From the NCBI GenBank assembly GCA_963855995.1, contig OY979716.1, positions 22,682,283 through 22,746,282 on the forward strand: 64,000 nt of DNA, written 5' to 3'. The notes beneath the pieces were generated by a model. That model made no database searches and was not told the origin of the DNA. It saw nothing but the letters and a program-made list of their open reading frames with translations. Of this stretch, positions 1 through 64,000 are shown piece by piece. Position numbers and translations under genes: made by a program. Origin of the DNA: Muricea muricata. Taxonomy: Eukaryota; Cnidaria; Anthozoa; Malacalcyonacea; Plexauridae. How positions within the stretch are numbered: the first letter of the stretch is position 1; every line of letters begins with the position of its first letter.

Positions 1-442
1 AAGTCCGAGTAGGTATTTCATCAACTCTAGACTAAACCAAACATTTTTAACTATATATTTTTAAATCAAAGAAATGCTCTCTTAAGTCTTGCCGAAAAAA
101 AACATCAGAATTATTTTATTTCCTGCTTTTAATTCGGATCGTGTTTGTCCATTCTGAGCCTCGAGGATGGAAAAGATTAGGATTTAGTAGTGGCGATGTT
201 AATTTTACAATAAATTTCGCTACTTTTTTGTCAGAGTAATGGCCAACCTCATACCCATGGCATTTTGCTTTCATATTGGGGCGGTCAGCGAAAATGGCCG
301 TGGGATCGCTTGATCACGTGATCTATCAAATCTCCAGTATTTGAGGTGTTTAGTTTGCAAGTCACAAAAATTAAATTTTGTAAATTTATTACAATATGAA
401 CGCGCTCCATCAACTCGAGAATGCTGAACTCGAGAAGCTGCA
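1..442. other. No recognisable gene
   Basis: AT-rich sequence left of the large inverted repeat. The only open frame (271-453, minus) has no recognisable motif and overlaps the arm boundary, so I see nothing supportable here. Confidence 0.5.
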
Positions 443-502
443 TTATCAGACATTATTCTTAAGCCACAACAGGTGTAATGCTTTGAATATTTACTTCAAG
501 GA

Positions 503-955
503 TGTGATGTTTTAGCTGCTCCTCCTAGCTACGGGATTTAAGAAGTCTCTGCTGTTTCATTTGCTTCCTGGGCATGTATTACCTACCATAGCTAGCTGTA
601 ATATTGTTATTGTGGTATGCCCATTTCTTCAATTATTGAAGATATACTAAAACTGCTGAACATCATGAGTGTAAACGCTAGTAAATTTCATTCAAGAAAA
701 ATATATAGTAACGTTGATATAAATTTGTTCGATGATGCAACCATAGGAGACGGCGACTTTTTTAGCAATTGCGAAGCAACAGACTATAGTAAAAGCAAAA
801 TAATATTCGCGCATCCAGAGGAACTTCTTTCAGATGTTGGCAGAACATTGATGAAATCTAATGTCTTTCAGAACAATGTTGTCACTTGTATGATCAACGA
901 AGCGCATTGTGTACATACATTCAAAGTTCAAACGCTAAGAAGCTCGAAAATATAG
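503..955 (+). pseudogene. RecQ-like DNA helicase exon, decayed
   Basis: The readable part covers helicase motif I to motif II. A degenerate Walker A (ATGFKKSLLF) lies at about 530-565, followed by HLLPG, a VVCP block near 605-620, ISSIIEDIL at 620-650 and a DEAH-like box read as INEAHC near 893-910. This is the order expected of RecQ-family helicases (ATP-dependent 3'-5' unwinding, nuclear). It is broken: a stop lies upstream of the Walker A, the frame changes between VVCP and ISSII, and the Asp of the DEAH box reads Asn. Everything after motif II is missing. The other arm of the inverted repeat carries a second copy that keeps a GTAAGT donor, so the source was an intron-containing gene rather than a retrocopy. 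Confidence 0.6.
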
Positions 956-1332
956 TTAAGCAAAATTGACTGTAAATATAAGTATTAAGTTGGTTGTTAT
1001 TTTTGCCATAATGCAGTGGAACAAAGTTTCATGGACCTAGATACCATTTAGACTTCTAAGCTGCTATTGGCTGGTGAGAACTCGGAAAAGACGAATTCAA
1101 TACCAAGCCAATAGGAACTTAGATTTGCTTAGCCGAAGTTGTTTCCGATGGTGACGTTTGTAAGGCAATTTGCATCCCGCCTGTCAACACGGAAAATTTC
1201 GATCAAAAAACACTTTATATTGAACAAATTTAAGTATTTCCGAATCTTGTTTTTGTCTAGAAACTATCTAGAAATATAGCAGAGATATTAAAGGTCATTT
1301 GTATTTATTTTTTATACTCAAGGTTATTTGTA

Positions 1333-1376
1333 TTCCGCAGCCAAGTCACATATTTGTATGTGATTTGGCTGCGGAA
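1333..1376. repeat. 20-bp-stem hairpin
   Basis: TTCCGCAGCCAAGTCACATA is followed by TTTG and its near-perfect reverse complement (one mismatch). It could be a minimal foldback element or an excision relic inside the left arm of the large inverted repeat. Confidence 0.7.
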
Positions 1377-2725
1377 ATAATTATACAAACATATTCATGA
1401 CCTAACAAAATGAATATATTCCTTAAAGAACATTGGCAACGAAAATTTTTATTTCTTATACCCATTAAACTTAATTTTTAGTTTTTGTGCGTTTGTCGCG
1501 TTTAGGTCTTGCAAATAATTGTGAAAATGCTAAACAGTCGTCCGCCATTTTGAAAAAAAATACGCGTATGCTTATTTATGCTTGCATACATTTGTGCCGA
1601 CATAAGATGGGTTCGGGAAATCAGACAATATTGATTATTATTGACTTCACAACTTGTAGCATGAATATTTTGTTGAAATGGAAAATAACGGGGAAATCGA
1701 ATTGGATAACTGTACAGCAGCTCTACCTCATGGTCTTGCGGCCATATTTTAAAAAATATTGGCAATAAACGCGCGTATTTCATCTGTTAAAACTTTTACC
1801 TGTCATTAGACTCTTCAAAGAGCGATGATTTTGCCGTGGCATAGCTCGGGTTTTACGCAACGCAAAAGAAAACAAATACCACCATTTCAATCAGCGTTTA
1901 AAGCTTTATCAAAATGTCTCGTTGGCTTTTTTGTACAGTGCAATGCAGCCAATGTACGGCTTTTTAGACAATATGAAATGTGATATCTTGTAAAATATTT
2001 GTAGTTTCATTGTCTGAATAAACATAGATTGTAAACATTTACATTTCATTAGAAATATCTCCGCTTTTTTCACGGTTTGGCTCTTGGGAATTGCACCAGC
2101 AGAATCGCTTTGAAAACATTTTTTAGAGAGTTATATTTCACAACTATTCGCTGAGAATAACGTGAGAATAGTGTCATAGCGTGTTCGTACGGAAATTTCC
2201 GACAATATAAAAGTGTTTGTAAATAAGCTTCTATTTCATGTATTCAATTTCAATCGAAATTTTCGGCTAGTACTAAAAAGCGATACAACGATACAGCGAT
2301 ACAGGAACCGGAACCTGGAACTGGAACCAAAACCACGCAAAAATTATGCAAATTATCGCACTTCATAACTGCAGGAGACATTAGCGATAATATTTTTCAG
2401 GGGGGGGGACTTCTCGAGAGAATCCTGCGAAATATATGGGAATTCGTCAAACAAGAAAGAATAGTATTCATGATGCATTAAATTCCTTGCTTATATTTAT
2501 TGCCTAACCTAAATGTCTAACTAAATATTATGTCGAGCGTTCTACTTTAAATACATCCATTGCATAAAATCTTATGTAAATCTTGTTTCTCTAGCTATAG
2601 ACTCCAACAGTTCATTAGAATTGCGCTACTCTGAAGTTTTATGTCTCTAAAAAAACGCGTGTTTGTGGGATAATCATGTGAAATATACATGGTGAAATAT
2701 GATCTGAAATCTGAATGCAGCTGCG

Positions 2726-4231
2726 TGAGTAGGTATTTTTCACTAGAGTTTCACCGTTGTTGAACGCGCACCAACAAAGCTAACAAAACAACAACTTTCG
2801 CAATCTATATATATTGCAATAAGAGGATTTAAACGACGTCGGGCGATACTTTCTGCCAGTTCATCTTCAGTTTCCTGCCCTTCATGAACATGGAAATTAC
2901 GGGAACAACTTAAATTATATTCAATAGCCACGACAATACGAATTATATCTGACCATTAAGCTATATAGTGTAGTTGCCGAATGCCAAGAATGCATTACAG
3001 ATTGTCATTTTGTTGCAAACTTGCAAAATGAGAATAAATTTCCCCTTATTCGTTCCGGGCGTAAGCCCGGGGGCGAGGGTTACTAATTTCGTATTAGCGG
3101 AGTTCAAAGTCGTTGCTCGTGATAGGTAGTAAAAGTGGTATGTCCTCACTGATCTCAACAATATGGCGGACTATCATGAATGGCTAACACTGATTGACCG
3201 GATTTAAAATTTATTGTTGATTGATTAATCACGAATTCAACTGACAGCAAGCCAAAATCTAAATTTGCTTTTTGCTCTACAATATTTTGTATTTTTGCAA
3301 AAAGATTTGGCAACTTTCACAACCAACGAAGGGTGGTCATTTATGATCTCAAGAGTATGGCGGAATATCAGGAGTAGCAAACACTTAAGGCATCCAAAAA
3401 GACGAGAACTGAGACGAAAACGACTGCGACAAGACTCTTGAAGAGAGATTAACTCTGGGAAAATACACAGAAGCGCCAAGAATTGACTACGGCGTGAAAC
3501 ACAAGGCAAGTTTGTTGATAATGCGTATTTATACTTGTGTTTTAATGCTTTATAAAGGCCGGCGTAGCCGTACTCCTCCAGTCTATTCACTGTTTAAATT
3601 CCAGAGTAAGTTTATGTTTTGTATTAAAATGCAAGACTGTCTTCTTATTACTGTATTTCAAAATATTGACGAACTTTACATTTAAAAGAACATGAGCGAA
3701 GATACAGAATTGGCTTGAAACGGTTTTATTTCAAACTCAAAGTTTATGTAGATAAAAATTTAGTTTCATAGATATTGCAAAACGTCTAATATATGTAATT
3801 AATAGGTCGTATTTTATACCAAATTTAAGCTTACATTAGGCGTAATAACATACCGATGACAAATGTTGTGCCATTTTAAAAAATTGTCAATAAAACAAGG
3901 ATTAAAAACTCAATATTTTGTCATTTTGAAAAAATATACAGAAAGAATAACAATTGCCGTGTTGCTATGACAACAACCTATAGCATTACTTCATGTAATT
4001 CCGAAAATATAGTTGCATGCTCTTAGTTAGTGGCGAGGGGTTGCTGCATGCATGTATTTCTAGTATATAACTGCTGAATACACAAAAAACTGTGATCAAC
4101 TCTTGGCAACTGGAATGTCTATATACAGCTGTGTGGTCAGTAGAAACAAGGAATTTAATGCATCATGAATACCATTCTTTCTTGTTTGACGAATTCCTAT
4201 ATGAAACTCTAGTGAGGAAGTCCTATATGAA
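2726..4231. other. Spacer of the large inverted repeat
   Basis: Unique-looking AT-rich centre between the two arms. Its open frames (2743-2931, 2961-3161, 3237-3590) show no domain or splice logic. A partial extra copy of arm sequence begins near 4137-4200 and repeats the motif also found at 4528-4570. Confidence 0.4.
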
Positions 4232-5682
4232 ACACCTATTCACACAGCTGCATTCAGATTTCAGATCATATTTCACCATGTATATTTCACATGATTATCC
4301 ACTAATAAAATACCGGCGAAAACATGTTGATATTCATTATTTCTCGCGTTTTTTGAGACTTACTAATGAGACATAAAACAGATCTAGAGTAGCGCAATTC
4401 GAAATGGATGAACTGTGGAAGTCTATAGCTAGAAACAAGATTTTATGCAATGGATGTATATAAAGTAGAACGCTCGACGTAATATTTAGTTAGACATTAA
4501 GGTAACACAATATATAAGCAAGGAATTTAATGCATCATGAATACCGTTCTTTCTTGTTTGACGAACTCCCATATATTTCTCAGGATTCTCTCGAGAAGAT
4601 CCCCCCTGAAAAATATTATCGCTAATGTCTCCTGCAGTTATGAAGTGCGATAATTTGCATAAATTATGCGCGCTTTTGGTTCCAGTTCCAGGTTCCGGTT
4701 CCTGTATCGCAGTATCGCTGTATCGCTGTATCGCCTTTTTAGTACTAGCCGAAATTTTCAGTACAAAAGCGCTTGAATATAAGCTTTATTTCTTCACTAA
4801 CAACCATTGCATGGAAGAATCGGTGTAACTTTAAATGATACGAGTTAATGAGGGTAAGTTTTAATCAAATCTTAAATATATTCGCAAGCATAGCGTTTAA
4901 CAATAATGCCTCAGTCATTTGTAACCACGGTCAAAGGTCATGCCCTTTCAAAGGTCAATTATTTTTAATATGATTTTGGCTATTTTATACAGGCGAATAA
5001 TTTTGAAATGAAATGTAGGTCCATGAACTTTGTTCCACGGCATTATGACAGTCTTTGTTCCACTGTATTGTGACAAAAATATCAATCAACTTAATATTTA
5101 TATTAAAAGTCAATCGTGTTTGACCATATTTTCAAACTTTTTAGTGTTTTTACTTTGAATGTATGTACAATTAATATTGAACATATGTACTAGTACTTAC
5201 CACATTTCAGCACAATGCATGCGCTTCGTCGATCACACGAACCACAACATTGTTCTCAAAGACATTAGATTTCATCAATGTCTTGCCAACATCTGAAAGA
5301 AGTTCCTCTAGATAAGCGAAAATTATTTTGCTTTTACTATAGTCTATTGCTTCACAATTGTCAAAAAAATCGCCGTCTCCTATGGTTGCATCATCGAACA
5401 AATTTATATTAACGTTATACTATGCATTCTTTCTTGAAAGCAATTTACTAGCGTTTACACCCAATGAGCTTTAACACTTTTAGTTTATCTTCAATAATTG
5501 AAGAAAAGGGCATACCACAATAACAATAATACAGCTAGCTCTCGTAAGTAATACATGAGGAAGCAACTGAGACAGCAAAGGCGTTTTTAAATCCTGTTAG
5601 AAGAACAGCTATATCATCATGTCCTTGAAGTAGATATTAAAGCATTGCACCTGCTGTGGCTTAAGAATAATATCTGGTAATC
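4232..5682 (-). repeat. Right arm of large inverted repeat
   Basis: Reverse-complement counterpart of 443-2725. It is shorter than the left arm because of indels. Outer end: GCATTGCACCTGCTGTGGC (about 5643-5661) corresponds to the reverse complement of the left arm near 460-480. Confidence 0.75.
5187..5640 (-). pseudogene. RecQ-like DNA helicase exon, second decayed copy
   Basis: Inverted copy of the helicase exon at 503-955. The minus strand reads DDATIGDGDFF, SKSKIIFAYLEELLSD and VIDEAH (DEAH box intact, about 5217-5235). After the box a short insertion shifts the frame, and then a GTAAGT donor follows (about 5195-5200), which marks an original exon end. Toward the N-terminus the frame is also disrupted. 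It is not functional as it stands. It diverged from the left-arm copy after duplication: the Asp of DEAH survives here but not in the other arm. Confidence 0.55.
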
Positions 5683-6065
5683 CAATTGCAAACAACAGCA
5701 AAATGCCCTGGGTACGAGGTTGAGTAATGGCGGCCAACCGAGAGTTGAGCGTGAGGGTAGCGTCAAAAAGATCAAAGGAGTGATCCATCTATTATTTAAT
5801 CTATAGCAAAAATATTAAACATTAAAACGACTTTCTTTGGCGTCAATTTTGAATAAATGCCATAAATATGTACCAACTTCGATTTGCGTTGTGAGCCGTG
5901 CTCGTAGATTTTTATGAGACAGCAATTTTCATGATTTCGAAAGTGGCGGTAGCTATTGGGAAAAAGATTGTTCAAAAGAAAGTGCATTCTGCATTATTGT
6001 TGAGTGCTGTCTGTATTCATCATACCTCTTTAAACAAAACGATAATTTTTACTTATTAATTTCAG
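5683..6065. other. No gene seen; upstream intron of the PAN/EGF gene
   Basis: I see no exon here. The pyrimidine-rich run ending in TTTCAG at 6060-6065 is the splice acceptor of the next exon. Confidence 0.5.
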
Positions 6066-6301
6066 ATGTATCTCGTCTAAAAACCAACATCATTCAAGAG
6101 TTTACGTAATCGCTTTATGCCCTTTGTGCTCATCACTGCGCAGCGCATCGTTTCTGTGTGGCGACCAATTACAAGAGAAACGATGGGAAAGGGCCCAACT
6201 GTCAACTGACAAATACAACGAAACCTAAATTTGAGGAAAATGCAGAGAAAAAAGACAAAATTTGGGCATTTCAAAAGGTTAATGCTGATCGAAACATGTT
6301 G
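6066..6301 (+). pseudogene. PAN/apple-domain exon with in-frame stop
   Basis: This exon is bordered by an acceptor (TTTCAG, ends 6065) and a donor (GTAAGT, starts 6302) and is phase 0 at its 3' end. It encodes the C-terminal part of a PAN/apple domain: CAHHCAAHRFCVATNY, then GPNCQLTNTT, the usual C..C...CQL spacing. PAN modules mediate extracellular protein or carbohydrate binding. In the same frame a TAA lies at 6107-6109, 13 codons into the exon and before the conserved cysteines. The upstream exons (signal peptide, start of the PAN domain) were not found and may lie outside the window. The stop suggests a null allele, a pseudogene or a base-call error. The next two exons are intact and in phase. 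Confidence 0.65.
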
Positions 6302-6632
6302 GTAAGTAATTTTATCAAAAGATTTGGCAGCGTCATGCTATAATATATAAATAAACAGTCCAGTACCAACAATTAAAGTTTAAGATAAATAAAAGTCCTA
6401 ATTTCACTAACATAAGCAAAGCATGTCTGTTATTAAAAAATTTGTTCATCTCGTCTTTATACTGGGTGTCTCAAAAACAAATACGGAATCAAATAGTACA
6501 ACACATAACCGGTATATTCTTTACTGCATAATCATTTAATTATACCATTATATTTGCACGGGAATACATGATTATTCGTATCTGTTTCCAGCTATTGTTT
6601 TGGGTATAATCCTATATCTAATTATATTCCAG

Positions 6633-6750
6633 GTATCCTGCGGAAAGGAAACTAATGAATGTCATAACGGTGGAACAGCGATCTGGGATCCAGTTAAACC
6701 TTACTCCTGTCAATGTAAGGATGGATACGAAGGAGAGTTTTGTGAGAAAG
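6633..6750 (+). CDS. EGF-like domain exon
   Basis: Acceptor ATTCCAG ends at 6632 and a GTATAG donor begins at 6751. The 118-nt exon encodes one EGF module with its six cysteines: SCGKETNECHNGG, then YSCQCKDGYEGEFCEK. It starts in phase 0, matching the PAN exon, and ends after one base of a codon, matching the fibrinogen-like exon at 18551. EGF modules are disulphide-bonded extracellular units. This one lacks the acidic residues of the calcium-binding consensus. Confidence 0.8.
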
Positions 6751-8771
6751 GTATAGAATAAATTGCAATTCGTATTTTAACAGTAAAATGCCAGTTGTGG
6801 GTAAATATTTGGTTTAAAACAAGTTACTTATTACTGGTCATATTACGAATTGTGTGCAAAGCAAGTATTCTTAAAAATTCTTATCGAGAATAAGAGTTAA
6901 TTTTCGAATAACATTATTGCTAGTTTAAGAATAATATTGCAACGTAAAGAATTTCCAGCTTACAGCGAGAAAATATTTCCAATATAGAGTTCCTACAAAA
7001 TTATGAAGAATTCTCATAAATGAAGCATTTTTCAATCTGGGCAGGAAACCTTGATTTCTTCTCCTGCTTAGGAGACGCAAAAAGCAGCTCGCAAGTCTTT
7101 TAAACACTAGGTCGCCCATTTATGCAGTGATAAAAATGAGGGTAAACCATAAAAATATCTCGCATAGTCTGGAACCAATTTGGCAATAGGTTACTGCCTT
7201 GTAGATGGAAAGTGGGAATCAGTCGAAACTTGTCGTTCAAAGTTTGACAAGGGAGTTAGGAAGTTTTGCATAACACATTACATTACATACCCCCCCCCTC
7301 CCCTCCCCTCCCCGAATGCAAATCAGATTTCGTTTTTTGCGGGAGATCGTTTTATGGAAGCATGGACAAAAAAACTTCATCCATGCGAAATGTTTTTATG
7401 TACATGTTATAAAGCTTGTTTTGTAGAAATGCTTTAATTAAAGATAAATTTATGTTACGTGTTAATGATGGACGTAGACTAGAGATCCCTCTGTAGGGTC
7501 CGAGGGTTCCGACTAACGCGAGAAAATTCGGGAGGGACGAATTTGGCTTATCTGCAGCGTTTCGAGTCAAATTTAACAGTTTGGCAGCAAATTATAATAA
7601 TAGATCAGATATTGTTTTGAGTGGTTTTCTTAACAATACTAACAAAACGAAATGTGAAATGAAGGAAATCAAAGAAAAACGAAAGACAGCATTCTACACA
7701 TTAACAAGGCACATTATTTTTTCCGTTTAATTGTAATTGGCTACACAGGAAATGATAAAACATGCGCAGGTACCAGTTTTTTTTAAATTTTTGTGTTACA
7801 TCGTGGTTATTTGATTAAACATTTCATATAGTCTAGGTTCTGTATAGGGTTTTCTATTCGTTTCATTTACCAAAGATTTTGGGTAAAATGACAATGGCGA
7901 TTAGCATGGCATATGAACAAAAACCCGAATCCGGGACGAAATTAAAGTCCTGAATATGACCCGCTTTAAACGGCAATGTCAACATAGCTGTAACTTCTGA
8001 AAAACTAAAGCAAAAGCCTCTCTGAGGTGACTATACAAGGTGTATAAAAAACTCAACAAACCTCAAATCGCTTTCTGGCTCGCGAAACGTCTCAATGTGT
8101 GATTTTCTTTGATTGCATGAGAGAGATTGTTTGGGTGCTTATGATGTAGAATAAATAGAAAACAAAGAGATTTTTAAACTTCAAGGCCCGAGGGTCTCAC
8201 ACAAGAAAATTAAATGTTTTTAAAAGTAATTTTGATTAACTTGATGGACGACTTGTCGGGTGGTTCAATGCTGTTCAGTTGCTTTATATTTTAAGCAAAT
8301 TCCTTCTTGTAAATGCTTGATTTATTCATTTACAATTCATTTGCATTCACCTCCAAAGAGAAATAAGATGAAGATTAGAATTTTTCTCAAAAAATCTTGT
8401 TTTGAAAAATACAAGTTTGCGCAGCGTTTTGAAGGACTTAAACTCGATCAACAGCTATGAAACACCTAACAAATTGTATAATTACCAACTCAAAATTTCG
8501 TCACAAAATGTGTTCAAATATGCACACCTCCCCCCACCGAGTTGTAAACTTTCAGAATTTTTTACCCAAGCAATCTATATTAGTTTAGTAGAATCATACT
8601 AGTATTCTATTTCAAATGCTGTAATTTGATTGGTTACTCTACTCGCTATCTATTCCTCGATAGATAGCGAGTAGCGAAACAATCACCTTCCTATAGAGAT
8701 TTCTTTTAAAAAATTGCTTAAAAATCAAATTTTTTGTTGAATATTCCATGTTTGACCTCTGATTCTACTAA
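6751..8771. other. First part of an 11.8-kb intron
   Basis: No gene is recognisable. A C-rich low-complexity tract lies at about 7292-7313 and a 15-bp-stem hairpin at 8639-8674. The open frames at 7180-7437 and 7352-7570 overlap on opposite strands and look incidental. Confidence 0.5.
8639..8674. repeat. Hairpin, 15-bp arms
   Basis: CTACTCGCTATCTAT, a six-base loop (TCCTCG) and the exact reverse complement. It lies about 100 bp from a larger foldback at 8772-8878. Confidence 0.8.
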
Positions 8772-8878
8772 AACAATTAGATTACTCGCTCTCGATTTCT
8801 GTGCGGTGATAGTTGATTCGGGCTTCGCCCTCATCAACTATCACTGCATAGAAATCTCGAGCTCGTAATCTAATTGTT
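8772..8878. mobile_element. Foldback (MITE-like) element
   Basis: An almost complete palindrome: AACAATTAGATTAC at the left and GTAATCTAATTGTT at the right. Imperfectly paired arms meet at a GC-rich tip (GGGCTTCGCCC, 8820-8830). I could not identify a target-site duplication. The tip resembles those of other foldbacks in this window. Confidence 0.65.
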
Positions 8879-8889
8879 AAATATGAGGT

Positions 8890-10795
8890 CTTTAGTTGAA
8901 CAATAGGTCCATACTAGACTTCCGTACATCATTATTGGTTTAACAAGGGCCTTATAATGCAATTTTCTTTCCTGTATTGGTAGATAGGAACGAATCTTCT
9001 TTAGCAAACCAATTCTTTGGCTCAATTTCTTACAAATTAAGTTTCTCCACGTGTTCCTTAAAACTTAATTCTTAATCTAGAGTAACACCAAGTAATTTAT
9101 GGCTTGTAACCTGTTCAATCTTTGTTCCATTTATTTGCAGATCTCAAGTAGAATTGTCTAAATAGTGTCACAATCTTTTTCCAGATAACAAAATATATTT
9201 AGTTTTGTCCGCATTTAATACCATGTGTTTTTGTACAGACCACTCAGAATGACAATTGGCATCCAGCTGTAAGTTCGACTGGAGTTCTGTTTTGCCCTGA
9301 GTATAATGACAGCTAGAAGAGCATGTTGTTGCTATCATCCGCATATATATCCACAGTGGTATAGTAGAGAGAATATCATTTATAAAGAACAGGAATAACA
9401 GCGGACCCAAAATACTTCCTTGCGGAACTCCGTTTTTTATCTCACATATACTTGATCTTTCATTTTTAATACTAACATATTGTCTTCGGCCATTAAGATA
9501 ACTCCTGAACAACTGCAAATCCTTACCACCAATGCCAAATATTTTTCATTTGGCTATGAGAATATCATGATTAATTAAATCAAAAGCCTTTCTAAAATCA
9601 ACACATAACAGGGCAGACACCTTATTTGTCTTGATCAAGTTCAAATAAGAGTTGATCCACCAATCGAATCAATGCAGTTTCAGTTGAATGGTTTTTACAA
9701 AAGCCAGATTGCAATCGATACAATAGATTAGTATAGATAAGTATACAACGAATCATAAATATGCCTCTCATTTGTCTTTGATGAAATTAGGAGCGCCGAT
9801 ATTGGACGATAGTTATGTTTGTTTGACTTTTCACCATGCTTTCATGCATGTGTGCTATTCTAGATTCAATAATTAATTATTCTGGCAAGGACATCAGCGA
9901 TACCTGGTGCAGCCATCTTCAATACCGTTGGCCACATTCATCAGCCCCTGTTGCTTTATTTACTGCCTTTTCTTGCAATATTTTTAGAAACTTGTCAGGC
10001 GTGATCAGGGAAAGTTCGAAAGAGTTTTCAATATCCACTTTACTATCCATAAAAAAGGATACATTACCTTCATCTATGGGGTTTGAACAAAAGTCAGCAA
10101 AGAAGGAGTTAAATATGTTCGCAATATTTTGACAAATCCCTCTTTATCCATTTTCTTATTAAGATTCCTGTATTCAATTGTTTGATGTTTTTCTCCATTA
10201 GAATAAGGCTCTCTCCGTCGCGGCTCTATATTAAAATAAGGCTCTCCCTTGTAGCGCCTCACTGCTAATATTGGAAGATGGTCAGAAAAACCAGCATTCA
10301 TAGTTGTACAGTTGAACAATTTTACATACTACTTAATGTGATACATAATGATACTTATACTTATGTTAAACATAATACTTATGTGGAACTTTACTCGTAC
10401 AAAATGTTTCAGTTAAGATCAAGATATCGAGTTTTTGTTCAGGTCTCTTGTCGCTCATATTAAGTGCTACTGAAATTTCTTCAAACTTCGCATCCGTAAA
10501 GTATATTCCAATGACATAACCTAAACCCTCGCGACGCTGAATTTCAGAAAAGTTAATAGCACCTGGATTTGCAGCAATATCTTCACAGAGAAGATTACAC
10601 TCAGCAAGCATGGTTATCCATACAAGACGCCGTAGACTTGAAATTTTACTTCCAATTGAATACGCCATCATTGGCTTGACTCGTGTGTGTTGTTTAATAC
10701 CATCAACATAAGGTTGAGTTAACTCTTGAGAAACATATAACCGGTTTTCCAACGCCTTCACAGGTTGTGTACCAACCACATTGAAGTTGTAAATC
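8890..10795 (-). mobile_element. Non-LTR retrotransposon (CR1/L2/Jockey-like), decayed
   Basis: Read on the minus strand, the 5' part (about 10795-10270) is an AP-type endonuclease. It begins near LLCEDIAANPGA and ends with the catalytic SDH (FSDHLP, near 10275-10295). Reverse transcriptase follows, with KNGVPQGSILGPLLF at about 9400-9450 and a thumb/C-terminal region running to about 8900 (SHKLLGV...LYG type). Frames change many times, so no protein is made. Its 5' end and ORF1 are missing. It lies antisense inside the intron of the PAN/EGF/fibrinogen-like gene. Confidence 0.75.
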
Positions 10796-11481
10796 GTATC
10801 ATATTAAGTTGAAACAGAATGATCAAGCACAGACTTTTAATTATCACGGACGACCAGAATACACGTTTGAACGCCATGATAAATTCTATCAAATAGATCA
10901 TTCTGTTCAATTGTGAAAACTGGGGGCTTGTATAAATGATACTTTGATCTGGTGCACAAATACTGGTTTGGCATGTAATGCTGGTAAAACTGAAGTTGTC
11001 CATCTGTCCTCACGATTTGCTAAAAACTGTGACACTATTGCTTGAATTAACGTTGGAGGTACTTCACTTCATCCTAAAGAGGCAGTACGAGATCTTAGTG
11101 TTAACAAGGGCAAATAATGTTCGCCAGTCAGCGCGTTTGTTGACATTTTGCGTAACTGACCAATCAGAATGCATGAAATTCACAATGTGTAAACAAAACG
11201 AGTGGGAAAATAGCACCTTGTTCTATGGCCCGTGCCATTCGTTATTGCACTTCTCACTTCAAAAACAACAAATTGTGAGAAAGCGTTATTTTTTTACAAT
11301 TTCCTCGGGGAATTTTTTAAATTCGATCTAGAACGCGAAAGATCAACGTTTCAATAACCGTGTTTTTATGCGCGCAAGAAAGATACCAATCAGCTCTATC
11401 GATACTATATGTAGACGTAGCTTTGTGTTACCTTACTTCCTTTATGCACACTGCCGGAAATATGTCACCAGGTTTTGCAGG
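10796..11481. other. No recognisable gene
   Basis: Intron sequence between the LINE remnant and the RING-like exon. The open frames at 10978-11331 and 11360-11578 show no domain. Confidence 0.4.
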
Positions 11482-11848
11482 TTATGACTGGCCATCACCG
11501 TCATCACGGCTAGACTCCAGCGTTCGCCAATGGCGAATTCTTCGTAACAAAGTGTCAATGTTTATCGTTTCGCTTTGATCGTCGACCAGTTGGTCGTACT
11601 CATCGTCATCATCGTCACTTAATTCCTCGTTCTCGTCGCTTTCCTCACCAGCAGAGGGCACGGACACATTTGAAACAGAATTGTTTGCTGTTTGACCAAG
11701 CTCTTTAACTTTTGACAATAACGCTGTTTTACAGATCGGGCAATCTCCGATATTTGGGAGGATGCATGCGATGTGGAACGAATGCCCACATCCATGAAAA
11801 ACCGTCCACATGGAGCTCTGTTTGTTGCAGTTGAGCAAATCGCATTTC
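11482..11848 (-). CDS. RING-like zinc-finger terminal exon
   Basis: The minus-strand exon begins after an acceptor (CTTTTAG, about 11849-11855). It encodes KCDLLNCN, then HGCGHSFHIACI and GDCPIC, an incomplete-looking RING/zinc-finger pattern (C-x-C...CGH-x2-H...CPIC). A strongly acidic stretch (DDDDDEYDQ) follows before the C-terminus. The phase fits a donor at 12238 on the same strand, so this looks like the last exon of the gene whose DUF6589 core is seen on the opposite strand at 12.4-13.3 kb. From memory, cnidarian DUF6589 proteins can end in such a CGHSFH/CPIC module; I could not check that here. The exon itself is uninterrupted. Confidence 0.55.
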
Positions 11849-12052
11849 CTAAAAGTTTTAAAATAAGTTTTATATTTTATAATTCATATTATTAAAATTT
11901 GTCACGACTTAGAATATTGAATGAACTCTACTAAATATGTGAGAAATCATAGGGAGCAATGGGCTGCAGTACCCTGGCAACTTCTCTAAACTGCAACACT
12001 ATAATTTTACTGTAATAAGTAATATGGACAGGTCTACATTAATTATATTGCA

Positions 12053-12420
12053 ATTCAATTCATTAACATGTTGCTAATTAAAGGTTGTCCCAACTCTACC
12101 CTCTATTCATCACACGTGCCTTTTTTAATAACATAGAGTGTGTTGTGTTTGTGTGAACCAAGATCTCTTTGAATAGTGAAATATTAAAGGCTTGGGGTTT
12201 TTATTAATTGAGGTATGTAAGAATATTATTCCATTTACCTGGCTGGGTTTGATTGGTTTTCCACAGACAAGAATCCTAGAGGTAGGACTTGACTGGTAAC
12301 AATTTTTGACTAACCATGTTAGGAAGTTTCCACTTGCTTGTGTGTTTAGGTTGACGGGGTGCCCGAGGTTGTTGAACAGCTTTGTTGGGGTTTGTATAGA
12401 GGGTCTCAAACTTGTTGGTT
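12053..12420 (-). repeat. Inverted-repeat arm, DUF6589 gene 3' exon end plus intron start
   Basis: Near-identical reverse complement of 13169-13536, about 370 bp. On the minus strand it encodes the stretch PLGFLSVENQSNPA and a GTAAAT donor at 12238, then intron. The RING-like exon follows at 11848, so the donor-acceptor phases are compatible. Confidence 0.85.
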
Positions 12421-13352
12421 TTTTTCAGACAGCTGGTTTATTCTAATATTCCTACAGTACCTGCAGCACTGAAGAATGTAATCCCGTTGATCGGTCCATT
12501 ACGTATTTCGTTGAATGCCAGAGAATGTGTTTGGTTACAATTCCATGAGGTATTTGCTGATCTCTACGCCTTTCTTTTTGGAAATAAAGCTAAGCTAGTC
12601 AAAAAACCAAAGCCTTGGAGAGTATCTTTATTGCTGGAAGTATTATATGGAGGGTGGACACTTGTGAGAGATATGATTTTCTCTGTCTTTTACAAGTGCA
12701 AAGATATTGAGTTCCTCACACTGGTCAATCTCCTTGACAATTACATTCAATTGGTGTTGAGTATTTATTCCATAGCCTTCAAGTGCAACAAGTATGAACT
12801 GTTTTATAAATCATTAATCCACTGTTGGGTTATGTTTGTTGTGTTCCGCCGACGCCACTACAACAAAGCACTACTGGTGACACTTTCTGCATTCCTCCAC
12901 TGGCAAGAAAATATCCCATCCATGTTCAACACCCTACATCAACACTTGTTGGCTTTTGACGAATATCCAGTGGAGAATTTTCATTCGGTGTTACGACGAA
13001 GAACAAAAGAAACAGACAAGTGGTGCAGATCACATTGCACTCAAGGCCAAAGAGATTGATGCCTGCAAACCTGATCTAAATGCCTTTCAATCTGTATTCG
13101 TACCATCTAGAAAGTTTAATTTCAGTGCAAAAAGAATAGATAAGTTGAAAACCAAAGCAGCCAAATTTCTAACCAACAAGTTTGAGACCCTCTATACAAA
13201 CCCCAACAAAGCTTTTCAACAACCTCGAGCACCCCGTCAACCTAAACACACAAGCAAGTGGAAACTTCCTAACCTGTTTGGTCAAAAATTGTTACCAATC
13301 AAGTCCTACCTCTAGGATTCTTGTCTGTGGAAAACCAATCAAACCCAGCCAG
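12421..13352 (+). pseudogene. DUF6589-type transposon-associated protein, 5'-truncated and frameshifted
   Basis: A preceding TTTTTCAG at 12421-12428 could be a splice acceptor. The coding frame reads IPLIGPLRISLNARE near the start, then LVNLLDNYIQLVLSIYS, CWVMF.VFRRRHYNKALL and DEYPVENFHSVLRRRTKETD near 12960-13020. This is the order of the DUF6589 family, known in cnidarian and other multi-copy, probably transposon-borne proteins whose activity is unknown. A frameshift lies near 13015-13022, and the downstream frame continues with HIALKAKEIDACK. A second shift lies near the A-run at about 13284. A donor at 13353 ends the exon. The N-terminus and the RING exon are absent on this strand. Confidence 0.65.
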
Positions 13353-13536
13353 GTAAATGGAATAATATTCTTACATACCTCAATTAATAAAAACCCCAAG
13401 CCTTTAATATTTCACTATTCAAAGAGATCTTGGTTCACACAAACACAACACACTCTATGTTATTAAAAAAGGCACGTGTGATGAATAGAGGGTAGAGTTG
13501 GGACAACCTTTAATTAGCACATGTTAATGAATTGAA
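13169..13536 (+). repeat. Inverted-repeat arm, second copy
   Basis: Reverse-complement partner of 12053-12420. The outer boundary is at about 13536, where homology stops. The intron that should lead to a RING exon is cut off there. Confidence 0.85.
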
Positions 13537-13539
13537 TGG

Positions 13540-13788
13540 ACCTTTCCCCTTTTACATGAAATTTTGAGAAAATTCAAAATAGGCAAAAATATCACCACAG
13601 CTTGAAAGAGCATCCTAAGTTTAGTAAGATTGCAAAGTTCGGCTGTGAAATGTTGTAAAATGTAGAAAATATAGCCTTGCGAAGTTGGCAAATTTTGTAT
13701 ATATTTGTATTACGGGCGGAAAAGTGATAGTCTGTTGATACTTTTGATTATCATTTTCCTACGCGTAATACAAATGTATACAAAATTT
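13540..13788. repeat. Dispersed repeat, also seen at about 19335-19610
   Basis: The stretch with GAAAGAGCAT near 13600 through GCGTAATACAAA near 13765 has a diverged counterpart at 19335-19610. Around 13689-13788 it folds back on itself (ATTTTGTATA...ATACAAAATTTG). Confidence 0.5.
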
Positions 13789-13880
13789 GTCACAATGAAA
13801 CTCTGCACACCATATATAAGGCTTTAATTCAACCGCATTTTGAATATTGCTCACCAGTGTGGGGAAATTGTGGAGTGTGA
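13789..13880 (+). mobile_element. LINE reverse-transcriptase C-terminal scrap
   Basis: A short readable piece, NETLHTIYKALIQPHFEYCS followed by PVWGNCG, matches the region after the RT thumb in CR1/L2-type elements. Nothing else of that element remains on either side. Confidence 0.6.
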
Positions 13881-14194
13881 AAGAAAGATTTCTTTATATT
13901 AAATAATGAACGCGACAGAGCGTTCCAAATTTCGATTACCTTTTTTATACATCAAACCAACATGCAGTGTGAATGAAACGACGTACGGTTCTTTCTTTAT
14001 TAATTGGTTCTAATTTAAGGAACGTCAAGCTGCAACGAGTACTGTTGGCCAGGTTACTGTTGCTGATTTTAGGATCACGTGTGCATAAGTGCTCTGGATC
14101 AATTGTAAATTAACGAAATTCTTCAAAAATTCTTAACGATTCTATGGCTTTAAAACTTCGGACAGGATTGAAAATATGTTGAACGAAAGATTTT

Positions 14195-15362
14195 GCATTA
14201 CTTAAACGTTTCGTGGCTGAAACTTTAAAACTTGACGGGGTCTGGCTTTCTCCTGGTGGTGATAAGAAAGTCTTTAACATGCAGGAATCTTCGCTTTCTT
14301 GGCGTAAAAGCAATAAAGTTTTATGCTTTAACGGTGACAATGGAGATGACCTAAAGTTTAAGTTCTGTTCTGTGATGTGTGAACCTGCTTCGACCGAAGA
14401 AAGCATACAGCGGGAATCGGACAGCAATAGTTTGAACAACACCTGTACCTCATATTGCCGCTGTAATTAAGTTATTCCTGATGTGGAGGGGCTAAAATTG
14501 GATTTTGTTGTAACAGAGAAAGCAACCCAAATGAATGCTGAAAATTTGTGTGCAGTAAAAGGCGAATTAAAGAGGATATTTGAGCGACAAAATGATTTAC
14601 AAAACCAACTAGAAAACCTAAGGATGACAAAAATCACCGAAGCGCCTTCTTCCTCATTGGAATATGCAAATTCCGACCTTGCTGAAAACACAACGCCCAC
14701 GGCTGCCTTTGTTACTTCTGTTAGTGAATGTAATAGCGGTATGAAAAGAACCTCATCTGTGTATTCTGTCTAAATTCTGAAATTCCTGACAACACAGCAC
14801 CCACAACTGCTCTTAAAGATTCAATAGCTGAAAACAATACTGTCGACATAAGTATGGCGTTAGAATATTTGGCTGATTCCGATGGTTTTGAAAACACAAC
14901 GCCTACAGCTGCTCGTGATGTTTCAATGGTAGTGAGGGCGCCCTATCCAAATATACAAAAAACACCAATACAGAAAACCTCTTGGTCGCCCCCTCAGCAA
15001 TTGCATCCACTATACACGATCTGTTAAACGACCGCAGTGAAACCTCAACGAATTGTAACGCTAACTTAAAGGAAATTAGGAATAAAAATGCATTAATTCG
15101 TAAACATACCGATATTCACAATCGACAAAAACATAATACTAAGTTAGTTAACAACGGCGATATCCAAGATGTGCAAAGAATTCCAGTACGTATTACGCAG
15201 CGGAGTTACAAGAAGAATAAACCTAAAAGGAAATCCAACAGTAACATGCATCCTATTAGGCGTCATCGTTTGGGGTTTCACCGAATCTACGACAAAACAT
15301 CAAAAACCTGGGCCAATCATCTGGATCTGATTCGCACAGTGACATACGAAACACTGGTTTAA
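14195..15362 (+). pseudogene. LINE ORF1 (RNA-binding/chaperone type), interrupted
   Basis: It begins with WLSPGGDKKVFN and LSWRKSNKVLCFNGD, a pattern I recognise from ORF1 of cnidarian LINEs. A CTSYCRC cluster precedes an in-frame TAA (14468-14470), after which the same frame continues (DVEGLKLDF...) into a coiled-coil-like segment (LKRIFERQNDLQNQLENL). Another stop lies at 14771. The C-terminal part (14982-15362) is basic. The function in the element would be RNA binding. This copy cannot make the full protein. Confidence 0.6.
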
Positions 15363-15391
15363 CAGCACACAATTTATCTTGTCGAAAGAGA

Positions 15392-16096
15392 TTGTCTGGC
15401 CATAATCCTTATAACTGTATTTCTATCCCTTTACTACCAGCCACACAAACTTCTTTACCCTCCTTGTTCGTGTCAAACACTAGATCCCTCGTGAATAAAA
15501 TTGAAGACCTAGAAATCGTAATTAAAAACGATGTCGATATTGCTTGTATTACGGAAACCTGGCTGACTGCTAATATCGCAGATCCAGTTGTTGATATAAG
15601 CGGCTATACAATAGTCCGTAAAGACCGTGCCATGCCTAAGCGAGGTGGTGGTGTCTGTGCCTTTGTAAAGTCATCCATAGGTTTTAGAACTATCGAAGAA
15701 TTGGATAACCCATTATTTGAATGTCTTTGGTTGTATCTTCGTCCACCTAGACTCCCGCGTGGTTTCTCGTGCATAATTATTTGTATCATTTACCACCCCC
15801 CACTCGACAATGAAGCTGGTTTGGCTGAGTATTTAATTTCATCATTAGATACTGTTCTTGATAAAATGCCAAACGCTGGAGTAATGTTAGTGGGTGATTT
15901 CAACCGTTTCAATTTCCGGATACTGAGTAATAATTTTAATCTTCGTCAATTGGTAAAAGCCCTAACAAGAGGAAGCGCAACATTGGATTTAATTTTAACG
16001 AACTTGTTCGAGCATTTTTGCAAACCTGACATCCTGGTCGGTATTGGACTAAGCGACCATAAATCGATACTTATCCGCCCGTTAATGCAAGTCTAG
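15392..16096 (+). CDS. LINE AP-type endonuclease domain
   Basis: The 234-residue open frame holds the complete endonuclease set: NTRSL (Asn), ITETWL (Glu), GDFN (Asp, Asn), the LDLILTN block and the catalytic SDH near its end. This domain nicks target DNA to prime reverse transcription. The frame ends at a TAG directly after the SDH region, where the protein should continue into the RT, so it survives as an isolated domain of a dead ORF2. Confidence 0.8.
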   Translation: MSGHNPYNCISIPLLPATQTSLPSLFVSNTRSLVNKIEDLEIVIKNDVDIACITETWLTANIADPVVDISGYTIVRKDRAMPKRGGGVCAFVKSSIGFRTIEELDNPLFECLWLYLRPPRLPRGFSCIIICIIYHPPLDNEAGLAEYLISSLDTVLDKMPNAGVMLVGDFNRFNFRILSNNFNLRQLVKALTRGSATLDLILTNLFEHFCKPDILVGIGLSDHKSILIRPLMQV

Positions 16097-18062
16097 AGGG
16101 AAAAGTCAAAAGTTATTTTTAGAAGTTCTGTAAAGCCATATATGAAAGTTGCGTTCGGAAGGTGGTTAAAATCAACTGATTAATTCACATTCCTGGAAGC
16201 TCTCTCTTCGTGTTCTGAAAAGCTCGACGCGTTTCAATCGTTACTGAATTATGCAATAGATCTCTTCTTCCCGTCACTAAAAAGTAAGCAACATCCAAAC
16301 GATAAACCCTGGATAACCTTAGAACTCAGATCCTTAATCCAACAAAGGCAGCAAGCTATGGATAAAGACCCGATAGCGTTTAGGAAATTGAGAAATAATG
16401 TTAATAGACTGAATAACCGTCTTCGAAGCTCTTTTTTGGAAAAAAAAGTGAAGAATTGTGACGATGCAAGCTCGTGGTGGAAATCTCAAAAACAGCTCTC
16501 AGGTTCTTCTTCAAAAAAATCTGTATCATGTGTGATCGAAGCTGACAAAGAAATTAAGTCTACAGAATTGGCTAATACAATTAACAACAGGTTCTTGCTT
16601 GCTAACAATAGCCTTCCGCCATTACCTCTTCTGCATGCATAACGATTCGGACTTGGAAAATACGGAAGAAATTGCTCTGAAATATCAAATTTCCCCTGAA
16701 GAAGTTTATGAAGAATTAGTACATTTAAAACGCGGAGAGGCATCGGGGCCTGACAATCTACCCACGTGGATTTTAAAGGAATTTGCAATGGAACTGTCGT
16801 CACCTGTCGCCTTAATCTTCAATGCTTCGATTCAAGAAATGTCAGTTCCAAATGTTTGGAAGTTAGCTGATGTTATACCAATCCCTAAACCAACCCAGTA
16901 AAAGAAATAGAAAAGGATCTACGGCCAATATCATTTTGTTGGACACTTGTTCTCTCTAAAACAATGGAGCGCTTTGTCGTAAAGTGGATAACGTAACAAA
17001 TTAGACAATTGACTGATCTGAACCAGTTTGGATCATTACCTGGTCTGTCAACAACACATGCCCTGTTATCGTTGGTCCATCACCTATATAAGGCTACTGA
17101 CCAACGTGATCAATGTGTTCGCGTTTTACTTTTAGATTTCAGTAAGGCGTTCCACCGAATAAACCATAATATTTTGTTAAGGAAGATGAGAGATATGGCC
17201 ATTGACCCTACCTTGATTGAGTGGGTAAGAAGTTTCTTACCCAATAGGAAACAGCGGGTAAGGATTGGTAGTTCAACTTCGTGTTACCAACAAGTACATG
17301 GTGGCGCCCCACAGGGAACCGTACTAGGTCCTATCCTCTTTATGATAATGATCAATGATTTATCAAAGAACTGGGAAAGCCAGTGAGTGGAAATATGTAG
17401 ATGACAGAACTCTTTCGGAGACGGTTATTGTAAATGAGTAATCTGTTCTGCAATGTACTCTAGATGGAATAAATCTGTGGTGTGAAGAAAATGATATGGT
17501 CCTAAACACCAGAAAGTGTAAGGAAATCCTAATCTGTTTTTGGAAAAAGAAACCCAACTTTCAACAACTGACCGTAAAAAATTTTCCTGTCGAACATGTA
17601 AATTCTGCAAAATTATTGGGTGTGATGCTTAGCAGTGACCTCATGTGGAATGAGCATGTATTATATATTGTTAAAAATCTTCGAGACGTCTCTACATGTT
17701 GCGTCTCTTAAAAAGAGCAAATGCAGACAAGAAAACGTTAATTACGGTACAGTATATAGAACATGTATTAGACCAATATTGGAATGTTGTAACCAAATTT
17801 GGCGTTTTAATATCCCAGAATATTTTTCAGATGACATTGAAAGGATTCAGCGTAGAGCTTTAAAAATTATCCACCCATCGCTGTCATATAACGAAGCACT
17901 AGTGGTCTGTAACATGTCAACCCTGTGCTTAAGACGTGAACAACTCTGTCGAACATTTTTCAAAAACAAGGTGGTCCCCAAGACCCAGTCCACTATCAGA
18001 TTTGGTAGAGATTGCTGCAGATCCAGGATATGATCCACGTGCTGGAAGAAAATTTGAACCAA
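16097..18062 (+). pseudogene. LINE reverse-transcriptase region, frameshifted
   Basis: After the endonuclease, the linker (16358-16642), the GEASGPDNLP motif (about 16733-16760) and RT blocks follow: LLLDFSKAFHRINH (motif A, about 17120-17165), GAPQGTVLGPILF (motif B, about 17305-17345) and YVDD (motif C, about 17395, in a shifted frame). Then come thumb residues (VNSAKLLGVML) and CIRPILECCNQIW with RRALKIIHPSLSY. At least four frame changes are visible. It is dead as it stands. Confidence 0.8.
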
Positions 18063-18550
18063 TCAAATATATGACAAATTGATTGACAAATCGATTTAAA
18101 AACTCTTCTATCCCATCGTCTGTTGAACAGTTTAATGCCTCTCGTACCTAGGTTTTAACTGACTATCGTATTTATGCATTTATTCAATAGTTATAGTAAT
18201 TACTATAAAACTCTTTGCTTGTCTTGTCCCGTTTTGCTCTGTTATTTAATATACTTTTAATATTCTTAGTATCTATTGAGGTCTTTGACTTCTACTACCA
18301 TTTTTAGGTTCTATTTTATATAATTTACATGTTAATACTAAATATGCATTAATGTGACTCTGGATCTATTTCAACTGTGTAGGTTGCAAAATCCAAGATA
18401 TTTTAATAAAAGCATTTATTTATTTATTTATACACCATGTAAAATAATCGCCGTCACGGATCTCAATGACATGGATCAGACTATTCTCACCCAACTCTTG
18501 TAAATCGGTTAGGAATTTATTTAAGATAACGCTAAGTCGTCTTTTTACAG

Positions 18551-19152
18551 CTCTACCAGCAACATGTACATCATTACGAGAAAGAGATTCCTCCACTACA
18601 AGTGGAAACTACGTTATAACACCCAAAGAATATTCACCAGTTCAAGTATACTGTGACATGACCTCTAAGTATGGTGTTGGTGTGACAGTGATTGGACATG
18701 ATAGCGAATCTGAAACCCTTGTGAATGGTTATGAAGCCCGCAAATCTTACAAACGACCAATTCAATATGATCTAACCATGCAGCAAATTGTTGCCTTGAT
18801 TAATGAATCCACATCATGCGAGCAGTTTATTAGATATAAATGTTATAGTTCTACCATTTGGAATGCCAATGACCATCAAATGGCTGTCTGGCTGTCACGA
18901 CAAGGACTAGCTATGAATTATTGGGGCGGCGCGGACGTCGACAGCGGAAAATGTGCATGTGGAATGAACAATACCTGTGCTGATAAAGGAAAAAGATGTA
19001 ATTGCGACAAGAATGACCCAGAATGGCGCGAAGACAGTGGATACTTGACAGACAAAAATACATTGCCTGTCACTGAGCTGAGATTTGGAGATACAGGCGG
19101 TGACGACGAGGAAGGAGAGCACACGTTGGGAAAACTCCGATGCTGGGGATAA
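18551..19152 (+). CDS. Contactin-associated-type fibrinogen-like C-terminal exon
   Basis: The acceptor (TTTTTACAG) ends at 18550. The first two bases complete the codon begun by the EGF exon, giving PATCTSLRERD then VYCDMTSKYGVGVTVIGHD. The roughly 200-residue domain holds WLSRQGLAMNYWGG, KCACGMNNTC, CNCDKNDPEWREDSG and LRFGDTGGDDEEGEHTLG, and ends LRCWG-stop. This is the diverged fibrinogen-like domain of contactin-associated/neurexin IV proteins, an extracellular adhesion module. The cysteine pattern is complete and the frame uninterrupted. The protein would be PAN-EGF-fibrinogen-like, a common cnidarian architecture. No canonical AATAAA is obvious just downstream. Confidence 0.85.
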
Positions 19153-20012
19153 AAAGTCATCGAAAATGATTAAATATGTTATCAAGTTTTCCAATTAATA
19201 TCCATATCAATGTTTTTGTGGACATTATATAAAGTTGTACTTGTTGATAAAGATCAGTAGAAAAATTTGTCATGAAGTCGTCTCATGAATCCAAACTAAA
19301 ATTGACAAACTTTTGAAATCGTAAAATTTATTATCACAGTTAGAAAGAGCATACTTAATTTAGTGAAATTCTAAAGTTTGGTTGGAAAGTATGGTAAACT
19401 GAAGAAGACAGAGTCCCGTGAAGTTTACGATATTTATATACTTTTTTATCAAGCGCAGAAAAGGCCTACCACATTGCAACATAGTGGTGAGCCTTTTCCA
19501 CGCGTAATACAACATTTGCAAATTTCATTGGACTATGTTTTCCACTTTTATATAATATTTGGCAAGCCATTGGGATGCTCTTTCCAGCTTTACCAAAACA
19601 TTTTCCCAATTCAAATGTTTGAATGATCTATTGGTAAACTAAATTTTAAAATCCTCCTGCAAATCTAAATTTAATTGAAAACTGCAAATTTATATTTAAG
19701 CTGCACTATTTTTTTTTAATTTCTTATAGAACTTGATTGTTTTCACAAGCTATATGAACACAGAAATATTCATATAGCATGTGACCGAGCTATCTGCCTG
19801 GCTTCTCCACCGATATTTTACCAGATATATAAACAACTTCTTGTTTATAATTTTCAGTATGATCTATGACCACGAAAATAATGTAGTTTCGTGATTAGCA
19901 ATTTCTATTTAATACACCGAATTCGCCCGTTTGTCATCTTAGCCCAACTTCAGAGATTCTCCATGTAGATGGCGTTTCCTAAAGGTCTTCTAGCTTTTAA
20001 ATACCCTATTAT
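19153..20012. other. 3' flank with a dispersed repeat
   Basis: No gene. About 19335-19610 is the diverged second copy of the repeat at 13540-13788; both include GCGTAATACAA. Confidence 0.45.
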
Positions 20013-20014
20013 TA

Positions 20015-20333
20015 CAGTGCCTTTCATAATTACGCGGCCAAGACAAATTTGGCGCCAGTCTGAAACATGCGTTTTGGCTGCCGTCAATCAAAATTACGAT
20101 AACTACCGAATTATATCCGATCGACGACCCGTGCCGTATACTTCAAGATGGTAAGAGAATTTCCAAAATTTCTTCGTTGGAGAGTCGTCAATTTCGAAAG
20201 AAAGTGGAAAAAACAGTCGACCGTCGATCGGATTCTATTCGGTAGTTATCGTAATTTTGATTGACGGCAGCCAAAACGCATGTTTCAGACTGGCGCCAAA
20301 GTTGTCATGGCCGCGTAATTATGAAAGGCACTG
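20015..20333. mobile_element. Tc1/mariner-type MITE (319 bp)
   Basis: Long terminal inverted repeats of roughly 100 bp start CAGTGCCTTTCATAATTACG and end in the reverse complement. TA dinucleotides flank both ends (20013-20014 and 20334-20335), the target duplication typical of Tc1/mariner. No ORF. Arms are nearly identical. Confidence 0.88.
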
Positions 20334-20335
20334 TA

Positions 20336-21599
20336 AAGCTTAAGTTTTTTACATCGCTATGCTACGTTTTAAAGAACGTTTATTTTAATCAACCAGATGA
20401 CGTCATGTCCGTCATTCATTTACAATCATCATAGAAACATTAGCATACTTGAAGCTACCGCGAAATGCTGAAATCATATTATATAGATAATTGTAGTAAA
20501 CAGTTTGTGGTAACGTTAACTTGTTTAAAAATAGGCCTTTCCGGTAATTGCGGGAATACTACACAGAGAGGACATTCAGTATAGCGAGGTGTTATTATAG
20601 TGCATGCCTGGTTCTTGCTGGTAACATAAGTACAGGCACAAGCCAAAACAAAAAAAAGGTAGTGAAATGTGCGACATGACCATGCAAAAGCACAAGCATA
20701 AGACTACGAACGTGAGCTGAGAGAACAAAAGCAATTTGAAAGGAAAATCATTCTCCTTTGTCTTTAAAATCCTCAGACAAACATTTTCTTGTTTATGCTT
20801 GTGTTTCTAGTGTGAACCAGCCTTCAGTCTTGCCTCCATGCAGTGGTGACTTAATTACCGAAAAGGTCTATTGTATGGGTAATCTTGTAGTGCTTGATTT
20901 GGATGATAATATTTTGTAGTGGGTTATTTAGTATTTAATATTCGTAACAAGTGGTTGAATTAAAGTATCAATGCTTAACTTGTATACCGCTTGTAGAGAA
21001 GTAGACAATGTTTGTAGCAATTGCTAGTAGAATGTTTGTAGTGACTGGCAAGTGAATCCTCGCAGATGGTTGAGAGTGTTTGAAAGAGGAGTATTGTGAA
21101 AACGAGAGATACACCTAACTTGTATAAGTCTAAATTTAAAGCTTTTTGGATTAGAAAATAAATAGAAAATCACATATTACATCATTTATTACGTTATGTC
21201 AATTTTCCAAAATTATCAGGGAAAATCATTTCACAAACAGTTTGCAATTCACATTAGTCCTTTTTAGTTAGCAACCTTTCTTCTTTTCCTCTAATAAAGC
21301 CGCGAAAACGCGCATTAAATAATTTTTCCCACTTTTGCGTCTACGTTGCTAAGGCAGCATATATTAGTGAAAAATTGTTAAATTTTATCTGTTATAAAAA
21401 TAAGGAACATAACAATGTGGCCAAGTCGCAATGTACAGACATATAGAAGTACTTCAAGCTGACTCCGGAGATGCGTAATATAACTTAGCTTCGTATGTTT
21501 ATCACTTCAATATGTTTTGACCAAGTCAAATCACTGAACACAAATGCACAATTACTTAAAGATCCTTCATCTGTGGTAGACATTCCAGTTGATGACCAT
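20336..21599. other. No recognisable gene
   Basis: AT-rich and without long open frames. I see no repeat or exon I can support. Confidence 0.5.
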
Positions 21600-21950
21600 C
21601 TAATTCATATTAAGTTAAAATTTGAGATTTCCTTCTTGAAACATGCAATATCTGGCATTTTGACTTTTTAAACTCCATATCCCAGTCGAGACTCAATTTT
21701 TGTGTGCTGTTGATGTTAGCTTGGAGAACATTTTTTGCGCCAGGGAAGACAATGGATTTGTATAGTTTGTTTGTCATCAGCAAAAGAGCAATTGTACTTT
21801 GAAAGTGGATGTAGTTTTGGAATATCAATCACGTGGATTAGAAACAAGAGTGTATTGAGTATCGAACCTTGGAAAACACCTGATGTAATTAGCAGCCATT
21901 TTGAATATATACTACAAAGAACCACTTTTTTATGTCTTTATATAAGATAA
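21600..21950 (-). mobile_element. LINE reverse-transcriptase fragment
   Basis: The minus strand shows TSGVFQGSILNTLLFLIHV with CSFADD (RT motifs B and C), then in a shifted frame LSLDWDMEFKKSKCQILHVS. This is a CR1/L2-like RT, truncated on both sides. Confidence 0.75.
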
Positions 21951-22009
21951 CTTCAAAATTTAACTACTAAACTACCGTCAAGGGAGAATGCAATACAATT
22001 ATTATCAGT

Positions 22010-22143
22010 TATAGACCCGAAGCGAGGGTGATTCGGCAAAATATTAACCCGAAGTGATGATATTTCCCGAGGGCTTTAGCCCGAGGGAAATATCATCACT
22101 GAGGGTTAATATTTTTCCGAATCACCCAAGAGGAGGGTCTATA
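22010..22143. mobile_element. Foldback (MITE-like) element
   Basis: TATAGACCC at the left and GGGTCTATA at the right enclose an imperfect palindrome with a tip GAGGGCTTTAGCCCGAGGG (about 22067-22085). No target-site duplication could be fixed. Confidence 0.75.
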
Positions 22144-22639
22144 AATGATATATTATACCGAAAATATAACTGTTCAAGTCCAGGACAACTTGTCAACATA
22201 CCTTCGAGAATACGAGATTTCGTTTTTCACTCAAATAAACAATTTTTCCAAAGTTCTTTGCCAAATAGCATCAAGTAAATAGTGCTGAGTAATTTTGCCG
22301 TCTTTTGAACATCCTGTTTTGTAAAATTTCCAGTGAAACCACTTAAAAAACACCGTAGAATATCCATACACTCTTGTGTGCTCCTGCCATTTTTCATTGT
22401 TTTAATCGGCGCGTGTAGCTCTCGCGGGATGTCGCGTGTGATTCAAAAGTCGAATCTCCCGGGATATTCGGCCTAATCTCACGGGAGATTCGGCCGAATA
22501 CCATGCCTCGGGGAAAAAACCTAGGTCAGAATTTCCTATAGCATGGTATTCGCTGAAAAATACTATGGGCACGTGCTACTAATAGAACATTCTGATTGGA
22601 CGAGCTAAGTATGAGGTATAATATAACAATAGATTTAAT

Positions 22640-23214
22640 GTATTAGCAGTAGATGACTCAGTAGATGAAGCGGAACTGATTGTTCTATCACAAGAGATAA
22701 CTTCCACTTTCACAAGTTTGCCTTCAACAAATTTACTCTCGATACCATATTCGATAATGGTAATAATTCTATGGCCTCCCGAACAAGAGGGCCTAATAAC
22801 TCAATCAAAGGGGATGCCGAGACTGTCGTTAGTGATGTTCAAACTAGCGCTTGTGACAACCTAGAGAGACTAATATTTATAATTGGTGACTCAATCATCA
22901 ATCCCTAAAAATATCTAGAAAAACAGTAAAGAAGTATAAATTTGCAGGTAAAACGGCTAAGGAGATTTCTGAACAGCTGGACTTATAATGTGACTAAGGG
23001 AAAGCCCATCTCGTTTTATAATTCATGTAGGCACAAACAAGCTGCCCCCTGATACAGCGAAAACTGGCTCAACTAAAATTAGAAAACTTGCTATTTGCAG
23101 ATCCTTAATAAATTCTCTTCTTGGCAATAATGTTATTGATGACACCAGGCGACAATTAGGTAAAAACATATTCCAAATAGAAAAAAACATCTTGAAATCC
23201 CAAGATATGGAATG
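22640..23214 (+). mobile_element. LINE ORF1 with esterase (SGNH-like) remnant
   Basis: The plus strand shows IIGDSIIN (block I of SGNH/GDSL hydrolases, about 22874-22900) and IIHVGTNKLPPD (block with the conserved GTN, about 23019-23055). A helical stretch KLAICRSLINSLLGNNVI follows. These are the signature blocks of the esterase-type ORF1 of CR1/L2 LINEs. Stops and frame changes separate the blocks. Confidence 0.6.
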
Positions 23215-23249
23215 ATAAATACGACGCAAATTTAAATGGTTATATTTCG

Positions 23250-23690
23250 ATCCTATTACAGAATCATCATGAGACCAAATGGTGATGGAAATTGAAAAGA
23301 GACCCAAGCAATGCACTGCAAGACGATCAAAGGCATTTTCGACTGAGATGAGCTGGAGTGGGACTTTGTGTGTATTTCGTGGTGATTTCTTCACTGCGCA
23401 GTCGACGCAACTCTTGCACCATTTGTAAATTTACGGAACATATTACGCCAGAAACAGCGACTACGGATCTTGCTATACGTCTTTTGTGTTCCTTGATGGG
23501 AACCAGCGGTGACTTTGTCGTGAGTATAAACCAAAACTTCGTGCTTTAAAGTGTCTAGAATTATGAGTTGTGACAACCGCCATATGCAATAGCATGACGT
23601 TGACCATCCAGGGTTTGGCACAGTGTGAAATCAATGGAAGTTGAAGAGGCGTCGGTGTTCATTTCCAATGGCAGAGAGAAACCAGGGTAA
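23250..23690 (-). mobile_element. Ty3/Gypsy-like pol remnant (RNase H to integrase)
   Basis: On the minus strand, in order: EMNTDASSTSIDFTLCQTLD (start of RNase H, about 23610-23660), the integrase zinc-binding block HDKVTAGSHQGTQ with SKIRSRCFW (about 23450-23530) and the start of the integrase core linker KVPLQLISVENAFDRLAV (about 23310-23380). Frames shift between blocks. No LTRs were recognised. It abuts the LINE ORF1 remnant in opposite orientation. Confidence 0.65.
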
Positions 23691-23924
23691 ACCAAGATTG
23701 GTGGTGACGTAAGACATGATTTCAAGGTGTGAAAAATTTATTGCGAGAGTCGTCCCAATAAAAACCTACATACTTATTCATAAGCTTATGAGGAGGTGAT
23801 GCTATGAATGCAAGATTTTGCATGAATCTACGGGGATAGTTACCTATACCTAATTCTAAAAAACTTCTGACATCACGAAGGGAGCGTGGAACGGGAAATG
23901 TTGCGACTGACGTAACTTTACTAG

Positions 23925-24005
23925 GATAGGTAAGATAAGGTAAAAACTTTATTTTACTACGCTGACCCCTTCAGCAAGGGCTGATTTCCAAGGGGGGCGT
24001 AGTTT
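23925..24005 (-). mobile_element. Probable LINE 3' end
   Basis: The reverse complement reads ...GTAAAATAAAGTTTTTACC preceded by a GC-richer UTR-like stretch and followed by a short TATCTTACC repeat, as at LINE 3' termini. It is too short to classify. Confidence 0.35.
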
Positions 24006-24079
24006 AGCAATCACATACATACATCTATTAAAAAAATAAGCTATTACAATATACATACAATACGTTACTACATGGGATA

Positions 24080-24835
24080 TTTAAATGACAATAAAATGGA
24101 ACTAAATGCAAAGAAAACTAAGGATATGTGGATATGCTTCCGTAAAGCGATGCGTGAACCTCCCAAATTAATGATAGGTAACAATGAAATCGAGAGAGTT
24201 GAAAATTTCAAATTTCTAGCGTTTGGCAACAAAATAACCTAAAATAGAACCGATGCATGTCTTCGAGATTATCCGTAAAGCTAACAAGAATCTCTACCAT
24301 CTGAGAGAATGCAGACGATCGAAACTTCTTGTTGAAGTCGGACTTACGACCTATATCTCCAAAACTAGACCAATATTGGAGTATGCGTCACCGGTGTGGG
24401 GAGGCCTCCCTAAATATTTGGAGAAGGAAATTGAACAGGTGCAGATAAGAAGCATGAAAATCATTGGCCTTCCTAAAGATCATCTTCCCTCGCTTAAAGG
24501 AAGAAGTGATGAAGCCACCAGGAGGGAACTTCAAAAGATACAAAGAGACTCTGATCATCCATGTTTTAAATTATTACCAACAACCAAAACTCATAAATAT
24601 AATTTAAGAAATCAGGATAATGACTTGAATATGATCATATCGGGAACTGATCGGCATAAGAACTCTTTTGTTCCAAGAGCATGCCGTTACTGAACTGTAC
24701 ATTTAATGTAGGTTAACGTTTTAATAGATATATTTTTATATAAGTATGAGTAATTAACCAAATATTATTGTAAATCCATTGTACTTTTAATGCTTTAGAT
24801 GGACCTCAAATAAAATATTAAAATGCACTTTAGGA
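24080..24835 (+). mobile_element. LINE 3' fragment (RT C-terminus and 3' UTR)
   Basis: The coding part begins MELNAKKTKDMWICF (about 24097-24140) and continues after a frame break with HVFEIIRKANKNLYHLREC and RPILEYASPVWGGLP. The open frame ends at 24693. This is the region downstream of RT motif C in CR1/L2 elements. An AT-rich 3' UTR follows. It is 5'-truncated. Confidence 0.8.
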
Positions 24836-26345
24836 GCATGAAATAAGTTATTTATGTTATGCCTTGATCCGATTAATAAATACTCAGTTTTGACAAGATT
24901 TAATGATAATTATTTGCTATAAGCCATTGTTTGATATTTGCAAGATCCTGATTGATGGCCACCTCAGCACCAAGAACTGATTCACTAGAAGCAGTTAATG
25001 TAGTATCGTTTATATAGATTAAAAATAGAAGTGGACCAAGAATCGAACCTTGAGGAACTCCACACGTAACTGTTTTTGAACAGGACAATACGCCATTTAC
25101 TCAGTACATCTGAGTTCTGTCTGTTAGGTAATTTCTTAAAAGATTCAACATAAAAGATCCCATGCCATACCTTTCTTTAATGGAATATCGTGATTATATT
25201 TATCGTATCAAAAGCTTTTTGTAAGTCTGGAAATATATACTGCAATATTAATTTTATCACGGTCTATATTTAAAAACCATTCATTTGTGCTATCTAAAAG
25301 GGTTGATGCGTGAAAGGGTTGTTGAGTGGAGTGAAGCTGTCTAAAGCCAAATTGACGATCAGATAGCAAATTGTTTGAAACAAAATAATCATATAACTGT
25401 TCATATACTAATTTTTCGAAGACTTTACTAATAGTAGATAAAATGGAAACAGGGCGATAATTATTAAACAAGTTTCGTAGACCACTTTTATGTAAGAGAA
25501 TTACTCTTGCTACTTTCCAATCAAAAGTAAGTGTCTCACTATAGATTGCTGTATTGAAAATCTTAGTTAAAGAATCAGAAATTACTGGAGCCGCAATACG
25601 AAATATTTTGGCTGGAATTTTATGGATTCCAGTGGATTGATAAGGATTTAAAGACCGAAGCAATCCAACAACTTTTACCACAGAAATATCTAGGAATTTA
25701 AAAACGTTTTTCGTTTTTGTTGTTGTTAATAATCCATAAAATTCGCGTCACTGTTTTCAATGGTGTTGGCAATATTAGGTCCAATTCTATTGACTTGACC
25801 GCTTTGAGAATTGATGCAATTTATTTCAGAGCTGCACTCTTGTTTGCGATTTAGGATTTTGTTAGCAGTTTTCCAAGCTTGCTTAGGATTGTTTTTGACA
25901 CTCACAAATTGTCTTTTATAATATGCTGATTTAGCTTCTCTTAATCAATGCTTGCGTTAAACGATTTCTGGATAACTTATCTGCGTTCCAGTAATATGCC
26001 GAATTATTTTTTATAGCAAAAAGTTTGAGGCGATCTCGTTCACGTATTTGCAATTTAATTGAGCTGGTGAGCCAAGGCACGTTGGATTTATTTCATACGT
26101 TTTTTATTCTGATAGGTGCATGTTCGTTGAGAACTCTTGAAAAAAGCGTTTCCATGTTTCGCACTTCTTGTCAACACTAAAATCGCCATCACATAGATCC
26201 CACCTTTGATCTTGTAAGTCATTTATGAAGCCTTCAGCATTGAAATGTTTAAAGCTTCGAATTTCAATTTTCTTATTGCGAATTTGATTAAGATGAACAT
26301 TAATTTTACGAATATTTAAGACCAAATAGTGGTCGAAATATATTT
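24836..26345 (-). mobile_element. 5'-truncated CR1/L2-like LINE
   Basis: Minus strand: the endonuclease end DHYLVLNIRKI (about 26300-26340), linker EIRSFKHFNAEGFINDL (about 26210-26275), RT start NNYRPVSILSTISKVFEK (about 25420-25480), and GVPQGSILGPLLFLIYIND (about 25015-25070). Stops and frame changes occur throughout. The 5' break inside the endonuclease at about 26345 abuts the gag-like remnant. It ends tail-to-tail with the plus-strand LINE fragment ending at 24835. Confidence 0.8.
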
Positions 26346-28180
26346 GTTATATCACAATTTCGTTTCGTTAGGCAAGGGAGATTACCCTTCACGTAAAATA
26401 CATCATCAGTCTGATGTACATTTAAACTAAAATCAATATCTACAAGCTCAGGGTGTATACTGGTTTCCCTAGAAAATTGGGAATTATCAAACTTCTAATC
26501 ATGCTCTTCCACTTAATCAATGTTTTAACTGGTACATCATTGAACTGGGTAGAGGTAGGTCATTATCATCCGTATCATTACTAAACATTTCGAAATCTTT
26601 ATTTTCGCTATGTTCCTTTAAAATTTGTGCTTCTCTAATAAAGAAGCGGCAGTTAGTTTCACGACCCTGCATGGAATGGGTTGTTACAGGCATGCTTTAG
26701 TTGAGGAACGAATGTGTGTTAATTATGCGCAGGACTAACGTGTGGATTATACTATTGTGGCCTGTTGGGACGGACATGCAAAGGATACTGAGAAACAAGC
26801 ATAGGCTGACGCTGCATGTTGCCAGTTCAACAATTACGGGCAATATGGCCAACCTTATCACACTTGTTACATATAGGAAAACCATCTGTTGTTCGACGGT
26901 TACGAAATGACCGCACACCAGAGTTTGATGAGCGGCTAGTAGGACTTAAGAATTGAGTTTGTCTCCGTACCTCATCCCGAATTAATTTTTCGGTATGGTC
27001 TGAGTCATGCCTAAGTTTGGGTGGTGAGGACTGGTGTCAATAGTATGGCGCGTGGCTGTTGTTGTGTGCTTCATGACTTGATTGTGGTATCTTTGATTCT
27101 AAGGGCCTGTTCAAACGGATGCAACATTGTTGGACCAACAACACGCAACAATGTTGAAGCACGTTAATAAAGCGCTTCCTTAGCGTATTGCTTGACATTC
27201 CAAGGCAATCAATTGTTGTTGAGAATTTTTACCTTAAAATAACTGAGATTGATATAGCACAAAGCACTATTTGAAAAGTGTTGGATGATGTTGGTCCAAC
27301 AATGTTGCATCCGTTTGAACAGGCCCTAAGTAATTATTATAAGCTGCCAGATTTGGTGCCACATTTTGATGTGTATTACTCGTAAGTGTCTCCAAGCTTT
27401 TGATGACAGAGTGAAGCTGCGACTCAAGTTTAAAGACAATCTAGGGGTGCTTATTGATACAGACTCTTTAAGATCAGCCAGGTTCTCTACTGTAGTTCTG
27501 CCAAGGTTTTTGGTTGCCCTAAAATCACATGGCTTTTTAAATCTGCGTGTAAGCCCTGAATGATATAATGCATTGCCCTCGTTTTCACAGCCACCGTATG
27601 TCTGCTGCATAAATGCATAATTGGATACAGATTTCGTTTCCTGTTGTTTCCGGTGTCTAAAGTAGTCTAGACTCGTTTTATTCTGTAGATAGAGAGGTAA
27701 AAAGCTTGAAAATTGTTAAGCTAGAATCCCACCCACAAAATTTAGAAAACAGCTCAATGTGGCCGAGAAAGTTGTTACATCATCCGTGGGTTAACCTTAC
27801 AAGGGTGGAGGGTGAAAAACAGGGAACACTTGTAAAGAGTTCTTGTTATTAGCGTTGCCAGTTGAGTTCTTTGTTGTTCCTGTAATGTCAGAAAGTCAGT
27901 TTGTGTGCGTATACCTTTTCCAGTCTTTTCAACATGACTCGTGACTTTGCTTATTTCTCTTTGTAGATCTCTCTATAGCATTTAACAATTCGGGCAGTTT
28001 ATTTATAAGCTCAGTCCGCTCAGCCAAACCCACGCTAGTTTGGCCTTCAGACTGCCCCAATGAACTATCGGCACGACTACAACTACAGGTAACTGGACCG
28101 GATACAACGAAATGTTTGCATAACTATGGTGCGCAATATAACTTAATGTCTGCAGTTTACACAAAACGGGACTAGAAGCA
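26346..28180 (-). mobile_element. Gag-like remnant with a zinc knuckle
   Basis: Pieces of one coding region are readable on the minus strand: GLAERTELINKLPELLNAIE (about 27960-28030), LADLKESVSIS (about 27440-27480) and a CCHC zinc knuckle CNKCDKVGHIARNC (26830-26871; C-x2-C-x4-H-x4-C, the nucleic-acid-binding motif of retroelement Gag). An acidic tail follows (ENKDFEMFSNDTDDNDLPLP, near 26560-26620). Several stops. A Harbinger-type MITE is inserted at 27103-27326. No protease or RT could be joined to it, so the element class is open. Confidence 0.55.
27103..27326. mobile_element. PIF/Harbinger-type MITE (224 bp)
   Basis: Terminal inverted repeats GGGCCTGTTCAAACGGATGC at the left and its reverse complement at the right, extending to ACATTGTTGG. 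A TAA target duplication lies on both sides (27100-27102 and 27327-27329), the TWA duplication typical of PIF/Harbinger. No ORF. Confidence 0.88.
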
Positions 28181-28660
28181 TACAACGGGAAACAACGTAT
28201 TATATGGACAGCACAAATAAAATCTATTAGACTCGCAATAATTCATTCAATAAGGAACAAAAGGGGGAAGAAAATATTTGTTTACTGACGCAACACGTGA
28301 TTCGTAGTCAATTTCTAGCCATGACCAAATCGGGAGTAAATATCTCGTACCTGAAGTCGGAATTAATACTGTCCATTACTTAATAGTGGCTTCGTGTCTT
28401 CGTTCAAATTCCAATATCCAAACAATCTATTGACATCCAAGTGCTAGTCTGATCTTCCGCCTTTGTTTACTTTTTTGCCGTCTTTGCCCGCATCCTCCAT
28501 CAATGTTAAACGACTTTTTTCACGGCAAAACCCGGACCTCAAATTGACCAATCAGATTGCGCCATACGGCAAAACATTCGCTTGCCATTTAATACTAATA
28601 ATTAATTATAGTTTCGTTTGGCATAGTGTTAACGCAAATAATCTCGTATAACATAATAAT
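28181..28660. other. No recognisable gene
   Basis: Short gene-free stretch downstream of the minus-strand TPR-like gene. No repeat was recognised. Confidence 0.4.
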
Positions 28661-30705
28661 TCAGTCCAAAAATTTCGAACTGAATACCTCACTTCCACTT
28701 TCTGAAGTTTCACTCTCACAACAACTCGAATTGCTACTAATTTGTTCTACAAAAGAGTTTTCTTCGACAATGTCAATTTTCTCATTCATAAGACGATTGA
28801 TATCTTCCATACGCTGAAAGAGAATAAAAAGTACAAGAAAATACTGGAAACTAACTCGATTTAAAAAAGACAATTATATCACTTTCAAGAGGTCCAGCGA
28901 GGCGTCATACTGGCGTTCTTAAAGTTGTATTTCCATCCACACCGTATCTACGTGTAGGCGGCGGTTTTATTTTTATTTTATTTTTGTTTTACAAGATTCG
29001 CCATACATTAGAATAACAATAAATCATTAAGCAACATAATTTTAAACAAATATAACACACAATGGCCGGAATGACCACGGAGTAGCAGACAAAGTGAATG
29101 AATATTACTATTCTATGACTAAAAAAATTATGACCTATGCTTATAAGAAAGTGGAACAATCGACCTCGCCTAAGTGTATAAGTTTCCAGCGCTAAAAGTC
29201 AACGGTGCGCTTGTAAACCAAACCGGTTTACTGATTAGTGATGATTCACGATCTACTACGGTATCGATTGAGCTACCCACAAGTTACCTACTGTTTAATT
29301 ATTGCTTTACTCGGAAACTGTTATAATGTACATTTTTTACTCGTAAAATGTATATTGTCTACCTCATGCAATCCTCAAATTCCATCGAAAAAATTAGCGC
29401 ACCATTCAAAAATCATTGGTTTTAGCAAGTATAAATTTTGTAGAAGAAAGCATACGAAGTTAGATCAAACTAAAAGCACCGCCCCTCTCCCGATAATACC
29501 TGTGCTATTTTTGGTGCTTCTTTTCCATATCCAAATTCAATTGCCTCATCAAGAGACTTCTTCAACAATTCCATCGCATCTTCAAACTTGCCTTGCCTGT
29601 AATACAGATCACTTTCCACCAATTGAAACTGAATCTTGGACCCACGTGGTATATTGCTCAGGAGATCACGCTTTATTGTCCCGAGGCACTCCGCGGCGAG
29701 GCGAATAGAATCTTTCGTCACAATTCGATCGCGCCGTCCAAACGATGAAGTGGAATCTAAGAGAACTCTTGCACTTTTAATCATAGCGTAAAGTCGTTGT
29801 TTGTCGCTCACGCGCTGTCGCGAATCTTGAACACTGATTTCGCCCATTTTCTGGAAATTGGTTAAAGCAAGTGCTTTTACCTGCTCGTCTGGCTTAGCCG
29901 ATATTCCAAGAAATTCACCAAGATAAGAACCTTTTAATTCATGTAATTGTGCGAATTCTTCCAAACTGTAGCCCGACTCAAAAGATTGCTCAGCTAGGTC
30001 CAAATATTTTTTCGTTTTTCCTAACTTCCGTTTTGTCCGAGACAGCGAACTCATAATGAGCCAGACTTGTGCATGGAAAAGCGGTGGGAAACGCGTGTGC
30101 TCCGCGACTTCGTGAGCTTCACGCGCGAGTTTTTTAGTCTTGTTCAAGTCGTTTCTATAAAGTGCACATCGTGCTTGCTCTATTTTGACGCCCGCGACAA
30201 TATCGAAGTCTTTCTCTTTGAGATATTGCTCCACCATTTTGTTGGCATATGTGTCGAATTCTTCGAAGTCACCGTTGTCTTCGCATTGTATAAGTTTTGC
30301 CTTGATGTTCTCGTAAGTTGAACTTGGAGTATAAATGACTTTGGTCGGCCCAAGGAATAAATTTTGCGGAAACGATAAAAGTTTCGTGAAAAGTTCCAAA
30401 GTTACACTAGTATTGTCATCCATAAAAAGCCTTTTAAAAACTTTCTTAAGATGATCTGTTTCGTCTTCTCCGTTCTCCGACGAGCCGCCAGCCTCGTTTT
30501 CATTTTGGAGGTCTATGATGCCCCCGCGTTTATTGGTGTCAGCAATATCTTCTGTCAAATCACGGCCATCTCTGCTACGTAACTTTTTAAGTGCTGTTGG
30601 GAATAAATTCAACAAATAGTTTAAAAATTCTTGAAAATTGCTTGATTCGTCCAAGTCTGCTTCAAAAGGTGTTATTGCGGCAACCTGTTTATATTCAAGC
30701 GCCAT
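28661..30705 (-). CDS. TPR-like protein, gene 1 (two exons)
   Basis: Exon 1 is 30705-29500 (402 codons), the intron 29499-28814 (donor GTATTA, acceptor CTTTCAG) and exon 2 28813-28661 (50 codons plus TGA), both phase 0. The protein is 452 aa. Residues about 1-45 form a helical segment and about 50-85 an acidic, disordered-looking linker. Residues about 125-400 are paired helices of TPR type, the clearest being LVESDLYYRQGKFEDAMELL near 360-380. The Ser/Glu-rich tail ends SSKFLD. There is no signal peptide or membrane segment, so it is likely cytoplasmic and protein-binding. I do not recognise the N-terminal region. Start: ATG at 30703-30705, preceded directly by TTTAG, so a 5' UTR exon may splice just before it. 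It is paralogous to gene 2. Confidence 0.8.
28958..29100 (-). mobile_element. Possible LINE 3' end inside the gene 1 intron
   Basis: The reverse complement ends in TCTTGTAAAACAAAAATAAA and an A/T-rich tail, which resembles 3' ends of cnidarian LINEs. No coding part is attached. Confidence 0.3.
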
Positions 30706-31232
30706 GCTAAACCAGCGAAATATCTCGATGCTTCTTCAACTGTAAGAGAATGGACAATGCCCATTATACTAAAGCAAAATCTTCTAGCGCATCTTCATAC
30801 GTGCGTAGGATGTAGTGGTTCAAATGTGACTGAGCTTGTTCGCGTGTATAAATATAACATGCATATTTGAAAACTTCGCAATGTTATATTCTCCGTATAT
30901 TTCGCAGCCTTGCAAATTTTATAGTTTTGATAAATTTAAGGGGAGATAAATTAGTCATGATTTTTTAGCATTTGACTCCACAAAGAGCCTCGTGGAATTC
31001 TGTTTTTTTTTGTTCGAACTAAAAGGATATTTGTGGAAGAATGTAAATTACTCTGAGCCACTGAGTATTTTAATAAATAACAGAACAATAGTAACTGCGA
31101 AAACAGTAAACATGATTGAATTGCTTATTCTTCGTTTCGATTAAATTATAGTCTTTCAGGATGAATCAAGTTATTACATATCTGTTGGTATATATACACA
31201 CAAGATGAAAAGATATAGATAGTCAATAGTTA

Positions 31233-31448
31233 AATATTATTAGTTGTTTAGAAGCTTTGGTCCGGTGATTAAGATTATGTTTCAGTCTGTGTATTGCAAT
31301 TGATTCTTTGAACAATGATAATGGCCACTAATAATAATTGATAGATCTGACCAATGGTCGTTACTTTTTAAAAAGAATCATTTCCAATACGCAGACTGAA
31401 ACATAATCTCAATCACAGAACCAAAGCTCTCAAAGAACTAATAATATT
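31233..31448. mobile_element. Foldback (MITE-like) element, 216 bp
   Basis: AATATTATTAG...AAGCTTTGGT at the left pairs with ACCAAAGCT...CTAATAATATT at the right. The arms are about 75 bp and roughly 85-90% matched by eye. A GATTATGTTTCAGTCTG core is well conserved in both. No ORF and no clear target duplication. Confidence 0.7.
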
Positions 31449-32801
31449 TTACTAATGACCTTATGTAGGTATAGTTGTTCTACAATTTCTTTACTTGTTA
31501 CTTGTAACCCAGGAGGTTATGTGATTACACCAATTATGTGAAATAATTTGATTCATTCCTGGAGATGGCAATAATGTAGTGGAAACGAAAAATAAACAAT
31601 CTTCGAACATGTTTATATTTTTTGAAGTTAATTTATTATTGTTTTGTATGCTTCCTTTGAACCTAAGTCTAATCGAACTAAAGGCTTTGCGATGCTGGAG
31701 CACTGACTGCACTGTTGCGTGCAGCAAGCATATTATTTTAAGCCACACAACATCAAGCTTGAGTTAGGTGTACTTAGGAACAACCTCGTTCCCAGGGCAT
31801 TTCCCTTGGTTGGAAATTGGGGGAATAGCCCTGCGATCGGCTTGTGGGTTCTTGGTTCTGATTGGTTACTGGATCGAGCTTATTCATTTATGCTTTTTCT
31901 GACAAATATATTAGATGAAATACGTCTATTGTTCAAAACTGTAAATAGGTCTTCAATTATAGTGATTAATAAGCTGACAAACAACCAGCACTATATTTTT
32001 AGCTCTCTTGGCAAGAGAAGAAAAATAAGTAACCTCTGAAATCATGTGGGTAAAACTCCAATCATGTCATTACCCTTTAAAATGTACGCCAAGCCCTTTC
32101 TGAAAAGGCTTTAAATTTAAGGATGGAAATATAGCCTTATTTAATCCACATAAACACACCACTTTGAAAATTATTAAGTTTAATGATAATTTCTGTCAAT
32201 TTGAAATACCCAAGAGATTTGGATATTTTGGAATGACGTGACCGGCTGATAGCATGGCTATTTCCCCGAACAAGGGAAATGCCCTGAGAAGGATTTTACA
32301 CTTGCAAACAGAAAAATAAGGAACCTTAAGAGGTTAAGTCACATCATGTCACTAAAATAACAATGACATTTCCCGTTATAAAAATTCAGAGAAGATAGAC
32401 TCATGCTAACCTGGTACTAATTCTAATCATTCCAGCAAAAAACACATATTTATCCTCTAAGGTAGATGATTACTCATGAACAAGTGAAAAACATGCTTTT
32501 TCCACTCTCACCTAATCTGTGGCTGTTAATTGGTGCGATTTATTTCTTGGTAATTTTGTTGCTCAAGGTGCTCTTGCATATCTGCTTCGCGTAACACAGT
32601 TTGACCTTTTTCTTGTTGATAAAGTTTTCTAAAGTTTTTTAAAGTTTTTCTTGTTTCGCATTGTCTTAACAGTGTAAAAGCAAGCACAATTTTTCAGGCT
32701 GGTTATATTTAAAAAAACCCATTCATTTGCATTTTAGAACTAAATTAGTCATAGTTACAGCACTAGTAAAACGGTTTAGTAAAAACATAATTCTTCCTAG
32801 A

Positions 32802-32900
32802 CCTAGTGTTTGTAATTGCTAATATTAGAATTTTTTAAAAATTTTAGCAGCTGCTCCGTCTGCCTTGAAATTTCTAATATTAGCAATTACAAACACTAGG
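32802..32900. mobile_element. Small foldback, 29-bp perfect arms
   Basis: CCTAGTGTTTGTAATTGC through ATATTAGAA is repeated as an exact reverse complement ending CACTAGG, around a 41-bp centre. Confidence 0.8.
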
Positions 32901-34782
32901 AAGTTAGGAAATATACTGCCGTTTTAAAGTGGGACATAACTTATAGCACATTTTAATACATAGCATTTGTAAATTCTGAACGTTCATTAGCTAAGACCCT
33001 TGTTGATATAACTTTATGTCAACACGGAAAGTTTCCCGCCACTATTCTGTTAAAGTTCTTTGTGTTATATTATCAGACAAATATAAAACATTTTTTCCGT
33101 GTTGATATACATTTTTATTTTTTTATTTGTGCACGACTAGTTATTTTGTAAATTCCTGCGACAAAAATGTGACTAAAACGAATCTTTCTTTCAGTTTCAC
33201 ATCAAAACAAGGTTGCGGTTTATATAAAAATTCTCATGAATATACACAGCCAAAAATATAAAAAAAAAACTTTAAACAGAAAATATATCGAAAACGTGTA
33301 ATTTATCTTAACTTAAATCTATTCTTTTATGAAGAATACCATAACCCGTTAATTTACTAAGTATACTTGTTAAGCTTTGTGGAAACACCACGTAAATTTA
33401 TTATTACAGAGCTTTCGATCCGTAAGCTCGGATCTTCATCAGTGCTACATATTGTATTCACCATGCAAACGCACAAGAAACTTAATTTACTAAGTTTATA
33501 AGGATATTTCTGAGCTTATAATATCGGCAAATAATTTTATTGTAAACAAAACATTTTCGGCAAAATATATTGGCATCGATACGCATATTTTAGCCATGTT
33601 TTTATCACAAAATGAACAGGAAGACAACAAATTTTGATAGATTTACCTTTTTTCTTGTGATGTGGAGCAAAAAAGCAGCAATTACATCAAAACTAAAGGG
33701 TTTTTGTCGCGTCTTCTTGGCTGTTTGGCAGCCATACTTGCAATAAAGTAAACACAACTGATCTCAGATAGTAGTTCGCAACACTGAAATTTCTTATGAT
33801 TTGAGCATCGCTTAGAAAAAATAAATAAATTATTTACCGTTTAGGTCGGTCTGTACTGGAAAAATATTTTGTGTCGGTCTTGGCCGTAGGCCGAGGGACG
33901 TTTTTGAGACCGAGACATATATACATCAACGCTGGTGAAAGTTGGAAAAACACAAACACACGCCTCCCCCAGAAAATTTTGAAAACTAGAACCCCGCAAA
34001 TGCTATTTCCTGCGTTTTGGCGTGTCAATTTTAAACAATTAATAATTGACTGCCAAAACCTCCAAAAAGATAGCAAAATTGGTTATTTATTCACATTACT
34101 TTCTTATGTTAGGCATTAATTTCCACCCATTTACTCAGCATGGCAAACCCTTTGCGCACGGCGAGTGTTGGATTTTTTACGAGTGGCAAATCTAACAGGA
34201 TACTGTAAGCCTGCCAGCGCTTTTTTAAATTTGAAAACTTCAATCAACTTTCTGCGCTAACTTTAAGTTTGAGCCGAAATTTACTGACACGGAAAACGCT
34301 ACAAACAATAATAAAATACTGTACTCAATGCAAAGTCTAAAATGCACATCAGTAAAATTAAAGTAAAAGTAAAATCCTGTGCATTAAACTGCATGTGCTT
34401 CTTCAATAACTGCGTGCTGTAACAAGGCTTTGTGTTTCAAAAATAGAAAGGGCAGAATGAGACAATCAGATAGCAAAAGCATTTTAAATTGAAGTCAATG
34501 CTCCTTTTTCATGCATCAATTGTTGGATGACTTCCATAATATTGAGCAGTTTCATACAACTTATGCAATACTTGATATATAGGCATCATAAAACAGCCGA
34601 CACACATGAATCTCAGTAAGTGCCATGGAGCAAGCATTGTAGAATGCTACATTGATTTTATACAGAACAATTATTATGCAGGAGCTTTTATCATTCATAT
34701 TCCAAGTACAAAGAACTAGTATTTGACTAACCATGAATTATCATGTCATTCCACACAATATCTCGTTTTTCGATTTTCCACT

Positions 34783-34975
34783 CGTGTTGATGTAACTGTA
34801 TATTAACACGTAAAAAGCTTTATATTTCTTAAATGTAAGGTCGTAGTTTGGTAGCGAGAAATCTGATAGATTGGTCTAGACAGATCTCAATTAACTTGAA
34901 AATGACAAAGAAGAAAAAAATTGAGTCAGTGAGAGTAATGACCAATGACGTAAAATGTAATGAAGAACAAATTCA
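34783..34975 (+). repeat. Upstream segment duplicated at 63787-63990
   Basis: From CACTCGTGTTGATGTAACTG through AATGTAATGAAGAAC, it closely matches the last 200 bp of the window in the same orientation. It lies 1.9-2.1 kb upstream of the gene 2 start codon. Confidence 0.85.
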
Positions 34976-35769
34976 CTGGTTGCAGCTGGGGTGAAAGTTA
35001 TTCCTAAAATCAGCCAAGTATGGTCAAAACAATGTTTTAATTACTCTGTAGAACGTCAAAATTACAAAATTGCCCCCGCAAGTGGGATGAAACTTTCCAG
35101 TAATTACAAACACAAGCCGAATTCGTCTCGCTTACTAGTCTGTCTCGTTATGTGGGCCAGCCCAGCTTCAATATAAACAGTCCCTTAGCAAGCGATAAGT
35201 ATAACGTCTCTTTTGCCTTAATTAGAGCTAGTCAACCAATAACTAACCAATATTTCTCCTTGCTTTAATACACGAAACGTGGACTGGTAAGTATAATTCC
35301 TTCGACATCAACGTCTACACGCTGTGGAGTTTACAAACGTTGGGTAGCAAGGCCATTTCGAACATATCCAGAGCAGCAAGCGAAACATGATTAGAATGAA
35401 AACTAAGCTAGAATGAATCGATCTTCTCTGAATTTTCATAACAGGAAATGTTATTCTTATTGTTGCAACATGACGTCACTTAACCTCTCCTTAATGTGCC
35501 TCATAATTATGCAAAATAATTATTTTTTGTTTACAAATGACATCATTCTCATGATATCAGAGGGAAAGTGATTTAAAATGTTGTCTTCGATCTGTGACTG
35601 AAAATTAATTGCTAAAGAAACTAACAGTGCTAGCCGAAGTTCGTATGATGTTTGGGTGAGCTATAAGAAGAGACATTTGCCGAACATTTCGCATAATTTT
35701 ATCAAAGGTAAGCACAAGGCACTTTACTGTAAGAATCCACCGGCCATATTCTGTCTCGCAAGCACATTA

Positions 35770-36349
35770 AACTATAATGAAAACAAAACTAATAACAGAA
35801 ATTAACAGAAAAAAAAGTAAAATATATAATGTGACAGGAAAGTTTAACTACTCATCAACTCTATGTGGAGAAGTTATGCAGAAATACACACAAAGTTTAG
35901 TGTGTTTTTCGCGATGATTCAGTAATTGAATTTAATAATATGCTTGAATAATAATATGGCGTCTTGTTCTTATGGCTTCAGTAAATAGGCAGAGAAATTA
36001 TGCATTTTAGATTTAAAACACGCATTATTTTTCGAATTCGGATCTGTAATCGACGTTCCTAGACAAATTAAGGTCATTTAATTGTAGAACAGGACAAACT
36101 GCTTAAATAACAATGAAGTTCAAAAGTCTATTTTCGGAACCCAAGTTTAACCCCCATGACCCTTGTTATTGTTGTGTGGCAGTACCACCAATTTAAATGA
36201 CTTACAGCTGTATTGCTGAACACTCCACATGTGATTGAAGACTGGACAATCTTGGCAATACAATAGTTACTTGAACTTGTCAAGGCTGCTACGTGTGCAA
36301 GTCTGATATGCTTGTTTTGAAATAATTTGCAATGAATACGCTCGAAAAA
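35770..36349 (+). repeat. Upstream segment duplicated at 61835-62406
   Basis: Direct repeat with the DNA upstream of the third TPR copy. Few substitutions and short indels. The match continues beyond the foldback insertion at 36350-36810 into the gene. Confidence 0.85.
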
Positions 36350-36810
36350 CATGCAGCTAGCGACAGGAATTGCGGCGGCCGCTCATTGGTCAATAAATAT
36401 AGTCCATTACGTAATCATGAATTAATTATATCACAGTGGACTTAGACGTAAGCGTACTGTTTTGCTATATTAAACTTTACTAGCGAAAGGTATTATATTT
36501 AAGACTATTATTCTCACTCACTGGGACTGTATCTACTTCACCAAATTTAGCTAATGAGGGAGCGCGTAGCGCGACAATCATTATTACTCGCCCTTCGGGC
36601 TCGCGCTTTAGCTAAATTTGGTGAAGTAGATATAGTCCCAGTGAGTGAGAATAGTCTTGAATATAATACCTTTTGCTAGTAAAGTTTAATATAGCAAAAC
36701 AATACGCTTACGTCTAAGTCCACTGTGATATAATTAATTTATGATACGTAATGGAACTATATTTATTGACCAATGAGCGGCCGCCGCAATTCCTGTCGCT
36801 AGCTGCATGT
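36350..36810. mobile_element. Long foldback element with 8-bp target duplication
   Basis: 461 bp, almost entirely palindromic: ACATGCAGCTAGCGACAGG at the left and its reverse complement at the right, arms about 200 bp and a GC-rich tip (GCCCTTCGGGCTCGCG, about 36591-36606). It is flanked by CTCGAAAA (36342-36349) and CTCGGAAA (36811-36818). The paralogous locus at about 62396-62412 reads through with a single copy, so that locus is the empty site. An 8-bp duplication fits hAT-type elements, but the ends are not diagnostic. It lies about 100 bp upstream of the gene 2 ATG. Confidence 0.9.
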
Positions 36811-36913
36811 CTCGGAAACTACATCGTGTGCACGTGGCCAGAACCGTCATTATTCATAACAATAAACGTTTACTGTACAACGAACATTGACAAAGATATC
36901 TTTCCGCTTTAGA

Positions 36914-39520
36914 ATGGCGCTTGAAGGTAAACAGCTTGCTGCAATAACATCTTTTCAAGCAGACTTGAAAGAATCAAGCAATTTTCAAAAATTTGCAAAC
37001 TATTTGATGAACTTATCCCCCACGGTATTTAAAAAGTTAAGTTTAAAACTTGACCGGAATTTGACAGAGGACACGGATGCACGCGGACGCATCGTAGACC
37101 TAGTAAATGAAAAGGAAGCTAGCAGCACGTCGGAGAGCGAAGATGACGAAACAGATCATCTTCAAGAAGTTTTTAAAAGACTTTTTAGGGATGAAAATTC
37201 TAGTGTAACATTTGAATTTTTCACGAGACTTTTGACGTTTCCGCTAAATTTATTCCGTGGGCCGACCAAAGTCATTTATACTCCAAGTTCAACTTACGAG
37301 AACATCAAGGCAAAACTTATACAATGCGAAGACAACGGTGACTTCGTAGAATTCGACACATATGCCAACAAAATGGTGGAGCAATATCTCGAAGAGAAAG
37401 ACTTCGATATTGTTGCGGGCGTCAAAATAGAGCAAGCACGATGTGCACTTTATAGAAACGACTTGAACAAGACTAAAAAACTCGCGCGTGAAGCTCACGA
37501 AGTCGCGGAGCACACGCGTTTTCCACCACTTTTCCACGCACAAGCCTGGCTCATGATGAGTTCGCTGTCTCGAACAAAACGCAAGTTAGGAAAAACAAAA
37601 AAATATTTGGACTTAGCTGAGCAATCGTTTGAGTCGGGCTACAGTTTGGAAGAATTCGCGCATTTCCATGAAGAAAAAGGCACTTATCTTGATAAATTTC
37701 TTGGAATATCTGCCAAACCAGACGAGCAGCTGAAGGCGCTTGCTCTGACCAATTTCCAGAAAATGGGCGAAATCGGCGCGCAGGATTCACGACAGCGCGT
37801 GAGCGACAAACAACGATTTTATGCTATGACAAAAAGTGCAAGAATCCTCTTAGATTCCACTTCATCGTTTGGACGGCGCGACCGGATTGTGACGAAAGAT
37901 TCTATTCGCCTCGCCGCGGAGTGCCTCGGGACAATAAAGCGCGATCTCCTGAGCAATATACCACGTGGGTCCAAGATCCAGTTTCAATTGGTGGAAAGTG
38001 ATCTGTATTACAGGCAAGGCAAGTTTGAAGATGCGATGGAATTGTTGAAGAAGTCTTTTGATGAGGCAATTGAATTTGGATATGGAAAAGAAGCACCAAA
38101 AATAACACAGGTAGTATCGGGAGAGGTGAGGGTTGATCCAGAAATAGGTAGATTACACTGCAGCTGCACGAGAGAAAAATATCGGGCATCATGGCAACCT
38201 GATTCTCAGGGTCTTCACCTCCGCTACCCGCGCTACGGCGAAGACCCTGACACAGGCTGGTCACGTGGCACCCAAATTTTGGGTGCTTGACATTGGTACT
38301 TACAGGGATAGGTAAAAACGCGTTATCACAAATTATTGTCAAACAACAAGGGAGACCGACGAAGCGAGAAGTCATCTGACACTAAAACCGTATCTTTGCT
38401 TTCTTCTGTGTTTGCATCACGCTGTTGTAATCTTAAAACCTGTTAATCTGAAAAGTGTAGTTTGCTTGTCTGTACAACATTTACTTTGATTTATGACCGT
38501 ATTATATCCCAAATTCCCCACAATTTCGTACTGTACAAATAGTTGTTAGTGAAATATTTTTTGTTTTTTAACCATGAATATCGTCTCAAGCTATGTTATC
38601 ATCCACCAATATTTGCTTGTAAAATGTTCGGATCAGATAAATTAATGATACGCCTTTTAATTTTAGATTTTAAGGATTAACAGGTTTTAAGATTACAACA
38701 GCGTGATGCAAACACAAAAGAAAGCAAAGATACGGTTTTAGAGTCAGATGACTTCCCGCTTCGTCGGTCTTCCTTGTTGCTTGACAATAATTTGTGATAA
38801 CACGTTTTTACCTACCCCGGCTAAATACGAATGTCAAGCACCCAAAATTTGGTTGCCACGTGACCAGTCTGTGCCAGGGTCTTCGCCGTAGCACGGGTAG
38901 CGGAGGTGAAGACCCTGAGAATCAGGTTGGCATCATGGAGTGTCATAATGTTAATTACTCCGCCTGCCGTAGGCGAGGCGGAGTTTTAAATTCGCTCCGT
39001 TTCTGTTTTCTTTTTTTTCTTTTTCTTTTTATTTTTTTCGGGGTCGCAAGTAGGCGCAGCGCTCATGTGTGATACCGCTGGTCCAAGCGGTATCGAGCAT
39101 GAACACTGCACCAACTATGACACCGGAAAAAAAGTTTAAAAATAATAAGAAAAAAAAGAGAAATGGGGCGAATTTTAAACTCCACCGCGCTTACAGCAGG
39201 CGGGGCAATGAGGTGTTGATTATTTGAAGTCGTAACACTGGTTGGATGAGTAAGAGATGTCACTTACTTGACACCTTAGCTAGAAGAAGAGCAGTTTAGA
39301 AATGATGCATGCAGCTGTCTTTTGTAAATTCAATTAGCTTTCCAGTAATTTTTTCATTCTCTTTCAGCGTATCGAAGATATCGATCGTCTTATGAATGCG
39401 AAAGTTGACATTGTTGATGAAAATTCATTAGAGCGACAAAGTAGCAGCAGTTCGAGTTGTCATGAGAGTGAAACGTCACAAAGTGGAAGTGATATATTCA
39501 GTTCAGAATTTTTGTACTGA
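36914..39520 (+). CDS. TPR-like protein, gene 2 (two exons)
   Basis: Exon 1 is 36914-38110 (399 codons), the intron 38111-39367 (GTAGTA donor, CTTTCAG acceptor) and exon 2 39368-39520 (50 codons plus TGA). The frame is uninterrupted and the predicted length 449 aa. It aligns along its whole length with gene 1: MALEGKQLAAITSFQADL start, acidic linker with SESEDDETD, then TPR-like helical pairs (KMVEQYLEEKDFDIVAGVKI, KTKKYLDLAEQSFESGYS, LYYRQGKFEDAMELL) and a Ser/Glu tail ending SSEFLY. I chose the ATG at 36914 because it aligns with the gene 1 start and is preceded by CTTTAG, a possible acceptor for a 5' UTR exon. The frame also stays open past the exon 1 donor to 38290, but the spliced form matches gene 1. 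Function unknown; TPRs bind proteins. Confidence 0.82.
38195..38929. mobile_element. MULE-like MITE (735 bp) in the gene 2 intron
   Basis: Long inverted repeats of about 260 bp start CAACCTGATTCTCAGGGTC and end in the reverse complement. A 9-bp perfect target duplication, GCATCATGG, flanks it (38186-38194 and 38930-38938). Long TIRs with 9-bp duplications are the mark of Mutator-like elements. No transposase. The intron of paralogous gene 1 lacks it. Confidence 0.9.
38955..39215. mobile_element. Second foldback in the gene 2 intron
   Basis: Left arm ACTCCGCCTGCCGTAGGCG...TTTTAAATTCGC, right arm GCGAATTTTAAACTCC...GCAGGCGGGGCA, diverged. The centre contains a separate hairpin, GATACCGCT/AGCGGTATC (about 39070-39093). 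It sits a few bases from the MULE-like MITE. Confidence 0.65.
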
Positions 39521-40790
39521 TATGATGTCACTATGAAAAATTTTCTGCGACTCCATTTAGCAGGCTTTTAAAAGCTGCACAAATATGGCAGCCATCGATT
39601 TCTTGTTGTTTTCATGCAATCATCGTTTCAATTACTGAACTATCTGTAGGCTGTTAACCATAACAGTTCGACGGTTGAGTTTGCAGTAAAGTGTGCTTTA
39701 ATCATATTGGCCTTCGGCAAAAGTATGTGATCGATAAAAGCCTATCTATAACATCCGTTTTAAACCCCGCTAGCTATTATTTTTGTTAAGGAGTTAGGTT
39801 TGAACACAGTATATACTGTATCACGATCATTGACTATTGCGCATGCTTTATATTCGGCAACGGAAAATTGTATATACTGCTCATGATCATTGATGAATGA
39901 CAGCGTCCGTTGCGTAAACAAAACTTAAAAATTTCATGAAAATACCGTTAACTATCCTAGTTTTCCTTGGTTGTATGAAAACAAGAGGGGATCCTTTGGG
40001 CCACCCGGTATGCTCTCAAATATTTATCTTAATTATATAAATGGATTATACTCAAAATTGAAAATAAGTAATTTTTTAAACGTTAAATAATATGGTGACA
40101 TCTTTTTAGGATTCTATTGATTTTTTGAAAGCTGCATATATTGTTGCTTTGTAATGTCTACAGACCTTCCGGACTTGTTTAGAAGACGGTTTTAATGGGT
40201 GATGAATGTTCTGAAGTGATGCCAGTGAGAGGTGTTCTCCTTTACCATTTGTACGTGTACTGAACCAAAACTTAATCAACAGCTAGTCGTCCAGCTTCTC
40301 GTCACTGAGAGAGATCCATTCTTCATAATTTTCAATGTGGCAGGCATTCAAATACACCTTACACTTTCTTTTTGCATAATTCTCAAATTACATTTACGCT
40401 GCGATTGTTTGACGCCATTTTGAATAAATGACCGCGAAACAAAATCGTATTCTTTTAGAGCTATACAAGCCAATCAGCGTCATGCCAAAGTTGTATACCT
40501 TTGGAGCACACCAAAAATACGAGATTTTATCTGTTTCATCCAATCACATTTGTCTATCAATGTGAGGAGAGACCGCAAAATGTTGTGTAGTGAACTGCCC
40601 CTGCTAATGACGTCACCGAACAGAATTATATCAGGTGAGTGCCGAGCGTTGGTGCTGAGTTATACACAATTCTCACTCCGATTCGAGGGAGACTTGTCAC
40701 CTACAATGAACTGTACACAACGGGAACGCTAACTCAATACAAAAGTTCAGTTGATGGGTGATATTTTCCTAGTTTTGAGACGAAACACTT
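39521..40790. other. No recognisable gene
   Basis: AT-rich flank downstream of gene 2. The open frames at 40232-40423 and 40550-40732 have no domain or splice support. Confidence 0.45.
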
Positions 40791-40792
40791 AA

Positions 40793-40921
40793 CCATCCCA
40801 GTTGACTCGATAGCTCAATTGGTAGAGCGGCGGTCTAGAAACCAGAAGATGCGAGTTCGAATCCTGCTCGAGACAGCGAATTTCTCGTTGTTCTCTGCGG
40901 TGTCAGATTAATATGAATTCA
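40793..40921 (+). mobile_element. tRNA-derived SINE-like unit, copy 1
   Basis: Positions 40804-40874 resemble a tRNA: near-complementary ends (GACTCGA / TCGAGAC, one mismatch), an A-box-like TAGCTCAATTGG, a B-box-like GAGTTCGAATCC and a D-arm GCTC...GAGC. The anticodon stem is defective, so I call it a SINE head or tRNA pseudogene rather than a working tRNA. A non-tRNA tail (GCGAATTTCTCGTTGTTC...GTCAGATTAA) follows and is shared with copy 2. Confidence 0.6.
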
Positions 40922-41050
40922 GTTTTTCACATCTCTGAGGATGGTTCTGAAATAGAATTGAAACACTGGCACTGCGCGTCCTCGAAGACAAGCATTAAGT
41001 CCTCACGAAATAAAATATTTCGTGCACTTAAATTGGACAAGACTCGCCAC

Positions 41051-41197
41051 CAGTCCCAGTTGAATCGATAGCTCATTTCTTTATTTTGGTAGAGCGGCGG
41101 TCTAGAAATCGGAAGATGCGAGTTCGAGTCCTGCTTGAGACGACGAATTTTTCGTTCTTCTCTGCAGTGTCAGTGTGGTCAGATTAACATGAATTGA
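41051..41197 (+). mobile_element. tRNA-derived SINE-like unit, copy 2
   Basis: Tandem partner of the unit at 40793. The tRNA-like part is 41062-41141, with a roughly 9-bp insertion in the D-loop. B-box-like GAGTTCGAGTCC and the same tail are present. Confidence 0.6.
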
Positions 41198-43165
41198 TAT
41201 GAAATTTTTTTCTTTTGCCTGAAGATTCAAATTTTTTTCATCAAATACAACTTTTTAATAGCTTTCACTTGATATAAAACCCAATTTTTGATGTTCAGTA
41301 TTTCAACTCAAAACTCAAATTGGCTTCAACCCCCCCCCCCCCCCCCCCCCACAGACACTTATCGTTCCAGTTTACTCCAGTTCAATGGTCAGTTGTGGCA
41401 AGAAGGCTACAGCAGAGTGTGAATATTGCTCTTAGAACCAAACTCGATCCGACGTTTAAAAACGCGTTTTAAATGTGAATTATGGAATGATTACGCAGAG
41501 TTGCAAATGAAAAATGTTTTCCTCTATTAAAATAGCGAGTTACATGGATATTTACTACAAAAGGTGAAGACATATGTTTGTAAATCAACTGACGCCATGA
41601 CAGCCCACGTGCTCGAGAATACAGCTATATTCAAGAGCCTGAATCATTTAGTATCTCAGCTGAACGTATTTCATAAGGTGAGAACTTACAAAGGTATTAA
41701 CTTTATTTAACAATATTTTGTAAGAGTTTAACGAACCAGTTGAAATCATGATCAAGACTTTCAATTGCACATGGCCCTCCACATGCTAGGATATAAATTT
41801 TGTTGTCCTGCCATAACCTCCAGCATTTACATGTTTGTGTGTTTCAGCGATCTCGTTAGTTTTATAGCAGGGGAGAAGCTCTGGTTGTAATTTTTTCAGA
41901 TTTTATCTTAATTTGGGTACTGGAATAGCTTTAGAATACCTGACTTGGCTGACTGAAATTCCACTGCAATTAATTGCAACTGACTAATAAAGCTATTTAA
42001 GCATGCACTGGTGTGACCATACATGCAAGTTTTTTTTTTACCAAAGCTGCTTAGATTTGGTGGGACCACCCCGTCGTGATCTAAATGTTGCAAATCTCTA
42101 AAGCACAGGGGAATGTCCAAGCCCATCCAACTGGATCTGGTAAAAAAATATACTACATCTGGTCACACTGGCATACACCAATTCATGTATCAAAGTCAAT
42201 CACGAGAAGGGAAGGCGGGTAGAGCAGAGCATCCTTCCCCCCACTCTGGGAATAATCATTCCTAATTTTATCTGAAGTATATATTTTTTAACAAATGTTT
42301 TTTTTTTCAGAAACTGAGTCAAGCTCCCCCCTCAGGCTTCATTTTGACACCTGTATAAATTGACTGATTACAGTGCAATGTAAAATATTGCCAGGAAACC
42401 AGCAATTAATAATGCATTGTCTAACATCAAAATTTGCTTCATTTGAAATATTTTTTGCCTCTACTTTGCTGTAGCAACATAAAGCTATCTAAGCGATAAA
42501 TTTCTAGGTTTTGTTCGAAGTATATTAAGCAATATAAAGCATTTCCATTCCTTGTTTTTCTGGGATTTTACGAAGGTTTGTTTTCAAGATTGTTGATATA
42601 GGCTCTTAGTTTTACTCTAGTTATACTGTAGATTTAAAATCACTATTACTGTGATGTCCTCGAACATATTTTTACAAATATAGCAACTAGAAATTTTTCT
42701 TGCATGTGGCCCTTGTGGTACTATTAGAGAGAGAGGTTGGTTGTTCAGTGCCTGTTTCGCTGACTTTATTTGATTGGGATTGTTGGTATAGGTGTTTTGT
42801 TTTACTCTACTGTAGGTTTGGCTTGAAAGTTTAGATATTTAGTTTCAGATATTTCTGGAATACAAGTGCAACTTTGGCTCTACTTGCTCGAAGTTTATAT
42901 TATTGGGTTGTATTGAATATTTTGTTGCTAAGAATGGCAAATGACGTGAAGAAAGTCCCAGACCCACTTTATATGACATACGGTACTTGACCCAAGCAGA
43001 ACTATTACTGCAGATTTAAGTCCATCTAATACAAGGAAATTTAGGCACAATGCTGGTATTAAAGCGGTGTGTTGCTATGTTGCTAATGTGGTATGATCAT
43101 AGGCGGCCCATGCCTGGCGCACGCTCTGTTGTGTTCATTCGTATTATCCAGCATGCTCTGTTTTG
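41198..43165. other. No recognisable gene
   Basis: Contains a long poly-C tract at about 41330-41351. The open frame 41908-42126 (minus) shows nothing recognisable. Confidence 0.45.
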
Positions 43166-43167
43166 TT

Positions 43168-44345
43168 CAGGGTTATAATAATAATAATAGTAACTTTAAT
43201 AAAGTGTTGATGTGTTTAGCTAGTACAACTAATTGAGGACACTATTTGTTAACAAATATTTACAATTATTAGATGTAAACATATTGCGTTATTGCTCAAT
43301 TTAGAGTATTACATAATATTTCATTACATTCTCACGAGCTGTATATACATACAAAGCACACCAATGAGCTCTGGCTCCAAAGAGAAAAAAAATAGACTCA
43401 TTAGTATGCTCCATATATAGCATACTAAATATTTAAATATTTTAGACTATAAGTTTCTTGACATCACGTGGGTATGTATAATAGCATTCACATCATAGAA
43501 CACCGAGCTATCTATACAGAGCACACCAATGAGCTACTAAAACAAAAGAGCAAAATGAGCTCACTCGTGTGCTCCATATAGAGCATGAATAATAAATATA
43601 TATAAGAGAAAAATGGGCTAATTAGTATGCTCCTTATAGAGCAGGCTGATGTGTTAATATGATACACTATAAGCTAACTATCATTAGTATTTTCATGGTT
43701 ATGATCATGTTTAAAGTTGGATAGATGACAATCACCTGTATTCAGTGGAAAATTAACCCAAGTAAGACACACAGGCTTCGTGGCCATCGTCCACATAACA
43801 CCGAACACACATGATCATTGTCCATCTCATATATGAATTATTTTATATAACATTCATTATATTAGCTTATTTAAGTTATGTTCAATTGAAAAAGGTATAC
43901 TTTAATGAGCTACAGAGTTCGCAACAGTTACCATTATTGTTCATTGCACACTCTAAATCCGTGTTCCGTATTTTGTTCTCAAAAGATGATAAGCTTAGAG
44001 AATCTCTAACGTCAGCATCGAGTTTTGACCAAAAAGATGGTCCTAAATGTCTCATGGAATGCTTTCCCTAGCATATAGTTTCAGTCCTTGGTATGTTAAA
44101 GTCACTGTTCCTCGGTGAATAGTTAACATTCTTGCAATTGAACAATTTGGAGACAGTACATGATACAAGTCCTTGTTTAGCTTTGTACATTAATGTGGCA
44201 ATGTCCTGCAAACGCCTATTTTGCAGAGTTGGTAATTTGGCTTGGTGAAGTAATTCGTTGTATGATTCCGCTTTTATTTTGTACATTGCTCTAAAAGCCC
44301 GTTCTTGAATACTTTCTAGCTCCCTGCTATCTGATGCTTTACAAA
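43168..44345 (-). mobile_element. LINE 3' end (RT C-terminal region and 3' UTR)
   Basis: On the minus strand, coding sequence from about 44340: AESYNELLHQAKLPTLQNRR with LQDIATLMYKAKQGL and YSPRNSDFNIPR, then after a frame break LGPSFWSKLDADVRDSL with FENKIR to about 43930. This is the C-terminal end of a CR1/L2-type RT protein. The 3' end is probably the (TTATTA)n run at 43168-43185 with a preceding AATAAAGT-like context. A local duplication sits at 43343-43650, inside the presumed UTR. Confidence 0.7.
43343..43650. repeat. Local duplication, about 165-bp spacing
   Basis: The unit with AAGCACACCAATGAGCT near 43355 and TATGCTCCATATAtAGCAT near 43405 recurs from about 43515. A third partial block (TTAGTATGCTCC...AGAGCA) lies near 43620-43645. 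Confidence 0.6.
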
Positions 44346-45116
44346 ATTGTCAGACCAGGTTATTATCCAGCTCAGTCACTTTAAAAACTGAAGGCGGAGT
44401 GCAGAGCTTAAACTAGTCATAAGCATACTGCTCATAAATTAACTTATTGTACCCAGGAAATCATATAATATCCCAGGTACAATACGATAGTGTATTCATA
44501 TTATCTCTCGAAGCACAGAGCAAAGTATTTGAAACAGGTGTGTTTGTATGAATCCGCCTATTCTTTACCCCTATGGGAATTTGCCTTAAGTATTTTCAAC
44601 TTTGACTGGGGCATTTTAAAACCAAATACGTAATTACATTCTTGAAATAATAAAATCACTTATTTCCCAATGATGAATAGAGGTAAATAACCTATATTTA
44701 CTATGAAACAAAAGCAGATTCACTTTTCGTCTAAACGAGCCAAACGTCGCACGTAGACGCATGTACGCCATAAGCGTACCTATTTTTCAAATGTGGGGTT
44801 GAAAATTTCCAGCTCTATCATCAGTTCTATGTTTTACGAAGTAAAACATAGGGGTGGAGTGTTGTTATTTGGACATATATCAGAGAAAACTCTTAAATAG
44901 ATCTATATGTTTATTCAGATATGAAGAGCTAAGAGATCGTTTCTTATGATACCAGCAATGGAAAACTGTTACTGTGTAATATCAAGTGAGGATGAACCAA
45001 AATGAGTGCTTATCATGAAGTTAATTGGAATTTAAAAATTGGTAAGTGGAAACATAGAACTGCTACCTAAATTTTATAGTTGTTGAAATGTCGACATGCA
45101 AGAGAATAGAATTATT
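44346..45116. other. No recognisable gene
   Basis: AT-rich, with no long open frame and no repeat that I can support. Confidence 0.4.
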
Positions 45117-45835
45117 TTTTGTCAACACCGCGGAAAAACGTCTGCGCATGCGCAAGTACTTGAAAATATTGTGGGGAATTTAAATCCCGTTTCCTGAAGC
45201 AAAATCATTCCTTTTAATTGCTGAAGATAAGTGAAACAAACAAAACAACATTAGGACGAGTAGTTTGGCTATTAATAAGCAGTTTTCTAAGGTTAAGAAC
45301 ACAAAATTTAATTTAAAAATTGACGTTTGTGTCCGAGAGGCGTGCGAGTACTTCTTGAAAAATTCTCGAACACTGGATTAAAACACAAGAGTTTTGCAAA
45401 CTGTGAAAGAGTTTAGCATCTGCATATGCTTAAGTTGTATAGCAGGTCATTACCTTTAAATACAGTCAACGCAAAATTTTTTCATTCTACGCCAAAAAGT
45501 TATTGGCAAAAATGTGGATAAAATTACCCTATGGAAAATTTCCTTTTTCATTCGGTCGAGTAGCTTTCATAAACAATAAATTTTTCATTACTCACCTTTG
45601 GCCTGCATCTAAAATACTATTATTTTCTAGGCATGTAAACTACAATTATTTCTTGTTTTTAAGTTCGTACGTTCGTTGGTTTGCTAATAATTTTACTCCA
45701 AAGGCACATATGTGAGGTACTTCTTTTCACCGCCATATTGCGAAATAAACAAGCTCGAAACACTCGATTTATCAAGCCAATCTCAGTAAAATTGACGCAT
45801 GCGCAGACGTTTTTCCGCGGTGTTTTTTTTGTCCC
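45117..45835. mobile_element. Non-autonomous TIR element (about 0.7 kb)
   Basis: CACCGCGGAAAAACGTCTGC plus GCATGCG at 45126-45152 recurs as reverse complement at 45797-45823. The GC-rich termini stand out from the AT-rich centre. No ORF with similarity and no clear target duplication. Confidence 0.6.
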
Positions 45836-48800
45836 GGTTGTCCTTAACTGCAGTTTTTTATGAGTCAATTTTAAAAAGCTGTTAATTAGGCTATGTTTAG
45901 TCAAGTATCACACATGAAAATGAATTATATTTCCCTACCGTTTAATAGAATAAGTTCTCGTTTTCTCGAAATATGTTTATGCTTGTTCTTGTTCAAAAAT
46001 ATAATATATGTACTTGGTTCATTACTAACAAAGAATCACAGCTAAATATAAAGCATAGCTCTTAAGCCACTCTCACACGCTGCAGTTTTTCTTGCGGCTT
46101 GCAATGCAGTTCTACTCTTGAGCGATACAAAATTGGCCAATACGCGTCTTCATCGCATTTTGATGTCTTCTTCATAAATACCTATTAAATATTTTTAACT
46201 AATTAACATGTCTTGAAAGTAGAATTGCTTTGCGAGTTTGAAAAAAATTTGTAGCTTATGACAGTGGCTATTGCAGCATATTTTAGAGCTTTTTGTTGCT
46301 AGAAAAAAATTACATCACTATTCTAATTTTGGCTAGAATCAAACTATACCAGTTTTTACCCTGAATATTGCAAATAGTTTTCAAGTTTCTAATAGTAATT
46401 TTTTTTTAAAAACGTTGGGTTAGCTTGCTATAAAAACTGGCAACTAGCGTCGAAATTTTTTTTCCAATTTGTTTTTCTTTGAATAGTAAACAGTGAAGAT
46501 CTAAAAATTGTCCAGGAGTCAAGTGATGTCAATTACAACTATCAAGGGAAATCTACTACTGACCGTCGAGGAAAGTTTATTTAAATCACCGGAAAAGGTC
46601 TCCAAAATCTTAACTTGTGTCGTCATTATTCTCGCAACGAGATTTATCAATCTCGTAGTAAAAGTGATGAGCATTCATGAGCCATGCGAAGTCCGTACGT
46701 GCCAAGATATGGAGTTAAAACGAAACTTAAATACTCTGGCTGATAAAACTTGTCACAGGATGTGTTGTCTCCCTGGACGTTGCTGAGTCCTCCCATAAGC
46801 CAGCTTCTGTGACAGCTAGGTTTGAAAGAATTCTACGCTCAATGTCGTAGGGTGGAAAAAGCAAAAACGTTCGACAAAATAACCGTTGTTGCTATTAAAA
46901 ACGTCCAAAGTTTATCCATATGTTTTCAGTCGACCTTCATATCACAACAACTACCGACACAGTCACGCCGCTGACCATTGATTGTCTATCATGTGGATTT
47001 TCATTCCCAACAGCATTTCGAATCCGTGTTCAGTGATGTTGTGGAATTATAGCTGGTATACCGCAATGACTTTCGTAAGTTTGTTTTAATTTACTCTAAA
47101 AAAATGCGTTCAAGCCTTAATTACGGTTTGTTTTTGAACATTGGTTTGTTTAATTAAACGTCACGTTTGACTCCTAAAAATGTACACTTTGCTGGACTTT
47201 ACATTTAATTAAAATGTATGATTAATTGATATAACGTACAGGTTTGGCATGTCAAAGGCGACGTTTTAATTGGGAAACTAATCTTCACAAAACCAAAAAC
47301 AACGCTTAAATATAATTTCAATAATTTCGTTTAACGGTTATGATTACCGGTAATGAGTACGGTATAAAAAGAATTACTCCGGCGTTCCGTCATCCCGCCG
47401 TTCCGCAAAAGTGCTAGTTATATATACTATCCGATTTTCGATAGGCTGCTGAAAATAAGTGTAAACGTGCTGAAATCTGGTTAATATTTTAAATTTGTGG
47501 ATGCAAAAGAAAACGGGATGAAACGCATTCTGCTGTGTAAAGTTACGAAGGGAAAACTGTTGTTGGTGTACATTAACGTACAGTACTCCTGTTTTAGTGA
47601 ATAAAGGAAAACGCAATGAAGTCGGTACTGAAAAGGCAGATGCTTAAGACTTGATAGTTAGTAACTATAATTCTTTATATCACTAAGTTTATGTCCTTTT
47701 GCAATAAAATATTAACAGAAAACACGATGACCTTAAATCTTACTGTATTTAAGAGTTGGACCTGAACACAGATTTGAGTGTTTCTTGTATTTTATTGGAA
47801 GTCATCGTAAGCATATAAATCTCTTTTTTTAAAAAAAATCGTGTTAGTAGTGTCTGTTGGATTGAGTTAATTTTGAGAAGTAAAGCCGGGTTGCTATTGT
47901 TATCAGAAGCAGATATTAACATTTGCAAACTTTCATCTACGCATATTAATGATTTTTTCTACTTTAGAAATCTGCTGTGTAATAAAAATGTAAACTGCGT
48001 TAAAAAGGAATGCTACCAAAGGCTAACAGAAACAATGGCAGAATTGGTAAAGACGATAGTGGCTGAAGTGTTGGAACAAAATTGAGGTACAAGATTATTA
48101 TTTCTCTTCTGATGTTCACATGCATGGCAATGCTCAAAATATCGTGTCCATCTGTCACTGCTGCAGGTTTTTCCAGCATGAATGTCAGTGTTTCCAAATG
48201 ATATGTATGTCTTTCTTTTGTTTGCTGGAATACTCTTTGTAACTATGTCGTCTGATTACATAACTTTTGTTGTTTTAACAGTTTCGTAATTCTGTTCCTT
48301 TTGTCTGTGTTTGTTGAGGTTGTTTTACTCTGTTTAGTTTTGTTCTGTCCATTTTTGTTTGTTTTAGTATATGCGTTTGTCTTTAATAACCAGGGTTGAT
48401 TATGATAGCATTGCTGTTTTTGCTGTTGACAATTAACATATTGCTCATTGAAGATGCTCATTAAGCAATTATTTACAACGGATTTTACAATAATTGTGCA
48501 TTTCCCAAATACAGTACATTTGTTGGGTAAATTTCAGTACACAATTACAGCCGTGTAATCTCGCCTGTACTGTAATCTAAGCGGTTCACGGTTTGCTAAC
48601 GGGGCAACCATTTGACTATTTCCAACACATCGTTTGAGTGATTTCGTGCAAGCGAAGGAAATATGAAACTTTCTTCGTCATAAAAAATGCGCGTATAAAA
48701 TCCTTAGTTAATTCATTAAATTCCATTTGATTCAATGTCCATTAATGGGGGTAAGGTACAGTTGATTTAGTCTGATTAGAAATAGCTTCACAATTATTTC

Positions 48801-50780
48801 ACATTGTAAGACTGGTTGACTTAATACCCATTAGCTCTTACCCTATATTTTAGTTATCAGGTCAGCCACATTGGGCTGGTGCGCGCGTATGTTGACCGGA
48901 AATGTTTCATGTTGAACGGATTACTGAAGTATGCTATAAGCTGGAACGTAACTGTTTTATGCGACTTCCTACCATGTGAAAGTAAAACTCCTTGAAGAAA
49001 CTTCAACTCCCACTTTACACAGGCCTGCACTAATTTTCTCTTAGGTCTATACCTCGCGGGCTGTCTTTGTACTTTCTTCTTTCGATCATGATTTCCCCAG
49101 TTCGCTCAAAATAAACTCCATCCTTCACCCAAGCAAACACACTAATGAATACCAAAAGCAAAAATGTATTTATTTAGAATAAAGTACATACACAAACGTG
49201 TCTCTTCCTCTTTGGTTTTGCATAAGCTGACCGGTTGCAGGAATCCGTCTTCCTCGAGGGCTCATTCGAAATGACCTCACGAGTTCTGCCTCCCGTTGGA
49301 CAGCAAAAGCACATGCAACCCTATTCGCGAATCTACAACATACGTCATTTGCGATCACATGTAGTTATCAATCTAATATTCCCTGTCTTCTTTCCAGTAG
49401 GAAAGATAAATAGGAAAGATAGTTAACTCCGAGCCAAACTCAATAGTGCATTACGGAGTTCCATTAAGTTCCATTAAGGAGTAGACCACTCAGAGTCAGG
49501 ATCGCATTTAAGATCGTTTAAATGGTCAACAATACCGTTATAGCACCCCACCAGCAACGCCTCTAGATACAGACGCGATATCGTCCGCTCGTTTTTCTTC
49601 ATCCGTCAACATATTAAGGCAATTACGGCGTAGTTGACTCGGATATTCGTACTCGAACCCACAGCATTTTTCTGTGGAAAGCTTGCAAAGCAGCCCAAGC
49701 AAGTGTTATTTGTTGATAGAGAAGTTTCTCGTTTACTAAAAGTGGGGCGTACAATTTGTAGTTTGATTGCAGGCGATGTGGTTCTCTGCGGGACCTACCC
49801 CACTGGAGCATGAACTACTTGTTCAAACAGTATTCCAAGACCCTTTGCACCCCATGTGTGTTTTTAAAAGTAGCGCACAGAGACATGCCTAAATTAGAAT
49901 TATATAGATACAACTTAAACTCGTATTTAAATTTAACTCCAAATCTTAGCAATTTTTGCATGAAGTCTTCTGAGCAGTTGTATATGCCGGTCGATCTTTC
50001 ACTGTTTTATTACGATATTCCGCCTTGCAGTATGCATTGATGTCTTTTCAAAGTACGCTTGGGTAATTCCATTGAACAATAAAACCGGCCCGCTAACAGA
50101 ATGCCTTCCAAATTGTTTTGCCTCTGGGCGCAAACCTGAAAAAATCATGACCAATCAATGAATGGAGTTCTTGAACTAACATTTTTTTATTGAAGCCGAC
50201 ATATTTTACTGTGGCCACACAAAGTTAAAAGCCCCGACTACAATATTAACGTAAACTAGATAGACAACAATATTTTGTTGATCCTTATTAGTGCATAACA
50301 ACACGTAAACACTAATGAAATTGTTTCATTTCCGTTTTCTTAAATTGTAGTACGTATATTTCTGTTTCTCAATAAATTATGAATAATAGCAACTTTACAT
50401 GGTAAAAGTGGTTGAAGACCATTAAATTCCCCTTATTAAATCGTCAGTGAGTCATTCGATCATTGAGTATGGGTCTCAGGGCTAGCTAGCTACATGGCTT
50501 CAAGTTTTAACAGTTTCATATGAACCCTACCTTGTAGATCGATCGCAGTTTAATAAAATTGAGCTAAATGCTATGTGTAAAGGAAAATGGAGGAAATGTA
50601 TAATTTTAATCTATTTATTTCCAAATACGCGTGGGAAATTCAAATTTTAATTGTGGCACGAGTTTGTTTATAAAATTAACCACCTTCACTTGATCGCTGG
50701 TTATTTGTTATGTTCTTTAGTAATTTGTTTTCAAGTTTCATACCTTTATTTTAAAGTATATCATTGAAGCTATATTACTA
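45836..50780. other. Gene-poor stretch
   Basis: I recognise no gene here. A Cys-rich open frame at 46508-46786 and minus-strand frames around 49170-49811 have no supportable homology. A T-rich low-complexity zone lies at 48240-48400. Confidence 0.4.
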
Positions 50781-50784
50781 TAGT

Positions 50785-52323
50785 CTGATACTTATTATTG
50801 TTCCACGTAGATGGTTTTGGGACATCGATCCCAAATTAGCCCATTGAGACATTCGTTGACGTTCTGAGTCAAGCCATGAGTGCATTTTTGTAGAAGGACA
50901 TGGTTTCTCAGGACATTGAACCCTGGCTTAAACTTGGGGATGCCATTCTTGTGTTTATAGGACTTCATGTCGCTCTATTTTCCACACCAACTGTCATTTT
51001 CGTCAGGGCAAAGGTGATGTTGTGGATCGGAATCAGTTGATGCAACATGGTGTACCACTTGTCTGATGGCTGTTGCCATTTTGTTTACATCATCTAAGTT
51101 CTCTTTTACCGCCAAGCCATATAATTCTGCAGCACATCAATCTTTCCATCCGTTAATCTTCCCTTACCACCTAAACCTTTCCCATGACTTAGCTTCGCCC
51201 CTTTCGACGCATTCTTCACCTTTCGCAATCTAATGCCGACTCACTTTTGTACATGTCCTACGTACTCCAACTTGCTAGGAATACGCTCCTCACCATTGGG
51301 CTTGCTCTCTACAATATTATTGTATGTAGAAGAGTCACCGTCACCGAGCATGTTCTTGTATTTAAGTCCCCGCGATACCAAGGATCGTTCAAACATCCGC
51401 AGAGCACCGGCTGCCTCCATGCTGTTTGCACTTCCAGTGTGGTTGATCTTGCACTGGTGGCTAGTTTTCCACTCTGGGTACTTAACATCATTTACTCTTT
51501 TTTTTGCTATTTCTGGCATGCTTTGCATTTATCGGACATGATCTCCACAACCAAACATTTCTCCGTGTCTAGTAACAACACCATTATGAGATGTATCTCG
51601 TTTTTGCCAACTTCCATCAAGGGAAATTCCACAATCACCCATATCATTTGCACAAACCTCTTTGACATTTATGGCATTGGTAACCATCGTTTGCCAACTG
51701 CTTTACAGCATGCAGCAGTTTATTGTTTGGAATTATCATGCAATTAGAGAAGCTTGTTGGTGGTGGCATGTTCATAAGTTTAGCAAATATTACCATAGCA
51801 CTGTGTCCACGACCAATTTCCCTGAAGGCCAAGACTGCTCTTGTGTTTACATTGTAAGATGGCCCTTGTTTCTGGGATGTATGGAACCGATGCGTCCAGT
51901 CACATTCAGTATTGTCACATTGTAAAACGATGCAATGTGAAAACCCATTTTTCTTCGTCATGTCAATGTGAGAACTCATTTGTTTACCAATGCGTCACCA
52001 AACACCCCAAACAATACTTCTGCGTTTATAAATATGGTGCCTTCTTTAACATAATCACTTTGACGATGATTCTCATCTAATTTTGCCGTGAAATCTCTAA
52101 GCTTCACCTCGAAAGGCTTTGCAAAGAAGATGGTTCGCCATCTTTGACTCCCCTTGATGGCGGAATTCTCTTCTTTTTTTCTCTTTCTGTTCTGCAGATT
52201 TCCCATTTTTTGCCAAAAAGTTTCATAAGATGACAAAATATCAGAACTGTAAAAAACGACAGTATATCTTCGATAATTCTGCAGAAATCGCAGAGTCGAA
52301 AATGCTAAAATTGCAGCTAGCAT
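50785..52323 (-). pseudogene. Mutator-like (MULE) transposase, decayed
   Basis: The minus strand carries blocks of a Mutator-like transposase domain in order: NVNTRAVLAFREIGRGHS and MNMPPPTSF (about 51790-51890), NHTGSANSMEAAGALRMFER (about 51380-51450), the catalytic-core GDGDSSTYNN (about 51315-51345), EYVGHVQK (about 51241-51264), CPDENDSWC (about 50990-51016) and LTQNVNECLNGLIWDRCPKT (about 50810-50880). Such enzymes cut and reinsert the element's DNA in the nucleus. At least two frameshifts and an in-frame stop right after the CPDENDSWC block disable it. The N-terminal limit (52323) is the end of an adjoining open frame and is uncertain. No terminal repeats were recognised. Confidence 0.8.
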
Positions 52324-52896
52324 TTACATTGTATTTCTATTCAATAAGTTAAAAATTGTCACCAGCTATGTACAACGTAATCAAGTTCATAAAAGTTTTT
52401 TTACAAGACCTTTTTGATCAGAAACCTCCGATCTTCGTCAGTTGATACTAAAAACTAAGAAGCTATCAACACGCTTCTACTAATTTGTAGTTTGTTCACC
52501 ACTATTTATACTATTATCATCTTCTTCTGTCTATTTATGGAGACACTTGCACCAGTGTTAAAGTGAGAAACAGCATCATACACACCCAAAAGCAAAACAT
52601 CTGAGCCAACAAACACCGTCTTTGGCGATGTATGAAAGGTCTTAATATTCTCGTCCACCTGTTATTAGTCCTTACTTTATTTGGAGCCCTTATCAATTTT
52701 TTTCTGTGTTTCCTGGCACGAATGTCCGAGGACGAACTGGACTCCGAGGACCACCTGGAGTCCAGACTGCTTTGTATTTGGAAAGATCTAGGTATTGAAA
52801 ATTATTACAAACAGACAGAAAACTCCGAAAAAGGACATCTAGTAAGTCAAATTATAAAAAAACATGTTTATAACGCGTGCTCTGATTTGCCGAAAG

Positions 52897-53074
52897 CCGT
52901 GTTTGGATCAGGCCATCCAAACACGGAAATCAAAACTGCTTTCGTGGGAACTTTTTTAAAACTTGTTATTTTACTTCGAGTTGAGAAAAGCGCGCAAAAT
53001 CACTCGCCTTCGGCTCGTGTTTTGCGCGCTTTCTCGCAGCTTTCCCGCGTGTTTGGATCAAGCCATCCAGACAC
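52897..53074. repeat. Cluster of three hairpins (foldback)
   Basis: CCGTGTTTGGAT/ATCCAAACACGG (52897-52926, perfect 12-bp stem), GAAAAGCGCGCAAAA.../...TTTTGCGCGCTTTCTC with tip CGCCTTCGGCTCG (about 52983-53035), and GTGTTTGGAT/ATCCAGACAC (about 53049-53074). The outer two hairpins are copies of each other. An open frame (52632-53090) crosses the hairpins and is unlikely to be a real gene. Confidence 0.7.
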
Positions 53075-53231
53075 AAAAACCATAAAGTAATTGTATAGTA
53101 TAATTTTGTGGAAACAAAATTTGGAATTTGGGGTTAAAGTAGCGACGGAGGATTGTTTACTCTGTGTTACATGCCTGTGTAGAATTACTAACGCTAACAT
53201 GACGTTTTGTTGCCGCTACAGACTACAGATT

Positions 53232-53469
53232 GCATGCACACAGCAAAAAATGAAAAACCTGTTTATGGTTGATAAGAACATGATTAAACAATGTTTTGCT
53301 GCCCACATTGTGTACAGTTGTCAACAATATTCTTCACCATTGTTAAATCCGATTCAGGCTCAACAACATTGTTCAATATTGTCAACAGTCTAGAACAATG
53401 TGGGCAGCAAAACATTGTTCAATCCTGTTCTCATCAACCCTCAACAGGTTGTTCATTTTTTGCGGTGTA
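53232..53469. mobile_element. Foldback MITE-like element
   Basis: Left arm GCAAAAAATGAAAAACCTGT...ACAATGTTTTGCTGCCCAC, right arm GTGGGCAGCAAAACATTGT...AACCTGTT...ATTTTTTGC. Arms about 80 bp and well conserved. Possible flanking AGATTG duplication, not certain. Confidence 0.7.
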
Positions 53470-54187
53470 GATTGTGATATAAACAAGTATTACAATTTAA
53501 ATCAAGTCGAGTATATTTAAATGGTTCAGAAAGAGATGGATCAGTTACTTGCAGATTCGTATCACTATATTAATTAAGTATGACAGATTTTTTACAGTAT
53601 ACATCATTGCATTAGAATTGTAAGTACGAAACAAAACAACAAATCTTGCATCTAAACACAGTGATCAGAACAAATCAAGTTTGGCATGTTTTTCAATAGC
53701 AACCATTCCAATAAGCTTTATAATGAACCGTCGATCGTTGAATTGATTGGGTGTTTACGAGTAGAGATGGCGATGTTCGTTTTAAATGTACCATCCAGTA
53801 ATGGGGACAATCGACTTCAGTTTTGTCGTGGACGTATTAACTTTCGTATTTGAAGGGACTTGTGAAATCTCCATAATATCCACTTTAAGACAGTAGCAAT
53901 ATTTAATAGAATAGCGTATTTCAGAAACAGTTTCTAGCATCCATTCTGATATAGTAAGTGCATATGGGACACCACGATGAAGTTAGGAATGATTGAGCAT
54001 CGGTATTGCATTGTAGACATCATTTACAGCCGTGGCAATTGAAGTGTTCCTAAAATATTGCATCACTTCATCTGCTCACTAGAACAAATTGATTTGACAG
54101 TTGGTGGAACTGTTTACAAACTTCACAAATCTGACCATCTCTGGTCACTTCCTGCTTCGTTGTGATTGGCCGCTTGTGCCAAAGCCA
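53470..54187. other. No recognisable gene
   Basis: Flank of the CACTG-ended element. No exon or repeat was recognised. Confidence 0.4.
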
Positions 54188-54194
54188 CACTGTT

Positions 54195-54560
54195 AATTTT
54201 AGGGTGTCAATTCAACACCAAAAAGTGGTGTTAAAAAATTAGGTAAAAAATGACACTACTTTTTGGTGCTATTTTAACACCACCATTAGTGGTGCTGATT
54301 TAACACTTAGATATGGTGCTGAAACAACACCTATGTTTGGTGTCACATCAACACTGGTTTGTGGGGTTAATCTAACACCTATTTGCTAGTGCTAAAATAG
54401 CACTTGTTTTCAAGGTTAAAGTAACACCCTTTTAGGTGCTATAGTGACAGCAGGTTTTAGAGTTAATTTAACACTTATAGTGTAGAGCTAAAGTAACACT
54501 TGATTAACAGTGCTAAAGCAACACTTTTTTGTGCTAAAATATCTGTTTAAGGATTTGATT
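54195..54560. repeat. Left subterminal AACACC/GGTGTT repeat region
   Basis: Degenerate, irregularly spaced copies of AACACC, GGTGTT and GGTGCT in both orientations, starting directly at the left terminus. Confidence 0.75.
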
Positions 54561-54685
54561 TAATACTTTCAACCGACACATTAATAGGCACACAACTAAA
54601 CAGTGATAGGTTAATGAATGATTAATATATTACTTCTTAACAATATATTATGCATGTCATAGCATTACATAAATGTACGTGTAAA

Positions 54686-57600
54686 TCATTTATGGAGTCC
54701 AAGCTCACTAAGAAGTTTTTGTACTGAAATTCTTTTTCGTGCATCAGTATTCCTGTCCATGGTGACTGCCTCCAAGAATGCATATATGTTGGATACTCCT
54801 GGAGTATATTCCATATTTAGGATATAAAAGGTGGCACGAAGTATAGCCACCACCACAGCAACTTTGATGTTCTTTCCACCAAAGCTTAAATAGATCCGCC
54901 CCTCCACAGCGATATAAAATGGGTCCAGGTTCGCCAGATCTCCAGATGCCACAATTCTTGGATAGGTGGAATTTTTCACTGCTTCATCAATGGCATCATC
55001 ATCATCCTAAAAGTATTCATTTTGATGTTAATCTTTACTATGTTGCATTTGTAATTCCTGTATATTTTTTGTGCTATATCCTTAAATTTTTTTTCCGTAT
55101 TCATATACAGTTATAATAACACACATGGAAATGGGAAAAACAAAAGTTGTGTGAAAAAAGTTCTGTATATCACCATGAATTTTTGTATATTTCTTCTGAA
55201 AATACAATCTTAGTTCCTTAATCTACTACTTACACCTGTGCTCTGAGTTGACATCAAATGCAGACTGTCAATTATTTTTTGATACATGAACCTATCACAT
55301 GATACAACATCAAAAATACTCACTGTGCACAACATGAAAAAGAGGTCCTTTGACGTGGCCTTCTCTTTCAAACAGGACTGTAGTATCAGTGTGGTGACCG
55401 TGCTCTCGATATCTGTAAAATACGTAAAACAGTAAAATTAGTATAATACAAGTCAACAAACAAAATGTCTTCTGTATATACAACCATATCTTCTCACTGC
55501 AAGCACTGGAAGTTTACAAACGAACAATGATTAAAACATGCTTAGCAAATTTATCCATACATTGAAAATACATTCTGTGCACAGACTAAGTAAAATGTTC
55601 TTATAAGATTCTGATAATATTGAGTCAATAAAGCTTTTTTCAATCTGTTTACAGCAGTATTTTCTCTGTCAATTTTACTCAAAAGTGGAGTACTGGTATT
55701 TTAAACTCAGCCTTGCATAGCAATGAAAATAAACACTCGCAATGCATGATATACAGTGCATGTATAAACATTATTGCAAGTGTTTATTCTCATTGCTATG
55801 CAAGCTTGAGTCAAGCAAATAACTACCAGTACTCTACCACTTACAGTTTGAGTAAAATCATCTGGCCTTAAATATATACCATATTTCTCTCTACCTGCTT
55901 TCTTAGATGGCTCCTCCAAAAGCTTGCTTCTCATTTCAGCTTTCAGCAATTTTATGTTCCGGCTGTTGCTATGGGCTGCCCGCTCTAGCATGTTGGGTTC
56001 AATGGCATTGAATTTGCTGGCAACATTAGCGACAGCCTTTTCCTCTTCCAAAATCCTGCCAAACTCTGCCTTCACCTAAAAGTTATAAGTAGAGTTAACA
56101 ATTACCACGTATTATACCAGGAAAACGTGCAGACCTCTTCATATGTGGTAGACATTTGTGCACCACCTGTTCCTAACACTTCCAAAAACTGCAGTTGCAA
56201 CTAACCTCTGTAATCAGTTGAAGTGCAGGATATTCAATTAGGATATCATCCAAGCTTTTTGCTTCCAATAAGAGTTTTTGGCGTCGGTAAGGATATGTCA
56301 ACTCCATGAGTTCTTTAATTAAATTAAAATTTTTCTTGGTCTTTGTCATTTCCACCACCATGACTTTTTTGTGCTCCTCACAGGTTTCCGTAGTTTCTCC
56401 ATCAATCATGTTGGGTACATCAAGCTTACGCTTTTTCATCTTTGGTTCCATAGCCTTCTCATCTTTTTTGAATTAGTTTTGCAAACTTTCTTCCCGATAT
56501 GTACTTTGGTTCGTGGCATGTTCTTGAACCGATTCGCAATGGCCTTAAACCATGAGCCCTATGCCAAAAAAATAACATAAGAATTAACATTGACCAATTA
56601 GTAAGACTTTCATTCCCATTGACAAGTGGAATTTCCTGTTGTTAGACACAGAATTATGGGCACATAAGCAACTAAAACCTTCCTCCACATAGTATACACC
56701 AAAGTAGGGCCCATAGGGGTTTAAAGTTATAATGAACAGACCGTGGTCTGTCTCCAAGTGTAACTGCCAAGACATTGAACCCATAAATTAGTGAGGACTA
56801 AATTACACTGACACTAGCTAGTCGCTACAAGTTTGCCAGGTTTATCGGGCACTTGAGAATGAAATGCTACAGTAGTATGTCTAAATGTGCATACACTATA
56901 TCCAAAAACCTGATTCAGCATTTTTTCTTCTATAAAGCAAGATAATGTTACTCCTGAATAGGAAAGTATATGCTATTTGTGTGTATTAGAAAATTATAAG
57001 TGTTACTTACAGTACCACCACCTAGGGAATCAGTTAAAAATTGATATCTCTCAATTATCATGGATGCCACACGTTGTTTTTCTTCTCGGTTTGGGAATAA
57101 AGAATGTATCTTTATCGAGTTACAAATATCCCTGGTAAACTCATCTCGAACATTTCCAAACAGTTTTTCAGCTTTAAGAGCTTCGTTAACTTTTGGAGAG
57201 AACTGTAAGCAAGAAAAATGATGATCAGTAAAATTTCTGTAAGAAATCTAATGTGTTTCTTGCTTTCTTTATCCTTTATCACCCAACAAAGAAGTCCTGA
57301 AATGTAACACATAATATGCTTCTGAAAGCCAACCAAAAATACATAAATTTAAAACTTACAGTATCGGGAAGCTTGAAATTCTTTATCCAGTTCTTGTTAG
57401 TAGCCTTGGTTTCTTCAATTGCAAAACCAGGTGAGGATTGCAATGATTCTGATGATGTGCTACCAGATGTTTCTGGGGAAACCAGTAAAGACTTTAGGTG
57501 ACTCAGTTTGTTCGAAAGATTTTGGGGAAAATTAAATTCCTCATCGTCATCACAACTTATAGTAGGTGTCTGTGGTGTACATGGTGTTGATGGTGAAAAC

Positions 57601-58171
57601 ACAGGTGTGAAGGTTTCTTTAACAGTGGTCCCCTATAAAATTATTTTGATGTTAAAAATGAAATTGGTAATACATCACATTAATCTTGTACCCAGAGCTC
57701 ACATTGTTGCCATTAGCTCTCAGGTAAATAAATTGGTACTTTCTCTTCATACTTGGTCAAGATTGACATCATCACTCTAGTCCTAACTCCTAATACACTG
57801 GTCAATGTAAACCCCTACTTACCTCACCTCGCCCTATATGGGGATAACCTGGGCTAGGGATTAGCAACATATTTGGCCTTTTACTGGGGAATTAGCTTAT
57901 TTGCAAATCGAACGATATCAAATCTCCACATATTCCCAAAGTGGGGGGAGGAAGGGGTTTACATTGACTGGTGCTGTGATGCATAATTAAAATGAAAGGC
58001 TATAATATTTCTCCACAGCATTAACAAATGAAAGACTCTCACCACAAGATCAATTTCTGCTTCATTCAAGGTTTTTAATGCTTTTCTGATAAGAGCAACT
58101 TGGCCTCCTTTCATCCCACATGCTTTCAAGAGTTCGTCGGATGTGTTTTCTAAAATTTCAACTGTATCAAA
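54686..58171 (-). pseudogene. SAMD3-like multi-exon gene inside the CACTG element
   Basis: Exons on the minus strand: 58171-58043 (end of a SAM-like domain, LLKACGMKGGQVALIRKALK), 57632-57360 (disordered, ending KNWIKNFKLPDT), 57202-57011 (FSPKVNEAL...IIERYQFLTDSLGGGT), 56558-56206 (GSWFKAIANRFKNMP, then a basic stretch and LLLEAKSLDDILIEYPAL), 56075-55845 (VKAEFGRILEEEKA), 55412 or 55404-55324 (LILQSCLKEKATSKDLFFML) and 55006-54686 (FYIAVEGRIYLSFGG to the TGA). GT/AG borders fit, with one phase mismatch that the AG at 55405-55406 would cure. The order matches, from memory, the SAMD3-like family expanded in fishes. The A6 run at about 56463-56469 shifts the frame, and the first SAM half was not found, so this copy is probably dead. 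Role unknown. Confidence 0.65.
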
Positions 58172-58489
58172 CTGTTTAGGGAAGAAAAGAGATTGTTTTT
58201 AAAATGTGTAAGTTAACAACTCTGACAAACCATCAGTTCTACTTCATGTAATTCAAACATTAATGCTAATAACCGACAACTTCCGAATCAGCGACGATAG
58301 GATTTGGCAAAAATGTGCTTTGATGCACTTTGAAAGGAAAATATTTACCATACATAACCAAACATTGTTTTTATGCGGTATTGAAGAATCCCTTGTCATT
58401 ATATCTATAATGTGAATGTCAACAAATATTCGTTGTTTTCCTCCGACTGTCCATGGGTTGTTAATAATATTTGACAATCACGGACTGAC

Positions 58490-58812
58490 TGACAAACACA
58501 TGCTTGTGTGTTAACATTACACACCTTTGTGTGCTGTTGCGCACACCTTATTGTACTAAAACACACCTTGGTGTGTTATTAAACACACCTGTTTTTAGAG
58601 TGCACCTGCTGTCCTTCCGCAGGTGTCATTTTAACACCTTCAAAGTGGTGTTATACAATTTTAGTGGTTAAAATGGCACTTCAGAAAGGGCTTTTGGTTG
58701 TTTCGTCTTAAATTAGCGCCGGAAATGGGTATTAAATAACACTTTTGTTTAACACCACCCTTAGGTGTCAATCTGACACTAGTCAAGGTGCCACTTTAAC
58801 ACCCTAAAATTA
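58490..58812. repeat. Right subterminal AACACC/GGTGTT repeat region
   Basis: Dense ACACC/GGTGT motifs (for example ACACACCTTGGTGTGTT and AACACCACCCTTAGGTGT), a mirror of the left subterminal region, ending at the interrupted right terminus. Confidence 0.75.
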
Positions 58813-59346
58813 CAGTCAAAATACAAAAAGTGTCCCGCTTCCGCTTCTGTAGTCTGTTGCGATTTACTGTAGTTTGTTGTATTTTTCGGTATTAGATATC
58901 GATTAAACGCAATAAAATATATATTGTACTGGGATGCCAGTAAATAGACCGGAAGAACATGCTTCAACGCACTATATTGTCTTAATTTAAATCAAACTTT
59001 TATTAAAATTATCGCTCTAAGAAATACATGTTTTATGTGGTAAAACACTGTTCCTCCATGCACAGTTTTTGTTACTGCCCATGACCCATAAATTAAAATG
59101 TTTTATAAATTTCATCGTTCATATGGCGATCGCACGAACTCTCATACATACAATGTCTATCCAATACATATATTTCGCACCATTTATCATCGAAAAACAC
59201 TTACTTTGTTGAAACATGTCATTTCAAAAACGATAGTTGCGATATTTGCAGATAAATCGCTCCTCGCTACTGAAAAACAAAACAAAGTACAGTAAATCAC
59301 AACAGAGTACAGAAGCGGAAGTGAGACACTTTTTGTATTTTGACTG
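58813..59346. mobile_element. Tc1/mariner-type MITE (534 bp) nested in the element terminus
   Basis: Inverted ends CAGTCAAAATACAAAAAGTG and the reverse complement CACTTTTTGTATTTTGACTG, arms about 75 bp. TA flanks both ends (58811-58812 and 59347-59348). No transposase. It split the right terminus of the CACTG element, so it is younger. Confidence 0.9.
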
Positions 59347-59354
59347 TAACAGTG

Positions 59355-61379
59355 TGTAGGAAATATTCATGTTTGCCTGGAATGTTTATTTACTTGAGGG
59401 ATGCAATTTCTCTGCATGAAAATGCTAAATGCTGCGTTGTGGAAATCAGTCATGCTCTGTTCTAGATTATCTCTTTTTCATGATTATATATAGTTCAAAA
59501 TGAATGCTGGGAACTAAAAACTTTAAATGGTTAAAAACAGCAATGCTATAGTAACATGCGTGCGAATTATTAGACATTTTTTCTTTTGGTCTATTGTTTA
59601 TACTGCGAGATTTTATGTCGTCACACATGTATTATTTCTCAGAATTTGTCGGAACATTTTCTTGTCAGTTTTTGTATTGTAGCATTTTCTCCTCGTTATT
59701 TATAATTACAATTACTTGTTGGGGTTTTTTAGTTGCATGTGGACATTCGTTCACAGAAATTTCCGTGTTGGTCACTCTTTTTATGATCAATGAGTGTGTT
59801 TTTGTAAATTACCGTATTTATTGTTTGTTTTAATTGTATTACAGTTTTTGTATTCTGTTTCATTGTCAGTCACTGCTTTTGTCTTGTAATGTCATTTTTT
59901 GTTGTTGGTTGTTTTGTGTAAAATTTGTACGTTCTTTTCTATTTTTCCCCGACACGATTACTTCCATATCCTTTCCACGCATTGCCGATATGTGACAATT
60001 CAGTTGAGTTTTAATAATCTACCAGAACGAGTTCTAAACCAGCACATTGTGACCATCAAATGTTGCTCATCATAAACATTAATTGAATGAAGTTAATATC
60101 TACAGTCCAACACCTTGTCTGGATGTAACATGCAAGCTCACAAATTGTGAAAACAGTTCTCGAGTATGTAAAGTGACAGTGTCTAGTGTTTTTAGATAAA
60201 AAAAAACCATTGGATGTCGTTAATGTGGAACTGTATAACATAAATATGTAGCAGAGTTATTTTACTTGTCTAGCATTTTGATAACACTGACTATTTACAT
60301 TAGATAGATAAACCATCAATATTTATTGGTTAGGTGATATGATCCAATATATCTGCAAACTATCATCTTGCATGTTATTTCTTTCTTTAATTGGGTAAAA
60401 ATTGATATAATTATTTTTGTTTTTGAATTCTAATTGATATATTGTTTTTGAAATAGAATGAAATATATATTTGTCTATTTTCTTCGATGTTCCTAGTTCG
60501 ATATTTTTATGCATCTGTGATGTTCCAACTTTTTTGAAGCCAAAGTCTTTTCTGTAGGTAAAATTTGACAAGACTGGTTAATATAATTCTCGCGTTACAA
60601 GTATAAAAGTTTGAGCTGCGAGTGTGACTAGTAAGTTCCATATACAGGGTGTCCCAAATAACCTGGAACCATTAAGAAATTAATTTTGTATATCCTTTTT
60701 AAATTCTTTATTATTTTGAATGAAATATATAATTATTTGTTACTGGTCCGAGGGTTTGCGATACCGAGAGAAAAATGATTCACGCTCGGAAAAATCGTGC
60801 TCGTCCTGTATATCAAACCTAATAAAATTTTACGTATTGTTTGTACCCAGCCCTCACAAATTCGATGATCTGTTCTTCACTGAATCAAAAAATTTAGGCA
60901 CTGGTTACTATTTCTGAGTAGAAGCTTTGTTCATTGTATTGCCATAATTAACATCTTTATTTAAAAAAACTTATTTGCCCGTAGTAAAGCCTATAGTTGC
61001 CATTTGTGTTTATCCATATCGTGGCGATATCACAGAATATAAAATAAACAGAAGGGCCACTAGAGTCTGAACTCCCTTTGAAATTCGTGTCCTCATGCAT
61101 GTCACATTGCGCTTGTTCATTATGCAGGTTCTGGCTGTTCAATTGCCTTTTCCAGCCAATAGAAACGCTGAACTAACTGGCTGTTCTGCCATTATTCTGG
61201 CCAATTAATTGCATAAAAAATAGGGAGACATGTTGCACTGCTGAGTGGCCCTACTGTTTACTCGCCATACTGTGACGACATCAAAGTGATCGATGTTATA
61301 TAGATGGTATGGTGCACTTTATTTAAACACGCTTCCCTCATCACCATAGATAATTTTTATGAGGCCTCGCCATACATAA
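59355..61379. other. No recognisable gene
   Basis: AT-rich. A CAGGGTGTCCCAAA motif near 60645 resembles ends of some dispersed repeats but could not be assigned. Confidence 0.4.
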
Positions 61380-61565
61380 TAGATTATGGACTAAGACTAC
61401 AATGATTTAAGTATAAATATAATGCAGATCCGTTGACCTGACATAGTTGGCACCTGTTATAATTCGCGCTGCTCTATTTTGTAATTTCTCTTTGAGCGTG
61501 CTTCCACAATTATCCCACAAAGGCTGGAGCACTAGAGAATTATACAAATTTTTTAGAGTTTCCTT
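61380..61565 (-). mobile_element. LINE RT C-terminal fragment
   Basis: The minus strand reads LKNLYNSLVLQPLWDNCGST then LKEKLQNRAARIITGANY, the post-RT region of CR1/L2-type proteins, with small deletions. Truncated on both sides. Confidence 0.75.
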
Positions 61566-61834
61566 TTTAGAGATCTACACTTTTCTAGATCTGTACACCT
61601 TTGTAGAGATCTACACGTAACATGACTAATTTGAATACAGCTGACAAAAAAGGTAGATCTAGGCTGTGTCACATGGTTGAATAGTCACATCGTTGAGAAT
61701 GACTTTGCTTGGACAGTGAAGACCAAATTGGAAACTAGGCTTAACGCGTATGCTAGGTCTACCTAAAGGTCCTAATACCAAGCTTCGCATTGACGCAATA
61801 TTTTGTACTTATATTCAAGCATTGCTTTAAACTA

Positions 61835-62406
61835 TAAAGAAAACAAAACTAATAACAGAAATTAACAGAAAAGAAAGTAAAATATGTAATGTGACAGGAA
61901 AGTCTAACTACTCATCAACTCTATATGGAGAAGTTATGCAGAAATACACACAAAGTTTAGTGTGTTTTTCGCGATGATTTAGTAATTGAATTTAATATGC
62001 TTGAATGATAATAAGGCGCCTTGTTCTTATGGCTTCTGTAAATAGGCAGAGAAATTGTGCACTTTAGATTTAAAATATGCATTATTTTTCGAGTTCGGAT
62101 CTGTAATCGACGTTCCTAGACAAATTAAGGTCATTTAATTGTAGAACAGGACAAACTGCTTAAATAACAATAAAGTTCAAAAGTCTATTTTTGGAACCCA
62201 AGTTTAACCCCCGTGACCATTGTTATTGTTGTGTGGAAGTACCACCAAATTAAATGACTTACGGCTGTATTGCTGAACACTCCACATGTGATTGAAGACT
62301 GGACAATTTTGACAATATAATAGTTACTTGAACTTTTCAAGGTTACTACGTGTGCAAGTCTGATATGTTTGTTTTGAAATAATTCGCAATGAATACGCTC
62401 GAAAAC
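61835..62406 (+). repeat. Copied upstream DNA of the third TPR-like gene
   Basis: Direct repeat of 35770-36349. At the point where the 36-kb copy has the 461-bp foldback, this copy runs straight on (GCTCGAAAACTATATCG), giving the pre-insertion state. Confidence 0.88.
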
Positions 62407-62500
62407 TATATCGTGTACAAGTGGCCAGAACCATCATTATTTATAACAATGAACACTTACTCTACAATGAACATTGACCAAGATATCTTTCCGCTTTAGA

Positions 62501-63085
62501 ATGGCACTTGAAAGTAAACAGCTTGCTGCAATAACATCTTTTCAAGCAGACTTGAAAGAATCAAGCCATTTTCAAAAATTTGCAAACTATCTAATGAACT
62601 TATCCCCCAAGGTATTTAAAAAGTTGAGTTCAAAACTTGACCGGAATTTGACAGAGGACACCGATGCACGCGGACGCATCATAGACCTCGAAAATGAAAA
62701 CGAACCTAGCAGCTCGTTGGAGAGCGAAGATGACGAAACAGATCATCTTCAAGAAGTTTTTAAAACACTTTTTAAGGATGACAATACTAGTGTAACATTT
62801 GAACTTTTCACGAAACTTTTATCGTTTCCACTAAATATATTCCGTGGGCCGACCAAAGTCATTTACACTCCAAGTTCAACCTACGAGAACATCAAGGCAA
62901 AACTTTTACAATGCGAAGACAACGGTGACTTCGAAGAATTCGACACATATGCCAACAAAATGGTGGAGCAATATCTCGAAGAGAAAGACTTCGATATTGT
63001 TGCGGGCGTCAAAATAGAGCAAGTACGATGTGCAATTTATGGAAACGACTTGAACAAGACTAGTAGATTACCCTCCCCCATATAG
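62501..63085 (+). pseudogene. TPR-like protein, gene 3 (3'-truncated)
   Basis: Starts at ATG 62501, again just after CTTTAG, and follows genes 1 and 2 closely through MALESKQLAAITSFQADL, the acidic linker and the first TPR-like helices (KMVEQYLEEKDFDIVAGVKI). Homology ends abruptly at about 63060 after the codons for NDLNKT, and an unrelated tail reaches a TAG at 63083-63085. About 195 residues remain of 450, so most of the TPR array and the Ser-rich tail are lost. It may be a dead copy, or it may yield only the N-terminal domain. Its frame up to the break is undamaged, which suggests a recent truncation. Confidence 0.75.
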
Positions 63086-63094
63086 CGTTCAAAG

Positions 63095-63240
63095 GGATGC
63101 CGACAATGACGTCATGGCGCATGAACAGCACGTGAACAGCACATGCACATAGAATTGACGTCATAGCACGTGAACAGCCCATGCACATTGGTTTGGGGTC
63201 ATAGCGCGTAATCAGCACGTGAACAGTACAAATTTGGTTC
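63095..63240. repeat. Short tandem repeat with CACGTG cores
   Basis: Three degenerate units of about 45-50 bp built on GTCATAGC(A/G)C...CAGCACGTGAACAG...ATGCACAT, directly after the truncation point of gene 3. Confidence 0.6.
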
Positions 63241-63326
63241 CGAGGGTGATACGGCATGTATATCAGAAAAGAGAGAAATGCAATATAGGTTTAAAAAATA
63301 TTTATTTTAACTTTTAGTTTTACAAA

Positions 63327-63821
63327 CTAGTGATTATATTTCAGTTGATATAAACATATGAGATAATCTATGAGATTTTTAAAAGTAAAAGTTTTTTCGA
63401 TACTAGTGGATAGAGTTTGTAAAGTTAAGTATGATAGTTTAAAAGTTTGTTCAAAAATTTTCCGACATTTTGTTGGGGGTTCTTTGTACTTGAGGATTTT
63501 AAATGCTTCCACGATTAGGATCCAGATATGTTCTTTCCCGATATGTGATTTTACTTCTTCGGAACAGTTCCACTAACTACATAATTCCCCGGTGACAGTG
63601 TTTGTGTGTTTTCGTTCAATATCTTTAATTTTTCTTGTGATCAATTCTACAGTTATCGCAGCAGTCAGTTCCTTTGGAGTAAATTGTTCTTCGAGGTTAA
63701 AAATGTTATCAGAATACATCTGCTTAAAGAAATGTGCCATTGGAGCTAGTGTCCTTACGGCTTGGAGAGCAAGTGTATTAGAGTATATTGCACTCGTGTT
63801 GATGTAACTGTATATTAACAC
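63327..63821 (-). pseudogene. Unrecognised minus-strand coding remnant
   Basis: Two abutting minus-strand frames read like protein: ALQAVRTLAPMAHFFKQMYS and FTPKELTAAITVELITRKIK (63573-63821), then HIGKEHIWILIVEAFKILKY and PPTKCRKIFEQTFKLSYL (63327-63550). They are separated by a stop and a frame change, with no splice site evident. Mixed charge with amphipathic helices, no known motif. It may be one decayed or two-exon gene. Its 5' end is cut by the duplicated segment starting at about 63787. Confidence 0.3.
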
Positions 63822-63990
63822 GTAAAAAGTTTTATATTTCTTAAATGTAAGGTCATAGTTTTGTAGCGAGAAATCTGATAGATTGGTCTAGATAGATCTC
63901 AATTAACTTGAAAATGACAAAGATGAAAAAAATTGAGTGAAAAAAAACAGTAAGAGTAATGACCAATGACGTAAAATGTAATGAAGAACT
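63787..63990 (+). repeat. Start of a further duplicated upstream segment
   Basis: Matches 34783-34975 in the same orientation up to the window edge. In the 34-39 kb copy this segment precedes gene 2 by about 2 kb. Confidence 0.85.
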
Positions 63991-64000
63991 GGTTGCTGGG

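Follow-up and report, generated by a model that had tools for sequence, protein, structure and literature searches.

A decayed CACTG-ended transposon of Muricea muricata and the linkage of its SAMD3-like gene to ends, subterminal arrays and target duplications across the genome

In the genome of Muricea muricata, a SAMD3-like gene is linked to a set of inverted ends, to subterminal arrays of a short motif and to 2-bp target site duplications (TSDs) at many separate sites, and the unit that drew attention to it, lying near the right side of the window (the whole stretch of 64,000 nucleotides that was analysed), is a genuine, decayed DNA transposon. In the reading that we favour, to which a probability of about 0.55 is given, this unit is a decayed and immobile member of a CACTG-ended, CACTA-like family, whose own SAMD3-like gene product would bind the arrays in the manner of maize TNPA and which would depend on a separate transposase.

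The window element is bounded by 23-bp inverted ends (CACTGTTAATTTTAGGGTGT...). The first 20 bases of the left terminal repeat (CACTGTTAATTTTAGGGTGTCAA, plus strand, 54188..54210) have exact matches at 8 places in the genome, 3 of them being the tandem copies described below. The right terminal repeat (minus strand), identified by comparison with the left end, is interrupted by a MITE (58813..59346) flanked by a TA/TA duplication, which separates an inner part (58796..58812) from an outer part (ACAGTG, 59349..59354); when the MITE is taken out, the two ends are reverse complements along 23 bp and differ at a single base. The original prediction had allowed for one nested MITE; the one in the right end is present, but at least two further nested repeats were found, namely inverted-repeat elements in intron 6 (55672..55858) and in intron 2 (57796..57973, with ends CACTGGTCAATGTAAACCCC). 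No matching TSD flanks the window copy; the dinucleotides beside it, CA on one side and TG on the other, could both derive from CG.

Arrays of the quasi-palindromic motif GTGYTAANTTARCAC are confined to the ends of the element: at ≤2 mismatches, the element has 12 sites, 8 at its left end and 4 at its right, and the remaining 58.8 kb of the window have none. The left array (54203..54534), defined by motif count and periodicity, holds about 13 quasi-palindromic sites, mostly at a spacing of 24–25 bp, 8 of which pass the strict motif, and its 24–25 bp periodicity exceeds that of all 300 single-base shuffles. The right array (58505..58802), defined by motif count, has 4 strict sites and looser ones, with a periodicity no higher than that of its own shuffles. 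Subterminal arrays of short motifs are typical of EnSpm/CACTA elements.

The gene of the element, here called SAMD3-like, lies on the minus strand, has 8 exons with GT..AG borders and is open apart from one frameshift in exon 5. Exon 1 (58349..58399) is tentative and, like exons 3, 6 and 7, comes from the gene model. Exon 2 (58043..58171), matched in loci L026-L030, seems to correspond to the latter half of a SAM domain, exon 3 (57360..57632) encodes a Ser/Thr/Pro-rich linker, and exon 4 (57011..57202), of which a 43% identical exon is found in the young copy L044, may encode a DNA-binding region together with the first part of exon 5. According to the gene model and to the comparison of tandem copies, exon 5 (56206..56558) carries a 1-nt frameshift common to all three tandem copies. 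Exons 6 (55895..56075) and 7 (55324..55412) follow, and exon 8 (54686..55006), with the stop codon just below it, encodes the C-terminal domain and is matched in 11/11 other paired elements. The claim that termini, subterminal fields and one multi-exon gene make up a single transposon is thus upheld by inverted ends, arrays at the ends only and an 8-exon gene.

SAMD3-like proteins are multicopy in fish and invertebrates, and SAMD3 is single-copy in mammals. The predicted protein shows collinear similarity to a provisional sequence of human SAMD3 (z 17, 0/500 shuffles). Pfam recognised no SAM domain in it, a Mucin15 match lies below the Pfam cut-off, and PDB searches returned weak, unrelated matches only. 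The viral and prokaryote collections gave no relative apart from a match that was rejected: L001 (IMG/VR), with E 4e-5 among candidate stretches, is a phage, the apparent match seems to come down to a shared 8-residue word, and the C-piece of the protein has no match in that record.

Copies 40 and 80 kb downstream (L005 and L008/L009) were considered as independent insertions and rejected; they arose within a 39.7-kb segmental duplication and are uninformative on the borders because their flanks are the same as those of the window copy. The tandem copies carry 11 exonic changes (5 synonymous and 6 nonsynonymous), from which selection is not readable. An empty site was not found, the 40 kb upstream of the window included; the neighbourhood has a diverged copy at 216–224 kb, which ends at window position 52495, before the insertion point.

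Independent insertions were found with one end sequence in the same genome (453 Mb), where, at ≤3 mismatches, 294 places match vs 62 for a reversed control pattern. The 100 of the 294 places that were listed contain 12 inverted pairs, 11 of which, picked by their ends alone, were fetched. All 11 hold a SAMD3-like match, with 5–11 and 7–14 array sites at the respective ends and none in between, and all 11 are flanked by a 2-bp TSD of pyrimidine-purine type (TA in 6, CA/TG in 4 and CG in 1), a 3-bp TSD being found in 0/11. The terminal repeats start with CAC, one of the 22 ends reading CAT, and SAMD3-like exons are also present in the twelfth pair (12.4 kb). The original prediction had pointed to further copies with the same ends as the place where target duplications and the constancy of the gene could be read, and both are seen in every fetched pair. 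When the genome is considered from the side of the gene, 22 of the 64 SAMD3-like loci (3 being the window's tandem copies, and two neighbouring loci having one end in common) lie within 13 kb of an end, among the 100 listed, that points at the locus, vs a mean of 0.34 and a maximum of 4 loci in 1000 random placements; the other 42 have no end nearby among the 100 listed of 294 places, for one end sequence. For two of the 13 end loci L026-L038 (L037 and L038), no SAMD3-like match scores better than E 0.4, and the opening 900 bp of L039 and of L040 gave none.

The gene is carried by three diverged subfamilies and by a young lineage. The ends of subfamily B are 66–81% alike to those of the other subfamilies and exon 8 of other elements is 34–95% identical to the window's, which argues that the linkage between gene and ends is old. 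In subfamily B, the same in-frame stop in exon 8 is found in 7/7 copies, each at a separate site; the amplification of a broken gene to separate sites argues that these copies moved in trans. In the young lineage, 41–43% identical to the window copy in exons 8 and 4, the SAMD3-like exons seen are open and the array motif is GGAGT..ACTCC, present also in L039/L040. The 3' ends of L041 and L042 are identical up to ...AACAGTG and diverge beyond. The young SAMD3-like gene is adjoined, with no array in between, by a frame of 245 aa with two C2H2-like patterns, in divergent orientation (C1:22496.8-22497.8 kb), which probably continues into another exon and in which no finger scores above the Pfam cut-off. 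From its position, this zinc-finger gene is proposed as a candidate transposase; it may lie inside the young element, of which the sequence read stops short of the 5' end. Sister copies of the young element lie at C1:99.47 and C1:36.54 Mb. The 8-base TAACAGTG at L044:1551, between the two genes, could be read as an element end, and lacks the longer terminal repeat and array.

An assignment to CACTA had been proposed, and it stands for the ends and duplications, not for the transposase. Of the EnSpm/CACTA features, terminal repeats of the CAC..GTG type, a 2-bp TSD (11/11; absent in the window copy) and subterminal arrays are present, and a Transposase_21-type DDE transposase was not found in or near the scanned elements or listed ends. 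When the window element, L029 and part of L044 were scanned in six frames with Pfam, no DDE or transposase domain was recognised, a DUF3197 match in L044 being below the cut-off, and none of the 57 genome places with Transposase_21 (PF02992) comes to within 15 kb of any end among the 100 listed. With CACTA-type ends and duplications and no CACTA transposase found in the scanned elements, the family behaves like a CACTA element, and its membership of the superfamily is putative.

Plant CACTA elements make 3-bp target duplications, and maize Spm has an array of TNPA sites. The present family is like maize En/Spm in its CAC..GTG ends, its arrays of short sites at either end and a multi-exon gene filling the element, but it differs in its 2-bp duplications and in the absence of Transposase_21 from the scanned copies, TNPA being likened by role and not by sequence. 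A further likeness would be the use of two proteins, TNPA working alongside TNPD in maize (PMC1636069). CACTA target duplications range from 2 to 3 bp (PMC1636069; PMC12730594), SmTRC1 of Schistosoma has a 2-bp direct repeat in 7/14 copies, and SmTRC1 and the animal TRC elements are CACTA relatives with short products without Transposase_21 (PMC1636069); their ends, however, begin with CCC and they carry Transposase_21, whereas the ends here are CACTG. The transposon group described in PMC12730594 has mostly 5'-CA..TG-3' ends and duplications of 2–5 bp; that group is defined by its transposase, and the present family is likened to it by ends and duplications only. The mark of the wider CMCT clade is a DDE transposase with a C(2)C and H(3-4)H insert. 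The coral MITEs of PMC2872659 are unrelated, with TTAA duplications, and fish-type ends gave unrelated literature matches only. No link between SAMD3 and transposons was found by title among the matches listed (by passage in PMC11258905), and no paper was found that brings the sterile alpha motif together with an EnSpm transposase.

In the favoured reading, the SAMD3-like protein would be the subterminal-repeat-binding protein of the element, with dimers on the spaced palindromes and oligomerisation via the SAM part, and would join both ends or control the promoter, like TNPA of maize Spm. A separate transposase would cleave at CACTG and leave the 2-bp pyrimidine-purine duplication; in autonomous copies, it may be the product of the divergent zinc-finger gene adjoining the SAMD3-like gene, and shorter copies without that gene, including the window's, would be mobilised in trans.

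It is possible, if doubtful, that the SAMD3-like gene serves the element in regulation (promoter activation or escape from silencing) rather than in end binding within a transposition complex, as the arrays sit where a promoter may lie and TNPA of Spm is reported to act on the element promoter (PMC1636069); arrays with recurring spacing at either end fit end pairing, although the two roles are not exclusive. That transposition is catalysed by the SAMD3-like protein itself, as the transposase of a class not usually described whose catalytic domain the profiles miss, appears unlikely. The SAMD3-like gene is the sole one recognised in the window copy and in the 4.7-kb copies, the window copy and L029 match no DDE profile, and the gene recurs across lineages, but the parts of the protein seem to resemble half of a SAM domain, a linker and helical regions and not a catalytic core, and a second gene adjoins that of the young copy; the broken gene of subfamily B, for its part, indicates only that something acts in trans. 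A single capture of a host SAMD3-like gene travelling as cargo is quite improbable: the collinear alignment of the provisional human SAMD3 sequence makes a host relative likely, but a lone recent event would yield few, similar copies, and the gene is found in 11/11 fetched pairs and in a lineage only 41–43% identical in exons 8 and 4. Between the two options of the original prediction, a gene proper to the element class and captured cargo, the former is thus retained, since a gene present in diverged subfamilies and in a young lineage is the element's own rather than the result of a single capture. Had the capture been very old and the gene since been put to use by the element, the outcome would be hard to tell from the favoured reading. 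Unrelated MITE ends around a host gene by chance, which the window copy taken alone, with no TSD, might suggest, have a negligible probability and are ruled out for the family by the gene and TSDs in the 11/11 other pairs.

These results suggest that a protein family usually annotated as an ordinary cell gene belongs to transposon machinery. Tentatively, SAMD3-like genes may have their origin in a CACTG transposon class with two genes (zinc-finger transposase and SAMD3-like protein), as descendants of its array-binding gene, with array motif and protein co-diverging between lineages (GGTGTTAA vs GGAGTTAA), and mammalian SAMD3 may be a domesticated accessory gene of that class. Mobility would then explain why SAMD3-like copies listed as host genes are so numerous, and maize TNPA would gain a candidate counterpart in animals. 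The origin of vertebrate SAMD3 becomes testable, and protein-DNA co-evolution can readily be tested in lineages whose arrays differ slightly and whose proteins have diverged.

The unit at 54188-59354 is present as the original prediction described it, with its ends, its subterminal arrays and its single gene all recovered. When a 534-bp MITE nested in the right end (58813-59346, flanks TA/TA) is set aside, the left terminus, CACTGTTAATTTTAGGGTGTCAA, is matched in inverted orientation by the right one along 23 bp, with a single mismatch. At up to 2 mismatches, the element contains 12 sites of the quasi-palindrome GTGYTAANTTARCAC, 8 at its left end and 4 at its right; the window outside the element (58.8 kb) contains none, and in 304 kb of continuous neighbourhood three sites lie beyond the three tandem copies of the element. 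The left array field has a 24-25 bp periodicity exceeding that of all 300 single-base shuffles; in the right field it is no greater than in the field's own shuffles.

The SAMD3-like gene is read from the minus strand. Its 8 exons (exon 1 tentative) have GT..AG borders and encode a protein of ~530 residues, a frameshift in exon 5 being the sole interruption of the reading frame. Its alignment with an unverified human SAMD3 sequence is collinear (z 17, 0 of 500 shuffles as high). Pfam scans gave no credible domain in the ~530-residue protein and no family in six frames of 54188-58812; the same type of scan detects a broken Mutator-like transposase (PF20700, 51118-51976, minus strand, split over two frames) 2.2 kb left of the element. 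Intron 2 holds a further CACTG-ended inverted-repeat element (CACTGGTCAATGTAAACCCC, 57796-57973), and a segment of intron 7 (55089-55156), perhaps an arm of another MITE, recurs as inverted pairs in two comparison stretches (L018, L019).

The copies 40 and 80 kb downstream have the same flanks as the window copy and are segmental duplications, the element being included in a 39.7-kb tandem duplication of three units (window 44001-64000 and loci L002-L017). The exon 5 frameshift is common to all tandem copies, as is the nested MITE, of which the downstream two have a shortened form, and the window locus is thus inferred to be an old, immobile fossil; its flanks, CA and TG, do not match as a target duplication. 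Similar frames starting MALE.KQ.AAIT were also noted near 29470-30735, 36866-38290 and 62471-63085.

Across the genome, 294 places match the end sequence at up to 3 mismatches (62 for a reversed control pattern). Among the 100 matches listed there are at least 12 inverted-end pairs, selected on their termini only; of these, the 11 that measure less than 5 kb were fetched. All 11 are bordered by a 2-bp target duplication (TA in 6, CA/TG in 4, CG in 1; ~0.07 expected by chance per locus) and none by a 3-bp one. They comprise subfamily B (five 4.73-4.77 kb copies with 96-97% identity, and two deletion forms of 1.72 kb), subfamily C (three copies of 2.4-2.6 kb) and one 3.27-kb copy, L034, with 91% identity to the window copy across the common part. 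Arrays of 5-11 and 7-14 sites stand at the two ends, with none between the end fields, and the subfamilies have recurring site positions in common. The copies form a transposon family, marked by CACTG ends linked to the gene, by palindromic arrays and by 2-bp duplications.

The gene had been read either as captured cargo or as the mobility protein of its element class. Against cargo, a SAMD3-like match was found in every fetched pair (11/11), and the weight of evidence makes the gene the element's own; the twelfth pair also has SAMD3-like exons inside, from the protein search of the genome. That search gave 100 exon matches, merged at 8 kb into 64 SAMD3-like loci, of which 22 (the 3 tandem copies included, and two neighbouring loci sharing one end) have one of the listed ends pointing toward them within 13 kb, against 0.34 on average and at most 4 in 1000 random placements, which used assumed lengths for small contigs. 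The other 42 have no end nearby among the 100 of 294 matches listed for the single end sequence used, and at two unpaired end loci (L037, L038) no match to the gene scored below E 0.4. An in-frame stop is common to 7/7 subfamily B copies, so copies with an already broken gene have spread.

The commonest end type among the matches listed is CACTGTTAATTTCAGGGAGT (L039:101-1000, L040:101-1000), whose arrays, of 7-8 sites each, are GGAGT..ACTCC; with this motif, slightly different in each half site, they are a sister family. No SAMD3-like match was found in the 900 bp inside either end. Transposase_21 gave 57 matches across the genome (54 over cut-off), none within 15 kb of the 100 of 294 end places listed, the closest to any SAMD3-like locus being 25 kb away. 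Several have the same scores and 898-aa open frames, so they are perhaps a recently active CACTA family.

Three young loci have identical protein search scores and no stops, and ~370 bp on their 3' side is identical in all three; two remain identical up to ...AACAGTG, where their flanks differ, and the third diverges at ~370 bp, without the end. Upstream of one, exons resembling window exons 2-5 follow in order and open. Beyond the young SAMD3-like exons lies a divergent 245-aa frame with two C2H2-like patterns (L044:124-1063; C1:22496.8-22497.8 kb), which probably continues into a further exon. Its Pfam scores are below cut-off, and neither the window nor L002-L043 contains a match to it at E <= 0.1. 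The interval separating the two genes has neither kind of array and no copy of CACTGTTA; it does contain one 8-base TAACAGTG (L044:1551), which lacks the remainder of the terminal repeat. Common animal EnSpm-like transposases have such zinc-finger proteins as their N-terminal portion, a lead by which this gene is a possible transposase.

No link between SAMD3 and a transposon was found in the part of the open literature surveyed, and Repbase or Dfam may list the family under another name. In the parts of the sources consulted, CMCT elements mostly end in CA..TG and make duplications of 2-5 bp (PMC12730594), an end type and range that the CACTG family shares; SmTRC1 has a 2-bp repeat in 7/14 copies, and in Spm, TNPA works both on the promoter of the element and together with TNPD (PMC1636069). 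The family is a possible member of CACTA, its transposase being a candidate only. The SAMD3-like product would work on the arrays in trans, much as TNPA does, and the enzyme that cuts would be encoded elsewhere, with the zinc-finger gene as a possible source.
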